A stretch of DNA of 64,000 nucleotides, taken from positions 1 through 64,000 of the forward strand of contig DASXGW010000012.1 in the NCBI GenBank assembly GCA_036488875.1, written 5' to 3'. The notes below the pieces were generated by a model. The model had not been told where the DNA came from, did not search any database, and worked only from the letters and a program-made list of their open reading frames with translations. Both the position numbers and the translations under genes were made by a program. This document shows positions 1 through 64,000 of the stretch, piece after piece. Position 1 is the first letter of the stretch, and every line of letters starts with the position of its first letter. The stretch is from Candidatus Baltobacteraceae bacterium. GTDB taxonomy: Bacteria; Vulcanimicrobiota; Vulcanimicrobiia; Vulcanimicrobiales; Vulcanimicrobiaceae.

Positions 1-385
1 TTCCGGCACTGGCGGACGTGACGTGCGCGATCGTCTTCAGCGCTTTGCCGATCGTGTACGTCGCTTGCTGTGTTTGGTCGGCGAAGACGACTTCGCCGGG
101 GAAGGACGTCTGCTGATAGCCGTCCTTTGAAACGCTGACCGTATACGTGTCGGGGGCCAGCGAGAGCATGATGAAATGACCGGTTGTATCCGTCGTCGTT
201 GTTGCCGATTGCGACGGCGACACCGCCTGCACCTTAGCTCCTGCTACGGGTGCCCCAGTGTTGTCGCGCACGGTGCCGGAGATGTTGCCGGTGACGCCTG
301 CCAGTGCCCATGTTCCCTGGACAAGCATAGTCACCAACACCAGTACGGCGACCAACGGTCGACGGAGGGATCCAATGTTCTTCAA
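1..385 (-). CDS. Secreted protein with carboxypeptidase-regulatory-like domain, probable TonB-dependent receptor N-terminus (partial)
   Basis: The gene runs off the left edge; 128 codons are visible. I chose a TTG start at 385 because GAGGG lies 7 bases upstream and the next residues form a good signal peptide: a basic stretch (SLRRP), a hydrophobic run (LVAVLVLVTMLV) and a plausible cleavage site at WALAG. From about residue 32 the sequence NISGTVRDNTGAPVAGAKV followed by GHFIMLSLAPDTYTV and YTIG is a typical CarboxypepD_reg beta-sandwich. This module commonly precedes the plug and barrel of outer-membrane TonB-dependent receptors, which would fit a diderm host. The part that would prove a receptor lies outside the window, so another secreted or adhesive protein is possible. 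Confidence 0.6.
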   Translation of the reverse strand, partial: MKNIGSLRRPLVAVLVLVTMLVQGTWALAGVTGNISGTVRDNTGAPVAGAKVQAVSPSQSATTTTDTTGHFIMLSLAPDTYTVSVSKDGYQQTSFPGEVVFADQTQQATYTIGKALKTIAHVTSASAG

Positions 386-451
386 TTTTTTACCCTCGGT
401 CGTGACGTGTGATATTGCGCCACGCCGGGGCTGGCCGGAGGCAGACTTTAC

Positions 452-495
452 CTCAGGCAAAACTCAGGGTGACGCAATTGCGGCACTTTCCTGAG
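452..495. promoter_or_regulatory. Candidate operator: CTCAGG repeats around a CGCAATTGCG palindrome
   Basis: The 180-base gap between sucD and the receptor-like gene contains CTCAGG at 452-457 and 463-468 and the inverted copy CCTGAG at 490-495. A perfect 10-base palindrome CGCAATTGCG lies at 473-482, between the inverted arms. The layout resembles a regulator binding site upstream of the receptor-like gene. No convincing -35/-10 pair was found, and the motif could be chance. Confidence 0.25.
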
Positions 496-565
496 ACAAA
501 GGTCCGCTCCTTTAAGTTCTATTAGCTTAGCTTTATGGAGATATTCACGAAATCTCAAAGGGCCG

Positions 566-1443
<878 letters not shown>

Positions 1444-1444
<1 letters not shown>

Positions 1445-2607
1445 TACTGTGCTAGCTCCACGGCTTTCTTAGCGCCTTCGTCCATCGTCTCGACCGGCGT
1501 CATGTTGTTGTCGGCGAGAATCTTTCGCCCTTCGGCCTCGTTCGTGCCGGTCAAGCGGATGACGAGCGGAATCTTCCGCGACGTCGTCTCCTTCATAGCC
1601 GCAACGATGCCTTTGGCAACTTCGTCGCCGCGCGTGATGCCGCCGAAGATGTTCACGAAGAACGACTTCGCCCCGGTATTGTTCACCACGAGCTCGTAGC
1701 AGTTGCGCACGCGCTCGGCGTTTGCACCACCGCCGACATCGAGGAAGTTGGCGATCTTGCCGCCGGCGTTCGTCACGGCATCCATGGTGGCCATCGCCAA
1801 ACCTGCGCCGTTGGCCATCGTGCCGACGTTGCCGTCGAAGCGGCGGAAGTTACGGATTCCTAATCCCGCTTTGACGGCGAGTTGTTCGTCTTCGTCGAGC
1901 GGAAGGTGCTTTTGCCACTCCGCAAACTCCGGATTGCGGAACAACGCGTCGTCGTCCAGCTCGACCTTTGCATCGGATGCGAAGACGCGGCCCTCGGATG
2001 TCAGCACGAGCGGATTGATCTCCACGAGCTTCGCGCCGTAACGGAAGAACAGGTCGTAGAGCGCGCCGACGATCGCCGGCAGCTGCTTGCGATACCCCGG
2101 ATCGAGCTCCGATTCGAACGCGAGCTCGCGGCCGATAAACGGCGAGTACCCGATCGCGGTATCGACGTAGAACTTTGCAATGGAGTCGGGATGCTTCTCG
2201 GCGACTTCTTCGATGTCCATGCCGCCGAAACGGCTGACCATGATCACGGGCTTCTTCTGCGTGCGGTCGATGGCGATCGCGCAGTACGCCTCTTTGGCGA
2301 TCGGCAGCTTCTCTTCAACCAGCAGCGATTTGATTTCTTCGCCTTGCGGGTTTTGGCGATTACCCGGCATCGGCGTCGCGAGGATGTCCGTCGCGACGGC
2401 GCGCCCTTCGTCGGCGGTATTGGCAAACTTGATCTTACCGGCCTTACCGCGGCCGCCCATGAGCACCTGAGCTTTGACGACCCATTCGCCCACGGTCTTT
2501 TCGATATGCTCCGCAACCTCGTTCGGCGTAAGCGCGTGCCCGCTCCGCGGCACGGGAATGCCGGCCCGCTTAAAGAGCTCTTTGCCCTGGTACTCCATCA
2601 AATTCAT
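1444..2607 (-). CDS. sucC: Succinyl-CoA synthetase beta subunit (ADP/GDP-forming)
   Basis: The 387-residue protein matches SucC in length and order. An N-terminal ATP-grasp domain starts [19 protein letters not shown] and contains the nucleotide loop [13 protein letters not shown]. The C-terminal ligase-CoA domain has [18 protein letters not shown]. It binds the nucleotide and pairs with SucD, encoded immediately downstream with a one-base overlap. The 58-base gap upstream separates it from the acyl-CoA dehydrogenase on the same strand. The sequence does not settle whether ADP or GDP is preferred. Confidence 0.97.
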
Positions 2608-2665
2608 AGCCGCCCTCGATTCGATTAGGCCGTCGCGGTGCCCCTTGTAGCTTTAGTCGCAGTTG

Positions 2666-3826
2666 CTAGTCTAGCTTGCCCAGCAGCGACCGCGAGATGA
2701 TGAGCTGCTGGATCTCCGAGGTCCCTTCGTAGATTTCGGTTATCTTGGCGTCGCGATAGTGGCGCTCGACCGGAAACTCTGTCGTATAGCCGTAGCCGCC
2801 GTGAATCTGCAGCGCTTCGGCCGCGTGCTTGCGCGCCGCAGTCGAAGCGAAGAGCTTGGCTTTGCTTGCTTCAACCGCAAACGGTTTACCGGCATCGGCC
2901 AGCGACGCGGCTCGATAGACCAACAGCCGCGCTGCGTCGAGATCCGTTGCCATCTGCGCGATCTTGAACGAAACGCCTTCGAAACCGCCGATCGGCTTCC
3001 CGAACGCGGTCCGTTCTTTTGCAAACTGCACCGATTCGTCCAAACACGCCGCGAGTATTCCGGTCGCTTGCGCCGCGATGCCGATGCGACCGGCAGTCAG
3101 CGCCTGCATCGCGTTACCGAAGCCGTCGCCTTCGTTTCCGAGCAGCGCGTTACCGGGGACGCTCACGTCGTCAAATGCGAGATCTACCGTATTGCTCGTG
3201 TGGATGCCGAGTTTCTCCGTCACTTTTTCGACGACGATGCCCGGCGATTGCGCGTCGACGATAAACGCACTCACACCTTTTGCGCCGGGACCGCCGGTGC
3301 GAAACATAGCCATGATCCCGCCGGCGTGGCTCCCGTTCGTGCACCACTGCTTGCGACCGTTGAGCAGGTATCCGGCGGCGGCGCGTTTCGCAGATCCGCG
3401 AATGTTCGCCGCGTCGGAGCCGGCGTCGGGCTCGGTGAGCGCGAACCCCGCAATAACGTCGCGGCCGGCAAACTGCGGAAGCCAGTGACGTTTCTGCTCG
3501 TCGCTCCCAAGACGCACCACCGCCGAGCAAATCATCGCGTGCACCGACACCGTAACGGCCGTGCCCGCGTCGACGCGCGCGAGTTCTTCGATCGCTAGCG
3601 CATACGAAACGTAGTCGGCGCCGGCGCCCCCGAACTCTTCGGGAATGATGATGCCCATGATGCCGGCTTCGGTCAGTTTGGCGTACAACGCGCGCGGGAA
3701 GACGCGCTCGCGATCCCACTGCGCGATATGCGGAGCAATCTCGCGCTGCGCGATCTCGGCTGCCAGCGCGCCGATCTGTCGCTGTTCGTCGGTAAGCTCG
3801 AACTGAGTTCGCTCGGCGCTGAGCAC
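2666..3826 (-). CDS. Acyl-CoA dehydrogenase (short-chain type)
   Basis: This FAD enzyme oxidises acyl-CoA to trans-2-enoyl-CoA and passes electrons to electron-transfer flavoprotein. The 386-residue length is typical of butyryl- or short-chain dehydrogenases. Visible signatures are FALTEPDAGSDAANI in the FAD/substrate region, QWCTNGSHAG, and the C-terminal QIHGGYGYTTEFPVER. IYEGTSEIQ carries the likely catalytic glutamate. Translation starts at GTG, four bases after the thiolase end on the lower-coordinate side, so the thiolase and this gene form one transcriptional unit. Chain-length specificity cannot be read directly, and an isovaleryl- or glutaryl-type enzyme is not excluded. Confidence 0.92.
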   Translation of the reverse strand: MLSAERTQFELTDEQRQIGALAAEIAQREIAPHIAQWDRERVFPRALYAKLTEAGIMGIIIPEEFGGAGADYVSYALAIEELARVDAGTAVTVSVHAMICSAVVRLGSDEQKRHWLPQFAGRDVIAGFALTEPDAGSDAANIRGSAKRAAAGYLLNGRKQWCTNGSHAGGIMAMFRTGGPGAKGVSAFIVDAQSPGIVVEKVTEKLGIHTSNTVDLAFDDVSVPGNALLGNEGDGFGNAMQALTAGRIGIAAQATGILAACLDESVQFAKERTAFGKPIGGFEGVSFKIAQMATDLDAARLLVYRAASLADAGKPFAVEASKAKLFASTAARKHAAEALQIHGGYGYTTEFPVERHYRDAKITEIYEGTSEIQQLIISRSLLGKLD

Positions 3827-3829
3827 GTT

Positions 3830-5170
3830 TTAGCCGACGCGAATCAGGACGGCATCCCCTTGGCCGCCGCCCGAACAGATCGTCGCAATGCCGTAACCGC
3901 CGCCGCGCTTGCGCAGCTGATTGATGACCGTCCCGATGATGCGCGCGCCCGACGCGCCGATCGGATGTCCCATTGCGACCGCGCCACCGAACTTGTTGAT
4001 CTCGGTTTCATCGAGCCCCAAGTTGCGCGCCGACGTGATGGCGACCGCGGAGAACGCTTCGTTGATCTCCCAGACCGCGATGTCTTCGTGACGAAGCCCG
4101 ACGCGATCGAGCAGCTTCGAGGCCGCCATCGCCGGCGTGAGACAGATGTAGGGCGAATCCCACGCGACGGTAGCGTGCTCGACGATCGTGGCGAGGGCTT
4201 CGTGGCCGCGCTGTGCGGCCCACTGCGCGTCGGCGAGAATCAACGCTGCGGCACCGTCGTTAACGCCAGGCGCGTTGGCGGCGGTAATCGTTCCGTCCTT
4301 TTCCAGGGGCTTGAGTTTGCCCATCGCTTCGAGGCTTGCGTCGCCGCGAACGGATTCGTCACGATCGACGACGGTATTCGGAACGTCGCCCGTGACGAAC
4401 GGCGCGTACTGCTCGTACTGCATGGTAAACTGCGCCGACGGCTCGTGATCCCAGATGCGGTTGGCGGCACCGACCGAAGCGGGAACGCGAACGTCGCCTC
4501 GCTGCGGCAGTTTGTCGACGACGACTTTGCCTTTTGCCTTCGAGGCGACGCGCACCGGAACGATCTCGTCGGCGAAGTGGCCTTTCGAGTGCGATTCGTG
4601 CGCGCGCCGGTGGCTTTCGTACGCGAAGCGATCTTGCTCGTCGCGCGTCATGCCCATTTCACCGGCGACCCTGCTGCCCTGCGTCGACATCGCCATCGGG
4701 AAATATTGATCCCATAACCCGTCGTAGATCATTGCATCGACGAGCGCGCCGTCGCCGAACCGATAGCCGAACCGAGCGTCGCGCAAGAGATAAGGGGCGT
4801 TCGACATCGATTCCATTCCGCCGGCGGCAACGACGTTGTTGGCGCCCGCATTGATCGACCGCATCGCACCGACGACCGCGAGCAGCCCCGAAGCGCACAC
4901 CTTGTTCACGGTTTCGGCGGTCACGGTCTTCGCGAGGTTCGCTTTGAACACGACTTGGCGCGCGGGATTTTGGCCGACGCCGGCCTGAAGCACTTCGCCG
5001 AAGATGGCGTGTTCGACGTCGGAGGGATCGACGCCGGAGCGTTCGATGGCGGCGGCAAGTGCGACCGCGCCCAAGCTTGTTGCGCCTAACGGTGCGAGTG
5101 CGCCCCCGAGCTTACCGAACGGGGTGCGGGCCGTCGACAGCACGACGGCCTTGGAATGGATCTGAGTCAT
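3830..5170 (-). CDS. Thiolase family protein (acetyl-CoA C-acyltransferase) with an internal insertion
   Basis: The first 15 codons of the longer open frame were dropped because ATG at 5170 gives the family N-terminus (TQIHSKAVVLSTARTPFGK) and has AAGGA upstream. Catalytic residues are all present: Cys92 in NKVCASGL, NEAF at 370-373, His402 in MGHPIGASG, and Cys432 in CSGGGQG. The protein is 446 residues against about 393 for ordinary thiolases. The excess sits at about 220-269, between the VVVD and DESVRG segments of the loop domain. It cleaves 3-ketoacyl-CoA or condenses acetyl-CoA. It lies just upstream of the acyl-CoA dehydrogenase, suggesting shared beta-oxidation or amino-acid catabolism. 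Confidence 0.92.
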   Translation of the reverse strand: MTQIHSKAVVLSTARTPFGKLGGALAPLGATSLGAVALAAAIERSGVDPSDVEHAIFGEVLQAGVGQNPARQVVFKANLAKTVTAETVNKVCASGLLAVVGAMRSINAGANNVVAAGGMESMSNAPYLLRDARFGYRFGDGALVDAMIYDGLWDQYFPMAMSTQGSRVAGEMGMTRDEQDRFAYESHRRAHESHSKGHFADEIVPVRVASKAKGKVVVDKLPQRGDVRVPASVGAANRIWDHEPSAQFTMQYEQYAPFVTGDVPNTVVDRDESVRGDASLEAMGKLKPLEKDGTITAANAPGVNDGAAALILADAQWAAQRGHEALATIVEHATVAWDSPYICLTPAMAASKLLDRVGLRHEDIAVWEINEAFSAVAITSARNLGLDETEINKFGGAVAMGHPIGASGARIIGTVINQLRKRGGGYGIATICSGGGQGDAVLIRVG

Positions 5171-5224
5171 AGCGTTTTGTCCTTCTCTAATGAAAGGCGC
5201 TTGGCCCCCCAAACGGTTGCGGCG

Positions 5225-6580
5225 TTAGTCGTCGTCCGGAGGCAGATTCGAAGGCGGTCGCGTGAGGAAGTACGACGCCGGTTTCTTCGCGGGAATCGTC
5301 ACGAACGCGCGCGGCGTCTGATGGAAGTCGAAGACGTCGAGCATGCTGTTGGCGCGCTGGTCCGTGTAGCCACCGGCGGTAGAACCGAGTACGGGTAGAC
5401 CGAAGACCTCTTCTACGAGCTTCACGACGCTGCCGAATTCGTATTGCGTGTGCGCGACGTAACCGGCTCTGGCGTACGGCGAGATGACGATGCACGGAAC
5501 GCGTATGCCCAGCCCGCGGTAGTCGCGGTGCGGAGGCGGCAGGTCGTCGTACCATCCGCCCCAATCATCCCACAGCACGACGATAGCCGTACTCTTCCAA
5601 TCGGGGCTCTTGCCGATCGTGTTGACGACCGCAGCCACCCACGACGGGCCCGTTTGTCCAAATCCGGGATGGTCGGAATCGATTGCGTCGGGAATCACCC
5701 ACGAAACTGATGGTAAATGCCCGTCGCGCGCGTCGTAGATCGCGCGGGTCTGCGGTGAGCTGACGTTACGCGACCAATCCGGGCCGTAGCGCACGTTTTT
5801 GATCGCACTGAACTCAGACCAAATGTTCCCGCCGAACACCGATACCGCGGGTGCATAATACTTCCACGAGACTCCGGCGGCATCGAGTGTGTCGGCCAGC
5901 GTACGGAACTGCGTAAAGCATGGAAACGGTCCGCCGCCCACGCTTTCGTGACGCGCCGAGTTGAGAATCGACGTCTTCGTGCCGGCCGGCGCATCGCAGC
6001 CCCAAGGCTGCGCGAACGGCGTATCGACTTCGGAGATCGACGGCGAAAGACTCGCGGTCCCGGCGATGAGGTCGAGATGCGCGGTGAAGCTGTTGCCGAA
6101 CATCGTCGGAAACATGTGGTCGGCCAAGACGTAGCTTTTGGCCATCGCCCAATACGGCGCCACTTCGCTGGGATTCACGTACGAATACACGTAGTCGCCG
6201 ACGGCGTCGTGACGCGTACAGTCGTAGTGGTTTCGATCGAAGCCGTCCATGCGGCCGCCGTCATAATCTGCCAGCGCCTCCGACCATTGGTTCGTCAGGC
6301 AAGGTCCAACGAGTCCGACCGGGTGCAGCATCACCTTCCTACCGTCGTGCGTGCGCCCGTACCTCGCGAACTCCGAGTTCGGAAAACCGTAAAAGAGATT
6401 GTCGAACGTGCGGTTCTCCTGAACGATGATGACGATGTGCTTGAGATACTTCCCGGGACCGAGGACCGAGCCGGAAGCAACGGTCGAGACCGGCGCAACG
6501 ACCGGTGCTACCGGCGTCGCGCTGCACGAACTTGCGAACGCCGCCACGCAAAGGAGCGCGAGCAGTTTGCGCAACGTCAT
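5225..6580 (-). CDS. Phosphoesterase-family lipoprotein (phospholipase C/acid phosphatase-like), copy 1
   Basis: The family (Pfam phosphoesterase, PF04185) includes Pseudomonas PlcH/PlcN and Francisella AcpA, which hydrolyse phosphate esters outside the cytoplasm. The 451-residue protein has a lipoprotein signal peptide with lipobox FASSC (Cys19). The N-terminal ENRTFDN (55-61) matches the Glu-Asn metal site of the family. GRMDGFDRNHYD follows, and WDDWGGWYDD near 337 supplies the Asp pair. The start ATG overlaps the stop of copy 2 (ATGA). Compared with the other copies it has a diverged tail (PSNLPPDDD) and extra Cys-containing segments. The substrate is unknown. Confidence 0.87.
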   Translation of the reverse strand: MTLRKLLALLCVAAFASSCSATPVAPVVAPVSTVASGSVLGPGKYLKHIVIIVQENRTFDNLFYGFPNSEFARYGRTHDGRKVMLHPVGLVGPCLTNQWSEALADYDGGRMDGFDRNHYDCTRHDAVGDYVYSYVNPSEVAPYWAMAKSYVLADHMFPTMFGNSFTAHLDLIAGTASLSPSISEVDTPFAQPWGCDAPAGTKTSILNSARHESVGGGPFPCFTQFRTLADTLDAAGVSWKYYAPAVSVFGGNIWSEFSAIKNVRYGPDWSRNVSSPQTRAIYDARDGHLPSVSWVIPDAIDSDHPGFGQTGPSWVAAVVNTIGKSPDWKSTAIVVLWDDWGGWYDDLPPPHRDYRGLGIRVPCIVISPYARAGYVAHTQYEFGSVVKLVEEVFGLPVLGSTAGGYTDQRANSMLDVFDFHQTPRAFVTIPAKKPASYFLTRPPSNLPPDDD

Positions 6581-7908
6581 TCGGTGTCCAACGGCAGATT
6601 CGAGGGTGGAAGCGCGATGAAGAAACTGGGCGGATGCGTGACGCGGACGGGAACGTACCGTCGCGGTTGTTGTGAGAAATCGAAAACGTCGCCGACGCTG
6701 GCTGCGCGAACGTCGCTGGTACCGAGCCTCCCTAGTTGCCAGTTATCTTCGACGAAACGCAGAATGCTGCCGAACTCGTACTGCGTGTGCGCCACGTAGC
6801 CGCTGCGCGCATAGGGCGATACCACGATTGCCGGCACGCGAAAACCGAGTTGGCCAAAATCGAATTGACGTGGGGGCACGTGGTCGTAGAGCCCTCCCCA
6901 ATCGTCCCAAATGATAAAGATGGCGGTCGACTGCCAGTACGAGCTTTCGCCGATGGCGTTGACGATGCTGCCGATCCAGTCGGGCCCGTAGTCGTGCGGT
7001 ATTCCGGGATGGTCCGAGTAGTCCCCAGTCGGAATCACCCACGACACGCTGGGAAGTTTTTGATTTTTGATGTCGCCGAAGAGTTTGGTCTGTGGATCTA
7101 CGACTTTGGTACCCCACTCGTCGCCGTAACGCACCGCGCGAATCGCTTCAAACGGGTTCCAGGGATCGTACGGCGTGCTGTGATAGTAGCGCCAGCTCAC
7201 GTGTTTGCGATCGAGGAGATCGCGCAAGGTCGCATAGCTGTAGCACGGAAACGGACCGCCGTATTTCAGGAAGGCGCCGGCGCGAGTCACGAGCGACGTT
7301 ATCGTGTTCTTGGAGGCGTCGCATCCCGGGGGGCCGCCTCCGATCGGGCTGTCGACGATCGCGTCGTTGGTGTTGATTTGCGTGCCGCCGGCGATCAGAT
7401 CTTGATGCGCGATGGTACTGTCGCTGCCGGCGGTCATAAACATGTGGTCGGCCAATACGTACCGCTTGGCCAACGTCCAATACACGGCGATCTGCTTTGG
7501 ATCCACATATTGATACGGTGCTAGCTGCGGTTTTCCATAGTTGCTCGCGACGATACCGAACCCGTCCATCTTGCCGCCGTCGTAATCAATACGATAGGAG
7601 TTATAGTTGTGCGGAACGTCGGCAGCGGCGAGCAGGCCGGCCTTCGTCAATGGAACCGTTGTGACGGTAGTGCCGGTGCGCAGCCGCCCCTGCATCGTGC
7701 CCTCGGCACGTGGGAACGTTGCGAAGAAGTTGTCGAAACTGCGGTTCTCTTGAATGAGGATCAAGACGTGCTGGATCTTCTTTGGGGGCGCCGCCGGCGA
7801 GCGCGCGCCATTTGCCGCCGAGGGCTGTACCGGCACGAAAGGCGCCGACGCGCAGCCGCCGGTAAAAGCGACAAGCGCGGCAAGCGCACACCAACGTACG
7901 GTAGTCAT
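6577..7908 (-). CDS. Phosphoesterase-family lipoprotein, copy 2
   Basis: A longer open frame extends upstream through the neighbouring transporter gene. The real start is ATG at 7908, which gives a lipoprotein signal peptide (MTTVRWCALAALVAFTGGC, Cys19) and an ATGA overlap with the transporter stop. The 443-residue protein has the family set QENRSFDNFFATFP, DYDGGKMDGFG, HQDLIAGG, WDDWGGLYDHV, and SPYARSGYVAHTQYEFGS. It ends PLDTE, the tail seen in the main array. It is coupled to copy 1 downstream. It is predicted to be anchored outside the inner membrane and to hydrolyse a phosphate mono- or diester. Confidence 0.87.
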   Translation of the reverse strand: MTTVRWCALAALVAFTGGCASAPFVPVQPSAANGARSPAAPPKKIQHVLILIQENRSFDNFFATFPRAEGTMQGRLRTGTTVTTVPLTKAGLLAAADVPHNYNSYRIDYDGGKMDGFGIVASNYGKPQLAPYQYVDPKQIAVYWTLAKRYVLADHMFMTAGSDSTIAHQDLIAGGTQINTNDAIVDSPIGGGPPGCDASKNTITSLVTRAGAFLKYGGPFPCYSYATLRDLLDRKHVSWRYYHSTPYDPWNPFEAIRAVRYGDEWGTKVVDPQTKLFGDIKNQKLPSVSWVIPTGDYSDHPGIPHDYGPDWIGSIVNAIGESSYWQSTAIFIIWDDWGGLYDHVPPRQFDFGQLGFRVPAIVVSPYARSGYVAHTQYEFGSILRFVEDNWQLGRLGTSDVRAASVGDVFDFSQQPRRYVPVRVTHPPSFFIALPPSNLPLDTE

Positions 7909-8768
7909 CCGTGACTCACCACGACGGGACAGCTTTCGCATTCGAACTGAATCGTCACGTGCGCTATGCCGAAGTGCTCGCGCAAGCACTCGTCGATCGC
8001 GCGTAGGATGGCGTTCGCTTCGCTGAGCCGGCGGTCGTCGAGCAGTACGTGCGCCGAAAGCGCGTGCGAGCCGCTGCCGATCGACCAGACGTGCAAGTCG
8101 TGCACTCCCGTGACGCCGGCAATCTCCGAGATGTGCTTGGAGACCGCGACGTCGTCGAGGCCGCGCGGCGTGCTTTCGAGCAGCACGCTGGTTGCATCGC
8201 GCATCACGCGCAGCACGCCGACCACGATAATGACCGCGACGAAGAGCGACAGCGCCGGATCGATCCAGGCGTGGTGCGTGAGCGCGATCGCGATGCCGCC
8301 GGCGATCACGGCCACGGCGCCCAACGCATCGCCGAGCACGTGAAAGAGCGCGGCGCGCACGTTGAGGTCGCGATGCGCTCCGTTGAGGACGAAACCCACG
8401 ACGGCATTGCAGAAGAGGCCCACTCCGGCGACCGCTGACATGATCGCGGGCTCCGGCTGAACCGGCTCGGAGAATCGGCGCGCGGCGAAGTAAACGATCG
8501 CGATCGTAGCGACGAGCAGGATCGTACCGTTGAGGAGCGCGCCTAGGACTTCGATCCGTCCGTAGCCGTAGGTTCGCTTTCGATCGGCTGGCCGCTCCGC
8601 ACCGATTGCCGCCAGCAGTGCCAATCCAAGCGCGAACAGATCCATCGTTACGTGAACCGCGTCGCCGGTTAAAGCCAGGCTGCGCGACGCATAGCCGCCC
8701 CAAAACTCGAGTAGCGCGACGAAGGCGGTAACGGCGATTGCGAGACTGAGACTGCGGCGGACCGTCAC
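7905..8768 (-). CDS. Cation diffusion facilitator family metal transporter
   Basis: The 287-residue protein has the CDF layout: six hydrophobic segments in the first 200 residues, then a cytoplasmic ferredoxin-like domain. The metal-site motifs are visible as LTGDAVHVTMD in TM2 and HVLGDALGA in TM5, the His/Asp pattern typical of zinc, cobalt or cadmium exporters. The C-terminal domain contains HDLHVWSIGSG, common to the family, and ends with a short Cys pair (ECESC) that could sense metal. It is translationally coupled to the lipoprotein downstream by an ATGA overlap. If those lipoproteins are metal-dependent phosphoesterases, metal handling could be a functional link, but this is speculative. 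Confidence 0.92.
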   Translation of the reverse strand: MTVRRSLSLAIAVTAFVALLEFWGGYASRSLALTGDAVHVTMDLFALGLALLAAIGAERPADRKRTYGYGRIEVLGALLNGTILLVATIAIVYFAARRFSEPVQPEPAIMSAVAGVGLFCNAVVGFVLNGAHRDLNVRAALFHVLGDALGAVAVIAGGIAIALTHHAWIDPALSLFVAVIIVVGVLRVMRDATSVLLESTPRGLDDVAVSKHISEIAGVTGVHDLHVWSIGSGSHALSAHVLLDDRRLSEANAILRAIDECLREHFGIAHVTIQFECESCPVVVSHG

Positions 8769-8781
8769 CGAAGCACCGCTT

Positions 8782-9375
8782 TTAGGCGCGCAGCGCTTTG
8801 AGCGCGAGCGTTGCCAGCATCGCTCCGAACGTGGCGAATGTGTTGCTTTCCGCCTTGGCGATCACGTCGGCGCGCCACTCGCCCGCGCCGTCGGGCATCG
8901 GCTCGAGTTGCGGCACCACCGGTGGAACGCGTTCGCAATAGCGCTCGAACTTCTCACCGAATTTTTCGCGCAAGAACTGCTCTTCGTGCGGAACGATCGT
9001 CGCGTAGACGCCGATCATCGAGCCCAGCGCGCCGGCGATGAGACCGAGCCGCGCGAGAGCCGAGTTCTTGCCGGTAAACGCGATCGCAAAACCGGCGGCG
9101 GTGATGAAGTTGCCGACGTAGAGCGGATTGCGCACGTACGCATACGGTCCCGCGGTCACGAGCTTTGGCGCCTCGACGGCGTCGCCGCGCGTGGTCACGC
9201 CCGAATACCCGACCGCCCAACAGCGCAGCAGCTCGCCGGCGATGGCGATCGGCAGACCGACGGTGATGCTGAACGCACTCGGTTTCCCCAGTGCGGCGAG
9301 CGCGACCGCCGGCACGGCGAGCAACGCGCCGCGATTCTTAAAAACGAAAGCTTCGAGGCTCTCCGAATCGTCCAT
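8782..9375 (-). CDS. Isoprenylcysteine carboxyl methyltransferase-like integral membrane protein
   Basis: The 197-residue protein has four or five hydrophobic segments. It carries the ICMT/phospholipid methyltransferase signature GPYAYVRNPLYVGN followed by PHEEQFLREKFGEKFERYCERV. In this superfamily the conserved Arg-Asn-Pro-Tyr and Glu-Glu residues bind S-adenosylmethionine at the membrane face. Bacterial members methylate lipids or unknown small substrates, so the true acceptor is unknown. It sits between the GDP-D-rhamnose reductase gene and the cation transporter in one compact transcription unit. Confidence 0.82.
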   Translation of the reverse strand: MDDSESLEAFVFKNRGALLAVPAVALAALGKPSAFSITVGLPIAIAGELLRCWAVGYSGVTTRGDAVEAPKLVTAGPYAYVRNPLYVGNFITAAGFAIAFTGKNSALARLGLIAGALGSMIGVYATIVPHEEQFLREKFGEKFERYCERVPPVVPQLEPMPDGAGEWRADVIAKAESNTFATFGAMLATLALKALRA

Positions 9376-9384
9376 CGCCGTGGC

Positions 9385-10287
9385 TTACGACGCGACGGCG
9401 TACGCCGCCTCGTAGACGTCGCCCAGCGAGCGTCCAAGCATAATCTCAGGTTCCCAGCCCGTGCGTTCCCGCAGTTTCTCAGCGCTTCCGACCAGCAGCG
9501 GTACGTCGCTGGGCCGCATCCGCGCGGGATCCTCTCGGATCTCGACGGGGACGTGAGCGATCGTGACGAGCTCGCGCAAAACGTCGCGGATCGTCACGGC
9601 GTTACCGCTGCAGACGTTATAGATTCCGCTTCGCTCTCCGTCGCGTGCCAGCGACACGTAGGCGCGCACGACGTCGCGTACGTCGAGAAAGTCGCGCGCC
9701 GCTTCGAGATTCCCGACCAAGAGTACCGGCGGAGCACCACGCGCGATCCGCGCGAGCTGCGACGCAAACGACGGCACGACGAAGCGATCGCTCTGACCCG
9801 GCCCGATGTGATTGAACGCCCGCGCGACGACGACGTCGAGTTTTAGGCTGCGCGCTTCGCCTAAGAGAAGGGCCTCGGCGGCGGCCTTGCTGGCGGCGTA
9901 GGGATTGGCCGGCCGAGGATCGAGCGACTCCCGCAGCGGAAACTCGCGCGCCTCTCGCGGGCCGTAGATTTCGGCCGAGCTCGTAAAGATCAGCCGCGGC
10001 ATCGTTCCGTTCGTTTGCGCGTATTCGCGAATCGCTTGTGCGACGCGTGCGGTACCGATGACGTTCGTACGATACGTCGCTTCAGGCGACGCGAGCGAAT
10101 CGGGAACGAACGTCTGGGCCGCGAGGTGAAAGACGTGCGTCGGACGGGTTGCGTCGAGCGCGTCGCGGATTGCCGCACCGTCGGTGACGTCGAACGCCGG
10201 CGAAAAGCTCTCGTCGCCGGCGTCGCGCAGCGCCGTTATCAGGTGACGCCCGACGAATCCCGACGCTCCGGTAACGAGCGCGCGCAC
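9385..10287 (-). CDS. rmd: GDP-6-deoxy-D-mannose reductase (GDP-D-rhamnose synthase)
   Basis: This 300-residue extended short-chain dehydrogenase has the Rossmann motif TGASGFVGRHL, FTSSAEIYG, and the catalytic Tyr-Lys in NPYAASKAAAE. The downstream ARAFNHIGPGQ and RDFLDVRDVVRAY are features of RMD/GDP-4-keto-6-deoxymannose reductases. It starts at GTG (10287), ten bases after gmd, whose product is its expected substrate. Together they would make GDP-D-rhamnose for glycan assembly. GDP-fucose synthase has a different motif set and is less likely. A generic NDP-sugar epimerase/reductase is the fallback. Confidence 0.82.
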   Translation of the reverse strand: MRALVTGASGFVGRHLITALRDAGDESFSPAFDVTDGAAIRDALDATRPTHVFHLAAQTFVPDSLASPEATYRTNVIGTARVAQAIREYAQTNGTMPRLIFTSSAEIYGPREAREFPLRESLDPRPANPYAASKAAAEALLLGEARSLKLDVVVARAFNHIGPGQSDRFVVPSFASQLARIARGAPPVLLVGNLEAARDFLDVRDVVRAYVSLARDGERSGIYNVCSGNAVTIRDVLRELVTIAHVPVEIREDPARMRPSDVPLLVGSAEKLRERTGWEPEIMLGRSLGDVYEAAYAVAS

Positions 10288-10297
10288 GTTGCTTATC

Positions 10298-12334
10298 CTA
10301 AACGCGCGCGTTTTCGGCGAGGCGGTCGATGTCGGCTTTGACCATCATCTCGACGAGCTCTTCAAAGCTCACCTGCGGCTCCCAGCCGAGTTTTGCCTTC
10401 GCTTTGGCGGGATCGCCAACGAGCACGTCCACCTCCGCGGGTCGAACGAACCGTGGATCGACGATGACGTACGGTTCATATGAACCCAGCCCGGCAGATT
10501 CGAACGCGATGCGAACGAACTCGCGTACGCTGTGGGTGCGGCCCGTTGCGATTACATAATCGTCAGGTTCGGGCGCTTGCAGCATCATCCACATCGCCCG
10601 CACGTAGTCACCCGCGTATCCCCAGTCGCGCTGCGCTTCGAGATTTCCTAAGCGCAGATCTTTGGCGAGTCCCATCTTGATACGCGCCACGCCGTAAGTG
10701 ATCTTACGCGTGACGAACTCTTTTCCTCGGCGCGGCGAATTGTGGATGATGAGCTCGCCGACACCGGCATGAAATCGCTCGCTTTCGGTCGTCAGATCGT
10801 ACAGCCAGCCATCGTAATGCGGTTGCTCCACGATCCGCTTGACTTCGCCAAGCTCTTTGCGCAAGTGCGCGCCCTTATCGCCAACTCTATTCGGCGAACG
10901 AAGATTGATGGAATAAAACGGCCCCGGGCGGTCGGGAGGCCCCACGTCGACGTTGAGAACGCACTCCTGGTTGAGGGCCTTGCGCGCCATCCACCAGAGC
11001 CCCATTGCCAACGTCGGCGAATTCGTCTTGAAGTTTTTGTAGCGGTGTTTTATCTTTGGATTGGCCTTGAGGCCGTCCGTCGCGTTGTAACCTTCCAGAA
11101 ACGCTCGCCACAGCAGTTCGTCACCATTGAGGATCAATCGCGGCACGCGCTTATGGCCTTCGCTTGTATAGCACTCCGCGCGCAGCCACTCAATAAAACG
11201 CGGAGCACCATTCAAGGCGAGAGCTCCAGTTACTTTACCGGGGACAAACCCGGATTGCACCGGCGCGTAGGTCGTGTATCCTGAAGTCTCCGACTTCCAA
11301 AGCTTCGAAAACTGCTCCCGTAGGCCCGCATCTGAGTTTATAAAACGCCCGTGGACCTGACCACTCGGGCTTATTGAAGCGTTACCATCGCCCACGAAAG
11401 CGCCCAACATCCACGCCAACTCAATAGAACAGTCGGTCGCGTTCGGGACCTCTGGAAGCTTTGCTCTTAGAACGCGCTGTCCGATCGACACATCGCGAGC
11501 GGAGCGTTCGCCGTCGTTCATAAACACCACGTGATCCGCCGTTACACTCGCTGCGCCGCAGCGCGCCTCAATACGGCGAACTCCCTTATTGTCGACAACA
11601 GGGCGGTGTTTGTATGCCGTGGACCCTAGCACGTCAACAAATCGCTCACCGTCCCAGACTTCCAATCCGGGTTCCGGCCCGAAGCTTTGGTAAACGCTAC
11701 CGTTTGGTTGAACCGGAACGACTTCCTTAATCGGAAGAACGTCTATTTCACCGTTTCGGCGAATAATAACGGGTGCTTGGCCTACCAAACTTTCGTGATT
11801 AAACAGCATGCCGCTACATGCGAACATGCCGTACGACTCGCGATAGTTCACGGTGATCCAGTGGCCGTAGACTTTTGCGACGCCGTACGGGCTGCGCGGA
11901 TAGAACGGCGTCGTTTCCTTTTGCGGAACCTCGACGACTTTGCCGAACATCTCGGAGCTCGACGCCTGATAGAACTTGATCTTCGGATCGACGTGGCGGA
12001 TCGCGTCGAGCATACGCGTCACGCCGAGCGCGGTGAACTCGCCCGTGAGCACGGGCTGCTCCCACGATGCGGGAACGAACGACTGCGCGGCGAGGTTGTA
12101 CACTTCGTCGGGTTGGAACTGAGCGATGATCGACTGGATCGAGCTTTGATCGAGCAGATCGCCCGACACGATTTCGATGTTATCGACGATGTGCTCGATG
12201 CGTTCGTGCACCTCGGTGCTCGTACGGCGCGTCATTCCGACGACGCGGTAACCCTGCGTCAAAAGCAACTCGGCCAGGTAGGAACCATCCTGGCCGGTGA
12301 TACCGGTAATAAGCGCAGTTTTCTTCACTGCCAA
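10298..12334 (-). CDS. gmd: GDP-mannose 4,6-dehydratase interrupted by an in-frame intein
   Basis: The 678-residue precursor starts with the GMD Rossmann motif (TALITGITGQDGSYLAELLL), from a TTG start one base after the PilZ gene. It has the active-site YQASSSEMFG and SPYGVAKVYGHW (Tyr-x3-Lys). At residue 181 the invariant GMD motif NHESPRRG is split. Residues 1-181 end in MLFNHE and residues 533-678 resume SPRRGKEFVTRKI, with a 351-residue intein between. The two exteins join to 327 residues, a normal GMD length. The spliced enzyme makes GDP-4-keto-6-deoxymannose, which the neighbouring Rmd would reduce. Activity is expected to depend on protein splicing, because the insertion lies in a conserved substrate-binding segment. 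Confidence 0.95.
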   Translation of the reverse strand: MAVKKTALITGITGQDGSYLAELLLTQGYRVVGMTRRTSTEVHERIEHIVDNIEIVSGDLLDQSSIQSIIAQFQPDEVYNLAAQSFVPASWEQPVLTGEFTALGVTRMLDAIRHVDPKIKFYQASSSEMFGKVVEVPQKETTPFYPRSPYGVAKVYGHWITVNYRESYGMFACSGMLFNHESLVGQAPVIIRRNGEIDVLPIKEVVPVQPNGSVYQSFGPEPGLEVWDGERFVDVLGSTAYKHRPVVDNKGVRRIEARCGAASVTADHVVFMNDGERSARDVSIGQRVLRAKLPEVPNATDCSIELAWMLGAFVGDGNASISPSGQVHGRFINSDAGLREQFSKLWKSETSGYTTYAPVQSGFVPGKVTGALALNGAPRFIEWLRAECYTSEGHKRVPRLILNGDELLWRAFLEGYNATDGLKANPKIKHRYKNFKTNSPTLAMGLWWMARKALNQECVLNVDVGPPDRPGPFYSINLRSPNRVGDKGAHLRKELGEVKRIVEQPHYDGWLYDLTTESERFHAGVGELIIHNSPRRGKEFVTRKITYGVARIKMGLAKDLRLGNLEAQRDWGYAGDYVRAMWMMLQAPEPDDYVIATGRTHSVREFVRIAFESAGLGSYEPYVIVDPRFVRPAEVDVLVGDPAKAKAKLGWEPQVSFEELVEMMVKADIDRLAENARV
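10739..11791 (-). mobile_element. Intein with LAGLIDADG homing endonuclease domain inside gmd
   Basis: Residues 182-532 of the gmd frame form a full intein. It starts with Ser1 (SLVGQAPVIIRRNG) rather than Cys. Block B is SVTADHVVF (T-x2-H). Two LAGLIDADG helices, LAWMLGAFVGDG and LLWRAFLEGYNATDG, each end with the catalytic Asp. Block F/G is YDLTTESERFHAGVGELIIHN-like, with terminal His-Asn, and the +1 extein residue is Ser. All residues needed for splicing and DNA cleavage appear intact. Two hand-counted 60-base lines inside (from 11041 and 11341) are 52% and 55% GC. Two host-gene lines (from 10021 and 12001) are 58% and 70%. This is consistent with foreign origin. Confidence 0.95.
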
Positions 12335-12335
12335 G

Positions 12336-13010
12336 TTAGTTCAACATTTCTATTTTCGTGCCTTGATCGTCGAACACGAACCGCGTTTCGTACATTTCCG
12401 CGCCCTCGGTTCCAACGACTTTCGATTGGATCGTCAAGCGATGCATCAGCTCGTTGTTGTAGCGAACGACGCCGGAGTAAAAATACTGAACCAGCGGCGT
12501 CACGCTCTCCTGAATCGGCGCGAGCCGGCGGCGCTCGACGAGCATCGCCAGAAGCCGGCGCTGCAGCTGGATCGGCAGCAGGCGGTTCGCATCGTCGGGC
12601 GTCATGCGAACGGAGACGAGCTCCTCTTGCGCCTTGTTGACTTCTTGTACGGGCTTATCGGTGGTATAGCGGATGATCGAGTCCCAATCGTCGGCCGAGA
12701 TGCCGGTGAACCGCATGCCGTAGCGCCAGACCGATTTGCCTTGGTGCGTCACCGTGTCTTGCCACACGGATCTGGCGCGCAGGCGCAGGACGCGCGTATC
12801 GATCGTAGCGCGCACCTCGAACTCTTCCAAACCCGTGGGCTCCTGAGTCAGCAGGCAGAGGCCGCCGCCGCTGATGTCCAAGCCGATGGCCGGGCGCTGC
12901 GAAACGCCGCCGTCGACCGACACGGTCGCCCGGTACGGCTTGCGCTTGCGGGGATATTTACGGCGATTCGGCTCCTTGCCGGTGAACCAGCCGAGAAGTT
13001 CGTCGAGCAT
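12336..13010 (-). CDS. PilZ domain protein (c-di-GMP binding)
   Basis: The start was set at ATG 13010; the open frame upstream overlaps kamE and does not look coding. The 224-residue protein has an N-terminal PilZ domain. RRKYPRKRKPYRA near 16-28 gives the Arg-x3-Arg switch, and LDISGGGLCLL near 45 gives the Asp-x-Ser-x2-Gly motif that contacts c-di-GMP. The C-terminal half (about 125-224) is charged, with no recognised domain. It ends one base before the gmd start and begins 14 bases after kamE, so it is in the same unit. PilZ proteins often control exopolysaccharide output or motility, so a link to the nearby sugar genes is plausible but inferred. Confidence 0.85.
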   Translation of the reverse strand: MLDELLGWFTGKEPNRRKYPRKRKPYRATVSVDGGVSQRPAIGLDISGGGLCLLTQEPTGLEEFEVRATIDTRVLRLRARSVWQDTVTHQGKSVWRYGMRFTGISADDWDSIIRYTTDKPVQEVNKAQEELVSVRMTPDDANRLLPIQLQRRLLAMLVERRRLAPIQESVTPLVQYFYSGVVRYNNELMHRLTIQSKVVGTEGAEMYETRFVFDDQGTKIEMLN

Positions 13011-13024
13011 CGGGGTCCGTGAAC

Positions 13025-13792
13025 TTAGACGCCCGCCCGCCCGGTTACTTTTTCTTGTCGCTTCAAACGTTCGGCTAAGGTGACGGCCACGAACGCCGCG
13101 ACCTCGCTGGGCAGCGTCCCGCGGCCGAAGCCGGCGTCGTAGCCGAGCTCGCTGGCCATCAGGTTGGTCACGCGCGGACCGCCGCAAATGGCCACGACGG
13201 CGTCGCGCAAGCCCTCGGCCTCGAGCAGCTCGACGAGCTCGGTGAAATTCTTGACGTCGCTGCCTTTTTGCGTGACGACCTGCGAGGCCAAAATGGCGTC
13301 GATGCGGTTCTCCCTAGCGTAGCGAACGAGATCTTCCGGAGCGATTTGGCTGCCGAGATTGTACGTCTCGAACGAGTGATAGCGCTCGAGCCCGTAATCG
13401 CCCTTGTACCCCTTCATGTTCAGAATAGCGTCAATGCCCACGGTGTGGGCGTCGGTCCCGATGCAGGCCCCGGCAATGCGAATCTTCCGGCCGATCTGCG
13501 TCATGACGAAGTCGTCGACTTGTTCCATCGTCATCGCGTGCTCGCGCGCCGACGGCGCCTTGATGCTCTCGACGTCGACCGCCTGCGGCGTCGAGGCGTA
13601 CACCACGAAAAAGGAAAAACCGGCGGCGATGCGGCGCCCTTCGGCAACCGCGGCGTCGGTGAATCCCATCTTGGTGACGAGTTGCCGCGCCGCTTCGTCG
13701 GCGGCTTCGCTCCATTCGACGGGCAAGGTAAACGACAGCTGAATCTTGCCGTCGTTCATCGTATCGCCGTACGGCTTCACTAACTTAGTCAT
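13025..13792 (-). CDS. kamE: Lysine 5,6-aminomutase beta subunit (KamE, B12-binding)
   Basis: The 255-residue protein corresponds to the small subunit of the PLP- and adenosylcobalamin-dependent D-lysine/L-beta-lysine 5,6-aminomutase. GTDAHTVGID supplies the Asp-x-His-x2-Gly cobalamin motif (His116). Lys127 in NMKGYKGDYG lies exactly 11 residues later, the spacing of the B12 histidine and PLP-binding lysine in the clostridial enzyme. The C-terminal Rossmann B12 domain includes ILASQVVTQKGSD and ICGGPRV. The start ATG overlaps the kamD stop (ATGA). Length and domain layout fit KamE rather than ornithine aminomutase. No cobalamin riboswitch is evident nearby. Confidence 0.95.
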   Translation of the reverse strand: MTKLVKPYGDTMNDGKIQLSFTLPVEWSEAADEAARQLVTKMGFTDAAVAEGRRIAAGFSFFVVYASTPQAVDVESIKAPSAREHAMTMEQVDDFVMTQIGRKIRIAGACIGTDAHTVGIDAILNMKGYKGDYGLERYHSFETYNLGSQIAPEDLVRYARENRIDAILASQVVTQKGSDVKNFTELVELLEAEGLRDAVVAICGGPRVTNLMASELGYDAGFGRGTLPSEVAAFVAVTLAERLKRQEKVTGRAGV

Positions 13793-15336
13793 GCGGGCAC
13801 TCCCCGCAGCGATTCTTCGAATGGATTGTAGTACGCGGCCGAGCGCTCGAAGACGCCGTCGAATCCGCGTCCGCCGTCGGGGTGGCGTGTAACGTCGGCA
13901 AAGACGGCCGCATCGATCGCGTGCATCAGTCCCATCGACGCCACGCGTTCGAGCTGCTGCTCGCATCCCTCGAGGACGTCCTGCGCGCGCCGCTCGACGA
14001 TGCCGCCCGGCTTGAACGAAATCTCGTCGCCGAAGTGCCGCGCCGTACTCATGATGTAGCGCGCGTTTTCGAGCGAGAGCACGCGGTCGCCCAAAAACGG
14101 CGTGTGAATCGCCTCGGTCAGCATTCCGCAGAGATGAATCGTCTGCTGCGTCATGACCGACGTCAGATTGAACAGCGCGTCGATCAAATGCCCTTTGAAG
14201 ATGTCGCCCGTCATGTGTTTGGTCGGCGGCATATATTTGAGCGGAGCGTTCGGGAAAATCTGGCGCGCGAGTTGCGCCTGCGCGACTTGATAGAGGAACC
14301 CGTCTTCGAGGTCGGGGTTGATTTCGTACGCGTCCCCCAAACCGATTTGGCGGTCCGGCATGCCGGCGCGGTGCGCGAACTCCTCGTTGATGAACTGCGA
14401 GGCGAGCACGGCGGGGGCTTGCTCGACGGCGTCGGCCGTCGTGAGATAGTTGTCCTCACCCGTGTTGATGATGATGCCGGAGTAGGCGTTGAGCATCCGG
14501 CTGAAATGCTGATCGACGAACGTCCGCTTCATGTTGATGTCGCGGAAGAGAATGCCGTACATCGAGTCGTTGAGCAGCATGTCCAAACGTTCGATCGCCG
14601 CCATCGTGGCAATCTCCGGCATGCACAGGCCGCTCGCATAGTTGGTTAGCATCACGTAGCGTCCCAGGCGCTCGGAAACTTCATCGAGCGCGGCACGCAT
14701 GATTTGGAAGTTGGCTTGCGTCGCGTACGTGCCGCCGAAACCTTCGGTCGTCGGCCCGAACGGAACGAAATCGAGCAGCGATTGACCCGTCGAGCGGATG
14801 ACCGCGATGATTTGCGCGCCGGCTTCGGCCGCGGCAACCGCCGCGGTGCGATCTTCGTAGATGTTGCCGCTGGCGACGATCACGTAGAGCAGCGGGGGCG
14901 GCAACTGCGCAAAGCGCTGGAGCCGTTCGGTTCGCTCGTCACGCCGGCCGCGAATCTGCGTCATCGCCTTCTCGACGTACGGCCGTAAGGCGCCGCGCGC
15001 GGCCGCGTCGGGCGTCTGCGAAAACTCGTCGAGACGATGCTTACCGGCTGCGATCGCTTCGCCCAGCGCGCGCGGCTCGAGACCGGTTTCGGCCAGCGCC
15101 TTACCGAACGCGAGCGCGACCCCGTCGCGGCGCTGAGCCGGCGACAGCGCGTCGACGATGAGGTTGGGAACCGGTACCTCGTCGGCGCCGATGCCGTCGA
15201 CGCCCAACAGGCGTACGACGGCGCGCTCGACCGAAACCGTCGAGTGGGCCGCAATGAACTCTTCGACCGGCGAGACGATGGCTTGCGCCAGCTCCCGGCA
15301 ACGATCGATCCGGGAGCGATCCACCCTTAACTCCAT
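13789..15336 (-). CDS. kamD: Lysine 5,6-aminomutase alpha subunit (KamD)
   Basis: The protein is 515 residues from ATG 15336; a TTG at 15369 would add 11 residues. It follows the KamD family closely, with the PLP TIM-barrel segments LLYVIVASGNIYEDRTAAV, IRSTGQSLLDFVPFG, TTEGFGGTYATQANF, IINTGEDNYLTTADAVE and PLKYMPPTKHMTGDIFKGH. With KamE it moves the terminal amino group of lysine or beta-lysine to carbon 5, a step of lysine fermentation and of related catabolism. The usual partners kamA, kdd, kce and kal are not in the window. The downstream thiolase and acyl-CoA dehydrogenase about 9 kb away could serve the same route, but this is inference. Confidence 0.95.
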   Translation of the reverse strand: MELRVDRSRIDRCRELAQAIVSPVEEFIAAHSTVSVERAVVRLLGVDGIGADEVPVPNLIVDALSPAQRRDGVALAFGKALAETGLEPRALGEAIAAGKHRLDEFSQTPDAAARGALRPYVEKAMTQIRGRRDERTERLQRFAQLPPPLLYVIVASGNIYEDRTAAVAAAEAGAQIIAVIRSTGQSLLDFVPFGPTTEGFGGTYATQANFQIMRAALDEVSERLGRYVMLTNYASGLCMPEIATMAAIERLDMLLNDSMYGILFRDINMKRTFVDQHFSRMLNAYSGIIINTGEDNYLTTADAVEQAPAVLASQFINEEFAHRAGMPDRQIGLGDAYEINPDLEDGFLYQVAQAQLARQIFPNAPLKYMPPTKHMTGDIFKGHLIDALFNLTSVMTQQTIHLCGMLTEAIHTPFLGDRVLSLENARYIMSTARHFGDEISFKPGGIVERRAQDVLEGCEQQLERVASMGLMHAIDAAVFADVTRHPDGGRGFDGVFERSAAYYNPFEESLRGVPA

Positions 15337-15372
15337 GGTGGAGGCTTCTTTCGCCGCGCGGGGCCTCAAGCC

Positions 15373-16230
15373 CTAAGCTTGGTTTTTCAGGCGCAGGTAG
15401 GCGGCGATCCCCTCGCGCCAACCCGGCATCTCGATCCCTAAGGTACGCAGCTTGCCGCTGTCCAGCGCCGAAAACGCCGGGCGCCGCGCCGGCGCCTTCC
15501 ACGACGCGGCCGCAATCGGCTCGACGGGGTGATCGACGCCGGCCTGGCGCAGTGCCTCGACCGCAAAGTCGTACCAGGTGACCGGGCCGACGTCGGCGGC
15601 GTGAAAAAGACCTGTCGCTCCCGACTCGACTAGCGACAACAGCGCTTCGGCGAGATGCCCGGCGAACGTCGGCGACGCGGTCACGTCGTTGACGATGCGG
15701 ATCGTCTCCTTCGCGCGGCCTTGCGCGATCACGCGATCGACGAACGTATGCCCTTTGCCGGCCGACGGCCGAACGCCGTATACCCCGCACGTGCGCACGA
15801 CGAGCGCACGCGAATCCAGACGCGCGACCAGCTGTTCGCCCGCGAGTTTTGAAACCGCGTACGCCGAGAGCGGTCGCGGACAGTCGCGCTCCGTGTACGG
15901 CACGGTCGCCGTTCCGTCGAACACGTAGTCGGTGCTGATCGTCACGAAGATCGCATTGCGATCCCGCGCGCTGCGCGCGAGGCGTTCGACCGCAATCGCG
16001 TTGACGGCCAACGCGCGTTCGGGTTCGGCTTCGCATCGATCGACGTTGTGAAACGCCGCGCAGTTAACGACGGCGTCGGGTTTTTCGTGCGCGACGAACG
16101 CATCGACCGCGTTGCCGTCTTCGATGTCGAGGTCGGCGTGCGACGGTGCGACGATCTCCCATCGCGTCCAGCTGCGACGGATTTCCGTGCCGAGCTGTCC
16201 CGAACCGCCGATGAGGAGCGCTCGGCTCAC
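15373..16230 (-). CDS. rfbD: dTDP-4-dehydrorhamnose reductase
   Basis: The 285-residue protein starts at GTG 16230, which overlaps the flippase stop (GTGA). It has the RmlD order: an N-terminal Rossmann motif LLIGGSGQLGTEIRR, then VVNCAAFHNVDRCE, TISTDYVFDGT, and catalytic SAYAVSKLAGE (Tyr-x3-Lys). RTCGVYGV and FHAADVGPVTWYDFA follow. It reduces dTDP-4-keto-L-rhamnose to dTDP-L-rhamnose. An RmlC-like epimerase lies at 24543-25085, but rmlA and rmlB are not seen here. It sits 36 bases upstream of kamD without evident functional connection. Confidence 0.9.
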   Translation of the reverse strand: MSRALLIGGSGQLGTEIRRSWTRWEIVAPSHADLDIEDGNAVDAFVAHEKPDAVVNCAAFHNVDRCEAEPERALAVNAIAVERLARSARDRNAIFVTISTDYVFDGTATVPYTERDCPRPLSAYAVSKLAGEQLVARLDSRALVVRTCGVYGVRPSAGKGHTFVDRVIAQGRAKETIRIVNDVTASPTFAGHLAEALLSLVESGATGLFHAADVGPVTWYDFAVEALRQAGVDHPVEPIAAASWKAPARRPAFSALDSGKLRTLGIEMPGWREGIAAYLRLKNQA

Positions 16231-17540
16231 GCGGCTTTGGCCGAGCGTTCGCCCAAGGCCGCCTGCACGCCGATGGTTATCGCAACGGCACAGACGGTCA
16301 CCGCGTTTCCGATCGCGACGGCGGTCACGACTTGCGCAAGCGTTTGATGGAAGAGCGCGATGCTCAGCAGCGTACCGAGCACACAAAAGACCAGCGGCAC
16401 CGCAAAGGCGATACGGTGCGTCGCGATTCCATACGAGCCCAGCATACCGGCGAGCGCCAAGCACACCATTGCGGTTCCGTACGGCAGCAACAGGCTCGCG
16501 GCCGCATCGAACGCGTGGCCGACCAGCGCGTGCAGCAGCACGATGCCGAAGAACTTCAGGGCGATAACACCGGCGATGCCGATCGCCACCAAAACCGTAA
16601 CGCACGCGGCCAGCGCGTAGCGCGTACGCTCGCCCCGCACGTGGCGCTCCGTCGCCTGCGGCAGCAAAATCGTCGGAATGAAGCCCACGAAATACAGCAG
16701 CACCTTCCCGCCCAGCGACGCCGCCGAATAGATACCAGCCTGATTCGCGTCGAAGAAATGCTTCACGAGCACGACGTCCATCGATCCCATGAGCGCGCCC
16801 GCAATCGTAATCGCCGCCGAGCCGACGCCGCTGAGGACGATACGCCGCCAGTCGTAACGAATCTCGCAGTCGCCCACCGAGCGGTACCGCTGCGAGAGCG
16901 CGATGCCCACCGCGACCGCGCCGCCGAAGATCCCCGCGGTGAACCCGAGCACCCCGCCGAGCAATCCCAGCACGAGCACCATGAAAACGACCAGTGCCAC
17001 GACCTTCGAGAAGCCGTCGGTCACGCACGATATCGTGAACGCGCGGTAATCTTGCGTTCCCTGCGCGACGGCGCGCAGGACCGAGCTAAAGAGCAAGCCG
17101 CCGCCCATGAGCGCGACGAAGGGCACCGTCCACGCGGGCACGTGCAGGAACGCGCCGACCTGATTCATCGTCGCAAACGCCAGCACCAGATAGAGCAGCG
17201 CCAGCGCTCCGAAGAGCCGCACCACGTCGACGATTAGGCGGCGCACGTGCCGGTCGTCGTGCAGCACGCGAAACTCCGCCGCGAACCGCGCGATGACCGG
17301 AACCGCAAGGGCCGCCGGAACGGCCGCGATGGTGCAGCCGGAGATCAGCGTGTACAGCACGCCGTACTCCGCGACGCCCAGACGGCGGCTCGCGACGGCA
17401 TGGAACACGAATCCGCCGACGTTGAGCACCATCATCGCAAAGAAGACCAGCGCCCCCTGACGCAGCATGATGCTGCCCTGCAGGCGCGCTAGTCCGCGAT
17501 CGATGGCCTTCGAAGCGGCCACGTTCTTATTGATCGTCAA
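16227..17540 (-). CDS. Oligosaccharide flippase family membrane protein (Wzx-like)
   Basis: The 437-residue, strongly hydrophobic protein has about 12 predicted membrane segments. Its beginning (RQGALVFFAMMVLNVGGFVFHAVASRRLGVAEYG) is typical of the polysaccharide-biosynthesis branch of the MATE/MOP superfamily, which moves undecaprenyl-diphosphate-linked oligosaccharides across the inner membrane. The gene overlaps the end of copy 3 of the lipoprotein array by 14 bases and rfbD by 4 bases. This context of rhamnose genes fits export of a rhamnose-containing unit. The exact substrate cannot be deduced. Confidence 0.85.
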   Translation of the reverse strand: MTINKNVAASKAIDRGLARLQGSIMLRQGALVFFAMMVLNVGGFVFHAVASRRLGVAEYGVLYTLISGCTIAAVPAALAVPVIARFAAEFRVLHDDRHVRRLIVDVVRLFGALALLYLVLAFATMNQVGAFLHVPAWTVPFVALMGGGLLFSSVLRAVAQGTQDYRAFTISCVTDGFSKVVALVVFMVLVLGLLGGVLGFTAGIFGGAVAVGIALSQRYRSVGDCEIRYDWRRIVLSGVGSAAITIAGALMGSMDVVLVKHFFDANQAGIYSAASLGGKVLLYFVGFIPTILLPQATERHVRGERTRYALAACVTVLVAIGIAGVIALKFFGIVLLHALVGHAFDAAASLLLPYGTAMVCLALAGMLGSYGIATHRIAFAVPLVFCVLGTLLSIALFHQTLAQVVTAVAIGNAVTVCAVAITIGVQAALGERSAKAA

Positions 17541-18882
17541 CCGGTTGGTACGACGGCGGACGATGCTCGAAGTAGCTCTGCGAATACTTCGCCGAGATCG
17601 GAACGAACGTACGCGGCTTCTGTGAGAATGAGAAGAAGTCGTTGACGAAATCGGCGGCGCGCTCGTCGGTGTGGTGCAGCGTCCCCAATCCCCAATTGTC
17701 CTCGGCGAACTTCAGGACGCTGCCGAACTCATACTGGTCGTGCGCCACGTAACCTTTCTTCGCATACGCGGAGATGGCCAATAGCGGGACACGAAAGCCT
17801 AGCCCTTGATAGTCGAGATGCGGCGGCTTGACGTGGTCGTAGAATCCGCCCCAATCGTCCCACGTCACGAGAATGACGGTCGAGTCCCAGTACTTGCTTT
17901 TGCCGACGGCATTGACGACCGACGCGATCCACGAGGGACCGGTATCCTTGGGCGAGCCGGGGTGGTCGGAATCGTCGTGATCGGGCAACACCCACGCGAA
18001 CTGCGGCAGCGAGCCGTTGCGAATGTCGTCATAGATCGCCGTATTCGGATGAACGACGTTCGTATGCCATTCAGAACTATAGCGCACCGTTTTGATCGCG
18101 TCGAACGCGGACCATAAGTCGCCGGCATGCGACTTCAACGGCGGCGCGTAGTACTTCCAAGAAACCCCTTTCGCATCGAGGAGATCGCGCAAAGTCGAGT
18201 AGCCCATGCAGGGGAACGGCCCTTTATGCAGTTGCTCCTTATTCGTTAGCACCGTCGTGACAGTGCCGAGGGGGGCGTCACAACCCCACGGGTGATTACT
18301 CGGGTAGTTCGTTAGACTCTCCCACGGACTGAGCGGAGTGCCGGCGGCTATGAGATCTTGATGGCCGATAAAACTCCCTGCAGCCTGGGTTTCGAAGAAA
18401 TGATCGGCGAGCACGTACTGGTTTGCCATCGTCCAGTAGGGTGCGATCTGCGACGGATCCACGTACTGATATCCGTACGCGCCGATGGCCCCGCCGCCAC
18501 CCCAACCGCCCCAGCCGTCATAGCCGAAGCCGTCCATCTTCCCCTGATGGTACTCCTTCACGTAGATTTGCCACGTGTGTCCGATGTCGCGGCCGAGCAG
18601 TGGATGCATCGTGAGTTGTACGGTCTCGAGCTTGCCGGTGGTCGGGTCGATCATCGGGCCCGACGTCGCTCCATCGGCTCCGTGACCGTAGGTCGCAAAG
18701 AAGTTATCGAAGCTCCGGTTTTCTTGAATCATCACGATGACGTGCGCGAACTTCGGCGCGGCGCTCGCGTCGGGTATCCGTTGCGGCAGCATACCGGCGT
18801 TCGCCCCGTCCATTGACGGATGCGAACCCCCGCACGCCGCGAGGGCGGCGAGCAATATCACTAGGCCGAGCCAACTCTTCAT
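17527..18882 (-). CDS. Phosphoesterase-family lipoprotein, copy 3
   Basis: I place the start at ATG 18882 rather than the in-frame GTG at 18891. GGAG at 18891-18894 is then an 8-base-spaced ribosome binding site, and the signal peptide begins cleanly (MKSWLGLVILLAALAAC, lipid Cys17). The 451-residue protein carries QENRSFDNFFATYG, KMDGFGYDGWGGWGGG (a glycine/tryptophan-rich insertion specific to this copy), GHQDLIAAG, TWDDWGGFYDH, and SAYAKKGYVAHDQYEFGS. The C-terminus differs from its siblings (QPVDDQ), and the gene is followed directly by the flippase. Predicted role: an extracytoplasmic, metal-dependent phosphate-ester hydrolase. Confidence 0.87.
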   Translation of the reverse strand: MKSWLGLVILLAALAACGGSHPSMDGANAGMLPQRIPDASAAPKFAHVIVMIQENRSFDNFFATYGHGADGATSGPMIDPTTGKLETVQLTMHPLLGRDIGHTWQIYVKEYHQGKMDGFGYDGWGGWGGGGAIGAYGYQYVDPSQIAPYWTMANQYVLADHFFETQAAGSFIGHQDLIAAGTPLSPWESLTNYPSNHPWGCDAPLGTVTTVLTNKEQLHKGPFPCMGYSTLRDLLDAKGVSWKYYAPPLKSHAGDLWSAFDAIKTVRYSSEWHTNVVHPNTAIYDDIRNGSLPQFAWVLPDHDDSDHPGSPKDTGPSWIASVVNAVGKSKYWDSTVILVTWDDWGGFYDHVKPPHLDYQGLGFRVPLLAISAYAKKGYVAHDQYEFGSVLKFAEDNWGLGTLHHTDERAADFVNDFFSFSQKPRTFVPISAKYSQSYFEHRPPSYQPVDDQ

Positions 18883-18887
18883 TGCAT

Positions 18888-18974
18888 TCACTCCGTTTTT
18901 GCGTATTTCGCCGCGACCGGCACGAACGCCCGCGGCTTCCGCGACAAATCAAACCTATCGACGCCGTTTTTCAC
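18888..18974 (-). pseudogene. C-terminal remnant of an additional phosphoesterase copy
   Basis: The 79-base gap between copies 4 and 3 is not ordinary spacer. Read on the minus strand it encodes VDRFDLSRKPRAFVPVAAK followed by YAKTE and TGA (18888-18962). This matches the tail shared by the array (for example FDFKHKPRAFVPIAAKYS in copy 6), but the FFEHQAPSN part is missing between KY and TE. The frame is open from a GTG at 18974, which overlaps the stop of copy 4 (GTGA), so a 28-residue peptide could even be made. The best reading is a deleted copy whose final ACG-GAG codons survive because they are the ribosome binding site for copy 3. Confidence 0.85.
18891..18894 (-). promoter_or_regulatory. 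Ribosome binding site of copy 3, embedded in the remnant
   Basis: GGAG formed by the last two codons (ACG GAG) of the remnant lies 8 bases before ATG 18882. It decides the start of copy 3 over the GTG at 18891. Confidence 0.75.
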
Positions 18975-20317
18975 TCGCTATCCACGGGCATGTTCGACGG
19001 AGCTTGGTGCTCGAAGAATCCCTTCGAATATTTGGCGGCTATCGGCGTAAACTTTCGCGGCGGTTTCGAGAAGTCGAACACGTCGCCCGCGAAGTTCCGC
19101 GCTCGCACGTCGGTGGTTCCGAGACTCGCCAGGCCGAACGTGCTCTCAACGAACTTCAAGATGCTTGCGAATTCGTAAACGTTATCCGCGACGTAGCCTT
19201 TCTTGGCATAGGGCGAAACGATCAGCATCGGAACGCGGAAGCCGAGGCTGCCCGGGCCGTACTGCGGCGGCGCGACGTGATCGTAGAAACCGCCCCAGTC
19301 GTCCCATACGACGACGATCGCGGTGCTATTCCAATATTGGCTCTTGCCGATCGCGTTGACGACCGATGCCACCCACGACGGTCCGGTGTCGGTCGTCGTA
19401 TCGGAGTGGTCGGAGTTGACGAAGTCGGGAATGACCCACGACACCGCCGGCAGCGTCGCTTTGCCGATGTCGTCGTACACGTTCTTCTCCGGCGTCGAAA
19501 CGTTGGTGGTCCACTCCGGGCCGCTGCGCACCGCTTTGATCGCGTCGAATGCGCTCCACACGGCGCCGTCCTGGTTACTGGTCACGGCGGGAACGTAATA
19601 TTTCCAGCTGATGCCCTTTTCGTCGAGCACGTCGCGCATCGTGCGGTACGTAAAACAGGGAAACGGACCGCCGCCGATGACGTATTTCCCCGACGACGTC
19701 AACAGGTTGGTCACCGTACCGAGCGCCGCGTCGCATCCCCATGGAAAGCCGGTCGGCTGATCGACGACTTCTTTGCCGCGACTGACCGTCGTCGCTCCCG
19801 CGATCAAATCCTGATGCGCCGGAAAGCTATTGCTGCCGACGGTTTGGAACATGCGGTCCGCGAGCACGTACTGATGGGCTATCGACCAATACGGCGCGAT
19901 CTGCGCCGGATCGACGTACTGATAGAGCAACGAGCCGGGACGTCCCTCGACCTTCTGATTCCAGAATCCGTCCATCTTGCCGCCGTCGTAATCGATCAGA
20001 TAATCGGAATAGCGGTAGTTGGGCTGAATGTGCTCGGCGAGCCCGACTTTCTTGAGCGGATAGGTCGAGACGGTACCCTTTGCGGTTTTGCGCGGCGGCG
20101 TTTTGCCGATCGTCGCTCCGTTCGCGCCGGGATACGTCGCGAAGAAATTGTCGTACGACCGGTTCTCCTGAATCATGATGACGACGTGCTTGATGTACTT
20201 GCCGGGCGACACCGGCGCGTTCGGCGCGGGCAGCACGCCGACGCCCGCGCTCGGTGACCCGGACGCACCGCACGCGGCGAGCGAGACGAGGGCGGCAATC
20301 GCGAGAAAGCGTTTCAC
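18971..20317 (-). CDS. Phosphoesterase-family lipoprotein, copy 4
   Basis: The 448-residue protein starts at GTG 20317, 8 bases after GGAG at the end of copy 5. The signal peptide MKRFLAIAALVSLAAC gives lipid Cys16. Family motifs are QENRSYDNFFATYPG, DYDGGKMDGFWNQ, GSNSFPAHQDLIAG (a Ser region where AcpA-like enzymes carry the nucleophile), VWDDWGGFYDH, and SPYAKKGYVADNVYEFAS. It is the closest relative of copy 5: they share TPPRKTA, FWNQKVEGRPGS-type segments and PPQYGPGSLGFRVPMLIVS. This implies a recent duplication. The tail ends VDSE followed by TGA. Confidence 0.88.
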   Translation of the reverse strand: MKRFLAIAALVSLAACGASGSPSAGVGVLPAPNAPVSPGKYIKHVVIMIQENRSYDNFFATYPGANGATIGKTPPRKTAKGTVSTYPLKKVGLAEHIQPNYRYSDYLIDYDGGKMDGFWNQKVEGRPGSLLYQYVDPAQIAPYWSIAHQYVLADRMFQTVGSNSFPAHQDLIAGATTVSRGKEVVDQPTGFPWGCDAALGTVTNLLTSSGKYVIGGGPFPCFTYRTMRDVLDEKGISWKYYVPAVTSNQDGAVWSAFDAIKAVRSGPEWTTNVSTPEKNVYDDIGKATLPAVSWVIPDFVNSDHSDTTTDTGPSWVASVVNAIGKSQYWNSTAIVVVWDDWGGFYDHVAPPQYGPGSLGFRVPMLIVSPYAKKGYVADNVYEFASILKFVESTFGLASLGTTDVRARNFAGDVFDFSKPPRKFTPIAAKYSKGFFEHQAPSNMPVDSE

Positions 20318-20322
20318 CAGTG

Positions 20323-21678
20323 CTACTCCGTGTCGACCGGCAGATTGGATGGTGCTTGATGCTCGAAGAACGCCTTCGAATACTTCACCGCGATCGGAAC
20401 GAACTTACGCGGCTTGGAGAACTGAAAGACGTCTCCGGCGAAGTTGCGCGCCCGAACGTCGGTCGTGCCCAAGCTCTCCAGGCCGAACGTGCTTTCGACG
20501 AACTTCAGGATGCTTCCGAACTCGTAGACGTGGTGCGCGACGTAACCCTTTTTTGCGTACGGCGAAACGATCAGCATCGGAACGCGGAAGCCGAGGCTTC
20601 CCGGGCCGTACTGCGGCGGCGGAACGTGATCGTAGAAGCCGCCCCAGTCGTCCCAGACGACGATGATGACGGTGCTCGACCAATATTGGCTCTCGCCGAT
20701 TGCATTGACGACCGAAGCGACCCACGACGGACCGGTATCTTTGGTCGTATCGGAATGATCGGAGTTATAGAAATCCGGAATCACCCACGACACCGCCGGG
20801 AGCGTGCCTTTGCTGATATCTGCATACACGTTGGTTTGCGGGCTCGAGACGTTGGTCGTCCATTCCGGACCGTAACGGACCGCGCGAATGGCGTCGAACG
20901 CGCTCCATACCTGGCCGCCCGGCCCATGCAGCGCCGGTACGTAGTACTTCCAGCTCACGCCCTTTTCATCGAGCACATCGCGCAGGGTGCGGTACTGAAA
21001 GCACGGTGACGGACCCGGCAGCGGATACTTACCCGACGTGCTCAGCAAGGTCGTCGTCGTCCCGTACGGTGCGTCGCACCCCCACGGCATGTTGTCGGGC
21101 GGGTCGACGACCTCTTTGGTCTTGTCGATCGACGTCGATCCGGCGATCAGATCTTGATGCGATGGAAAGCTCGAACTGCCGACGGTCTGGAACATGTGAT
21201 CGCCCAACACGTACTGGTCGGCCATCGACCAATACGGCGCGATTTGCTTGGGATCGACGTACTGGTAGAGCACCGAACCGGGACGGCCCTGAACTTTCTG
21301 ATTCCAAAAACCATCCATCTTGCCGCCGTCGTAATCGGCGCGATAGTTCGCGTAGCGGTACACCGGCTGCAAGTGCTCGGGCAAATCGACCTTCTTCAAG
21401 GGATACGTCGTCGACGTTCCGTGCGCGGTTTTCCGCGGCGGCGTGTTTCCGACCGGCGTTCCACCCTTGACCGGCGGTCCATCGGCACCCGGATACGTCG
21501 CGAAGAAGTTATCGAACGACCGGTTCTCTTGAACCATGATCACGACGTGGCTGACGTAGTGTCCGGGGGCAACTGCGTCTTGCGCCGGAAGCAATCCGCC
21601 TGCGCCACCCGTCGTCGCTCTTGCGCCGCACGCCGCGAGCGCGAACGACGCGGCTGCGGCGGCTAAACGTTTGATCAA
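20323..21678 (-). CDS. Phosphoesterase-family lipoprotein, copy 5
   Basis: The 451-residue protein starts at TTG 21678, 7 bases after the GGAG that ends copy 6. The signal peptide is MIKRLAAAAASFALAAC (Cys17). It has the full motif series QENRSFDNFFATYPG, DYDGGKMDGFWNQ, GSSSFPSHQDLIAG, WDDWGGFYDHVPP, and SPYAKKGYVAHHVYEFGS. It ends AFFEHQAPSN-LPVDTE. A short extra segment (VKGGTPVGN) near residue 80 distinguishes it from copy 4. As for its siblings, the predicted product is an outer-face lipoprotein hydrolase, possibly a phospholipase C or acid phosphatase used for phosphate or lipid scavenging. Confidence 0.88.
   Translation of the reverse strand: MIKRLAAAAASFALAACGARATTGGAGGLLPAQDAVAPGHYVSHVVIMVQENRSFDNFFATYPGADGPPVKGGTPVGNTPPRKTAHGTSTTYPLKKVDLPEHLQPVYRYANYRADYDGGKMDGFWNQKVQGRPGSVLYQYVDPKQIAPYWSMADQYVLGDHMFQTVGSSSFPSHQDLIAGSTSIDKTKEVVDPPDNMPWGCDAPYGTTTTLLSTSGKYPLPGPSPCFQYRTLRDVLDEKGVSWKYYVPALHGPGGQVWSAFDAIRAVRYGPEWTTNVSSPQTNVYADISKGTLPAVSWVIPDFYNSDHSDTTKDTGPSWVASVVNAIGESQYWSSTVIIVVWDDWGGFYDHVPPPQYGPGSLGFRVPMLIVSPYAKKGYVAHHVYEFGSILKFVESTFGLESLGTTDVRARNFAGDVFQFSKPRKFVPIAVKYSKAFFEHQAPSNLPVDTE
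20326..20329 (-). promoter_or_regulatory. Ribosome binding site of copy 4, embedded in the end of copy 5
   Basis: The terminal ACG-GAG codons (Thr-Glu) of copy 5 form GGAG, 8 bases before the GTG start of copy 4. Confidence 0.7.
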
Positions 21679-21682
21679 GCCG

Positions 21683-23092
21683 TTACTCCGTGTCCACCGG
21701 CAAGCCCGAAGGCGCTTGATGCTCGAAGAAACTCTGCGAGTATTTCGCTGCGATCGGCACGAACGCGCGCGGCTTGTGTTTGAAGTCGAACGCGTCGGCG
21801 GCGAAGTCGCGCGAGATCGCGTCGGTCGTGTTGAGGCTCGGCAATCCGAACGTATCTTCGACGAACCGTACGATGCTGCCGAACCCGTACACGTGATGCA
21901 GCACGACGCTATGATGCGCGTAGGCGGAGACGACGATCATCGGCACCCGGAAACCGGGACCGCCGACTTCTGCCTGCGAGTTGGTCTGCGGCGGGGGAAT
22001 GTGATCGTATAAACCGCCCCAGTCGTCCCACACGACGACGATGGCAGTCGAATCCCAGTATTGGCTCTTCCCTATCGCATTGACGACTGAAGCAACCCAC
22101 GACGGACCGGTGTCGACTCTTCCGCCGCAATTCTCCGATACGAAGTTACCTGGGTGGTCGGAGTTGCAGGCGTCGGGAATGACCCACGAAACCGCTGCAA
22201 GTTGACCGGTGCTGATGTCGTTGAAGATGAGGCTGGTCCCCCCGCTGGTCGATGGCCAAACGACCTTCGTGCCCCACTCCGGACCGCGACGTACGGCTCT
22301 TATCGAATCGAACGCGTTCCAAGCGTTGGCGTCTAAGTTGCTTTTGATTTTCCCGGGAACGTAGTATTTCCAGCTCAAGCTTTTCGCGTCGAGCGTATCG
22401 CGGAGCGTCGGGTACGCTGCGCCGAAACAGGGGAACGGGCCGTTTACGACCAGCTGCCCGCTATTGGTGAGAAATGGAACCGAAGTTTTATCTCCCTTGA
22501 ACTTTGGCGCGTCGCAGCCCCACGCGCCGTCCGAACCGTCGCTCGGGATATCGACGAGCGTCCGTCTCGCATCGAGGCGCGTACCGCCGCGAATCAGTGC
22601 TTGGTGCGCGGTGTAGCTCTCGCTGCCCTGAGTGGTGAACAGATGATCCGCGAGTACGTACTGCTTTGCCAACGTCCAATACGGCGCGATCTGGGCGGGA
22701 TCGACGTACTGATAAGCGCCCTGTCCGCTGGATGCACCGAACCCGTCCATTTTGCCGCCGTCATAATCGGCGACGAAGTACTGGTGTGCGTAGTTCAAAA
22801 AGAGCGGATTGTAGAGCGAAACTTTCTTGAGCGGAATGCACTCACCGCTCGAGATCTTTCCGCACGTCACGGGCGCATCGGTCGCCCCGGGAAAGGTCGC
22901 GAACAGATTATCGAACGACCGGTTCTCCTGAACCATGATCACGATGTGCTTGATGCGTTTGCCGGGCGGCACCGAGCCGGGCGACGCCGCATCGGCGGCC
23001 ATCGGCAGCATTCCGGCGCTCGTGCTCGGCGACGAACCTCCGTTACACGCGGCGAGCGAGATCAAAGCCACTGATGCGAGCAAACGCTTCAT
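21683..23092 (-). CDS. Phosphoesterase-family lipoprotein, copy 6
   Basis: The 469-residue protein starts at ATG 23092, 7 bases after GGAG at the end of copy 7. The signal peptide MKRLLASVALISLAAC gives Cys16. Motifs are QENRSFDNLFATFPG, DYDGGKMDGFG, GSESYTAHQALIRGG (His-Gln kept but Asp-Leu altered), and VWDDWGGLYDH. It is longer than copies 4 and 5 because of extra loops with additional cysteines (VTCGKISSGEC, NFVSENCGGRVD) that could form disulfides. It also replaces the usual AKKGY with AHHSV. The loop differences suggest a different substrate. Confidence 0.87.
   Translation of the reverse strand: MKRLLASVALISLAACNGGSSPSTSAGMLPMAADAASPGSVPPGKRIKHIVIMVQENRSFDNLFATFPGATDAPVTCGKISSGECIPLKKVSLYNPLFLNYAHQYFVADYDGGKMDGFGASSGQGAYQYVDPAQIAPYWTLAKQYVLADHLFTTQGSESYTAHQALIRGGTRLDARRTLVDIPSDGSDGAWGCDAPKFKGDKTSVPFLTNSGQLVVNGPFPCFGAAYPTLRDTLDAKSLSWKYYVPGKIKSNLDANAWNAFDSIRAVRRGPEWGTKVVWPSTSGGTSLIFNDISTGQLAAVSWVIPDACNSDHPGNFVSENCGGRVDTGPSWVASVVNAIGKSQYWDSTAIVVVWDDWGGLYDHIPPPQTNSQAEVGGPGFRVPMIVVSAYAHHSVVLHHVYGFGSIVRFVEDTFGLPSLNTTDAISRDFAADAFDFKHKPRAFVPIAAKYSQSFFEHQAPSGLPVDTE
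21686..21689 (-). promoter_or_regulatory. Ribosome binding site of copy 5, embedded in the end of copy 6
   Basis: GGAG from the final ACG-GAG codons of copy 6 lies 7 bases before the TTG start of copy 5. It supports TTG as a genuine start. Confidence 0.7.
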
Positions 23093-23096
23093 AATG

Positions 23097-24485
23097 CTAC
23101 TCCGTGTCGACCGGCTGATTCGACGGTGCTTGATGCTCGAAGAACGACTGCGAATATTTCGCGGGAACCGGCGTGAAGCCGCGCGGGGACGCGAAGTCGA
23201 AGAAATCGGTCACGAATCCGGCCGTCGTCGCGTCGGTCGTGTGCAAGCTCGGCAGACCGAAGACGGTCTCGACGAACTTCACAACGCTGCCGAACTCGTA
23301 CTGCTTGTGCGAGATGTAGCCTTTCTTCGCATATGCGGACACGACGATCATCGGAACGCGGAAACCCGGCCCACCGAGATTCGAAACGGTCACCTTGCCC
23401 GGCACCGGCGGAAGCACGTGGTCGTAAAAGCCGCCCCAGTCGTCCCACACGACGACGATCGCCGTCGATTTCCAGTATTGGCTCTTCCCAACGGCGTTCA
23501 CGATCGATGCGACCCACGAAGGTCCCGTATCGCCCGACGTCCCGGGATGGTCGGAGTTATTGGCGTCGGGAACGATCCACGACATCGACGGCAGCCTGCC
23601 GTTCTTGATGTCGGTAAAGATATTCGTTTCCGGAGACGAGACGTTCGCGTTCCATTCCGGTCCGCTGTAGACAACCTTGACCGCCGCAAACGCACTCCAA
23701 ATGGCCGAAAAGAACGCACCGCCGTATTGCGGCTCGTAATACTTCCAACCAATATGTTTGGCGTCGAGCGTATCGCGCAGCGTTTCGTACGTCGAACCGA
23801 AGCACGGATATGGATTGCCGGCCGTCCCCGCGGACGAGTACTTCCCGGAAAGCGTGAGGAGGCCCGTGGTCGTTCCCGTCGCCGCGTTACAACCCCACGG
23901 CGTATTGCTCGGATTGTCGATCGCGCTCTGGGTCTTGCCGACCGCCGTATCGCCGCGAATCAGGTCTTGGTGGCCGGTGAAGCTGCTGCTCCCCTGCGTT
24001 TGGAACATGTGATCCGCGAGCACGTACTGCTTCGCCAGCGTCCAGTAGGGCACGACGTCTTTCGGAGCGACGTATTGGTAGAGGTACGAACCGGGCTTGC
24101 CTTCGGCAATGGCTTCGTTCCAAAAGCCGTCCATGTTGCCGCCGTCCCATTCTCTCTTGAAGTCCGAATACGCATTGTGCGGCGTAAACTTCGGGCTCGC
24201 GAGCGGAACGGAATGAAGTTTGATCGTGCCGTGCGGCGTTTTGCCGATCGTCGTACCGGCCGCGTTGGGAAACGTCGCAAACAAACTATCGAACGATCGA
24301 TTCTCTTGAATGACGACGATCACGTGTTTGATGTACTGTCCCGCACCGTTGGGCGATGCGGCGTTGGAATCGAAGGTCGAGGTGGGCGCGTACGGCAGCG
24401 GCGATGCGGAACGAACGCCGCCGCAGCCGGCAGCGAGCGAAAGGGCGACGGCAAAAGCTGTCGCCGAGAGCAGTCGTCGATTCAT
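23097..24485 (-). CDS. Phosphoesterase-family lipoprotein, copy 7 (first of the array)
   Basis: A much longer open frame runs upstream on the opposite side of an RmlC-like gene and is not coding. ATG 24485 has GAGG 5 bases upstream and gives the lipoprotein signal MNRRLLSATAFAVALSLAAGC (Cys21). The 462-residue protein has QENRSFDSLFATFP, WDGGNMDGFWNEA (Asn for the usual Lys), GSSSFTGHQDLIRG, VWDDWGGFYDH, and SAYAKKGYISHKQYEFGS. It is the promoter-proximal gene of the five-copy array and faces a divergent gene across a 57-base gap, so the array promoter should lie there. Confidence 0.87.
   Translation of the reverse strand: MNRRLLSATAFAVALSLAAGCGGVRSASPLPYAPTSTFDSNAASPNGAGQYIKHVIVVIQENRSFDSLFATFPNAAGTTIGKTPHGTIKLHSVPLASPKFTPHNAYSDFKREWDGGNMDGFWNEAIAEGKPGSYLYQYVAPKDVVPYWTLAKQYVLADHMFQTQGSSSFTGHQDLIRGDTAVGKTQSAIDNPSNTPWGCNAATGTTTGLLTLSGKYSSAGTAGNPYPCFGSTYETLRDTLDAKHIGWKYYEPQYGGAFFSAIWSAFAAVKVVYSGPEWNANVSSPETNIFTDIKNGRLPSMSWIVPDANNSDHPGTSGDTGPSWVASIVNAVGKSQYWKSTAIVVVWDDWGGFYDHVLPPVPGKVTVSNLGGPGFRVPMIVVSAYAKKGYISHKQYEFGSVVKFVETVFGLPSLHTTDATTAGFVTDFFDFASPRGFTPVPAKYSQSFFEHQAPSNQPVDTE
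23100..23103 (-). promoter_or_regulatory. Ribosome binding site of copy 6, embedded in the end of copy 7
   Basis: GGAG from the final ACG-GAG codons of copy 7, before its TAG stop, lies 7 bases before ATG 23092. Confidence 0.75.
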
Positions 24486-24503
24486 GGGCACCTCAAATTG
24501 CGG

Positions 24504-24522
24504 GGAGGGCCGCTCGGCCTCC
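24504..24522. promoter_or_regulatory. Near-palindrome in the divergent gap (candidate operator)
   Basis: Between copy 7 and the RmlC-like gene, GGAGGGCCG and CGGCCTCC are inverted around a CT centre, with one unpaired G. The site could bind a regulator of both transcripts. The GC-rich context makes chance likely, and no core promoter is clear. Confidence 0.2.
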
Positions 24523-24542
24523 TCTTGAACGCACTGGGACCT

Positions 24543-25085
24543 ATGACCGTAGAGCCCCTCCCAATTGCCGGCGCACTGCTGGTCACACCTAAAGTATATA
24601 CGGACCTTCGCGGAAGTTTTGCTGAGATTTTCGCGAGCGCGCGCTATACGGACGCGGGCATCGACGATGCGTTCGTGCAGGACAATCTTTCGATCTCGCG
24701 CCGGGGAGTGCTGCGCGGCCTGCACGGCGACCCGCGCATGAGCAAGCTGGTGCAAGTTCTCGCGGGGGAGGCGTACGACGTGATCGCCGACGCGCGTGAG
24801 GACTCGACGACGTACCGCCGCTGGTTCGGGACGCTGCTCAAGGCGAGCGAGCGGCAGCAGGTTTACGTACCGAAGGGGTGCCTTCACGGGTTTCTCGCCG
24901 TTTCCGAAGAGGTCGTCTTCCTTTACAAGCAGAGCGCGCTGTACGATCCTGCCGCCGAGTTCGGGGTGAGGTGGGACGACCCCGACCTGGCAATCCGGTG
25001 GCCCCTCGAAGGACGCTCGCCGATCCTCTCCGAGCGGGACGCGGCCAACCCGCCGCTTGCGGACCTCATCGCCCACAAGGCGTAA
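24543..25085 (+). CDS. dTDP-4-dehydrorhamnose 3,5-epimerase family protein (RmlC-like)
   Basis: The 180-residue cupin protein starts at ATG 24543. It has the family landmarks LTDLRGSFAEIF-like, QDNLSISRRGVLRGLHGDP (catalytic His in RGLH), VPKGCLHGFLAVSEEV, and EFGVRWDDPDLAIRWPL. RmlC converts dTDP-4-keto-6-deoxyglucose to the L-lyxo form used by RfbD, which is encoded at 15373-16230. The usual RGLHYQ is RGLHGDP here, so a related NDP-sugar epimerase or a 4-keto-sugar isomerase of the same fold is possible. It faces the lipoprotein array divergently. Confidence 0.83.
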   Translation: MTVEPLPIAGALLVTPKVYTDLRGSFAEIFASARYTDAGIDDAFVQDNLSISRRGVLRGLHGDPRMSKLVQVLAGEAYDVIADAREDSTTYRRWFGTLLKASERQQVYVPKGCLHGFLAVSEEVVFLYKQSALYDPAAEFGVRWDDPDLAIRWPLEGRSPILSERDAANPPLADLIAHKA

Positions 25086-25090
25086 CAAAG

Positions 25091-25104
25091 CCGCCTCGGG
25101 GCGG
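25091..25104 (+). terminator. GC hairpin after the RmlC-like gene
   Basis: CCGCC and GGCGG form a 5-bp stem with a TCGG loop, 6 bases after the stop codon. There is no T tract, so termination is uncertain. Confidence 0.3.
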
Positions 25105-25135
25105 TACGTCATGCTAAGAGAAATGCTGTAAGCCG

Positions 25136-25768
25136 GTGGCATTACAACATCTAAGCGATGAGGAGGTAGTTCGCCGAGTGCGCGAAGGCCAAACCGAAGC
25201 GTTCGAAGTGCTCGTCGAACGCTACCGCCGGGGTATCGCCAACTTCGTGAGCGCGGGGTTGCGCGACGCCAACGAGGCCGCGGACCTCACGCAAGAGACG
25301 TTCATGCGTGCCTACGCGCATTTGGGAACCTTCAACCCGCAGTTGGGCAAGTTCTCGACGTGGATTTACCAGATCGCGCGCAACGTGGTGCGCACGCACC
25401 TCGGACGATCCCTGCGGCGCCCGCAAGCCCAGCAGTTCCCCGAAGATCAAACGCTGGAAAACGCGCTTCCCGATCCTTCGCGCGAGGGCGACCCCTCGGG
25501 CGGCGTGTTGCGTGAAGAAGCGGAGCGCGAACTGCGTGAGGCGCTCGCCGAGCTGCCGGAGCGCTCGCGCACCGTCCTGGCGCTGCGGTACTTCGATAAT
25601 ATGGAATACGCGACGATAGCCAGCACGCTCGGACTTTCGCTTGGCAACGTGAAGACGCTGATCCATCGCGGCAAGCTCGCGCTGGCGAAGAAAATGCGCG
25701 AACGCGAAGAGCGCGGCGCGTTCCACGGCGCCGTCAAGGGGGGCCACCGTGCGCTGCTCGTGGTGTGA
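25136..25768 (+). CDS. ECF-type RNA polymerase sigma factor
   Basis: The 210-residue protein has sigma region 2 (FEVLVERYRRGIANFV, then DANEAADLTQETFMRAY and FSTWIYQIARN) and region 4 (LPERSRTVLALRYFDNMEY followed by TIASTLGLSLGNVKTLIHRG). The acidic linker (about 90-125) separates them. Translation starts at GTG 25136. The next gene overlaps its end by 20 bases and encodes a zinc-finger anti-sigma factor, so this is a standard sigma/anti-sigma pair controlling an envelope response. The target genes cannot be named, although the third gene in the operon is a likely member of the regulon. Confidence 0.93.
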   Translation: MALQHLSDEEVVRRVREGQTEAFEVLVERYRRGIANFVSAGLRDANEAADLTQETFMRAYAHLGTFNPQLGKFSTWIYQIARNVVRTHLGRSLRRPQAQQFPEDQTLENALPDPSREGDPSGGVLREEAERELREALAELPERSRTVLALRYFDNMEYATIASTLGLSLGNVKTLIHRGKLALAKKMREREERGAFHGAVKGGHRALLVV

Positions 25769-26291
25769 AGCCGTCCTCGACGAATACGTCGACGCGACCC
25801 TGCCGCCGCGCAAGATGCTGGCGGTGGCACGCCATCTGCAGCAGTGCCCGGACTGCGAAGCGCTCCATCGGCAGCTGCGCATCGTCGACGGTTTGCTCCA
25901 TACGCGCAAGATGCTCGACGTCGAACCCGATTTCAGCAAGTCGGTCATGGCGCAGGTCCGTATCATGCCGGTCCCCCACGCGCCGCACCGCTCCCTGTGG
26001 ATCGTCGCGCTCTTCTATTTAATATGCGCGTGGACGGCCGCAATCACGCTGGCGTTCGCGTGGCCGCGCGCGCACCTCGCGACGAACGTCATCGCCGCCG
26101 CCGGCTCGAGTGGATGGCAGGCGATCGCGCACGGCGTCCACGCGATGTCGCCCGTGGCGCCGATCGCGTTCTCGATCGTGGTGAGCGTGCTCGCCGTCGA
26201 CGCGTTGCTGTTGGCCGGTATTTACGTCTTCTACCGCACGATCCGGCCGCGCCTCAACGACCATCTCGCAGCTTCGGAAAGCGTATCGTGA
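25749..26291 (+). CDS. Zinc-finger anti-sigma factor (membrane-anchored)
   Basis: The 180-residue protein begins at GTG 25749 inside the end of the sigma gene, with AGGGGGG upstream. Its N-terminus has the ZAS/zf-HC2 pattern: CSWCEAVLDEYVD, and His-x3-Cys-x2-Cys in HLQQCPDCEAL (about residues 29-38). Two hydrophobic segments follow (about 84-103 and 133-158), so the sigma-binding domain faces the cytoplasm and the protein sits in the inner membrane. It would hold the ECF sigma factor until an envelope signal releases it. Its stop overlaps the next gene (GTGA). Confidence 0.9.
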   Translation: MRCSWCEAVLDEYVDATLPPRKMLAVARHLQQCPDCEALHRQLRIVDGLLHTRKMLDVEPDFSKSVMAQVRIMPVPHAPHRSLWIVALFYLICAWTAAITLAFAWPRAHLATNVIAAAGSSGWQAIAHGVHAMSPVAPIAFSIVVSVLAVDALLLAGIYVFYRTIRPRLNDHLAASESVS

Positions 26292-27103
26292 TCGCTCATA
26301 TTCTCGCAGTCCTCATCTTGGCTAGCGTGCAAAGCGTGTATCACGGCGGAACCTACGTCGGTTCGGTAATCGTCGAGCCCGGACAAGTCGTTCGGGGCGA
26401 TCTCACGGTGATCGCGGGCGACGCTACGATCGAAGGCGCGGTCGACGGCGACGTCAACGTCGTCGGAGGCACGGCGTTCGTTCGGCCCGGGGCGACCATC
26501 ACCGGACAGGTCAACATGGTCGGGGGCGACGTCGCCAGCGCCGTCGTACCGTGGGCCGGCACCGCATCGTATCGCGATACCTCGGGCGACTACCGCTTGA
26601 TCTGGCGCATCGTGTGGGATCTGGTCGCGGTGCTCTTCTTCCTCATCTTTCCGATGCGCGCGCGCATGGCCATCGACCGGTTGGAGAACCATCCCGGACT
26701 CTGCGCTGCGATCGGCTTGGTGGGGTGGGTCGCGGTCATCCCGCTTGCGATTCTGCTGCTTTGCACGATCCTGTTGATTCCGTTCATCGCGGTCGAAGCC
26801 GTCGCGGTCATCGCCGGGCTCTTCCTCGGAAAGGCGGCGCTGGCGCTGCTGGTCGGCCGCCGCTTGTGGGAAGTGCTCAGCCCGCGAACCACGCCGTCGC
26901 CGTTTGCGGCGCTGATCGTCGGGCTCGCGTTGATTACCGCGGCCGAGCTCGTCCCCATCATCGGAACGGTGGTGATGGTTTTCGTCGCGATGATCGGTCT
27001 CGGTGCGAGCATCTTGGCCTTTACGGGCGATACCTTGGTTGGACCGCCCGGGTCGAGCAGGTCGCGGCCCCCGCTGAGCGGACCCCCGATGGTTGTCGGC
27101 TAA
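26288..27103 (+). CDS. Bactofilin-like/polymer-forming membrane protein
   Basis: The 271-residue protein starts at GTG 26288. After a short signal or anchor segment it has a beta-helix-like run of repeats (GQVVRGDLTVIAGDATIEG, DGDVNVVGGTAFVRPG, ITGQVNMVGGDV) resembling bactofilin. Three or four long hydrophobic segments follow (about 95-245), including VAVLFFLIFPM and LLLCTILLIPFIAVEAVAVIAG. The C-terminus is Pro/Ser-rich. It is the third gene of the sigma/anti-sigma operon and so may act in the same envelope stress response. The family is widespread but poorly characterised; no enzymatic role is evident. Confidence 0.7.
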   Translation: MIAHILAVLILASVQSVYHGGTYVGSVIVEPGQVVRGDLTVIAGDATIEGAVDGDVNVVGGTAFVRPGATITGQVNMVGGDVASAVVPWAGTASYRDTSGDYRLIWRIVWDLVAVLFFLIFPMRARMAIDRLENHPGLCAAIGLVGWVAVIPLAILLLCTILLIPFIAVEAVAVIAGLFLGKAALALLVGRRLWEVLSPRTTPSPFAALIVGLALITAAELVPIIGTVVMVFVAMIGLGASILAFTGDTLVGPPGSSRSRPPLSGPPMVVG

Positions 27104-27112
27104 GGAGACGGG

Positions 27113-28330
27113 ATGACCACCGTCTCCCGTCTCGCCAAGTTCGCCGAGCGAACCGCGCATCTACGCGCCTCGACGATTCGCGAGATGCTCAAGGTCACGC
27201 AGCAACCCGACGTGATCTCCTTCGGCGGCGGACTTCCCGCCCCCGAACATTTTCCTACCGATGCAATCGCCGAAGCCACCAAGCGCGTGATGGAGCGCCG
27301 CGGCGCCGCGGCACTGCAGTACAGCGTCACCGAAGGCATTCCGGAGATGCGGAGTTGGGTGGCGCAACGGCTGACCAAGCGCACCGGAAAAGCTTTTGAT
27401 GCCGAGACCGTCACGATCGTCAACGGATCGCAGCAAGGCCTCGATCTGGTCGGCAAGATCTTTCTCGATCCCGGCGATCACGTCGTGCTCGAGAATCCGT
27501 CGTATCTCGGCGCGATTCAAGCCTTCGACGCCTATCAAGCGCGCTATCTGACGGTGGAAACCGACGACGACGGCATCGTTCCGGCGTCGCTGGAGCGCGT
27601 GCTCGAGCACGCCGATCCGTTTCCGAAGTTTCTCTATTTGGTTCCGAACTTTCAAAATCCGACGGGGCGCACGTTGGCCGCCGACCGGCGCGAGCGCATC
27701 GTGCGCATCTGCGAGCATTTCGATCTTCCGATCTTCGAAGACGATCCGTACGGCGAGCTCCGATTCGAAGGAAAGGATTTGCCTTCGCTGGTCTCGTTCG
27801 AGAGCAAGGCACCCGTTATTTACTCGGGAACGGGCAGCAAGATCATGGCCCCCGGGATGCGCGTCGCTTGGCTGGTCATTCGGAATCACGATATACGGGA
27901 GAAGATCGTTCTTGCCAAGCAAGGTGCGGATCTTCACAGCGGCACGTTCGCGCAGTACGTCTTCCACGAGTACGTCAGCGACGACCAGGCGTTCCTCGAA
28001 CACGTGCGCGCGATCGCGCACACGTACGGCCGCCGGCGTCACGTCATGAGCGCGGCGTTAGCGAACGTGGATTTCCCGGGATTGGATTTCTCGCGCCCGG
28101 CCGGCGGCATGTTTCTGTGGGCTCAGCTGCCCGGCGTCGATACGGCCGAACTGCTGCGCCGCGCCGCCGAACTGAAGGTCGTCTTCGTGCCCGGCGTGAG
28201 TTTCTACCCGGCGCGTGACGTTCACGACGGTATGCGTCTGAACTTTTCGAATGCGTCGGAAGAGATGATCAAGGTGGGCATCGAACGTCTCGGCCACGCC
28301 ATCACCTCATTTCCGCCAAATCATAGGTAA
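27113..28330 (+). CDS. PLP-dependent aminotransferase, class I/II (2-aminoadipate aminotransferase-like)
   Basis: The 405-residue protein is a fold-type I aminotransferase. Features are VISFGGGLPAPEHFP at the N-terminus, LQYSVTEGIPEMR, VNGSQQGLDLVGKIFLDPGD, and VPNFQNPTGRTLA. IFEDDPYGELRF and GTGSKIMAPGMRVAW follow; the lysine of the last binds PLP. This pattern is shared by LysN (2-aminoadipate), MocR-type aminotransferase domains and aromatic or branched-chain enzymes of the same subgroup, so the amino donor is uncertain. It begins 9 bases after the membrane protein and may be in its operon. Confidence 0.88.
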   Translation: MTTVSRLAKFAERTAHLRASTIREMLKVTQQPDVISFGGGLPAPEHFPTDAIAEATKRVMERRGAAALQYSVTEGIPEMRSWVAQRLTKRTGKAFDAETVTIVNGSQQGLDLVGKIFLDPGDHVVLENPSYLGAIQAFDAYQARYLTVETDDDGIVPASLERVLEHADPFPKFLYLVPNFQNPTGRTLAADRRERIVRICEHFDLPIFEDDPYGELRFEGKDLPSLVSFESKAPVIYSGTGSKIMAPGMRVAWLVIRNHDIREKIVLAKQGADLHSGTFAQYVFHEYVSDDQAFLEHVRAIAHTYGRRRHVMSAALANVDFPGLDFSRPAGGMFLWAQLPGVDTAELLRRAAELKVVFVPGVSFYPARDVHDGMRLNFSNASEEMIKVGIERLGHAITSFPPNHR

Positions 28331-28346
28331 TTAGGAGGAGTCCCGC

Positions 28347-28802
28347 GTGTCACAAGCTCTGGTCGTTGGCATCTTCCCCGGCTCCGATCCCACGGAGATC
28401 GAAAGCGCGCTCTCCGGGCAGCAGCTCGACCTCGCCAAGGTCAAAGTCGTGAGCCGCGCTAGAACCGAACAGCGGGACGACTCGGCCCTACACTTTATGG
28501 ACGTCGAGGAAGCGATGGAGCACAACAGCCTCTCCGACGACATGACCAAGGGCAAAGGCATCATGGGCGACTCGGGCGGAACCGAGGTCCCCGGCGTAGG
28601 CGGCCGCGGTCCGACGCTAGCAGCGTTTCGGCATAGTTCCCGTCCGAGCTATTTCGCCGCGTGGGCCATTCCCGAAGATGAGGTCGACAACTTCAACGGC
28701 GCAGTCGACGAAGGCCGTGCGGTCATTCTGTATTCCGACGCCGATGGCGACGTCGCGGCGAAGTTCAAAGCTGCGGGACTGCGGAACGTTCGTCAATACT
28801 GA
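28347..28802 (+). CDS. Hypothetical protein, possible stress-protein-like N-terminus
   Basis: I do not recognise this 151-residue soluble protein. It starts at GTG 28347, preceded by GGAGGAG, a strong ribosome binding site. The N-terminal ALVVGIFPGSDPTEIESAL resembles the beta-alpha opening of small stress proteins of the YflT type, but the similarity is weak. The middle is rich in Gly, Asp and Met (DDMTKGKGIMGDSGG, VPGVGGRGPT) and looks disordered. The end (VILYSDADGDVAAKFKAAGLRNVRQY) forms a second beta-alpha unit. The last 38 bases overlap the convergent membrane protein gene. Confidence 0.7.
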   Translation: MSQALVVGIFPGSDPTEIESALSGQQLDLAKVKVVSRARTEQRDDSALHFMDVEEAMEHNSLSDDMTKGKGIMGDSGGTEVPGVGGRGPTLAAFRHSSRPSYFAAWAIPEDEVDNFNGAVDEGRAVILYSDADGDVAAKFKAAGLRNVRQY

Positions 28803-31119
28803 TCGCCTCTGGACTGACCCTGTCGCGACGACGCGCCGCTAGATAACTCGCAACGATCGCCGCCCACCCGGCGATCGTTCCAATTACCTGCGCGATCGCC
28901 GGCAGATAGATCTTGGGGCTGCTCGCGAGGCTCGCGGGCCACGCCATCATCCAGCCGTTGGCGATTGCCGGTGCGACCAACGACGTACCGTCCAGAGCCC
29001 GCCACCCCGTGTCGTATCCGCTCGCCATCACGAACACCGGGTCGGAAGCCGCGTTCTGAAGACATCCGCGCGAACCGATCGCCGTCACGCCGCCCGACGC
29101 GGTCACGCGTGCCCCCACGGTTGCGGGTTTGCCTAAAACCGAGACGCGCTGCCACGGTCCGTCAACGATGTCCGTCGCGTTGGCCACTTGCAAAAAGGCA
29201 TACGGTATCGATGCCGCCAGGACGCACTTCGCCGCAGGCGGGACGGCGAACGCGAGCGTTTGCTTAGAAACCGTCCACACGAACGGATAGATGCTGTCGG
29301 GCAGCCACGCGCGATAACGCCATCCTAACCGGCCCTCGACCCAATCGAGCCGCGGATCGGCCGTCATGAGCGACGGCGCCACGCTCAGAACGTTCGCCGG
29401 CGTGCGCGCGACCGCGACGTCATCCGCGCCGAGTTCGGAATACAGCAGCGCGCCGGAGTCCGCACTCGCGGGGCGCGCAACCGGCAGCGCGCCGGTTAGC
29501 TCGTAAACGACTGCATCGTCGTCGCGACGAATCGGAATCAGGCGCCGGGCGCCGCCCAGCAATCTGCCCAGCGCGGCGTCGTCCACCGTACCGTATGCGA
29601 GCCTAAAACCGGTACCGAGATTATCCAGCTCGCGAGCGGATCGCACGTACGACCGATACACGACGTAGCGAACGCCCACCGAGGCAAAGGCCTTCCAGTT
29701 CGGGCGCCCGTCGCGCAACGTCGCCAACGCGTACGCGAGCTGCGGATTGTCGAGGTCGTCGCTTACCGACGGATTTCCGGCAAGACCGTACGCCGAGAAG
29801 TCTCGTCCAACGTTGGGGGCGCCTTTGATTCCGAGCGGTTCCTCCGCCGGCAGCCACAGCACGCGGCCTGCACCGCGCGCGTGCACGAACTGCATCTGGT
29901 CGACTGTCTCCGCAACGTCGTGTCGCGGCACGAGCAGTCCGCGAAGATCCTTTCCGGCCAGTACCGGCACTGCCGTCCAAACGATCGCGAGCAGCAGCGG
30001 CAGCGCCGCGAGACGAAAGCGTTCGAGCGCGAGACCGATCGCCAAAGCGACGCCGATCGCCGTTATCGCTGCGAAGTAATGCAGGTCGCGAAAGACCGTA
30101 AAGAGCGCGGAGCGACCGAAAGCAAAGGCAAGCGGCGCACTGAGCGGACCGTAGAGGCCCGCGGTCAGGACGACGCCGATCGCGAAGAGCACGACCGCGT
30201 ACGAACCGAAGCGGCGCGCCGCAGCGATGCCCAGCACGATCGCGACTGCGACGATACCGTAGAGAACGGCGTACGCCCACGGCGGCGCCGCAGTTTCGTA
30301 GTAGTGCGTGAAGTAGCCGAGCATGACGACGGCGTCGGCAAACGGCGAGCTGTTATTATATTCGAAGCTGAGCAGCGCGCGCTGCGCTGCGTACGGATTC
30401 GCCGTCGAACCCAGGGCGAGCGGCAGCAGACACTGGAGCTGCACGGCAATCGCGATGCCGAGTGCGGCCGCCAGTCGAGCGAACCAGCCTTCCGCGCGCG
30501 TCGCGAAGAACGCGAGCGGCACGATGGCAAGCCATACGATCGCTAAAAACTGGATCTGACTGGCGGCAAAACCGATCGCGAGACCGAGCAAGATCGCCGC
30601 AGACCAGCGCCGTTGCTCGAGCGTGCGGCGCGCCAGCACCACGACCGCCGGCAACAGGGCGTACGCCAACAGATACGCGAGATGCCCGGCGGCAACCCGC
30701 GTGAACACGACCGGCGTCGTCGCGTAAAACAGCGCGCCCGCGAATGCGGCAAGCCGAGAACGCACGCCGAGCGATCCAAGCATCCACGTGCACGTGCACG
30801 CGGCCGCAAAGAGCACCGCGCACAGCCACACCGCCAGACCGGCCGAGGGTCCGAAAACGAGAATGCTTACGGCTTGAGTAACGACTGCGTAGCTTTGCCA
30901 CGGAAGCGCGTTGGCGTGCCCCAACGAGCGATCGTCCCACAAGCCGGCGAACGAATGCAGCCACTGCAGCGCCTGCGGACGTGCGAGCGGCCACGTCCAA
31001 TCCTGTTGGAACGCCGGTATCGTTCCCGACCATAAAACCGGCCATACGGCGGCTACGCACGCGGCCAGCAGCAACAAAAAATACGCCACCGTCGTGCGAC
31101 CAACGGGAGCGAAGCGCAT
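28765..31119 (-). CDS. Large multi-membrane-spanning protein, GT-C or YfhO-like
   Basis: The start is set at ATG 31119, one base after the preceding gene, giving 784 residues. The first 430 or so residues hold about ten hydrophobic segments, starting TVAYFLLLLAACVAAVWPVLW. A large extracytoplasmic region follows, then a final pair of membrane segments near the C-terminus (IAQVIGTIAGWAAIVASYLAARRR). This layout is typical of GT-C fold glycosyltransferases and of YfhO-type proteins that use polyprenyl-phosphate sugars. Its neighbour at 31121-33760 has the same architecture, suggesting sequential sugar transfers on the outer face of the inner membrane. Activity is inferred from context. Confidence 0.68.
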   Translation of the reverse strand: MRFAPVGRTTVAYFLLLLAACVAAVWPVLWSGTIPAFQQDWTWPLARPQALQWLHSFAGLWDDRSLGHANALPWQSYAVVTQAVSILVFGPSAGLAVWLCAVLFAAACTCTWMLGSLGVRSRLAAFAGALFYATTPVVFTRVAAGHLAYLLAYALLPAVVVLARRTLEQRRWSAAILLGLAIGFAASQIQFLAIVWLAIVPLAFFATRAEGWFARLAAALGIAIAVQLQCLLPLALGSTANPYAAQRALLSFEYNNSSPFADAVVMLGYFTHYYETAAPPWAYAVLYGIVAVAIVLGIAAARRFGSYAVVLFAIGVVLTAGLYGPLSAPLAFAFGRSALFTVFRDLHYFAAITAIGVALAIGLALERFRLAALPLLLAIVWTAVPVLAGKDLRGLLVPRHDVAETVDQMQFVHARGAGRVLWLPAEEPLGIKGAPNVGRDFSAYGLAGNPSVSDDLDNPQLAYALATLRDGRPNWKAFASVGVRYVVYRSYVRSARELDNLGTGFRLAYGTVDDAALGRLLGGARRLIPIRRDDDAVVYELTGALPVARPASADSGALLYSELGADDVAVARTPANVLSVAPSLMTADPRLDWVEGRLGWRYRAWLPDSIYPFVWTVSKQTLAFAVPPAAKCVLAASIPYAFLQVANATDIVDGPWQRVSVLGKPATVGARVTASGGVTAIGSRGCLQNAASDPVFVMASGYDTGWRALDGTSLVAPAIANGWMMAWPASLASSPKIYLPAIAQVIGTIAGWAAIVASYLAARRRDRVSPEAISIDERSAVPQL

Positions 31120-31120
31120 C

Positions 31121-33760
31121 TTACGCCGGGGAAGGTACGGTAGCGCGGCGTTTGGCGGCGGCCGCGCGCAGCCACGATCGGATCGCGAATCCGAGCGCGA
31201 GCAGCAACGAAGCGATCGTAATCGCCATTCCCCAAACGTATGGATAGAGCGCGCGATTGACGATGCGGAACGTTGCCGGGCCCGAACCGTCGACGAGCCA
31301 GCCGTTGGCAAAACCGTCGACCTGCAGGTGGCCGCCGATCTTCGCATTTCCGCTCGCTACCGATATCGACCAGATCGGCGAGAACGACTGGCGGAAGATC
31401 ACCGTACAGCGCCCGGAGAGATTCGCACTCACGGCATACGACATCGGATTCGATTCACTGCTGGTCACGTCGCTTGCGCGACACGTTCCCGCGGGTAGCG
31501 GCAGACGGCGCATCTGGGATGTGGCGACCCACTTATATTCGACGCCGTCGAGCAGCGCGCTGGAAAACTCGGGTAGGCGAAGCTGAACCCACGCGGTATC
31601 GGGCCACGGCGGCATCTCGAGTGCCGGCACCGTCGGGTCGACGTCCCAGTCGTGCCGGTGGTTGCCTTGATAGCGCAGCTGCGGGAAAAACTGTCCGGCT
31701 CCGCGCGGCAGAATTTGCAGCGCGGCGATGTGCCGAATATCGCGAAGCTTCAGCACGAAGCAGAGCTGCAATCTCGACGTCTCGGCTTTCATCGGCTGCG
31801 CCGGCTTGTCGAGGGGCGTAAGCGGATCGCTCCCCGAGCAATGCGTCGTGCCGTCGAACTGCGTGATCGGAACGTAACGGGACGAAACGTTCGGAGCTTC
31901 GAGCGTTCTTAGCCCGAGCTTGGCGGCGTCCGCCGGCGAAAGGTCCATGACGATCGGGCGATAGTCGTCGTTGGTGTCGACCGCCGAACGCCACATGAAG
32001 TCGTCGAAGCCGTCGATCGCAACGGGCGCGTCGTAGACGCCAAGTTCGGGAACGTCGTGGTTTGACGTCGCGGTGACCAAGTGAACGCCGACGTCGCTTT
32101 CGTCGGAACGCGGTTTGAAGAAACCCGAAGCTTCCAAACGCGACAGCGTGTCCAGCGAGCCGACGACCTCGTAGTTCGGCCATTCGAAGAACGGGCTGAG
32201 TGAGTCGGCGGAGATCGCGACGGTTCCAACGTTCATGATTGGAGCCAAACGTTTGACGGTGCGCACTTCGGTGTTGAGAAACGCCTGCGAAAGGCGTCCC
32301 TCGATGCGGCCGGTTCCCGGCGCGAGCGATTCCGCCATCGAGGGGCCCAGCGCGTCCGTCGGCGAGTTCAACGACGTAAATCCGTTGATCACGTACGGCG
32401 ACCAGCGATACTTCACGCCGCGGTCGGGCGGCATCCATAACGTATAGCCGGGCACGTGCGCGCGCGAGAACTCCGTATATTGTCGCGGTTGCCCCGTTTG
32501 CGGCATGCCCGAGCTCGGGCCGTTGATCGGAAGGAACGCCACGACGCCGCCCAACGCCACGATCCACACCGCTGCGTTCCACAGCGGCGCGTACGCCCGC
32601 GCGCCCAGCCGCGCCCAAGCCGCTAGCATGACGAACGCTCCGAAGATATACACCGGCGAGAAGTAATCGGGTTCCACGAACGACCGCAATCCCGGTACGA
32701 CGGTGCGGAACCAATCGTAGAGTCCGGGATTGATGACGATGCCGTCGACGAGCCAAACGCCCAGCAGCGTCAGCCCGAGACCGGCGTAGAACTTCGAACG
32801 CAGGGTCGGGCGCCGCGCGAGCAAGAGCAAGCCGATCAGCAAGATAGGAACGAGCGTCGACGCTATCGCTACGATCCGCCATTGCTGGTCGATCGAGGAG
32901 TAATAGAAACTCGCCATCGCGAGCGTATTGGGAATCGTAACGCGAGCCGCGTAATGTTCGAAAACGCCGAGGTTGAACCGGGAGTTGACCAGCGCGATGT
33001 TGCCGCCGGAGTTGAGCACCGCGTCGGCGACCATCGAAAAGACGTAGAACGCGTTGGCGGCGACGACCGCTGCGGCGATCCCCGCCAGGTGCAGCAACAC
33101 GCGCCATCCGCCGATGACGAGCTGCCGTACCGCGATCAACCCGCAGATGAGCGCGGCCAGATAGCTAATCTGCAGCGCGGGGATGATGAACAGCAGCGCA
33201 CAAGCGAAGTACAGCGCGCGCGCGACCGTCGGGCGGCCCAGATACCGCAAGAACAGGTAAATGGCCAGCGGAAGGGCTTGGTACGAAAGGTAAATGCAGC
33301 CCTGAGCGATCCGGTCGTACGACCAGATATTGCAGGCGTAGAAAATCGCGAGCGGGATCGCGTAGATTCCGGCACCCAATCGCCGCGCCAGCAAATACGC
33401 TCCGCCCAATCCCAGTGCGGTCATGCCGGAGTACCAGATCCACTGCGAGACCTGCAGATTGTGCGTCGACGCGATCAGCACGTTGATGATGACGTGATAC
33501 GCGAGACGCGGAACCCCGATGAACGTGTTGTCGGCGCCGGCCGAAGCCGCGCCGCTCCACGGAAGCATGTAGTCGAGCCAGAACGGGTTGAGTGGAAAGT
33601 TGGCATCGCCGAACTCGTAAAGGCCGCGGTTATCGAGCAGCGGGAAGAATATCGCCAGGGGCAGCAGCAACAGTAACCACGGATACCGGTAGATCGCGCG
33701 CCATGCCGCAACCAGCAGGCCGTACAAACGCAGCCGGCTCAACGAGTTCCAGGCCTTCAT
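31121..33760 (-). CDS. Large multi-membrane-spanning protein, GT-C-like
   Basis: The 879-residue protein starts at ATG 33760 in a TGATG overlap with the GT4 gene; a GTG three bases upstream is an alternative. It has an N-terminal membrane block (YRYPWLLLLLPLAIFFPLLDNRG) followed by an acidic periplasmic loop (LYEFGDANFPLNPFW). Further membrane segments extend to about 430, then a roughly 380-residue extracytoplasmic domain and a last membrane segment (VWGMAITIASLLLALGFAIRSW). The early GDANFP and DNTF loop resembles arabinofuranosyltransferase-type GT-C proteins, but I cannot assign a family. It is coupled to its neighbours. Confidence 0.68.
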   Translation of the reverse strand: MKAWNSLSRLRLYGLLVAAWRAIYRYPWLLLLLPLAIFFPLLDNRGLYEFGDANFPLNPFWLDYMLPWSGAASAGADNTFIGVPRLAYHVIINVLIASTHNLQVSQWIWYSGMTALGLGGAYLLARRLGAGIYAIPLAIFYACNIWSYDRIAQGCIYLSYQALPLAIYLFLRYLGRPTVARALYFACALLFIIPALQISYLAALICGLIAVRQLVIGGWRVLLHLAGIAAAVVAANAFYVFSMVADAVLNSGGNIALVNSRFNLGVFEHYAARVTIPNTLAMASFYYSSIDQQWRIVAIASTLVPILLIGLLLLARRPTLRSKFYAGLGLTLLGVWLVDGIVINPGLYDWFRTVVPGLRSFVEPDYFSPVYIFGAFVMLAAWARLGARAYAPLWNAAVWIVALGGVVAFLPINGPSSGMPQTGQPRQYTEFSRAHVPGYTLWMPPDRGVKYRWSPYVINGFTSLNSPTDALGPSMAESLAPGTGRIEGRLSQAFLNTEVRTVKRLAPIMNVGTVAISADSLSPFFEWPNYEVVGSLDTLSRLEASGFFKPRSDESDVGVHLVTATSNHDVPELGVYDAPVAIDGFDDFMWRSAVDTNDDYRPIVMDLSPADAAKLGLRTLEAPNVSSRYVPITQFDGTTHCSGSDPLTPLDKPAQPMKAETSRLQLCFVLKLRDIRHIAALQILPRGAGQFFPQLRYQGNHRHDWDVDPTVPALEMPPWPDTAWVQLRLPEFSSALLDGVEYKWVATSQMRRLPLPAGTCRASDVTSSESNPMSYAVSANLSGRCTVIFRQSFSPIWSISVASGNAKIGGHLQVDGFANGWLVDGSGPATFRIVNRALYPYVWGMAITIASLLLALGFAIRSWLRAAAAKRRATVPSPA

Positions 33761-34983
33761 CACGATGCGATAGCTGCCGGGGCGCGCATCTCTACCGGCG
33801 TGCGCCCGCAGCGCACGTCTTGCATCTGCGCCGCGATGACGTTCACGCCGCGAAGCGCGGCGATCTCCTCGACTTTCGCCTCGAGCAGATCCTCACTGGT
33901 TTCGAAAAAGCTGACGATCGCGCGCGCGCAGTCTTCCGGCGTTGGATCGAATACCTGGCTATCGATCGCGCCGTCGAAGCGCACGTAATGTGAAACGAGC
34001 ACGGGACGGCGCGCCGCAAAGACCGCGTTGAGCGCGCCGCTGGCTCCGTATGCCGACGTGTACGGCAGCACGACGACGTCGGCGGCCGCCAGCAAGTCGA
34101 CGAGCTTCTCCTCGGGAACGAAGTCGTAAAGCGTCGCGCCGACCGAAGCCGCTTTCGCTTTGAAAGCGTCGTAAAACTCTTCATACCGATCGTTGCCCGC
34201 CAAGCGCGGGTGGCGGCTGGCGACGAGGTGCAGCGCGAGATCCGGCTCGGACCTGCGCGCGATCGCAATCGCGTCGAGCAGCACATCGAGACCCTTATAA
34301 TAGGAGGCGTAACCGAAGAACAGCGCGACCTTGCCGGGGCCGATTCCGCATCGGGCTCGCGCCTGCGGCTGCGACGGCCGCGCGCTCTCGTACATGAGCG
34401 GATGCGGGCAGACGAAGAGCTTGCGCCGCGGAACGCCGTATTCGGTTTCCAAAATGTCGCCCAGCTTGAGCTCGAGAACGATGATTCGGTCGCTGGCCCA
34501 GTTGAAGAGCGAGTAGATCGTGTAAAAGCCGGCTTTGCCGATGCGCGAATAGGGCAGCACGAACCCGTTCTCGCGGAGCATCTCGCGCGTAACGACGCGC
34601 TGCGAGACGACGCCGTGCAGGGTCGTGACGATCTTCGTGCCGCGCATGCGGAGAATTTGCATGAGAAACGGCAGAATGAGGGCCGCCACGACGCCGCCGT
34701 AGAGATAGACGTCGTACTCGAAGTGCAGCACGTCGAACCGGTGGCGCAGGGCCTCGCGAAAAATCTGAAAAGGCGCGAAATAGCCGAACGTCCAGCAGCG
34801 GCGGATCGTCATGTTGGAAGCATACCGCTCCGTCGCACCGCGCTTGCCGGTGCTGGCGTCGGCGAGGATGACGAAATCGTCGCCGTTTCCGATCAACGGA
34901 TCGAGCACGGTCTTGGCAAAGTACGCGATACCGCTCTTATTCGCTCCCGCTTCGGGAAACGACGTGACGACGCCGATCTTCAT
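33760..34983 (-). CDS. Glycosyltransferase family 4
   Basis: ATG 34983 overlaps the GT2 stop (ATGA) and gives 407 residues beginning MKIGVVTSFPEAGANKSGIAYF, the usual GT4 N-terminal Rossmann fold with a glycine-rich acceptor loop. The C-terminal donor domain has ALFFGYASYYKGLDVLLDAI, LVASRHPRLAGNDRY and VVVLPYTSAYGASGALNAVFA, where family 4 enzymes have E-x7-E. The final Glu pair is less clear, so the enzyme may be atypical. A retaining transferase using a nucleotide sugar in the cytoplasm is expected. It sits between a GT2 gene and two large membrane proteins. Confidence 0.85.
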   Translation of the reverse strand: MKIGVVTSFPEAGANKSGIAYFAKTVLDPLIGNGDDFVILADASTGKRGATERYASNMTIRRCWTFGYFAPFQIFREALRHRFDVLHFEYDVYLYGGVVAALILPFLMQILRMRGTKIVTTLHGVVSQRVVTREMLRENGFVLPYSRIGKAGFYTIYSLFNWASDRIIVLELKLGDILETEYGVPRRKLFVCPHPLMYESARPSQPQARARCGIGPGKVALFFGYASYYKGLDVLLDAIAIARRSEPDLALHLVASRHPRLAGNDRYEEFYDAFKAKAASVGATLYDFVPEEKLVDLLAAADVVVLPYTSAYGASGALNAVFAARRPVLVSHYVRFDGAIDSQVFDPTPEDCARAIVSFFETSEDLLEAKVEEIAALRGVNVIAAQMQDVRCGRTPVEMRAPAAIAS

Positions 34984-35888
34984 TGGAGCGCCTTCGTGCT
35001 TCCGGCGACGGCCCAGGCGGCGCCCTGCGTTCGCGAACCCGGCCGCTGCACGGCTTTGGCGACGAGCATCGTCAGGAACGCACACGCTCCCAGCGGATCG
35101 GCAAAGGCTTGCGCCGCGAACGTGCGTGCCACGTCGGCGCCGGCAAGATCGTAGTAGCGCTCCAGCATCTCTTCCGGCCAGCGCTCGCGCAACAGCGCTC
35201 GCCCCTCGCTGAAGCGGTTCGACTGACGCAAATAGTCGCCCAAGGTTTGGGGTGCGCGGTAGTGCAGCACTGCGTCGCGCCGGTATGCGTAGCGAAAATC
35301 GCGGCTCAAACACACCAACATGAAATGTGAGTCTTCGGTATGTCGAGGCACGTCGCTTTCGGCGATTGCGCCGGCGAGCCGTCGTGACATGCCGAAGAGA
35401 CGGCCGTTCGCACACCGCGCCGGATAACGATCGACCAGCGCGTCTCTCAGACGATCGTGACGATTGGCGCTAAACACGGCGCCCCGCTCCCAAAAGCTTC
35501 CCGCGCGCGCGAGCGCCTTCGGATTTGCCAAGACGAGGTCGCTGCGCTGCAGTTCGTCGAGAACGGCCGGGAGGGCTCGTTCGCTCAGCTGCACGTCGCA
35601 ATCGACGAGCAGCAGCCGTTGCACCCAGGGATCGAGCCGGCGCATGGCTCCGACGAGCGACGCTGCCTTGCCTTGACGCGTCTCGTTGCGCTCGACCGTG
35701 ACGCGATCGCTCGAACGCGCCAAATCGCGCAGCACCGCGCTGCTTGCGCCGTCGCTGGCATCGTCGAGAAAGTGAACGTGCAGGTCCGGTACGGAGAGCA
35801 GGACGGAAACGAGATTAGCGGGGTTGCGGTCTTCGTTATAGCATGGAACAACCGCGACGCTGGTCGGGCGTCCAGGCGCGTCAGGCAT
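34980..35888 (-). CDS. Glycosyltransferase family 2
   Basis: The 302-residue protein has the GT-A opening VAVVPCYNEDRNPANLVSVLL, HFLDDASDGASS, and a QGKAASLVGAMRRLDP loop. LLLVDCDVQLSERALP is the likely metal/nucleotide Asp region. The DSHFMLVCLSRDFRYAY segment matches the ED motif of processive or polyprenyl-linked GT2 enzymes. The C-terminal 60 residues are moderately hydrophobic (ADPLGACAFLTMLVAKAV), so it may associate with the membrane. It overlaps the gene upstream by 8 bases and the GT4 gene downstream by 4 bases. Donor and acceptor are unknown. Confidence 0.85.
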   Translation of the reverse strand: MPDAPGRPTSVAVVPCYNEDRNPANLVSVLLSVPDLHVHFLDDASDGASSAVLRDLARSSDRVTVERNETRQGKAASLVGAMRRLDPWVQRLLLVDCDVQLSERALPAVLDELQRSDLVLANPKALARAGSFWERGAVFSANRHDRLRDALVDRYPARCANGRLFGMSRRLAGAIAESDVPRHTEDSHFMLVCLSRDFRYAYRRDAVLHYRAPQTLGDYLRQSNRFSEGRALLRERWPEEMLERYYDLAGADVARTFAAQAFADPLGACAFLTMLVAKAVQRPGSRTQGAAWAVAGSTKALQ

Positions 35889-37686
35889 GATATCCCGCCT
35901 TAATCGACGCCTGCCCCGGCGTTTCCTGGCTGAAGACGTCGAGGCGCTGCAGGAGCGGCTCCCGGGCCGCGGCCGCGCGCGCGGCCTCCAGGTCGAACCT
36001 ATATATCAACAGCGGGTTCTTTGCGACCAGCGCGCACGGACGTTCGATCATCGTCTCGCCGGGCACGATCGGTTTGAGAAGCGGCGTAACGTCGAACTCT
36101 CGCGTAACGCGCACGGGTCCCTCGTCATACGCCATAATCTCGACGCCTTCACGACGCGCGGGCAGCGATTGCACGCTTACGACGCTGCCCCGAACGTCGA
36201 TCGTTTCCGGTGAGAACAGCGAATAGCCGAGCGATGCCTTGACGAAGCGCTCCGCAAAAGGATCGTTCGCGAACGAGGCGGCGCCGTAGGAATTGAAATA
36301 GAGCCGGCAGCTGCCGTCGCGCGCGAGTTTGACCGCCGGCACGATCGCAAGCGTATCGAACAGCCGCGACAGGCGATTTGCGGCGTTCGCCGGATGCGGA
36401 CGGCGCGCCGCGGAAATCGCGTCGGTGCTCACGTGCGCGAAGAAGACGCACGTACACGCGATGACGGCGGCTTGCGCCGCCGCGCGCCACCAGGTCGACC
36501 ACGCGCCGTTGCGCGGCCGGTACGCAACGAACGCGAGCACGATGCTCGCCACCAGCACGACGCCCTGAAGCGATGTCGTCGAACCGGCGCACGCCAGGGC
36601 GTGGGTTCGCGGCGCGATGCCGATGCTCACGAGAAAGTACTCGTCGGATCCTTCGAGACAGAACTGCGTCAATACGCCGGCAAGCGAAAGGACGACGCCG
36701 AGCAAGCTCACCAACCCGTCGTTTGCAATCGCCGCGTACAACACGATCGGTCCCGCGACCCAAAGGTAAAACGGCGGATGCCCGCCCGGATTCAGAAAAA
36801 CGATCGCCATCGCGGAGAACATCGCTTTACGCGCGACCGTAACCGGCGTGGGAGCGGTTTTCAGCGCGGCCGCGGCCAGCGCAAGCGTCACTGCAACGGC
36901 GGTCAACTGTTCGATGCGCGTCGATAACCACGCTTGCGGCGGCAACAACGACCAAACGGAGGTCGTAAAGACGCCCAGCCCGGGTCCGAAACTGTTGAAC
37001 GTGTAGGAGTGGACGACGTAATCGAACCGTCCCCAGAACACCGGTGCGAGCGTGACGACCGCCGTCACCGCAAAGACCGCAATCGATCGAAGGGCCGCGC
37101 GCGGCGACGCGCCGCGGAATGCCGAGGCGAACAGCAGCGGCACGAACGCCGCCGGATAGAACTTCGTTCCCGCTCCCAAACCGAGCGCGACGGCGGCAAG
37201 ATCGTATCTGCCGAACGCCGTTAACGCGATGCCCGCGACCGCTCCGAGGTTCGGCAGCGCGTCCCACTGGCCGTGGAACACCGTCGTGAAAACGACGGCG
37301 GGGTCGGCCAAATAGCGCAGCGCCCAATAATACCGGTACGCCGGATCGCCCGCGCAGCGGGCGACGATCGCGGCCGTTCCCAGATCGGCAAACCAACTCG
37401 GCATCTTCAATAGGAAGAGGCGCGTGCGATACGCCGTCGCTAATGCCGGATGGATGAGCACCGGAACCTGCGAAAGCAGCACGGCCAACAACGACAACGA
37501 TCCGAACGACCAGTTTCCGGCCAGCGGCGTGTGCGCGAAGAACACGTAGTCGGCAAGCGTCAAAAACACGCCGGTATCGAAGAGATGCCCGGTGAACGGC
37601 ATGAAGCAGAGCTCGGCCAGGAGCAGCAGCACGATCGCCGCGCCGCACACGCGGCCGGCGAAAAACCGCTCTACGGAAGCACCCAC
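35881..37686 (-). CDS. GT-C membrane glycosyltransferase (GT87/mannosyltransferase-like)
   Basis: The 601-residue protein has about ten membrane segments, from FAGRVCGAAIVLLLLAEL onward, and a hydrophilic C-terminal region of about 170 residues. FHGQWDALPNLGAVAGIAL and GLGAGTKFYPAAFVPLLF resemble the DUF2029/GT87 and PIG-M-like segments of polyprenyl-phosphate-mannose-dependent transferases. The early loop GHLFDTGVFLTLADYVFF holds an Asp where GT-C enzymes have their catalytic acid. It overlaps the downstream GT2 and upstream CTGCSWG-protein genes, so all are one operon. Confidence 0.72.
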   Translation of the reverse strand: MGASVERFFAGRVCGAAIVLLLLAELCFMPFTGHLFDTGVFLTLADYVFFAHTPLAGNWSFGSLSLLAVLLSQVPVLIHPALATAYRTRLFLLKMPSWFADLGTAAIVARCAGDPAYRYYWALRYLADPAVVFTTVFHGQWDALPNLGAVAGIALTAFGRYDLAAVALGLGAGTKFYPAAFVPLLFASAFRGASPRAALRSIAVFAVTAVVTLAPVFWGRFDYVVHSYTFNSFGPGLGVFTTSVWSLLPPQAWLSTRIEQLTAVAVTLALAAAALKTAPTPVTVARKAMFSAMAIVFLNPGGHPPFYLWVAGPIVLYAAIANDGLVSLLGVVLSLAGVLTQFCLEGSDEYFLVSIGIAPRTHALACAGSTTSLQGVVLVASIVLAFVAYRPRNGAWSTWWRAAAQAAVIACTCVFFAHVSTDAISAARRPHPANAANRLSRLFDTLAIVPAVKLARDGSCRLYFNSYGAASFANDPFAERFVKASLGYSLFSPETIDVRGSVVSVQSLPARREGVEIMAYDEGPVRVTREFDVTPLLKPIVPGETMIERPCALVAKNPLLIYRFDLEAARAAAAREPLLQRLDVFSQETPGQASIKAGYHA

Positions 37687-38435
37687 CCGTTATCCGCGAG
37701 TTTCGCGCGTCCGGCAACGCGTATGTTGCCCCAGCTGCAGCCGGTACACGTCAACGGTTTTTCGAGCTGCACGCCCGTGAACTGCGCAAACGTGAGATTG
37801 GAACCGTGCCATTCACCGCCGCCCATCATCGCGCCGGTGAAATCGACGCTTTGCAGATTCATTCCCTGTCCGACGAAGTTGCCGCCCGTGCGCAGATCGG
37901 TACGGGTGAGATCGACTCCGCCCGAATCGTAGCTCGATCGCAGCGCGAGAATGAGCCAGATAAACAGCGAGGAGCGGCGCACCTCGGCTGCCGTACCGGG
38001 GTCGCCATCGACGCGCGAGGCGATGTTGATCAGACGCAGGTCGTGGATAGCGTTCCCTTCGTCGAAAGACGAGAGATCTTCGGCAACGGCGTTGACGAGC
38101 GGGCGCGGAAGATCGCGCGATACCAGCACGTTGACCAGCCGCGAGCCCATGATCGGCGTAAACGGCCCGACGACGAAGTCCTGATGCAGCGGCGTCCAAT
38201 GCGCGGCATCCGGACGAGCCTCGAATGCCGAAAGATCGGCGAGGGCCGCAGGATGGGGCGACGGGCTGGGCGTGGTCTTCGCGTCGACGATCGTCGTCGT
38301 GACGTGGGATGCCGTGAGGCCGTTGACGATCACGAGGGCGCAAAACGCGCCAACGATGAACAACGCGCAAAGGCCTAATACGACCGCTCCAAAATCCCAA
38401 ACCTTGGATTTCGAAGTGTCCTGCAGGTCAGGCAT
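37671..38435 (-). CDS. Membrane-anchored protein with a CTGCSWG C-terminal motif (pentapeptide-like), type 1
   Basis: ATG 38435 is chosen because GGGGAAGGG stands just upstream; a TTG at 38459 would add 8 residues. The 254-residue protein has one N-terminal membrane helix (VVLGLCALFIVGAFCALVIV) and a Pro/Ser-rich linker. A helical domain follows (LADLSAFEARPDAAHW to about 170), then a short stack resembling pentapeptide repeats (VDLTRTDLR, NLQSVDFTGAMM, NLTFAQFTG). It ends with LTCTGCSWGNIRV. A second protein at 50647-51333 shares this plan. It leads the operon of GT87, GT2, GT4 and two large membrane proteins, suggesting an assembly or scaffold role. Function unknown. Confidence 0.72.
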   Translation of the reverse strand: MPDLQDTSKSKVWDFGAVVLGLCALFIVGAFCALVIVNGLTASHVTTTIVDAKTTPSPSPHPAALADLSAFEARPDAAHWTPLHQDFVVGPFTPIMGSRLVNVLVSRDLPRPLVNAVAEDLSSFDEGNAIHDLRLINIASRVDGDPGTAAEVRRSSLFIWLILALRSSYDSGGVDLTRTDLRTGGNFVGQGMNLQSVDFTGAMMGGGEWHGSNLTFAQFTGVQLEKPLTCTGCSWGNIRVAGRAKLADNGWVLP

Positions 38436-38468
38436 CCCTTCCCCTACGCCAGGAGTCAATTGGATGCC
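38431..38468. promoter_or_regulatory. Inverted repeat in the divergent gap before rfbF
   Basis: GGCATCC (38431-38437, including the start codon of the minus-strand gene) and GGATGCC (38462-38468) are exact inverted 7-base arms, 24 bases apart. They sit in the 67-base divergent promoter region, so a shared operator is possible. A TATAAG at 38471 could be a -10 element but lacks a good -35. Confidence 0.28.
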
Positions 38469-38502
38469 TTTATAAGCTCTTTCCCGCTATGGAGTTTACG
38501 CG

Positions 38503-39273
38503 TTGAAGGCCGTTATTTTGGCCGGCGGTCTCGGCACACGGATCAGCGAGGAAACCCTCGTGCGACCAAAACCGATGATCGAGATCGGCGGCCGGCCGAT
38601 TCTTTGGCACATCATGAAGACGTATTCCGCGCACGGCGTGCACGAATTCATCGTCTGCTGCGGCTATAAGGGCTACATGATCAAAGAATACTTCGCAAAC
38701 TACTCGCTCCACTCGTCCGACATCACGATCGATTTGGCGAAGAACGCTCTGCGAGTGCATCAGTCGAACGTCGAGCCTTGGAGCGTTACGCTGGTGGATA
38801 CCGGCGACGCCACGCAAACCGGCGGCCGCCTCAAGCGCGTAGCCGAATACCTCGACGGGCAGGACTTCTGCTTTACGTACGGCGACGGCCTCAGCGACGT
38901 CAACGTAGCCGATCTCATCGCTTTTCATCAACGTCACGGCACGCTCGCTACCGTCACCGCGGTGCAGCCGCCCGGACGATTCGGTCAGCTCAAACTCGAC
39001 CAGCAAAAGATTACGTCGTTCAACGAGAAGCCGCAGGGCGACGGCGCTTGGGTCAACGGCGGGTACTTCGTGCTTTCACCCAAAGTGCTCGACTATATTA
39101 GCGGAGACGATGCTTCCTGGGAGCGCGAGCCGGTCGAGCGGCTCGCCGCCGAAGGCAACCTTTCTGCGTTCGTGCATCGCGGCTTTTGGCAGCCGATGGA
39201 TACGCTGCGCGACAAAATCGCGCTCGAAGAGATGTGGAATGCGAACAAAGCGCCGTGGAAGGTTTGGGATTGA
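38503..39273 (+). CDS. rfbF: Glucose-1-phosphate cytidylyltransferase
   Basis: The 256-residue protein starts at TTG 38503 with GGAG 9 bases upstream. It has the nucleotidyltransferase signature KAVILAGGLGTRISEETLVRPKPMIEIG-like (split here as KAVILAGGLGTRI and RPKPMIEIGGRPILWHI). CTP-specific family features are FIVCCGYKGYMIKEYFANY, LVDTGDATQTGGRLKRV, FTYGDGLSDVN and FNEKPQGDGAWVNGGYFVL. It makes CDP-glucose from CTP and glucose-1-phosphate. The next gene, overlapping by 4 bases, is CDP-glucose 4,6-dehydratase, confirming the pathway. Confidence 0.95.
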   Translation: MKAVILAGGLGTRISEETLVRPKPMIEIGGRPILWHIMKTYSAHGVHEFIVCCGYKGYMIKEYFANYSLHSSDITIDLAKNALRVHQSNVEPWSVTLVDTGDATQTGGRLKRVAEYLDGQDFCFTYGDGLSDVNVADLIAFHQRHGTLATVTAVQPPGRFGQLKLDQQKITSFNEKPQGDGAWVNGGYFVLSPKVLDYISGDDASWEREPVERLAAEGNLSAFVHRGFWQPMDTLRDKIALEEMWNANKAPWKVWD

Positions 39274-40337
39274 ATCCGAACTTTTGGCGCGGCAAGCGCG
39301 TTTTCGTCACCGGCAGCACCGGCTTCAAAGGCGCGTGGCTCTGCTATTGGCTTCACAGCGCGGGCGCCGACGTTCGCGGCTTCGCGCTCGCGCCGGAAGG
39401 AAACCCGAACCTCTATAAAGCGCTTGCCCTAGAAGAACTCGTCGCGAACGACATCGACGACGTCCGCGATCGCGAAGCCGTCGGCAAAGCCCTACTGGCC
39501 TCGCGCTGTGACGTCGTTTTCCATTTGGCCGCACAGCCGCTCGTGCGCGCGTCTTACGACGACCCGTTATACACCTACTCCGTGAACGTGATGGGCACCG
39601 CGAACGTGCTGGAGGCGGCCCGGCACAACGATGCGCTGCGCGCGATCGTTTGCGTCACCACCGACAAATGCTACGAGAATCGCGAATGGGTGTGGCCGTA
39701 CCGCGAGTCCGACGCGCTGGGAGGTCGCGATCCCTACTCGAGCAGTAAAGCCTGCGCCGAAATCGTCGCTTCGGCTTACTCGAGAAGCTTCTTCTCGGGC
39801 GATTCCAGTCCGGGACTCGCGACCGCGCGCGGCGGAAACGTTATCGGCGGCGGCGATTGGTCGGTAGACCGGATCGTTCCCGATATGGTGCGCGCGTTTC
39901 GTTCCGGCGTTCCGGCCGAAATCCGCAATCCGGATGCGGTGCGGCCCTGGCAGTTCGTGCTCGACGCGCTCGACGGCTATCTCACGCTCGCGGAACGTCT
40001 TTACGAACGTCCGCGCGAGTATTCGCAAGCGTGGAACTTCGGCCCCACGTCGGAGTATCGCGTCGGCACGATTGCCGATCGTTTCCGCGACGCCTGGGGT
40101 AACGGTGCGCGTTGGGTTGCGGTCTCGCGCGAGGATTTTCGTAAAGAAGCCGCACTGCTCAAACTCGACAGCTCGAAGGCGCGCAGCCGTTTAGGTTGGA
40201 CGGATCGTTTCGCGACCCCCGAGGCGATCGAGGAACTCGCAGGCTGGTATACCGGGTATTACGGCGGCACCGGGGCACGCGAGCTCACGCAACGCGCCAT
40301 CGACCGCTTCGCGGCACTGGCGACGGAACGCCGGTGA
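39270..40337 (+). CDS. rfbG: CDP-glucose 4,6-dehydratase
   Basis: The start is TTG 39270, overlapping the rfbF stop (TTGA) with GGAAGG upstream; the frame remains open further upstream but inside rfbF. The 355-residue protein has RVFVTGSTGFKGAWLCYWL (NAD-binding Rossmann), FHLAAQPLVRASYDDP, VTTDKCYENREW, and catalytic DPYSSSKACAE. ARGGNVIGGGDWSVDRIVPD follows; that motif is specific to this enzyme. It converts CDP-glucose to CDP-4-keto-6-deoxyglucose, the common precursor of CDP-linked dideoxy and branched sugars. The following C-methyltransferase probably uses its product. Confidence 0.95.
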   Translation: MNPNFWRGKRVFVTGSTGFKGAWLCYWLHSAGADVRGFALAPEGNPNLYKALALEELVANDIDDVRDREAVGKALLASRCDVVFHLAAQPLVRASYDDPLYTYSVNVMGTANVLEAARHNDALRAIVCVTTDKCYENREWVWPYRESDALGGRDPYSSSKACAEIVASAYSRSFFSGDSSPGLATARGGNVIGGGDWSVDRIVPDMVRAFRSGVPAEIRNPDAVRPWQFVLDALDGYLTLAERLYERPREYSQAWNFGPTSEYRVGTIADRFRDAWGNGARWVAVSREDFRKEAALLKLDSSKARSRLGWTDRFATPEAIEELAGWYTGYYGGTGARELTQRAIDRFAALATERR

Positions 40338-41563
40338 TCGCGCCCGTCTGCCGCTTCTGCGCGAGTTCGCTCGATCAAGTCTTCGTGGATCTGGGCATGT
40401 CGCCGCCTTCGAACGCACTGCTCACGGCAGAGCGCCTCACGCAGATGGAGCGCTTTTATCCCCTCAAAGCGTTCGTATGCTCCAACTGCTTTTTAGTGCA
40501 GCTCGAAGAGTTCGAATCGCCGCAAGAGATCTTTTCGGACTACGCCTATTTCTCGTCGTATTCGACGACGTGGCTGGAACACTGCAAGCGCTACGCAAAC
40601 GAAGCGACCGACGAGCTGCGCCTCGGCGCCGGGCACCGGGTCGTCGAGATAGCCAGTAACGACGGTTATCTGCTGCAGTATTTCGTCGAACGCGGCGTGC
40701 CGGTCTTAGGCGTCGAGCCCGCCGCCAACGTCGCCGCGACCGCAGTAGCCAAGGGCATTCCAACCGAGGTCGACTTCTTCGGCACGCAGACCGCGCGACG
40801 ATTATCAGCTTCGCACGGCTCCGCCAACCTCGTCGCCGCCAATAACGTTCTCGCGCACGTACCCGACGTCAACGACTTCGTCGAAGGCGTGAGGATTCTC
40901 TTAGCCCCCGGCGGACGCGCGACGTTCGAGTTTCCGCATTTGCTGCGGCTGATGGAGTTCAACCAGTTCGATACGATCTATCACGAGCACTTCTCGTACC
41001 TCTCCGCGCTTACGGCGTCGCAAATCTTTCGAAAGCACGCATTGAAGATCGTTCGCGTGCAGCACCTGCCCACGCACGGCGGTTCGCTGCGCGTGTGGGT
41101 AGCGCACGAGGCCGAGGGAATCGAACCGGAATCGAGCGTCGATGACGTGCTTCGTGAGGAACGTGCGGGCGGACTCGATCGTCTCGAAACGTACCAAAGG
41201 TTCCCCGAGCGCGTCGAGTTCGTCAAGCGCCGGCTTCTCGAGTTTCTCATCCAAGCCCGCGACGACGGCAAGCGCGTGGCCGCGTACGGGGCGGCCGCCA
41301 AAGGCACGACGCTCTTCAACTACTGTGGGATCGGTACGGACCTCGTCGATTTCGTCGTCGACCGCAATCCGCACAAGCAGAACAAATTCATGCCGGGATG
41401 CCACGTTCCCATCTACGACGTCGAGCGCGTGAAGCAGACGCGGCCGGACTTTCTTTTGGTCTTGCCGTGGAACTTGCGCGAAGAGATCGCCGGGCAGATG
41501 GCCCACATTCGCAAGTGGGGCGGAAAGTTCGTCGTGCCGATTCCTGCGATCGAGGTCTTCTAA
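40334..41563 (+). CDS. NDP-sugar C-methyltransferase (class I SAM-dependent, zinc-binding N-terminus)
   Basis: GTG 40334 overlaps the rfbG stop (GTGA) and gives 409 residues. The N-terminus has CRFCASSL and VCSNCFLVQL, the zinc-binding Cys pairs of the NDP-hexose C-methyltransferase family. The SAM domain has VVEIASNDGYLLQYF. The C-terminal Rossmann-like domain has VAAYGAAAKGTTLFNYCGIG, VDFVVDRNPHKQNKFMPG and PDFLLVLPWNLREEI. Relatives such as TylC3 and MtmC-type enzymes add a methyl group to C-3 of a 4-keto-6-deoxy sugar. With rfbF and rfbG the likely substrate is CDP-4-keto-6-deoxyglucose, giving a branched sugar. Position of methylation is inferred. Confidence 0.87.
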   Translation: MIAPVCRFCASSLDQVFVDLGMSPPSNALLTAERLTQMERFYPLKAFVCSNCFLVQLEEFESPQEIFSDYAYFSSYSTTWLEHCKRYANEATDELRLGAGHRVVEIASNDGYLLQYFVERGVPVLGVEPAANVAATAVAKGIPTEVDFFGTQTARRLSASHGSANLVAANNVLAHVPDVNDFVEGVRILLAPGGRATFEFPHLLRLMEFNQFDTIYHEHFSYLSALTASQIFRKHALKIVRVQHLPTHGGSLRVWVAHEAEGIEPESSVDDVLREERAGGLDRLETYQRFPERVEFVKRRLLEFLIQARDDGKRVAAYGAAAKGTTLFNYCGIGTDLVDFVVDRNPHKQNKFMPGCHVPIYDVERVKQTRPDFLLVLPWNLREEIAGQMAHIRKWGGKFVVPIPAIEVF

Positions 41564-42718
41564 CTAGACGTAGAGCTCCACGTCGACGCCGGCTTTAGCC
41601 ACCAAGTCGCGGCATTCGCCGGCGTAATTTGGATTCATGAGTAAAGCGCGCGTAACGCCTCTTGAAGGCAGTTGCTCGTAGGACACGATCGGATGGCCGG
41701 TCTTGGGAATGAACGCACCGACCTTGTTGGGATTGATGTCTACGACACAATCGACGAGTTTTCGCTCCGGATCGATAAGGTTTGCAAGCGTTACGCCTTT
41801 CGCTCCGGCGCCCCATAAGGCCAGTTTCGATCCGGCGGCCAACGATCGGATGCGCTGCTCCACTTCACCGAGCAGCCGCGGCTCTTCACGCTGGTAATCT
41901 ACGGCCAGGCGGGCAACGGCGCCGCCGCTCGCGCTGCGCTTGCCTTCGCTCGCGCCGAGAGTCGCCTCCAGCAACAAATATTGTCCGTTAAATAGGTGGC
42001 CGACGCGATCGACGTTAAAGCCGTTGAGCTCGAAGGCCGTCGCCAGCGAATCCGCCGAGAATAGGCTGCAGTGCTCGTAGAAAAAATCCCAGACGACGCC
42101 GTTGCGCAGGATCCACTCCACGCAGGGCGTTTCAAAAAATACGCGCGGCTCCGCGGCGGATTTCAACGCTCTGCGTACGCCGTCCAAAAGCTGCATCGGC
42201 TCCGCGACGTGCTCGATGACGTGCCTGCAAAGAACCACGTCGGCCGGGTATTCCGATTCCGATTCTCCGTAATAGCGGCGCTCGAATCGCAGCCTACCGT
42301 CGAGATCGGCATCGGGTCCTTGGTAGCTCGGATCGAAACCGATTCCCGTGTTTCCGTAAGCCGGATCGGCGACGAGCTGCCGGATGAAGGCGCCGCTTCC
42401 GCAACCGACCTCGACGACGCGGCAGCCCTTAACCTTGCGGTCTTCGACGATATGGCGTACCAGTTCACCCACGTAGCCGCTAACGACGCCCGAACAGAGT
42501 TGGTTATTATCGTAGGTGGGGCCGTACGGCGCCTTTTTCGGATCGAAGGCGGCGTTGAAGACGAAGCCGCAGTCGCGGCAAACGAACATGCGCAAGTCGC
42601 CTAGAACGACGGCCTTCGCGGAACGCTCGTCGCGAAGCACCTCGTTCTGGCCGGCCGGTACGCCGAGTCGTTCGAGGAAGGGAAGGGTGTGGGCCGACCC
42701 ACACACTTTACAGTTCAT
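41564..42718 (-). CDS. Class I SAM-dependent methyltransferase, sugar C-methyltransferase family
   Basis: The 384-residue protein has the same three-part layout as its plus-strand neighbour. It has zinc Cys pairs (CKVCGSAHTLPF and FVCRDCGFVFN), a SAM site (VVEVGCGSGAFIRQL), and a C-terminal Rossmann-like part (LALWGAGAKGVTLANLIDP, VVDINPNKVGAFIP, HPIVSYEQL). It ends directly against the stop of the convergent C-methyltransferase gene. Its start overlaps the CmcI-like gene stop (ATGA). The sequences of the two methyltransferases are clearly divergent, so they probably act on different sugars or positions. It may methylate carbon or oxygen. Confidence 0.82.
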   Translation of the reverse strand: MNCKVCGSAHTLPFLERLGVPAGQNEVLRDERSAKAVVLGDLRMFVCRDCGFVFNAAFDPKKAPYGPTYDNNQLCSGVVSGYVGELVRHIVEDRKVKGCRVVEVGCGSGAFIRQLVADPAYGNTGIGFDPSYQGPDADLDGRLRFERRYYGESESEYPADVVLCRHVIEHVAEPMQLLDGVRRALKSAAEPRVFFETPCVEWILRNGVVWDFFYEHCSLFSADSLATAFELNGFNVDRVGHLFNGQYLLLEATLGASEGKRSASGGAVARLAVDYQREEPRLLGEVEQRIRSLAAGSKLALWGAGAKGVTLANLIDPERKLVDCVVDINPNKVGAFIPKTGHPIVSYEQLPSRGVTRALLMNPNYAGECRDLVAKAGVDVELYV

Positions 42719-43446
42719 TGCGTGCGGATGAGATAGCCGCGCGGCGCGACCGAAATAAGAAGCTTTCGGTCGTACGACGCGTCGATGGCGAAGTGCTTAT
42801 TCTCGGCGAGGAAGCTGTCGACCGCCGTCATCGGACTATCCCCGGGACCCCACGGACGCCCAAACGACAGTTCTTGCGGAAGCCGCTCTACGACGGTATC
42901 CATTACGGAGAGATAGCATCCCGGTGTGACCAGCTGCGCATAAGCTTCCAACTCGGCGGTCACGTGAGCGGCCGAGTGATTCGAATCGAGAATCACCATG
43001 ATGCGCCGAGCACCCTGCGTTCGTTTCTTCACTTCAGCGACGACCGTTGGATCGACGGACGATCCTTGGATCATCTCGATACGCGAGAAGAGGGGGTGCC
43101 GTTCTATGGCGGTACGGTTGTGCTCGCGGATGTCGATGTCGATACCGATCACCTTGCCTTCGCCGAGCAGCTGCAGCATCGAAGCCGAAAAAACGATCGA
43201 GCCGCCGCGGGCAATCCCGGTCTCCACGATCAGATCCGGTTTCGTCTTCCAGATAATTTCTTGAAGGGCCAGCACGTCTTGAGGATATTGAATGATCGGC
43301 AGTCCGAGCCACGTAAAATTGTAGGAGTAATTGAAGCGAATCGTTTGCTCGAAAAACTGCTGGGCGACACTCTTGAGAGCCGGATCTTCGGACATAGCGT
43401 GGATGGTGGCTTCGTCACCGGGCGTCGCTTCGGTTCGGTTCGTCAC
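42715..43446 (-). CDS. CmcI/RmO-MT family sugar O-methyltransferase (cephalosporin hydroxylase-like)
   Basis: The 243-residue protein belongs to the family annotated as cephalosporin hydroxylase or rhamnosyl O-methyltransferase. It shows FNYSYNFTWLGLPIIQYPQD, SAM-binding LIVETGIARGGSIVFSASML, KVIGIDIDIREHNRTAI, and the metal-binding MVILDSNHSAAHVTAEL. Despite the historical name, members in glycan clusters mostly O-methylate sugars. The gene starts at GTG 43446 between a GT2 gene and a second methyltransferase, on an inverted three-gene block. It may cap or decorate the deoxysugars made nearby. Confidence 0.88.
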   Translation of the reverse strand: MTNRTEATPGDEATIHAMSEDPALKSVAQQFFEQTIRFNYSYNFTWLGLPIIQYPQDVLALQEIIWKTKPDLIVETGIARGGSIVFSASMLQLLGEGKVIGIDIDIREHNRTAIERHPLFSRIEMIQGSSVDPTVVAEVKKRTQGARRIMVILDSNHSAAHVTAELEAYAQLVTPGCYLSVMDTVVERLPQELSFGRPWGPGDSPMTAVDSFLAENKHFAIDASYDRKLLISVAPRGYLIRTQ

Positions 43447-43463
43447 GGTATGGCCTCTGGTTT

Positions 43464-44543
43464 CTATCGACTGGCGTGCGGCTCGGCTCTTTCGAGCGGG
43501 GCCGAAGCCTCTCCTGGACCCAGATCGACTCCGTGCTTGCGCGCCGCCATACGCGATTTCCGCGCAACAACGCTGCGGCGTAAGGCTTCCAGAGGCCGCA
43601 TCGTCGCCAGCAGCGGCGGACAGACGGCGCCCGCGGCGGACACCAAAGACAAAAAGCGCGATAGGTTGGTCCTGGGATATCGCTGGTGATAGTAGCGCAG
43701 CGTCTCGGCGGCACGCACCGGTTGCGCGCGCAGCAGTTCTTTGACCGCGACTTGCATCGCGCGCTTGTGACGCATCCCGGCGAGCTCGGACTCGACGATC
43801 GCCTTCGTCGGCTGGTCGAGCGTGGGCAGCGCGAGAAGGCGCTGCGTCATATCTTCGAACTGATCGACGATCGCGGCGCTGGTGAACTCCCCGCCGGCCG
43901 CCGAGTGCCGGCTAAAAACGCCCGAAGGTTTCCGGAAGACGACGTACGGATATTGAGCGGCAACGCGCAGCGTATACTCGAGGTCGACGACGTTGCCGAG
44001 CGCGGGATCGAACTCTCCGGCTTCTTCGAGGACCTGCCGGCGAAACAATACGGTCGTCCAGGACGGATGAAATCCTTGCAACATGTGCGTCAATCCGTCC
44101 GGTGTCACGTAACACCCGTCGCGGGGCCAAAACGCCTGCGGCGCAAACAACAGCGCGCCGTTATCGAACACCTCGAGCGTTCCGCCCGCAGCGAATCGCG
44201 CGTCCGGGAAACGCTCCAGCCACGAAACGGCCTCGGAAATGAAGTCGGGAAAGATCACGTCGTCGTCGGAGAGCATATGGAAGAAAGGCGTGGCGACGTC
44301 GCGCAGCGCGAACAAGAAGTTATTTGCCGCTCCGACGTTGCTCGCTCGACGATGATAGCGAATTCTTCGATCGTCGCGCGCGAGCGTCTCGACGACCGCC
44401 TGCGTTTCGTCGGTAGAGGCGTTGTCGTACACGGCGATCACGACGTTCTCGTACGATTGAGCTTGAACGCTGCGAATCGCCCGCGTTACCAGCGCGGCGC
44501 GGTTATAGGTCGCAATTACCGTGGTAACGGCGGGGTCGCCCAT
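43464..44543 (-). CDS. Glycosyltransferase family 2
   Basis: The upstream extension of the open frame is discarded: ATG 44543 yields the classical GT2 start VTTVIATYNRAALVTRAIRSV within a 359-residue protein. Further motifs are VIAVYDNASTDETQAV, FFHMLSDDDVIFPDF (the Asp-rich metal site), and FHPSWTTVLFRRQVLEEAGEFDPALG. LGNVVDLEYTLRV is the acceptor-side region. The C-terminal tail (about 280-359) is basic and helical. It faces the RfbC-like gene across an 85-base divergent region and is first in the operon with the CmcI-like and methyltransferase genes. Confidence 0.87.
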   Translation of the reverse strand: MGDPAVTTVIATYNRAALVTRAIRSVQAQSYENVVIAVYDNASTDETQAVVETLARDDRRIRYHRRASNVGAANNFLFALRDVATPFFHMLSDDDVIFPDFISEAVSWLERFPDARFAAGGTLEVFDNGALLFAPQAFWPRDGCYVTPDGLTHMLQGFHPSWTTVLFRRQVLEEAGEFDPALGNVVDLEYTLRVAAQYPYVVFRKPSGVFSRHSAAGGEFTSAAIVDQFEDMTQRLLALPTLDQPTKAIVESELAGMRHKRAMQVAVKELLRAQPVRAAETLRYYHQRYPRTNLSRFLSLVSAAGAVCPPLLATMRPLEALRRSVVARKSRMAARKHGVDLGPGEASAPLERAEPHASR

Positions 44544-44560
44544 GAGTCTCACGCTTTTCG

Positions 44561-44574
44561 ACGACCTCGGTCGT
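44561..44574. promoter_or_regulatory. Perfect inverted repeat in the divergent GT2/RfbC-like region
   Basis: ACGACC-TC-GGTCGT forms a 6-bp dyad between two divergent genes, a plausible transcription-factor site. No clear core promoter was found. Confidence 0.28.
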
Positions 44575-44628
44575 ACTCCGGTTCGCTTTGAGGAGGCCGC
44601 ACACCAGCATTCGAGAAACCGACGGAAG

Positions 44629-45168
44629 ATGCAGACTGAAAGGACGACCCTTCCCGGCGCGTTTCGCTTACAATGCCGCCGGTCGACCGATGCGCGCGGT
44701 GCGTTCGTTAAATACTTCGATGCGGAGCTCTTCCGCAACGCCGGCCTCTGCGATGCGTTCGCGCAAGCCGCGTGGGCGGAGAACGAACGCGCGGGTACGG
44801 TGCGCGGCCTGCATTACCAAGCGAATCCGTGCGAGGAAGCAAAGGTCGTTCGCTGCAGTCGCGGCCGTATCTATGACGTTCTCGTCGACTTGCGCGCGGA
44901 CTCGCCGGCGTACGGGCAATGGGAAAGTTTCGAGCTCGATTCCGAATCCGGCATCATGCTCTACGCACCGCCCGGCGTAGCGCATGGGTATCAGACGCTC
45001 GACGATCGCAGCATCGTCGATTATTTGATCTCGGCACGGTTCGTACCCGATTTACAACGCGGTATCCATTGGCGCAGCCCTCGTCTTGCTATTGCGTGGC
45101 CGCTGGACGTGAGCGAAATTTCGGAGCGGGACGACGGATTTCCGGCCTTTACGTGCGACGCTGGCTGA
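44629..45168 (+). CDS. NDP-4-keto-6-deoxyhexose 3,5-epimerase family protein (RfbC-like)
   Basis: The 179-residue cupin starts at ATG 44629, which fits the family N-terminus; an ATG at 44542 would add 29 atypical residues. Motifs are RSTDARGAFVKYF, ENERAGTVRGLHYQANP (catalytic His), GRIYDVLVDLRADSP, YAPPGVAHGYQTLDD, and GIHWRSPRLAIAWPL. In this position, next to a reductase and after the rfbF/rfbG/methyltransferase block, it probably epimerises the CDP-4-keto sugar rather than the dTDP form. The RmlC-like protein at 24543 is a second, divergent member. The nucleotide is not determined by sequence. Confidence 0.85.
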   Translation: MQTERTTLPGAFRLQCRRSTDARGAFVKYFDAELFRNAGLCDAFAQAAWAENERAGTVRGLHYQANPCEEAKVVRCSRGRIYDVLVDLRADSPAYGQWESFELDSESGIMLYAPPGVAHGYQTLDDRSIVDYLISARFVPDLQRGIHWRSPRLAIAWPLDVSEISERDDGFPAFTCDAG

Positions 45169-46007
45169 TTACGGGCGCGAGCGGCTTCATTGGGGCGCGC
45201 GTCGCGCGACTGCTCGCAGCGGCCGGAGACGAGGTTCTCGGCATCGGGCGCAAAGACGCGAACCTGCTCGACGTGCCGGCGGCGGTCTCCGTGCTGCAGC
45301 GCGCCGAGCCGACACACCTCATGCTGCTGGCGTGGACGACCGAACATGGTAAGTTTTGGAACGATGCGGCAAACGACGACTGGCTCTTCGCGACGCAAGC
45401 GCTTGCCGAAGCGTTCGTGCGCGGCGGCGGCGAAGCGATTGTCGGTGCCGGCTCGTGCGCGGAGTACGAGTGGAACGGCTCCCGATGTCGCGAAGACGCG
45501 ACGCCGCTCGTCCCCGCGACGCCGTATGGCCGTGCCAAAGCCGCGCTGTACGCATCGCTTACGCGCCTGTGTTTGGACCGCAACGCGCGCTGCGCTTGGG
45601 GCAGAGTGTTCTTCGCGTACGGTCCCGGAGAACCGGCGCCGAAGTTGATTCCATCGTTGATAGATGCAGCGCTCGACGGGCGTCCGCTCGTCTTGCGCGA
45701 ACCTCATCGCCGATTGGACTTCGTTCACGCGAACGACGTGGCGAGCGCGTTCGTCGCGTTGGGATCCGCAAACGCAAACGGAGCGTACAACCTCGCGACG
45801 GGCCGCGACGTCTCGATCTGGGACGTTGCCGCCGAGATTGCAGCGCAGACGAGAACCGACGTCGGACCAGAACGGCACGAGACGGCCCCCCCCGCTCCGG
45901 ACGTAACGGCTGACGTCGCGCGACTTCAAGCACTCGGCTGGTCTGCGGCCTTCGACCTTCGCTCGGGAATGGCCGACGCGATCGCTGCAAGACGGACAAG
46001 CCGATGA
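45153..46007 (+). CDS. NAD(P)-dependent NDP-sugar 4-reductase/epimerase
   Basis: GTG 45153 lies 16 bases inside the epimerase gene and yields 284 residues starting RRWLITGASGFIGARVARLL. It is an extended SDR, with VGAGSCAEYEWNGS, catalytic TPYGRAKAALYASL, WGRVFFAYGPGEPAPKLIPSLI, RRLDFVHANDVASAF and GAYNLATGRDVSI. By position it should reduce the 4-keto group after C-methylation and epimerisation, completing the CDP-branched 6-deoxy sugar. Product stereochemistry cannot be read. It overlaps the next gene by ATGA. Confidence 0.83.
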   Translation: MRRWLITGASGFIGARVARLLAAAGDEVLGIGRKDANLLDVPAAVSVLQRAEPTHLMLLAWTTEHGKFWNDAANDDWLFATQALAEAFVRGGGEAIVGAGSCAEYEWNGSRCREDATPLVPATPYGRAKAALYASLTRLCLDRNARCAWGRVFFAYGPGEPAPKLIPSLIDAALDGRPLVLREPHRRLDFVHANDVASAFVALGSANANGAYNLATGRDVSIWDVAAEIAAQTRTDVGPERHETAPPAPDVTADVARLQALGWSAAFDLRSGMADAIAARRTSR

Positions 46008-48766
46008 CGCTATCGCGTTTCCTCAATAAGAACGGCGGTTACGTCGCCGCCGTCATGATCACGGTCGGCTCCTGGGCGCCGGTGCTCTTCCACCCCGGTT
46101 TCATCATGCACGCCGACCTGGCGTACAACACCACGCTCGAAAACCTCAAAGCCGACTTCTATCCCATTTGGAACCAGCACCCGTCGATGTCGAACTTCGA
46201 CGAGATCGACCGGCTGCTGATCATCGAGCCGCTGCTGTGGATCGCGCAGCTGTTACACATCGGGGTCGGACCGTTTTCACGCCTGTTCCCGTTCCTCGTC
46301 TCGTTGTGCGGCTCGCTGGGAATCGTTTACTCGGTCCGCGTCCTGCGCTCGACTCTCTTGGGTCTGGAAGGACCGCCCAATCTCGCGGTCGAGATCCTCG
46401 CCGTCGTCATTTTCTCCCTGAACCCGTGGGCTTTGTTTCGCGTTCAGGCACCCTATTACCAGATGGCGTACAATTTCGCTCCCCCGTTTATCGCGCTGCA
46501 GCTTCGCTACTTGTTTACGGGCGCGATGCGCTACGCCGCCGCGGCCATCGTTTGTTGGACGCTGGCCAGCGGGAGCCCGCAATACACGATCTTCAGCGCG
46601 CTGATGTCTCTCGTCTTTCTCGCGATGGTCCACCAATGTGCCGGAGCCCCTTCGTGGGGACGCCTCTTATCGCGGTACGTCGCTATTCTCGCCGGGTACG
46701 GCATTCTCAATCTCTATTGGATCGGCGCGTTCTTCGAGATCAACAGCGTGAGCCAATTGACGCCGGGGTATACGCTGCGCTGGGAAGACGTCGTCGGATT
46801 CTCACAAAACTCGACGTTTTTCAACGTCATATCCGGCCTCGACGTCTGGGTGGTCTGGTGGCAAGCTCTCAATCCTTTTGCCTCGGGACCGTTCGACACG
46901 ATCGCAAACGTGCTGCGCCCGTCGACGTTTTGTTTTGCTATTGGTCTAGCGCTGCTCAACTGGCGAAGGCACTTCTTCGTCTACGCCTTCCTGATCATCC
47001 TCGGGCTGGTGCTGCTGCTGCAAGGCGCGCACGGTCCGATCGCGCCGATGTACAAGTTCATGGTGTTCCACGTCGTCCCCGGATACGGATGGATCATCCG
47101 CGCCCCCGAGAAGTTCGGCGCATTTCTGTGGATTTTCTATGCCTGGACCATCGCGCTCGGAGCGGACCGTTTATCGCTGGCACGTCCGCGGCTCGTCACC
47201 GCGCTGGCATGCGGCGCGGCAATCGTCACCGGCGTCGCGTTTTTCCCGGTCATCTATTCGACGCTCCTGTTCCACTACGTTCCCGTCGAGATTCCGCAAG
47301 CGTATTTGCAAATGTCGAACGAGCTCGAGAATAAGCCGGGGAAAGTGCTGCTGATTGCCGATTACGAGAAACTCGGCCAATGGAACTCCGGTGAGGCGAT
47401 CTTTACATGGGCGTCGCAAAATATGGCCGGCTCCGTCACCCCGAAGTCGTTCCCGCTTCCGACCTTCGCAGTCTACCACTTCACGAACCCGTTCACGTAT
47501 TTCTACAGTTTTATTAAGTTCGCGGGGCCGCAATACACGCGAACGCTCGCATCGGTCGTCGGTACGCGATACATCGCATTGGAGCACGACGTCATCGGAG
47601 ATGAGGCGTGGTACCGAGAGTGGCGGCAAGCGCTGATCCGTCAGCACGCAAAGCTTCTCTTGGAAAATGCGGACTTTGCTATCTTCGAATTTCCGGGGAT
47701 CGCGCCGTCGGAGGTGAGATCGGGACCGTATGCCGTGCTCGCCGGCGACTTAAACGCGGTACTATCGCTCGCGCACCGGTTCGGAACGGGCTTGTCGACG
47801 AGAAACCTCTTCTTCTTGGACCAGGCGCTGCCCGAGGACGCCGAGGATCTGATACGTCGCGCCTCGCTCTTGATTCTGGACCATCGCACGCTTACGGACC
47901 TCGCGGCGTATTCGCTGATGGGCCGCTACGGCGTCACCTATCCGAGCTCGACCGGCGGTACGACCTACCAGCAAAGCTGGGCGGCGGAACGCCTCGCCTA
48001 CCGCTTCGAAAGCGGCGGCGGTTTTTGGGACGTCATGCGACGCGCGACGAATTCGCAGCGCTGGGTGTTGGATAGCGAGCGAGGCGTGCTTGCCACCAAC
48101 GCCTCCGGGGCGGCGCTCCCGTTACGGCTCTCCGGGCGCGCGCAGTGGCCGGCCGAACTCTACGTGCGCATGTACGCGCCGATGCCGAGAGCCGCTTCGG
48201 CGTTTCACGTCGTAACGCCGTCGGGAACGTTCTACCAAGAAGCCCACGTGGCTTCGCCGAAATGGACGTGGTACAAGGTGGCCGGCTTCGACGCGGGCGC
48301 CCCGCTGGGCGCACAAATCGTAAACGATTACGGCCTCTCGATCTTCGGCGGCGCCATACTCGTTCCACGCGGTACGCTGGTGCGGCGTCGGCTCGAGCTT
48401 CAGCGCGCTTTCGCGGGGAGAATCTTCACCGCCGGCAGCGTCGATCCGCGACGGTGGCCGCCGGCCCGCACCCTGGCGACCGTTCTACCCGGCTCCGCGC
48501 AAACGTTCGAAGCCAGTCACAGTCTGCTCCTTAACGAATCGTACGATCCGCTTTGGATCTGCGCGAGCGGCAAACGCACGATGCAATCGGTTCCGGCATG
48601 GGCCTTCGAAAACGCGTGCGCGCCGATCGACGGACCGGTGCAGCTCTATTACGTCGAACAAACGGCCGTGGTGAAGTGGCTTCTGATCGAAGCCGTCGTA
48701 TTGATCGTTTTGATACCGCTCCTCGTCTTGTTCGAGCGCTCCCGCCGCCGCACCGTCGAGCCCTAG
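46004..48766 (+). CDS. Very large multi-membrane-spanning protein (AftD/YfhO-like GT-C candidate)
   Basis: The 920-residue protein starts at ATG 46004 overlapping the reductase stop. It has about a dozen membrane segments in the first 430 residues (GGYVAAVMITVGSWAPVLFH, YGILNLYWIGAFFEINSVSQL, YAFLIILGLVLLLQ). A large extracytoplasmic domain follows (about 440-885), with a last membrane helix (WLLIEAVVLIVLIPLLVLFE) and a basic tail. The early loop IMHADLAYNTTLENLKADFYPIW, with NFDEIDR, resembles arabinofuranosyltransferase AftD-type proteins. It is the third giant membrane protein of this type in the cluster and probably adds sugars on the periplasmic face. Confidence 0.7.
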   Translation: MTLSRFLNKNGGYVAAVMITVGSWAPVLFHPGFIMHADLAYNTTLENLKADFYPIWNQHPSMSNFDEIDRLLIIEPLLWIAQLLHIGVGPFSRLFPFLVSLCGSLGIVYSVRVLRSTLLGLEGPPNLAVEILAVVIFSLNPWALFRVQAPYYQMAYNFAPPFIALQLRYLFTGAMRYAAAAIVCWTLASGSPQYTIFSALMSLVFLAMVHQCAGAPSWGRLLSRYVAILAGYGILNLYWIGAFFEINSVSQLTPGYTLRWEDVVGFSQNSTFFNVISGLDVWVVWWQALNPFASGPFDTIANVLRPSTFCFAIGLALLNWRRHFFVYAFLIILGLVLLLQGAHGPIAPMYKFMVFHVVPGYGWIIRAPEKFGAFLWIFYAWTIALGADRLSLARPRLVTALACGAAIVTGVAFFPVIYSTLLFHYVPVEIPQAYLQMSNELENKPGKVLLIADYEKLGQWNSGEAIFTWASQNMAGSVTPKSFPLPTFAVYHFTNPFTYFYSFIKFAGPQYTRTLASVVGTRYIALEHDVIGDEAWYREWRQALIRQHAKLLLENADFAIFEFPGIAPSEVRSGPYAVLAGDLNAVLSLAHRFGTGLSTRNLFFLDQALPEDAEDLIRRASLLILDHRTLTDLAAYSLMGRYGVTYPSSTGGTTYQQSWAAERLAYRFESGGGFWDVMRRATNSQRWVLDSERGVLATNASGAALPLRLSGRAQWPAELYVRMYAPMPRAASAFHVVTPSGTFYQEAHVASPKWTWYKVAGFDAGAPLGAQIVNDYGLSIFGGAILVPRGTLVRRRLELQRAFAGRIFTAGSVDPRRWPPARTLATVLPGSAQTFEASHSLLLNESYDPLWICASGKRTMQSVPAWAFENACAPIDGPVQLYYVEQTAVVKWLLIEAVVLIVLIPLLVLFERSRRRTVEP

Positions 48767-48767
48767 C

Positions 48768-49883
48768 GTGTCACGCCGTCTGCTCATGCTCAACTGGCGC
48801 GACCAGCGGCATCCCGCCTCCGGCGGCGCCGAGCTCGTGACGTACCGCGTTTTGACGCGCCTCGCGCGCGACTACGGTTGGGACGTCGAATGGTTCTCGG
48901 GCGCGTATCCCGGAGCGGCATCGCAAGAGACGGCGGACGGCATCCTGTACGTCCGCGAGGGAAGCCAAGCGACGGTTCATCTGTGCGCGTATCGACGCTA
49001 TCGCAACAGGCGGTTCGACGTCGTCGTCGACCAGACCAATACGATTCCGTTCTTCACTCCGCTCTACGCAAAAAGCCCGGTGACGCTCTTCATCCACCAG
49101 CTTGCGCGCGAAGTGTGGTTTTACGAAGCGCCCGCGGCGTTGCGCGCGATCGGATATACGATGGAGCCGTGGCTCCTGCGCTGCTATCGGAACGTACCCG
49201 CCATCACGGTTTCCGATTCCACCTCGCAGAGTTTACGCCATATCGGGTTGCGCGGACCGGTTACGGTGATTCCTGAATGCGTCGACGATCCGGGGCCGCC
49301 GAGCGAACCGATCAAAAGCGGTGCCAATGACGTCATCGTCCTGGGGCGGCTGGCTCCTTCCAAGCGCATCGAGGAGTCGATTCGCGCGGCCGCCGAGTTG
49401 CGGCGCCTCGGCTGGAACGGAACGCTTCACGTCGTCGGGGGCGGAAAGCCCGAGTACCTGAACCATCTCAAGGCGCTCGCGTACGATCTTCATCAAAAGA
49501 CGGTGTTTCACGGAAAGGTGAACGACGACGAGCGCGGACGATTGCTCGACCAGTCGGCATTGCTTTGGATGACGTCGGTGCGTGAAGGTTGGGGATTGGT
49601 CGTCAGCGAGGCGGGACGCCATTGGACGCCGGCGGTGGTTTACGATAGCCCGGGGCTGCGCGACGCGGTGCGTAACGGAGAAACCGGTATGGTCGTTCCG
49701 CCGGATGCGCGGCAGCTGGCGCGCGCTGCGAAGGAGCTACTCGACGATTCGGGCCGGCTCGAGCGTTACGCGCAAGCGGCGCGCGACTTCTCGCACGAGC
49801 TCACGTGGGAGAAAACGACGCGGGCGTTTCAGCAGGGGCTGGAGGTCGCGATGGAATCCTCCGGGGCGTCGTCGGCGGAGTGA
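48768..49883 (+). CDS. Glycosyltransferase family 4
   Basis: The 371-residue protein starts at GTG 48768. It opens LLMLNWRDQRHPASGGAEL, then VVVDQTNTIPFFTPLY, ITVSDSTSQSLRHIGL, VIVLGRLAPSKRIEESI, LHVVGGGKPEYLNHL, and SVREGWGLVVSEAG, the E-x7-E donor motif of GT4. The opening closely matches the second half of the GT2-GT4 fusion at 51336-53246 (ILVMNWRDPKHPQAGGAE), so the two are paralogues. Its 3' end overlaps the convergent GT2 gene by 55 bases. Confidence 0.9.
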   Translation: MSRRLLMLNWRDQRHPASGGAELVTYRVLTRLARDYGWDVEWFSGAYPGAASQETADGILYVREGSQATVHLCAYRRYRNRRFDVVVDQTNTIPFFTPLYAKSPVTLFIHQLAREVWFYEAPAALRAIGYTMEPWLLRCYRNVPAITVSDSTSQSLRHIGLRGPVTVIPECVDDPGPPSEPIKSGANDVIVLGRLAPSKRIEESIRAAAELRRLGWNGTLHVVGGGKPEYLNHLKALAYDLHQKTVFHGKVNDDERGRLLDQSALLWMTSVREGWGLVVSEAGRHWTPAVVYDSPGLRDAVRNGETGMVVPPDARQLARAAKELLDDSGRLERYAQAARDFSHELTWEKTTRAFQQGLEVAMESSGASSAE

Positions 49884-50650
49884 ACCTCGCGCGATGGCGA
49901 GAGGCCTTGCTCGCGAAGTTCGCGACCGCGTTGATCGTAGTAGCGGCGAAGGCGTAACCGGTAGAAGATCGCCAGAGTGTCGCGCATCGTGTAAAAGACG
50001 TCGTACGGTCGAATACGGCTGAACTTTCTTCCGAAGCGGAGCGTGATGGGCGCGTCGCTGATCTTGAAGCCCAGATGATGCGCGACCGCCAAAACCTCGA
50101 CGTCGAACGCGAACCGTTTGGCGAGAATGAGCGGGAACACCGCCTCGACGACCTCGCGCCGGAACACCTTGATGCCGGTTTGCGTATCGCGAAGCGGCAG
50201 CCCGAAAAACATGCGTATGAGGACGAAGAATCCCCAGCTGAGAACCCAGCGATGGCGCGGATAGTCCACGTTGGAGGCGGGATGGCGCTTCGATCCGATT
50301 ACGACGTCGACGCCGGTCGCCTCGAGCTGCTCGATCAATACGGGAAGCTGCGAGGGGTGCAGATCCATATCCGCATCGAGAAAGGCGATCAGATCGCCGC
50401 GTGCGTAACAGGCGCCGCAGACGAGCGCGTTTCCCTTTCCTCGGTTGACGTCGTAACGGACGACGCGCACCTTTTCGGGATGGCTGGATTTTGCGCGCAC
50501 CGCCGACAGATACGTACTGTCGGGGCTGCCGTCGTCGACGACGATCACCTCGAAGTCGTAGTTGAGGCTCGAAAACGTATCGACGACCTCGAGCACGTTC
50601 GACTCGATGTGCGCGGCCTCGTTATAGGCCGGTAAAACGATCGAGATCAC
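49829..50650 (-). CDS. Glycosyltransferase family 2 (dolichyl-phosphate sugar synthase-like)
   Basis: GTG 50650 overlaps the stop of the upstream CTGCSWG lipoprotein gene (GTGA) and gives 273 residues. Motifs: ISIVLPAYNEAAHIESNVLEV, EVIVVDDGSPDSTYLSAV, VRYDVNRGKGNALVCGACYA, FLDADMDLHPSQLPVLI, GLPLRDTQTGIKVFRRE and AKRFAFDVEVLAVAHHLGF. This is the pattern of polyprenyl-phosphate glucose/mannose synthases, which make the lipid-linked donors used by GT-C proteins. The C-terminal extension is soluble, so membrane association would be peripheral. Confidence 0.88.
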   Translation of the reverse strand: MISIVLPAYNEAAHIESNVLEVVDTFSSLNYDFEVIVVDDGSPDSTYLSAVRAKSSHPEKVRVVRYDVNRGKGNALVCGACYARGDLIAFLDADMDLHPSQLPVLIEQLEATGVDVVIGSKRHPASNVDYPRHRWVLSWGFFVLIRMFFGLPLRDTQTGIKVFRREVVEAVFPLILAKRFAFDVEVLAVAHHLGFKISDAPITLRFGRKFSRIRPYDVFYTMRDTLAIFYRLRLRRYYDQRGRELREQGLSPSREVHSADDAPEDSIATSSPC

Positions 50651-51333
50651 TTCGCCACCCACCTGCCGTACTGGAGCGTCAGCGCGGCCGGAACGATCGC
50701 GCTTCCCCAGCTGCACCCGGTGCAGTTCAGCGGACCGTCGACGACTGCGTCACCGAACGAAGAGTTGAGCAGCGAGACGCCGACCCACGACGATCCCGTC
50801 AACCTGGCCTCGGCAAAATTGACGTTGTTCAGGTTCGCTTGCGCCGCCAAGTAGGGGCTCGGCGCGCGCAAATCCGTCCGCGTCAAATCCACGAAATCGT
50901 TCGCCCAACTCGACCGAAGCGAAAACATCATCCACGTCAACTTCGCCGTTTCGCGCGTCATCGTGGGGTTCGAGGCGCGAGCGCCGATGTTGACGTCGCG
51001 AAGCCACTTGATCGTGCCGCCCCAATCGATAGCGCCCATGTCCACGATTGCGTCGTTAACGATGTTCGCCGGAACGCGTCCGCTTCCCAGCGTTCTGACC
51101 ACCGAGCCTTCGTAGGTATTAGGCTGCTGCGTCACGATGTCGGCGTGGACCGGCAGCCACGTCGCCTGATTGGGATTCTTATCGAACGCCGCGAGATCGG
51201 CAACGACCGACGGATTCGGCGGAGCCTGCGGAGGCGGCGCATCGGACTTGGCGCCGCCGCACGACGCAGCGGCGACGAGCGCGACCACCGCCAGTACTCG
51301 AACGACGCTCCGAACCAACTGCAACTCCTTCAT
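50647..51333 (-). CDS. Lipoprotein with CTGCSWG C-terminal motif (pentapeptide-like), type 2
   Basis: ATG 51333 gives a 228-residue protein with lipoprotein signal MKELQLVRSVVRVLAVVAL and lipobox VAAASC. A Pro-rich linker is followed by a helical domain (VVADLAAFDKNPNQATW to about 145). Short repeats follow (VDLTRTDLRAP, NLNNVNFAEARLTG, GVSLLNSSFGD), and it ends LNCTGCSWGSAIV. The shared VDLTRTDLR and CTGCSWG segments and the common order show that it is a homologue of the protein at 37671-38435, with lipid instead of helix anchoring. It sits between two glycosyltransferase genes and is coupled to both. Function unknown. Confidence 0.74.
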   Translation of the reverse strand: MKELQLVRSVVRVLAVVALVAAASCGGAKSDAPPPQAPPNPSVVADLAAFDKNPNQATWLPVHADIVTQQPNTYEGSVVRTLGSGRVPANIVNDAIVDMGAIDWGGTIKWLRDVNIGARASNPTMTRETAKLTWMMFSLRSSWANDFVDLTRTDLRAPSPYLAAQANLNNVNFAEARLTGSSWVGVSLLNSSFGDAVVDGPLNCTGCSWGSAIVPAALTLQYGRWVAK

Positions 51334-51335
51334 CA

Positions 51336-53246
51336 CTATCGTTTCGCTTCCACGAGACTCCGATCGAAGCCGACGACCGCCTTGTCCATTTCTTTTAACA
51401 TCCCGTCCGCCGATCTGTCCCAAGAGAAGTTTCGTGCCCAGGCCACCGCCCCTCGCTCCAGGCGCTCTCGCAGCGCGCTATCGCGCAGCAGCGATAGTAT
51501 CGACGGCGCCAACTCGGCGTCCTTTGGGACGACGAGGCCGGTCTGGTTATGACGAACGGATTCACGCAATCCCGGGACGTCGAACGCGACCGCGGCGGTC
51601 CCGCACGCGTTTGCCTCGATGACCGAAACTCCCCAACCCTCGATTTCCGAGGGATTCACGAGAACCCAAGCCTTCTGCAGCAGCTCGCGCTTGCGCCGTT
51701 CGTCGACGAAGCCTTCGAACGTTACGCAGGACGTTAGGCCTAGACGCTCGGCACGCTTCTCCAGCACCGGCCGTTCGGGTCCGTCGCCGGCCACGACGAG
51801 GCTCGCATTCGGCACCGACTCCCTCACCTCGGCCAGCGCGTCGATCAGGAGATCCACGCGTTTGTACGGCATCAGCCGTCCGAGATACAGTATCGTTGGG
51901 AGCGGTGCTTTCGGCCCGGGCACGAGGTCGCCGTCGACGCCGTTGTAGACGATCGACACCGGACGTTTGCTCATCCCGATGGCGTTCATCTCCGCGCGCG
52001 TATCCTCGGAAACGGCAACGAACGGCACGTTTCGATAGACCAGCGGAACGATCGTGCGCTCGCACAGCATCAGAGGATAGGCGAGCCACGCCGGGAGATG
52101 CTTGCGAAAGACTTCGAGATGAACGTGGTGGACGATGCAGAGTTTCGGTTTGAGCGAGTAGAGCGGCGAAAAGAACGGTAGTCCATTTTCGGCGTCCAAA
52201 ATGACGTCGAACCGGTCGCGAAACTCCGTTACGTAGGTCCACGGAACCGCGGCGTACACCGTCACGGCATTTCCGACCCGGCGAATTGGAATCGAATCGA
52301 TCGAGTCTCGTGCCGCGCCGCCGGCGAATCCACCGCTCAGCCACTCGACGTAGTGTCCGCGCCGCAGCCATCGCTTGGCCTGCTCGAACAAATATTTCTC
52401 GGCACCGCCGGCTTGCGGATGCTTCGGGTCGCGCCAGTTCATCACCAGAATGTTGTAGCGATCCTTGACGCGCACCGGCCGGGTCGGAAACAAACGGTCG
52501 TACACCGGCACGAGCAGGCGTAAGATCGAATGACGCAGCCTTAGCCGGATCACCGCTGCCAGCATCAGCCGCGACGCCTGTCCCAAACGCAGCCGCGAAC
52601 CTTCGACGTCGGACCAGTAGGTGGGCTCCTCGCGCACGCTCAAGCCGAGCGCTTTCATCACGAAGAGCAAGTCGACGTCGAACGCGAGGTTCGACGTTTC
52701 CACGTGACGCATCGCCAGCTCGAGCGACGACCGGCTAAACACCTTTGCTCCGCATTGCGTGTCGGCGTAAGGCAAGCCGAAGAGCACGCGCACGATGAGA
52801 TTGAACGTGCGGCTCGCCGCGCGGCGCAGCAGCGTCTGCTTGCGGTCGATCGCGGCGCCGGGCACCCAGCGCGACGCGATCACGCCGTCGTCGGTCTCGA
52901 GCGATTCGCATAGCCGCCGCATTTCGCCGGCCGCCGTCGCGCCGTCGGCGTCGACGTAGCCCACGACCGACGCTCGTGCGAGCATGAATCCGGCACGAAC
53001 GGCGCCGCCCTTACCGATGGTTTCCGGAATCTCGACGTGACGGACGTTGAGGGTGCGCGCCTCTACGCGCTCGACCGCGGCCAGCGTGCCGTCGGTACAA
53101 CCGTTGAGCGCGACGATGATCTCGGAATCCGCGAACGCACGCGCGTACTGCTCGAGCGTGCTTTCGATGCGATCCTGTTCGTTGTGGGCCGGGATGATAA
53201 TCGAAAAGCGCGGCTCCGTTTTCAAGAGCGGCACCATCGCCGTCAC
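51336..53246 (-). CDS. Bifunctional glycosyltransferase: GT2 domain fused to GT4 domain
   Basis: The 636-residue protein contains two complete enzymes. Residues about 10-255 are a GT2 of the polyprenyl-phosphate sugar synthase type (FSIIIPAHNEQDRIESTLE, GYVDADGATAAGEM, PYADTQCGAKVFSRSS, NLAFDVDLLFVMKALG). Residues about 264-636 are a GT4 (ILVMNWRDPKHPQAGGAEKY, VSEDTRAEMNAIGMS, LYLGRLMPYKRVDLLIDAL, SEIEGWGVSVIEANACG with E-x7-E). The GT4 half resembles the separate GT4 at 48768. The gene overlaps the murJ stop (ATGA) and leads into the CTGCSWG lipoprotein. Sequential transfers on one polypeptide are likely. Confidence 0.9.
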   Translation of the reverse strand: MTAMVPLLKTEPRFSIIIPAHNEQDRIESTLEQYARAFADSEIIVALNGCTDGTLAAVERVEARTLNVRHVEIPETIGKGGAVRAGFMLARASVVGYVDADGATAAGEMRRLCESLETDDGVIASRWVPGAAIDRKQTLLRRAASRTFNLIVRVLFGLPYADTQCGAKVFSRSSLELAMRHVETSNLAFDVDLLFVMKALGLSVREEPTYWSDVEGSRLRLGQASRLMLAAVIRLRLRHSILRLLVPVYDRLFPTRPVRVKDRYNILVMNWRDPKHPQAGGAEKYLFEQAKRWLRRGHYVEWLSGGFAGGAARDSIDSIPIRRVGNAVTVYAAVPWTYVTEFRDRFDVILDAENGLPFFSPLYSLKPKLCIVHHVHLEVFRKHLPAWLAYPLMLCERTIVPLVYRNVPFVAVSEDTRAEMNAIGMSKRPVSIVYNGVDGDLVPGPKAPLPTILYLGRLMPYKRVDLLIDALAEVRESVPNASLVVAGDGPERPVLEKRAERLGLTSCVTFEGFVDERRKRELLQKAWVLVNPSEIEGWGVSVIEANACGTAAVAFDVPGLRESVRHNQTGLVVPKDAELAPSILSLLRDSALRERLERGAVAWARNFSWDRSADGMLKEMDKAVVGFDRSLVEAKR

Positions 53247-54796
53247 GCGATCGGCGCCTGCGGCCCATCCGGCGGGCTAAAGAGATTGCGCTCGAACTTC
53301 GCGAGGATCGTGCGCCGAGCCAGCTCGAGTTCTTCGATGCCGAGCAGGCGCGCGACGGCGACGAAAACCGCAGCCCCGATAGCGATTTGACCGAAGAGGA
53401 ACCACGCGCGCGATGCGAGCGTCGCTTCGGGTACGACGCCGAGCGTTCCGATCCAGTGCAGCGCCGAAAACATCGCGAGCGACGCGACGATCGTTTTGCA
53501 CAGCGGAATCATTAGCGCGCCCCAATCGATTCCGGAAACCAGCCGCGCCACGAGCATCAGCAACAGCACAGCCTGCACGGCCTGGCTGACGCTATTGGCG
53601 AGCAGCAGGCCTTTCGCGCCGAGCGGCTGCAGCCACACCAGCGACAGCAAGACGTTGAGAACGACCGTTCCGACCGAGATGGTCACCGGCCAGAGCGACT
53701 CCTTGCACGCAAAGCAACAGCGCGTCAGGACGACGTTGGCGGCGAGCGCGATCAATCCAACGGCCGAGTACGGCAGCAAACCCGCGGTGAGATCGGTCGC
53801 GGTCGCCTGGAACGTCCCACGCTCGAAGAGCGTCTGCACCATCGGATGCGCGAGCACGATGAGCGCGCAGCACGCCGGGATCGTAATGAAGTTCACCAAG
53901 CGCAGGCCGGTAACGAGGCTGCGCGCGACGCCGCGGCGGTTCTCCTGGGCAAACTGCGCGGCGAGCAGCGGAAAGATCACGGTGGCGATCGCGGCGGCGA
54001 AAATTTGCTGCGGAAAGTTCACGAGCTTGACGGCATAGTTCATGCCGGCGATGTAACCCGGCGCCAGCGTCGAGGCGAAGAAACGGTCGAAGAACAGCGC
54101 GAGCTGTCCGGCGGCCGAGCCCACGATGATCGGGCCGAGCAGCAGCCAGATCTTTGCCAGCCCCGGGTGCTTGAGATCGATGATCGGACGGTACTTGCCG
54201 ATCGCCAAGAACGACGGCAGCTGCACGGCCATTTGCGCGATGAGACCGAGCGTCGTTCCCAGGACGAGCGCGTAGATCCCGATCTCGTGATTGAGCGCGA
54301 GCACGCAGGCGATGGTGACGATATTGACCGAGACGCCGATCATCGCGGTCGCGCGGAACCGGTGATACGCGTTGAGCATCGCCGAAAGAACGCCGCTCAA
54401 GCTGACGGCAACGATGCTGGGCATCAGCCAACGCGTCATTCGGATCGCGACGCCCATTTGCGGAGCCGGAAAACCGTGCGCGATCACCGGCACGTAATAC
54501 GGCGCCAAGAAATATCCGAGAACCGCTCCGAACGTTAATACGATCGCCAAAACGTTGAGCACCGTGCTTGCCAGGCGCCACGCTTCATCTTCTTTTTTGT
54601 GGGTGAGATACTCCGAGAAGGTCGGGAGCAGCGCGCTGACCAGCGCGCCGTTGAAGACGCCGAAGAGAATCGTCGGAATGGTGGCCGCTGCGAGGAAGGT
54701 GTCCATTTCCCAGCGCGTGCCGTAATATTTTGCGCTGACGACCTCCCGCATGAAGCCGAGCACCGTCGATGCGAAGGTGGCGCCGACGATGAACAT
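53243..54796 (-). CDS. murJ: Lipid II flippase / murein biosynthesis integral membrane protein MurJ
   Basis: The 517-residue protein has the MurJ fold with about 14 membrane helices. It starts GATFASTVLGFMREVVSAKYYG, with the conserved VLGFMRE arginine segment, then MDTFLAAATIPTILFGVFNGAL. LLPTFSEYL, LSGVLSAMLNAYHRFRATAMI, FDRFFASTLAPG and ARSLVTGLRLVNFITIPACCALIVL follow. MurJ exports lipid-linked peptidoglycan precursors, and related proteins export O-antigen units. The ATG start lacks about 8 residues compared with E. coli, and the frame stays open upstream (FSIAAST) without a usual start codon, so the true start is uncertain. Confidence 0.9.
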   Translation of the reverse strand: MFIVGATFASTVLGFMREVVSAKYYGTRWEMDTFLAAATIPTILFGVFNGALVSALLPTFSEYLTHKKEDEAWRLASTVLNVLAIVLTFGAVLGYFLAPYYVPVIAHGFPAPQMGVAIRMTRWLMPSIVAVSLSGVLSAMLNAYHRFRATAMIGVSVNIVTIACVLALNHEIGIYALVLGTTLGLIAQMAVQLPSFLAIGKYRPIIDLKHPGLAKIWLLLGPIIVGSAAGQLALFFDRFFASTLAPGYIAGMNYAVKLVNFPQQIFAAAIATVIFPLLAAQFAQENRRGVARSLVTGLRLVNFITIPACCALIVLAHPMVQTLFERGTFQATATDLTAGLLPYSAVGLIALAANVVLTRCCFACKESLWPVTISVGTVVLNVLLSLVWLQPLGAKGLLLANSVSQAVQAVLLLMLVARLVSGIDWGALMIPLCKTIVASLAMFSALHWIGTLGVVPEATLASRAWFLFGQIAIGAAVFVAVARLLGIEELELARRTILAKFERNLFSPPDGPQAPIA

Positions 54797-54866
54797 GGTC
54801 GAAGCCGCAATCGAAAACCGAGGATGGTGCGGACGATGGGACTCGGGAACGACCCGGAGGTGCTGC

Positions 54867-55514
54867 TTAATGGGCTCCGTCCTTACGCAAGACGGCCGGA
54901 ATCGTGCGTGCGATCAAGACGAGATCCCCCATCGGCGACCACGTGTCGACGTAGTGGTTGTCCAGCTCCATCCAATGCTCGAATGAAACCTCGCTGCGGC
55001 CGTTGACCTGCCACAGGCAGGTAATGCCTTGCGGAACGGTAAGGCGCCGGCGCGCGAACGCGTCGTAGTGCGCCACTTCACACGGCAGCGCGGGACGCGG
55101 TCCGACCAGCGACATGTCGCCCAGCACGACGTTGAGAAAGTTTGGGAACTCGTCGATCGAGGATCGTCGCAAGAGCCGTCCCAATGGATGCAAGCGCGGA
55201 TCGTTGCGAATCTTGAAGACCGGACCGGACGCCTCGTTGAGGTGCATCAGGTCGTCACGCATCGCGTGCGCGCCGTTGACCATCGTGCGCAGCTTGTACA
55301 TCTTGAATCGCCGGCCGCCCATACCGACGCGCTCCTGCGCGTAGAACGGAGATCCGCCGGTGACGCAGACGATGCCGATGGCGGCGATTGCGACGATCGG
55401 CGACACGAGCAGCAGCAGCACCATTCCCAGCACCACGTCGGTCAATCGTTTGACCGCGCGCCACGTCTGGGGCACGGTGCGTTCGAGCGGCGGCGCGGCG
55501 ACGGCGATCTGCAT
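54867..55514 (-). CDS. Undecaprenyl-phosphate sugar phosphotransferase (bacterial sugar transferase)
   Basis: The 215-residue protein is a monotopic phosphoglycosyl transferase that starts glycan synthesis by moving a sugar-1-phosphate to undecaprenyl phosphate. The family pattern is complete: VKRLTDVVLGMVLLLLVSP (membrane hairpin), PFYAQERVGMGGRRFKMYKLRTM, KIRNDPRLHPLGRLLRRSSIDEFPNF-type segments, GDMSLVGPRPALPCEV, and GITCLWQVNGRS. It lies between murJ and deoB, heading the polysaccharide steps of this operon. Which sugar is transferred cannot be determined. Confidence 0.95.
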   Translation of the reverse strand: MQIAVAAPPLERTVPQTWRAVKRLTDVVLGMVLLLLVSPIVAIAAIGIVCVTGGSPFYAQERVGMGGRRFKMYKLRTMVNGAHAMRDDLMHLNEASGPVFKIRNDPRLHPLGRLLRRSSIDEFPNFLNVVLGDMSLVGPRPALPCEVAHYDAFARRRLTVPQGITCLWQVNGRSEVSFEHWMELDNHYVDTWSPMGDLVLIARTIPAVLRKDGAH

Positions 55515-55519
55515 GCTCG

Positions 55520-56638
55520 TTATCGTCCCGCAAACGCCGCTTTGACGGTGGCGCCGACCATGTCGAGCCCCTCGATGTCCCCGAGCACGGCTCCGGCCGA
55601 ACCGCTCAAATGGACGAAGGGCACGTACTCGCGGGTGTGGTCGGTACCGGGTGCGGTCGGATCGCAGCCGTGATCGGCCGTAAACACGACCTCATCGCCG
55701 GCGCGCATGAGCGACTCCAGCTGCGGCGCCATCGCGTCGAGCTCTTCCAATGCGGCGGCATAGCCGCGTGCGTCGCGACGGTGCCCGTACTTGGAGTCGA
55801 AGTCGTTCAGATTCGTAAAAATGAAGCCCCCGTTTACCGTGCGCAGCAAGTCCAGCGTCTTCTCCATCGCGTCGCGATTGTCGACGGCGCGTAACGACGA
55901 GGCGATGCCGTGTCCGCAATAAATGTCGCAGATTTTTCCTACGGCGTGCACCTCAACACCCCCGGCGGCCAGCTCGTCGAGCACGCACGCGGGCGGTTCG
56001 AGAGCGTAGTCGCGTCGATTCGGCGTTCGCTGGAAAGCCCCCGGCTTACCTAAGAACGGACGCGCGATGACTCGATTGACGTTATGCGGCGCCACCAGCA
56101 TCCCTCGCGCGCGTTCACACCACTCGTACAAGGTCGAAAGAGGAACTACCTCTTCGTGGGCGGCAACCTGAAAGACCGAATCGGCGGAAGTATAGAGGAT
56201 GGGGCGGCCGCTCGACAAGTGGGCGGGGCCAAGTTCCTCGATAATTTCGGTCCCGGAGGCGGCCTTGTTCCCTAGCGGCTGCCGTCCGGTGATGGCTGCA
56301 AACCCCTCGATGACCTCGGGCGGAAAGCCCTTGGGGTAGGTGGGAAACGCTTGGGCGGTCAGGATCCCGGTCATCTCCCAGTGGCCCGTCACCGTATCTT
56401 TGCCGGCGCTGCGGCCGCGAAGGCGCCCAACGCGGGCCCGCGGCCGAGCCGGCGGCGTCAAGCCCCGAATCGTCGTCAGCGCTCCCAGCCCGTAGCTTTC
56501 GAAGTTCGGCATACGCAAAGCTCCAACGCTGCGTGCGACGTTTCCGATCGTATCAACACCTGATGAATCCCCGTAGGCGCCGGAATCGGGAAGCGCTCCG
56601 ACGCCGCCGGAATCAATGACGATCGCCACCACACGCAC
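55520..56638 (-). CDS. deoB: Phosphopentomutase
   Basis: I set the start at GTG 56638, where the family N-terminus begins (RVVAIVIDSGGVGALPDSGAYGD); ATG 56689 or 56734 would add atypical residues. The 372-residue enzyme interconverts ribose-1- and ribose-5-phosphate (and deoxyribose forms). It carries SAGKDTVTGHWEMTG with the phosphorylated Thr, the binuclear manganese motifs FTADHGCDPTAPGTDHTREYVPF, and GKICDIYCGHGI. It is adjacent to the sugar transferase by 5 bases, yet its function (nucleoside salvage) looks unrelated to glycan assembly. Confidence 0.93.
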   Translation of the reverse strand: MRVVAIVIDSGGVGALPDSGAYGDSSGVDTIGNVARSVGALRMPNFESYGLGALTTIRGLTPPARPRARVGRLRGRSAGKDTVTGHWEMTGILTAQAFPTYPKGFPPEVIEGFAAITGRQPLGNKAASGTEIIEELGPAHLSSGRPILYTSADSVFQVAAHEEVVPLSTLYEWCERARGMLVAPHNVNRVIARPFLGKPGAFQRTPNRRDYALEPPACVLDELAAGGVEVHAVGKICDIYCGHGIASSLRAVDNRDAMEKTLDLLRTVNGGFIFTNLNDFDSKYGHRRDARGYAAALEELDAMAPQLESLMRAGDEVVFTADHGCDPTAPGTDHTREYVPFVHLSGSAGAVLGDIEGLDMVGATVKAAFAGR

Positions 56639-56732
56639 GCCTCGTCGCGATTGGCGTTTGATGAGGCACCCGCCTTCCTGAACGCGCATAGATAGGATAG
56701 AAGGACCATAGCCGAAAACCGACGCCTGGCTC

Positions 56733-58652
56733 ATGCGGATTTTTCTTCGGGCGCTGTTTGCCCTTACGATCTTCGTCGTGCTCGCACGGCCGGCGTACGC
56801 TGCCGGACCCGTGCTCGTCCGCTTGAGCGCCGACCGCGTCCAGTTCTATTACGATCGGTTTCTCGTCGAAGCCGACGGACACGTGCGCGTGCAGGCAAGT
56901 AACGGTTTCGTTGCCACCGGCGACGCGTTTTCGATGGATCTCAAGCTCAACCGCTACGTACTTGCGGGACACGTTACGCTAAGCACGTCGAGCGGCAGCG
57001 CGAGCGGCGCTGCGATCGCCGACTTTTTGGACTTCGATCGCATCTACTTCGTGCCGGTCGCGAGCGAGCCCGACCGCTGGACGTTTCTGGGCGGCGATCT
57101 CGCGCATCCGGTCAAAGGTCGGATCATGCCGGGCGACGCGTTTTACTTTCCGCAGCTTCCGCAGTATCCGAGCCTCACCGCGACCGGCGCCGTCATCGGC
57201 ACGAAGACCTACGTACGGTTTCTCGGCGCGCAGGCCCAATTCGGCGGCGCATCGATTCCGATGGGTTCCTACGTCGTCAACTTCTCGCCCAATCAGTACT
57301 TCGCGCAGAACTCGCTATCGGGCGCGACCGCGGACCTAACCTGGAACTTTGCCGGCAACACCAACACGCTCTCGGCTATGCACCTGCGGTACGACACGCA
57401 AAACTATCTGTACGCCGCCTTCGAGCAGCATATCGTCGGCGATCACGAGTACGCGATCTTCTCCGTCAATCCGGCGACGCGCGCCGGCAAGTTTTACAAC
57501 CTGCAGCTCTACGATCGCTTGAGCGACCGCCTGCAGCTCCAGACGTTTACGCAGGTGTACGCGTATCAATACAATTTAAGCGCGCCGCAAGCGGCTACGC
57601 AGACGACGTATCTCGAAGGCACGTACGCATTTCCGCACTCCTACGTGTCCGCGATCGCGAACCTCACGAACTATAACATGCTGGGCATCAACCCGCTGGT
57701 ATATGAGATCACGCATCCCGACAGCAACAGCATCAAAACGGGAGCCGGCAGTCTGTCGCATCCGTCGTCGCTGCAGATCAACGTCTCGAGCTTCCAGAAC
57801 CGGATCGGAAAAACGCCGTTCTACGAGCAGATCTACGGCGGCTACGGGTTCAATCACGACACGGTCGGACCCGACCAGTATCTGCAAGGCTGCCGGGAAG
57901 CGAACTGCGGCCTGCCCGCCAGTCCATGGGCTCCTCCCAATAACGTGCCCGGGCTTCAGGCGTACGGCTCGCAATGCAACTACAACGCGCCGTACAAGTC
58001 CTCAGCCCCGGTCTATTTTTGTCCGGTGTACACGACGATCTACAATGCCGTGGCCGGTTTCAACCTCTACGCGACGTCGATTCCCGTGTTCGGCGATGAG
58101 GGTCCGTACAAGACGTTCTATCTCAACGCCAGCTTCAACGATCAAGAGCAGTGGAACTCACTGCCGCACCGTATCCGCCAAGAGATTACCAACGTCAGCC
58201 TGAGCCGGCAGTTCGAGCGTCAGGTCAACTCGTATCTCAGCTACTCCGTGCAAAACACCGGCGATTACTATCTGCACGGCGGCTACACGACGTGCACGCC
58301 GGGCCCGCTCTGTCCGCCGGGCCTCGACACGTTTCGCGGCGTCGCGACCTGGCGAACGCTCTCGCTCGGCGTCAACTACGTGCCGTCGCCGGAGTTCAAC
58401 TTTTCGGTGCTCGCCCGCCACCACGCTGACTTTCCGCAGCCGGCTCCCAACTTCTACACGCAGCCGCCGGTCAACGTACTCGGCCAGCCCCTCTACACGA
58501 CGTACTTGGGGCAGCCGCCCAACGACATCACCGGCGACGTGCGGTTCAAGCTCTTGCCGCACATGCTAATCGACGTCGCGCGCACGTACTACTTCCACTA
58601 CGGTTCGCAGAACTGGAGCCCGCAAACCGTCATCCAGGTGCTGCCGATATGA
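56733..58652 (+). CDS. Outer-membrane beta-barrel protein with LptA/OstA-like N-terminal domain (LptD-like)
   Basis: The 639-residue protein has a clear signal peptide (MRIFLRALFALTIFVVLARPAYA). Residues about 28-110 look like an OstA/LptA jellyroll strand series (VRLSADRVQFYYDRFLVEADGHV, FVATGDAFSMDLKLNRYVLAG). The rest is long, alternating aromatic strands ending in a terminal barrel strand (WSPQTVIQVLPI). Several Cys-rich loops occur near 395-435. This layout resembles LptD, the LPS translocon, and supports a diderm envelope with LPS-like glycolipid. It is shorter than gamma-proteobacterial LptD. No lptA, lptB or lptC is in view, so another OM barrel remains possible. Confidence 0.72.
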   Translation: MRIFLRALFALTIFVVLARPAYAAGPVLVRLSADRVQFYYDRFLVEADGHVRVQASNGFVATGDAFSMDLKLNRYVLAGHVTLSTSSGSASGAAIADFLDFDRIYFVPVASEPDRWTFLGGDLAHPVKGRIMPGDAFYFPQLPQYPSLTATGAVIGTKTYVRFLGAQAQFGGASIPMGSYVVNFSPNQYFAQNSLSGATADLTWNFAGNTNTLSAMHLRYDTQNYLYAAFEQHIVGDHEYAIFSVNPATRAGKFYNLQLYDRLSDRLQLQTFTQVYAYQYNLSAPQAATQTTYLEGTYAFPHSYVSAIANLTNYNMLGINPLVYEITHPDSNSIKTGAGSLSHPSSLQINVSSFQNRIGKTPFYEQIYGGYGFNHDTVGPDQYLQGCREANCGLPASPWAPPNNVPGLQAYGSQCNYNAPYKSSAPVYFCPVYTTIYNAVAGFNLYATSIPVFGDEGPYKTFYLNASFNDQEQWNSLPHRIRQEITNVSLSRQFERQVNSYLSYSVQNTGDYYLHGGYTTCTPGPLCPPGLDTFRGVATWRTLSLGVNYVPSPEFNFSVLARHHADFPQPAPNFYTQPPVNVLGQPLYTTYLGQPPNDITGDVRFKLLPHMLIDVARTYYFHYGSQNWSPQTVIQVLPI

Positions 58653-59533
58653 TGCGTCGCGCCCTTTCGGTCTTCATCGCTGCGCTCGCGATCGTGCTGA
58701 TCGCGGCCGGACCGGGGATCGTCGTCACGGGACAGCTGCTTGCGTACCAGGAGGGTTACGTCTTCTTTACGACCGGCGACGGTTTTCACGTGTCGCCCAA
58801 CGTTGTGATTCACGACGCCAAGACGAACGGCCCGGCCACGATCGTCCCGGGTCCGCGCGTCTACGCTCGCGCAACGTTCGATTCCACCGGCACCGTCACC
58901 CAGCTCGATCTTTCGCGCTCGCCGTTGCCGCCGGAAGGCAGCTTCGACGACGTCTCGCGCTTTGCCGTCGCGCTCTCGTCACCCGTGCCGAATCCCGATT
59001 TGATTCCGGCGACGCCCGCGCCGGGCCAATCCATCGCGCCGGAGCAGCGCCACTTTTCGGGGCGCCCCGTGCTGGTGACGTTTACGACCGAAGTTCCGCC
59101 GAACACGCCGTTTACCGCGACCGTGTACATCACCACCGATGCAAGCGGCTGGAACGCGCAGGCGATACCGATGGACCGCATCGACGCGCTGCACTATCAG
59201 ATCACCCGGCGGCTCAACTCGGGCACGATTTTCCGCTATCTGTACGATCGGGGCTCGTTCCAATCGGTCGAGGTCGCTCAGAACGGTCTGCAGCGCGTGC
59301 CGCGCCAGATCGTCGTCAACGACGCCGACGTTCGCGCGATTCGCGACAACGTGTACGCGTGGATCGACACGACCGGCGGCAGCTACAATCAATCGCCGAC
59401 GGGCGTTCCGACGCCCTACAATCCGGCGCCCTTCCCGAACCTACCGCCGGGCGTGGGGCCGCCGGGCGCTCCGCCGCCGTGTACGACGCCGGCATGCGGC
59501 GTCACCCGGACGCCGCGTCCCCCCAGCGACTAG
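58649..59533 (+). CDS. Secreted protein with a starch-binding-like (CBM20/AMPK-type) domain
   Basis: The 294-residue protein starts at ATG 58649, overlapping the barrel gene stop, and has an N-terminal signal peptide (RRALSVFIAALAIVLIAAGPG). A beta-rich region follows, with an OB-like character (GQLLAYQEGYVFFTTGDGFHV). From about 145 to 215, VLVTFTTEVPPNTPFTATVYI, TTDASGWNAQAIPMDRID and GTIFRYLYDRGSFQSVEV resemble the CBM20/AMPK fold, where the GW and RGS-x2-VE positions are typical. The C-terminal 50 residues are Pro-rich. It is coupled to the barrel and may be its periplasmic partner; function unknown. Confidence 0.65.
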   Translation: MMRRALSVFIAALAIVLIAAGPGIVVTGQLLAYQEGYVFFTTGDGFHVSPNVVIHDAKTNGPATIVPGPRVYARATFDSTGTVTQLDLSRSPLPPEGSFDDVSRFAVALSSPVPNPDLIPATPAPGQSIAPEQRHFSGRPVLVTFTTEVPPNTPFTATVYITTDASGWNAQAIPMDRIDALHYQITRRLNSGTIFRYLYDRGSFQSVEVAQNGLQRVPRQIVVNDADVRAIRDNVYAWIDTTGGSYNQSPTGVPTPYNPAPFPNLPPGVGPPGAPPPCTTPACGVTRTPRPPSD

Positions 59534-60129
59534 TGAATCGTTAGCTGCAGCGTACGCTCCGCTTTATCGCCGCGCGAGTTGCGCGCGATGACGTGCATCG
59601 GATACGTTCCGTGCGCGAAAAACGGGATCGCTCCCAAACGATACGCTAACGTGAATCGTCCGACGCCGACCTTGTTCAAGCCGACGCCGAAGTTGGCGAT
59701 ACGAACTTCGACGCTGGCGACGTTGGAACTGGTCAGCACTTTCCCCCATAACGTGTCGCCGGAGCCGACGTTGTTCGTGTTCATCTCGATATCGACGATC
59801 TGCGGCGGCGCGTCGGGCTTACGCACCGGTACGACGACGTGCTTGCGTGCAGCCGGTGATGCGGTCGCCGACGGAGTCGCAGATGGAGTAGCCGACGCCG
59901 ATGCAGCCGGAGAGGGCGTGGCGGTCGGCGGCACGGTCACGAACGCGACCGTTCGCGCGAAATCCGGCCGGCGCTTTTTGGGTGCCGGCGATGCGATGGG
60001 TTCGAGGGTCGGCGCCGCCGTCGCGGCAGCGCCGGTCGACGGCTGGTCGTCCCGCGCCGGCGGCTGCGAGGCACACGCGGCCAGGCCGGCGGCGACGAGG
60101 AGAACCAGCAATGCATTGAGGCGGTACAC
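59530..60129 (-). CDS. Lipoprotein with Ser/Ala/Pro-rich linker and Ig-like domain
   Basis: GTG 60129 is chosen since it gives a lipoprotein signal (VYRLNALLVLLVAAGLAAC); further upstream the open frame runs under the GT2 gene. The 199-residue protein has a low-complexity linker (ATPSPAASASATPSATPS, repeating ATPSA) from about 75 to 100. A C-terminal beta-sandwich-like domain follows (VDIEMNTNNVGSGDTLWGKV, VRIANFGVGLNKVGVGRFTLAY, GTYPMHVIARNSRGDKA). It ends 4 bases into the convergent secreted protein gene. Its role is unknown, and an envelope structural protein is likely. Confidence 0.68.
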   Translation of the reverse strand: MYRLNALLVLLVAAGLAACASQPPARDDQPSTGAAATAAPTLEPIASPAPKKRRPDFARTVAFVTVPPTATPSPAASASATPSATPSATASPAARKHVVVPVRKPDAPPQIVDIEMNTNNVGSGDTLWGKVLTSSNVASVEVRIANFGVGLNKVGVGRFTLAYRLGAIPFFAHGTYPMHVIARNSRGDKAERTLQLTIH

Positions 60130-60207
60130 AGCCGGGGCAGGATTCTCGCCCGCCGTTTTGGTTCCGCTTGCTAGGCGCGGAGCGCAAGGCGACGAACGGC
60201 TCGCGCT

Positions 60208-61146
60208 GTGACCATCAGCGTCGTCGTTCCGCTTTTTAACGAGGAACATAACGTCGCTCCGCTCCTCGAGCGGATCGTGACGATCCTCGAGCGCCTGCCG
60301 GATCGTCCCGAGTACGAGATCGTGCTGGTCAACGACGGCAGCACCGACGGCACGCTTGCCGCGATCCGCAACGAGATGCGCGCGCAGCAGCACATCGTGC
60401 TGATCAACCTCTCGCGAAACTTCGGACATCAGCTTGCGGCAACTGCCGGCATCGAGCTGGCTTCCGGCGAGGCCGTCGTGTTGATGGACGGGGACCTGCA
60501 GGATCCGCCCGAGCTCATCGAGTCGTTCGTCGAGCGCTGGCGCGCGGGATACGACGTCGTCTATGCCGTGCGGCGCACACGCAAAGGCGAAAGCGCGTTC
60601 AAGGTGCTCACGGCACGATTCTTCTATCGCACGATCAAGCGCCTCACCAACGTTGCAATACCCGTCGACACGGGCGATTTTCGCTTGATGAGCCGGCGCG
60701 TCGTCGAAGCGCTGCGCCGCTCGCCGGAGCGACATCGATTCTTGCGAGGCATGGTGAGTTGGGTCGGCTTCAATCAAACCGGCGTCGCGTACGACCGCGA
60801 CGAGCGGCACTCCGGAACGACGAAATACCCGCTGCCGAAGATGCTCCGGTTTGCCGTCGACGGCATCACGTCGTTCTCGGACATTCCGCTGCGCTTTGCG
60901 GCGTATTTCGGGTTCGCCGTCAGCGCCCTCGCGTTTATCTACGCCATCGTGGTCATCGTGGCCAAACTGTTCCGGGTCAACGCTCCCGGATATACGCCGG
61001 GCTGGGCGTCGACAATCGTCGCCGTCGTTTTCCTGGGCGGCGTCCAGCTCATCAGCCTGGGCATCATCGGCGAGTATCTCGGCCGCATTTACGATCAGGT
61101 CAAAGGACGTCCGCTTTATCTCGTCAGCGACATCGAACGCAGTTGA
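60208..61146 (+). CDS. Polyprenyl-phosphate glycosyltransferase GT2 (GtrB/DPM1-like)
   Basis: The 312-residue protein has GT2 motifs ISVVVPLFNEEHNVAPLLERI, YEIVLVNDGSTDGTLAAIR, and VLMDGDLQDPPELI (DxD). VDTGDFRLMSRRVVEALRR and GFNQTGVAYDRDERHSGTTKYPL follow. Two C-terminal membrane helices are FAAYFGFAVSALAFIYAIVVIVA and TIVAVVFLGGVQLISLGIIGEYLG. This is the layout of bactoprenol glucosyl/mannosyltransferases that make polyprenyl-phosphate sugar donors. The downstream GT-C protein at 62378 could use this donor. It overlaps the O-antigen ligase gene by TTGA. Confidence 0.92.
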   Translation: MTISVVVPLFNEEHNVAPLLERIVTILERLPDRPEYEIVLVNDGSTDGTLAAIRNEMRAQQHIVLINLSRNFGHQLAATAGIELASGEAVVLMDGDLQDPPELIESFVERWRAGYDVVYAVRRTRKGESAFKVLTARFFYRTIKRLTNVAIPVDTGDFRLMSRRVVEALRRSPERHRFLRGMVSWVGFNQTGVAYDRDERHSGTTKYPLPKMLRFAVDGITSFSDIPLRFAAYFGFAVSALAFIYAIVVIVAKLFRVNAPGYTPGWASTIVAVVFLGGVQLISLGIIGEYLGRIYDQVKGRPLYLVSDIERS

Positions 61147-62411
61147 CCTATCATCCGGTCGTCGATCAGTTTCCGGTCATTACTCCGCTCGATCCATGGT
61201 CGGCAGCCGCATTCGCGGCGGCGTTCGTCGCCGCCCTGGTGCTGACAGCGCGACGCCCGGCCTACGGGCTGTGCGCGTTGATTCTCGTCACGCCGTTCGC
61301 GCTCTATCGCGAAGTCTTCGCCACGGCGATGACGTTGCCGCGTCCCGTATTGCTCGGCGTTTTGGCAGGGCTGACGACGTATTCGGGATGCTGGAAGACG
61401 TTGCGTTCGCGGCCGGCGCTGTTACTGCTCGGCGCGCTCTGCGCCTACTTCGCTGCAACCGCGTTGTCGGGAATCGGCGCGCACCATCCGGAGCTCGTCG
61501 TTCGTGAAACGCTCAAGGTGCTCGAATACGCGCTGTTCTTCGGGGCGGCGTATCTGTGTTATCGTCTCGATCCCGACCCCGGTCCGCCCGCGACGGCGCT
61601 TGCCGCAATTGCGATCGTCGTTTCGCTGACCGCGCTCGCACAAGAAATTCTAGGCGCGCCGTCGGGACTGTACGTCGGACGAGCGATCGTACCGCGCGTA
61701 GCCGGCGTGCTTGAAGGGCCGAATCAACTGGCGGGTTACCTCGACCTCGTCGTTCCCGTCGTTGCCGCGTTGGCCGTTACGCGGCGCTCCGCGTTGACCA
61801 GCGCCGCGCTCTTTCTTGCAATGATGGCCGACGTGCTGACGTTTTCACGCTCGGGATTGATCGCCGTAGCAATCGCCGCCGCGGCGCTCGTTGCCGTGAA
61901 CGGCCGCGCGATGCTGACGGTGCTGCGCCCGGCTTTTGCCGGCACGATCGCGGGCGTACTCGTCGTCGCGGGCTGGGGCGCGTACGCGCAAAGTGCGAAC
62001 GTCTTTCGTCTTTCGGTGGAGAGCGCGTACGCCGGCGGCGTCGGCAACCGGGGTCAGCTATGGGACGCGGCGCTGCGGATGTGGCGGCGGCATCCGTTGC
62101 TCGGTGTCGGCGCGGGCAACTACGAACTCGAGCTTCCGTTTTACGGCGTTCTCGGCGTACGCACGCACGCCAACAGCTGGTATTTGCAATCGCTGGCGGA
62201 GGGCGGTATTCTGCTCTTCGGCGCGACCGTGGCGGTGATCGCGGCGATCGCTGCGGCATTCGTCCGCGAGGTGCGCCGTTCGCCGTGGATCGCCGGCGCG
62301 GCGGCCGCATCGCTGGCGATCTGCTTGCATCAAATCGCCGATTATTTGATTTTCTTTCCGAAAGTGGGCATGACGTGGTGGCTGCTGCTGGGGATCGCCG
62401 CCGCCGCGTAA
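61143..62411 (+). CDS. O-antigen ligase family protein (Wzy/WaaL-like)
   Basis: TTG 61143 overlaps the stop of the GT2 gene and gives 422 residues with about ten membrane segments. The N-terminal region (AAFAAAFVAALVLTARRPAYGLCAL) is followed by GVLEGPNQLAGYLDLVVPVV. The family signature RHPLLGVGAGNYELELPFYG sits in the large periplasmic loop. The following THANSWYLQSLAEGG is the conserved His region of ligases and polymerases. Such proteins join polysaccharide to lipid A core or polymerise repeat units, but the two functions cannot be told apart from sequence. Confidence 0.88.
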   Translation: MTYHPVVDQFPVITPLDPWSAAAFAAAFVAALVLTARRPAYGLCALILVTPFALYREVFATAMTLPRPVLLGVLAGLTTYSGCWKTLRSRPALLLLGALCAYFAATALSGIGAHHPELVVRETLKVLEYALFFGAAYLCYRLDPDPGPPATALAAIAIVVSLTALAQEILGAPSGLYVGRAIVPRVAGVLEGPNQLAGYLDLVVPVVAALAVTRRSALTSAALFLAMMADVLTFSRSGLIAVAIAAAALVAVNGRAMLTVLRPAFAGTIAGVLVVAGWGAYAQSANVFRLSVESAYAGGVGNRGQLWDAALRMWRRHPLLGVGAGNYELELPFYGVLGVRTHANSWYLQSLAEGGILLFGATVAVIAAIAAAFVREVRRSPWIAGAAAASLAICLHQIADYLIFFPKVGMTWWLLLGIAAAA

Positions 62412-63757
62412 CGCGCGGCACGATCGCAATCGGCGTTCCGGCCGCCTTTCTCTTTGCGGCCGCGATCGCGAGATTGCTGCGGGTCGCCGCGCCGCGCGAA
62501 ATCGTCGCCGATCTCGCGCAACCGCTCGTCGTAGCGACCAACTGGGGCGCGTACGGACGAACGATCTTCGGCGTCTTGTTCGCGATGATCGCCATTGCGA
62601 CGATTACGTACTTTCACGTCATCCGCAACCTGTGGGACCACGACGATCGCTACGCGCAGCGCGCCGGCTGGATCGCGGTGCTGTCGGCGCTCGGCATGAT
62701 CTTCGCGTGGTTCGTTCCTTATTTGCTCTCCAGCGACGTCTATGCGTATGCGGCTTACGGCGAGCTCGCACGCCTCGGCCACGATCCGTACGCCCACGCT
62801 GCGCTCCCCGCCGGCGATCCGGTCTTCGACGCGGCGATCTGGCAGTGGGGAAATCCGTTACCCATTTGCGTGTACGGACCGCTCTTCATCGTCGTCGCAC
62901 AAGCGGTGATTACGCTGCTGCACGGATTCGCCACGGTGGTACAGCTGGACGGTTTACGTGCGATCGCCATGCTGTCGCTGCTGCTGTGCATTCCGTTAGC
63001 GTACGCCGCATATCCGGGAACGCCGTTCCAGCGCGGCGTCGCCGCCTTTACCATCGGCCTCAATCCCGTCGCGATTTGGTGCGCCGCCGAAGGTCACAAC
63101 GACGCGCTCGCACTCGCCGTCGTTTTGGGCGGCGTCGCCCTGGCGCGCAACGGGCAGCCGTTCGCGGGTGCCGCCATCGCGGCGCTCGCCGGAACGGTGA
63201 AGTTTCAAGGCGTTTTCGGCGCGATTCCCGGCTCGATGGCGCAAGGTCGCGCGCGCATCGGCGCGGCGCTTGGAGCGGTCGCGGCGCTGGGCGCATCGAT
63301 TCCGTTGCTGCACGCGGTGACCACCGAACTTGCGCCGCAGGGACGCTTTGCGCCCGAAGCTTCGCTCGAAGCGCTCGTGAAGCCGCTCGCTTTTGCCGTC
63401 ATGCATAACGACGCTGCGGTAACCATCCTCACCTCGATGGTCGCTGCTATCGGCGCGCTCGCGTGCGTGGCTCGCGGCGTGGCTCGCTTACGCAACGGGC
63501 GCCTCGAAGGCTGGTTATATTTCGCGCTCGGCGCTTGGCTGCTGATTCCAAATCCCTACCCATGGTATTCGCTCTGGCTGCTGCCGCTGGCGGCGGTCGT
63601 CCCGAACACGCGCCCGGCCGCCGTCGCCTTGTGGCTTTCGCTCTTTTCCGTGCTGCGCTACGTGCCCGACGCGGTAGGCGCGCCCACGCCGGCCGGCGCC
63701 GCAATTTTGGGTGCGATTGCAACGCTGCCGTTCCTGGCGCTGTTTCGCGCTAGGTGA
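62378..63757 (+). CDS. GT-C polyprenyl-phosphate mannosyltransferase (MptA/B or GT87-like)
   Basis: Start codon is uncertain: GTG 62378 or 62375 gives about 459 residues and keeps the first membrane helix (TIAIGVPAAFLFAAAIARLL); a TTG at 62474 is a shorter option. The protein has ten or more membrane segments. The loop LLSSDVYAYAAYGELARLGHDPY holds the Asp and Tyr typical of the mycobacterial alpha-1,6-mannosyltransferase family. FTIGLNPVAIWCAAEGHNDALALAVV and NPYPWYSLWLLPLA match the later motifs. It would take sugar from a polyprenyl-phosphate donor made by the GT2 protein two genes upstream. Confidence 0.83.
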   Translation: MAAAGDRRRRVTRGTIAIGVPAAFLFAAAIARLLRVAAPREIVADLAQPLVVATNWGAYGRTIFGVLFAMIAIATITYFHVIRNLWDHDDRYAQRAGWIAVLSALGMIFAWFVPYLLSSDVYAYAAYGELARLGHDPYAHAALPAGDPVFDAAIWQWGNPLPICVYGPLFIVVAQAVITLLHGFATVVQLDGLRAIAMLSLLLCIPLAYAAYPGTPFQRGVAAFTIGLNPVAIWCAAEGHNDALALAVVLGGVALARNGQPFAGAAIAALAGTVKFQGVFGAIPGSMAQGRARIGAALGAVAALGASIPLLHAVTTELAPQGRFAPEASLEALVKPLAFAVMHNDAAVTILTSMVAAIGALACVARGVARLRNGRLEGWLYFALGAWLLIPNPYPWYSLWLLPLAAVVPNTRPAAVALWLSLFSVLRYVPDAVGAPTPAGAAILGAIATLPFLALFRAR

Positions 63758-64000
63758 TTCGAAGGATCTCGAGCAGCGCGACGTTCGCGGACGCGATCTC
63801 GCGACTGCGCGCGCTTGCGGCGCTTCCGGCGCGCAAGCCCGGCGCGTACGCGCTGCACGAAACGATTGCGGCCGCGCGCCCGGCGCTGATCGCCGCGTTG
63901 CGCGATACGGCGCAGGCACCGCTGCTCGTCGCCGTACCGACGCCCGACGTCGCCGAGCGCGCCTTCGCCGACCTTCTTTACTACCTCGGTGAGGAGCGGG
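63754..64000 (+). CDS. mfd: N-terminus of transcription-repair coupling factor Mfd (partial)
   Basis: The reading frame starts at GTG 63754, overlapping the preceding stop (GTGA), and is open to the window end (82 codons). The N-terminus is Arg/Ala-rich (RLRALAALPARKPGAYAL). The segment APLLVAVPTPDVAERAFADLLYYLGEE matches the UvrB-like beginning of Mfd, where nucleotide-repair domain residues precede the damage-search motor. UvrB itself lacks this leader and is less likely. The helicase motifs are outside the window, so the assignment rests on this short block. Confidence 0.55.
   Translation, partial: MIRRISSSATFADAISRLRALAALPARKPGAYALHETIAAARPALIAALRDTAQAPLLVAVPTPDVAERAFADLLYYLGEER

Follow-up and report, generated by a model that had tools for sequence, protein, structure and literature searches.

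An expanded family of AcpA-like PF04185 lipoproteins in Candidatus Eremiobacterota and its proposed role in organic-phosphorus scavenging

Seven intact genes for lipoproteins of the PF04185 family lie in the window, i.e., the whole stretch of 64,000 nucleotides analysed here, and they belong to a far larger set of such genes in the genome of a soil bacterium of the little-known phylum Candidatus Eremiobacterota and in its relatives. We favour, with modest confidence, the reading that the seven genes belong to a mega-expansion, across the lineage, of anchored lipoprotein phosphatases of the AcpA/phospholipase C superfamily, which would scavenge organic phosphorus and replace PhoA, PhoD, and PhoX. 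The enzyme family is already known; new are the scale of its expansion, the lipoprotein form, the altered histidine set, and the missing standard phosphatases. Among the open-licence titles and abstracts found for Eremiobacterota, none describes the expansion of PF04185, and a description may be published outside these.

Gene arrays, family size, and missing phosphatases

All seven copies are encoded on the minus strand (Table 1) and match PF04185 over its full length, from profile positions 1/2 to 355/356, with 164-220 bits (E 6e-48 to 9e-65) against a Pfam curated cut-off of 23 bits. A sequence-only reading of the window had listed the seven reading frames, with copies 3-7 arranged head to tail, and both statements hold. 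The intergenic gaps 7/6, 6/5, and 5/4 measure 4, 4, and 5 bases, and a four-base overlap joins copy 2 to copy 1; both groups are therefore probably operons. By the same argument from overlap, copy 2 is probably co-transcribed with the cation-efflux gene before it. Copies 4 and 3 are separated by 79 bases that read, in one frame, as FDLSRKPRAFVPVAAKYAKTE followed by a stop, and 36 bases of this gap match the 3' end of copy 6 at 92% identity (E 2e-9). The remnant reported for this gap is thus real, and as the tail of a lost copy it indicates that gain as well as loss of genes has shaped the array. In copies 5, 6, and 7 (20323-24485, minus strand), the codons of a conserved C-terminal Asp-Thr-Glu (GACACGGAG) closely precede the following start codon and could act as a ribosome-binding site for the next copy; this fits the three copies and was rejected as a general feature of the family.

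Table 1 PF04185 lipoprotein genes of the window and adjoining features
Feature	Coordinates	Strand	Description
Copy 1	5225..6580	-	PF04185 lipoprotein; clade B (common to congener); nucleophile motif MFGNSFTAHLDLI
Copy 2	6577..7908	-	PF04185 lipoprotein; FTGGC lipobox; clade A; 443 aa; start at 7908
CDF gene	7905..8768	-	CDF cation-efflux transporter; 4-base overlap with copy 2 start
rmlD-like and flippase genes	15373..17540	-	dTDP-4-dehydrorhamnose reductase and, by a weak match, polysaccharide flippase; immediately downstream of copy 3
Copy 3	17527..18891	-	PF04185 lipoprotein; clade A
Gap	18892..18970	-	3'-terminal remnant of further, deleted copy; reads into copy 3 start codon
Copy 4	18971..20317	-	PF04185 lipoprotein; sister of copy 5
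Copy 5	20323..21678	-	PF04185 lipoprotein; AlphaFold2 model pLDDT 91.7
Copy 6	21683..23092	-	PF04185 lipoprotein
Copy 7	23097..24485	-	PF04185 lipoprotein; first gene of array
rmlC	24543..25085	+	dTDP-4-dehydrorhamnose 3,5-epimerase; divergent from copy 7

The source genome (3.7 Mb, 15 contigs, 97.6% complete) holds 41 PF04185 loci, so that the earlier count of seven is far too low for the genome as a whole, and a second species of the genus holds 32. Exact counts in three relatives of the same bacterial family are 93, 70, and 58; since the relative with 58 copies is assembled into 2.8 Mb in 5 contigs, assembly fragments can hardly inflate its count. A survey of 99 genomes of this family found at least 18 copies in 25 genomes (6 of 38 genera) and no more than 14 in the remaining ones; most genera have 1-14. 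PF04185 occurs in 55 of 55 genomes from the source class (G000-G054), and the five genomes sampled outside this class but within the phylum (G055-G059) lack it. For comparison, 61 of 199 genomes of Acidobacteriota have a match, with a maximum of 10 when about nine candidates per genome were scored; a first look had given at most 15 candidates in any listed genome.

The standard phosphatases are missing from the same lineage. PhoD was found in none of 60 relatives, PhoA in a single one, which lies outside the source class (among G055-G059), and PhoX in none over the cut-off among the relatives searched. This search was confined to PhoA, PhoD, and PhoX; its outcome for the class lends indirect support to phosphorus scavenging, as proposed from the sequence.

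Active site, fold, and predicted location

By sequence, the nearest solved structure is AcpA (E 3.9e-44), whose residues Glu43, Asn44, Ser175, His350, Asp386, and Asp387, with roles described previously (PMC6635428), align with residues invariant in all seven copies. The Glu, Asn, Ser, His, and Asp-Asp positions are also kept in nearly all of 218 homologues: the nucleophile position is Ser in 209 and Thr in seven (Ser in every window copy), the equivalent of His350 is His in 217, and the second Asp of the Asp-Asp pair is Glu in 15. A further, nearly invariant His occupies the fourth position after the nucleophile, which is Ala in AcpA. The AcpA-type set of substrate-binding histidines (His106, His287, His288, and His350) is not fully matched, as only the His350 equivalent is nearly invariant. 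No conserved counterpart of His287/His288 appears in the alignment of homologues, and the position of His106 is occupied by His in 192, Asn in 19, and Tyr in 6 of the 218 sequences (Tyr in copies 4 and 5), in an alignment that is uncertain by one to two residues there. The segment around this position is the most variable block among the genome's own paralogues. 

The site claims of the sequence-only reading fared unevenly. Glu-Asn, Asp-Asp, and a lipobox are indeed present in all seven copies; the His-Gln-Asp segment also ascribed to each deviates in copy 1 (HLD) and copy 6 (HQA). The copies had been described as differing in cysteine-bearing loops; two cysteines (C201 and C226, numbered as in copy 5) are in fact invariant across the 218 homologues, and the variable part is the loop that they enclose. 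Diversification for evasion is without support.

One paralogue elsewhere in the genome (locus L106 6402-7883, minus strand; contig C4 508401-509882) has an intact reading frame in which nearly all of the metal, nucleophile, and His residues are replaced, and judging by these replacements it is probably not an enzyme but a pseudo-enzyme. Variants of another kind occur in a relative (G012, contig C1, L143:4408-13298, minus strand), in which six tandem paralogues combine Thr with Asp-Glu (Glu-Glu in one), a phospholipase-like signature, and a second array (L146) combines Ser with Asp-Glu.

The AlphaFold2 model of copy 5 has AcpA (2d1g) as its top Foldseek match (E 1.3e-25). Superposed on RePLC, NPC4, AcpA, and PlcN it yields Z values of 40-41, and with values so closely tied the fold cannot separate a phosphatase acting on monoesters from a phospholipase acting on lipids; fold as a basis for this call was accordingly rejected. 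The description of the proteins as phospholipase C/acid phosphatase-like is thus accurate at the level of the fold, and the Ser nucleophile favours the phosphatase side. Both specific NCBIfam models score below their cut-offs, i.e., 124-144 bits for the Burkholderia-type acid phosphatase (TIGR03397, cut-off 362.75) and 111-162 bits for the phosphocholine-specific phospholipase C (TIGR03396, cut-off 580.25).

Among characterized enzymes, AcpA of Francisella tularensis resembles the copies in fold (Z 40.2, rmsd 2.7, 361 residues), Ser nucleophile, Glu-Asn/Asp-Asp metal site, and His350 equivalent. However, the structural identity is 25%, and the copies are lipoproteins that occur by the dozen. 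The PF04185 phospholipases C of bacteria (PlcN 9gy2 and PlcH 9gye), fungi (RePLC 8k3g), and plants (NPC4 8hav) share the fold (Z 34-41) and the core acidic residues, whereas the position of Ser is taken by Thr in the phospholipase C 8yk5 and in NPC4, with its signature T158, D299, and E300 (PMC9837106), and the window copies lack the C-terminal domains of NPC4 and PlcH/N. SapM of Mycobacterium tuberculosis, compared here via its publication, is likewise a metal-dependent phosphomonoesterase that uses Ser and agrees in its metal and His residues (PMC6635428), but it is a single secreted enzyme, unlike the many-copy lipoproteins of the present lineage. Pho07, a signal-peptide-bearing enzyme of the "phosphoesterase family" obtained from acid soils, is a phytase with an optimum at pH 4.0 (PMC6355987); its closest relative is actinobacterial, and its membership in PF04185 is deduced from the description only.

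Export as lipoproteins is predicted for most of the family. A strict lipobox test was passed by 133 of 179 homologues versus 18 of 263 neighbouring control genes, and the lipoboxes of the seven window copies were judged by eye. At the position following the lipobox cysteine (+2), Ser, Gly, and Ala predominate and Asp hardly ever occurs. In well-studied diderms such residues direct lipoproteins to the outer membrane, a rule that is carried over here to another phylum.

Descent, selection, and genomic surroundings

Trees built from 72, 224, and 104 sequences, the last including the nearest relatives found across the whole bacterial family, agree in their main points. Copies 4-7 form a clade of the source genome alone (SH-aLRT 97, 104 rows), in which copies 4 and 5 are sisters with 77% identity and represent the youngest pair; besides copy 4, none of the matches listed for copy 5 among the 99 family genomes exceeds about 60% full-length identity. 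The joining of copy 3 to copies 4-7 is neither supported nor rejected (p-AU 0.45), and a grouping of the five with a support of 89 in the 224-row tree dissolved under denser sampling. Copy 2 groups with a distant three-gene tandem array on contig C1 (306-310 kb, support 100), and a single clade of copies 2-7 is rejected (p-AU 0.0034). Copy 1 falls into a second clade (B), with close relatives in the sister species. Tandem expansion, as first proposed, is correct in kind and far larger in extent (41 loci here and up to 93 in kin), but the seven copies are not one duplication series. The contrary expectation, separate ancient families instead of lineage-specific duplicates, meets a mixed outcome, with copies 4-7 on the lineage-specific side and copy 1 in the other clade. 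Clade A comprises 14 copies in the source genome versus 3 in the sister species and clade B 12 versus 15, counts that may be low for the sister species because its assembly is fragmented; they indicate that the two species expanded different branches.

The compared pairs are all under purifying selection, with dN/dS between 0.11 and 0.22 in all but the most diverged one, copies 6 and 7 (0.33). Copies 4 and 5 have a dN/dS of 0.16 at a dS of about 1.0, and four orthologue pairs between the two congeners range from 0.87 to 1.17 in dS. The youngest duplication in the window hence dates from about the time at which the two species separated, a rough statement of age given that these dS values are near saturation. 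Copies 4 and 5 had been singled out as most recently duplicated, which is right as a ranking, but the event itself was not recent.

The array of copies 3-7 is flanked by rmlC and the flippase/rmlD pair within a nucleotide-sugar gene cluster, and copies 1-2 come after a cation-efflux gene. Also inside a nucleotide-sugar gene cluster are genes for the alpha subunit of D-lysine 5,6-aminomutase and a B12-binding/OAM-dimer partner (13025-15369, minus strand). An intein-like insert of about 340 residues interrupts, in frame, the gene for GDP-mannose 4,6-dehydratase at 10298-12334 (minus strand): it begins with SLVGQAPVIIRRNG, ends with ELIIHN before Ser, and contains LAGLIDADG-like segments, and the Pfam and NCBIfam matches cover the two parts of the host enzyme only. 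Around the dispersed copies of the PF04185 family, 45 neighbouring genes revealed no common operon partner, with no family exceeding two members, and no enrichment of glycan genes. Likewise, 26 upstream regions contained no common k-mer beyond shuffled sequences and no excess of Pho boxes of the E. coli type, a consensus that may not be the one of this phylum. With neither common neighbours nor an upstream motif, the copies look like stand-alone enzymes and not like parts of one conserved operon.

Proposed function, rival explanations, and significance

The copies are best read as putative surface-anchored acid phosphomonoesterases, perhaps including phytases. After export, each protein would be fixed by a lipid anchor so as to face the periplasm or the cell surface, where a metal held by Glu51-Asn52 and Asp343-Asp344 would activate Ser170 for attack on a phosphate ester; water would then release orthophosphate from the phospho-serine intermediate for uptake. 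The paralogues differ mainly in the loops at about 90-119, 180-199, and 210-219, and they probably cover different organic phosphate monoesters, i.e., nucleotides, sugar phosphates, and perhaps phytate, and together they would stand in for the missing PhoA, PhoD, and PhoX.

A different substrate class would follow if the copies were phospholipases C or phosphodiesterases that cut phospholipid headgroups, either to remodel lipids or to exploit the membranes of other cells as food. Their structure is as close to RePLC, NPC4, and PlcN as to AcpA, and the six tandem paralogues of G012 with NPC4-like Thr and Asp-Glu suggest that the family may include true phospholipases C. We nevertheless regard this as unlikely for the window copies, given the predominance of Ser over Thr at the nucleophile (209 of 218 homologues and seven of seven copies), the lack of a C-terminal domain like that of NPC4 or PlcH, and a best score of 162 against the 580-bit cut-off of the phosphocholine-specific model. 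Ser nucleophile, missing lipid-binding domain, and distance from that model make us lean towards monoesters. The setting of copies 3-7 between rmlC and the flippase/rmlD pair would also suit enzymes that trim phosphate-bearing substituents from polysaccharides or lipids in the envelope of the producing cell, each enzyme acting with a glycan of its own; we hold this to be very improbable, as neither a common family nor an enrichment of glycan genes emerged among the 45 genes next to dispersed copies.

The expansion could also reflect gene birth and death of little selective value, in which tandem duplication and decay leave many copies that are not specifically needed. Such turnover is evident in the remnant of a lost copy within the array, in the paralogue whose active site is gone, and in the unequal gains of the two congeneric species. 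As a full explanation it appears improbable to us, since only one of 34 well-matched copies is clearly dead, dN/dS is about 0.16 at a dS of at least 1, and the absence of near-identical copies speaks for old duplicates being kept. We return to anchored phosphatases for organic phosphorus as the preferred account, in which PF04185 lipoproteins may be the main route of these bacteria to phosphorus from organic matter.

With its Ser/Asp-Asp, Ser/Asp-Glu, and Thr/Asp-Glu variants, this one family represents an instance, rare among bacteria, of extensive paralogue diversification in which the catalytic core stays constant. Its wider setting is suggested by work on acid soils. In a profile-HMM study, PhoX, PhoD, and PhoA were almost absent from low-pH soils, known acid phosphatases showed no rise there, and "as-yet-unidentified phosphatases" were suggested (PMC5552915). 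When soils of pH 3.1-4.5 were screened by function, the ALP-like superfamily was recovered most often, and the soil libraries of this pH range are also the origin of Pho07 (PMC6355987). We tentatively propose, as a possibility well short of probable, that Eremiobacterota swapped PhoA, PhoD, and PhoX for dozens of diversified AcpA-like surface lipoprotein acid phosphatases and phytases and that these make up a large part of the phosphatases sought in such soils. If true, these enzymes were missed because gene surveys leave the PF04185 family uncounted. A class known largely from metagenomes, in which PhoA, PhoD, and PhoX are undetected and up to 93 phosphatase-superfamily genes occur per genome, is a concrete, testable candidate for the phosphatases of low-pH soils.
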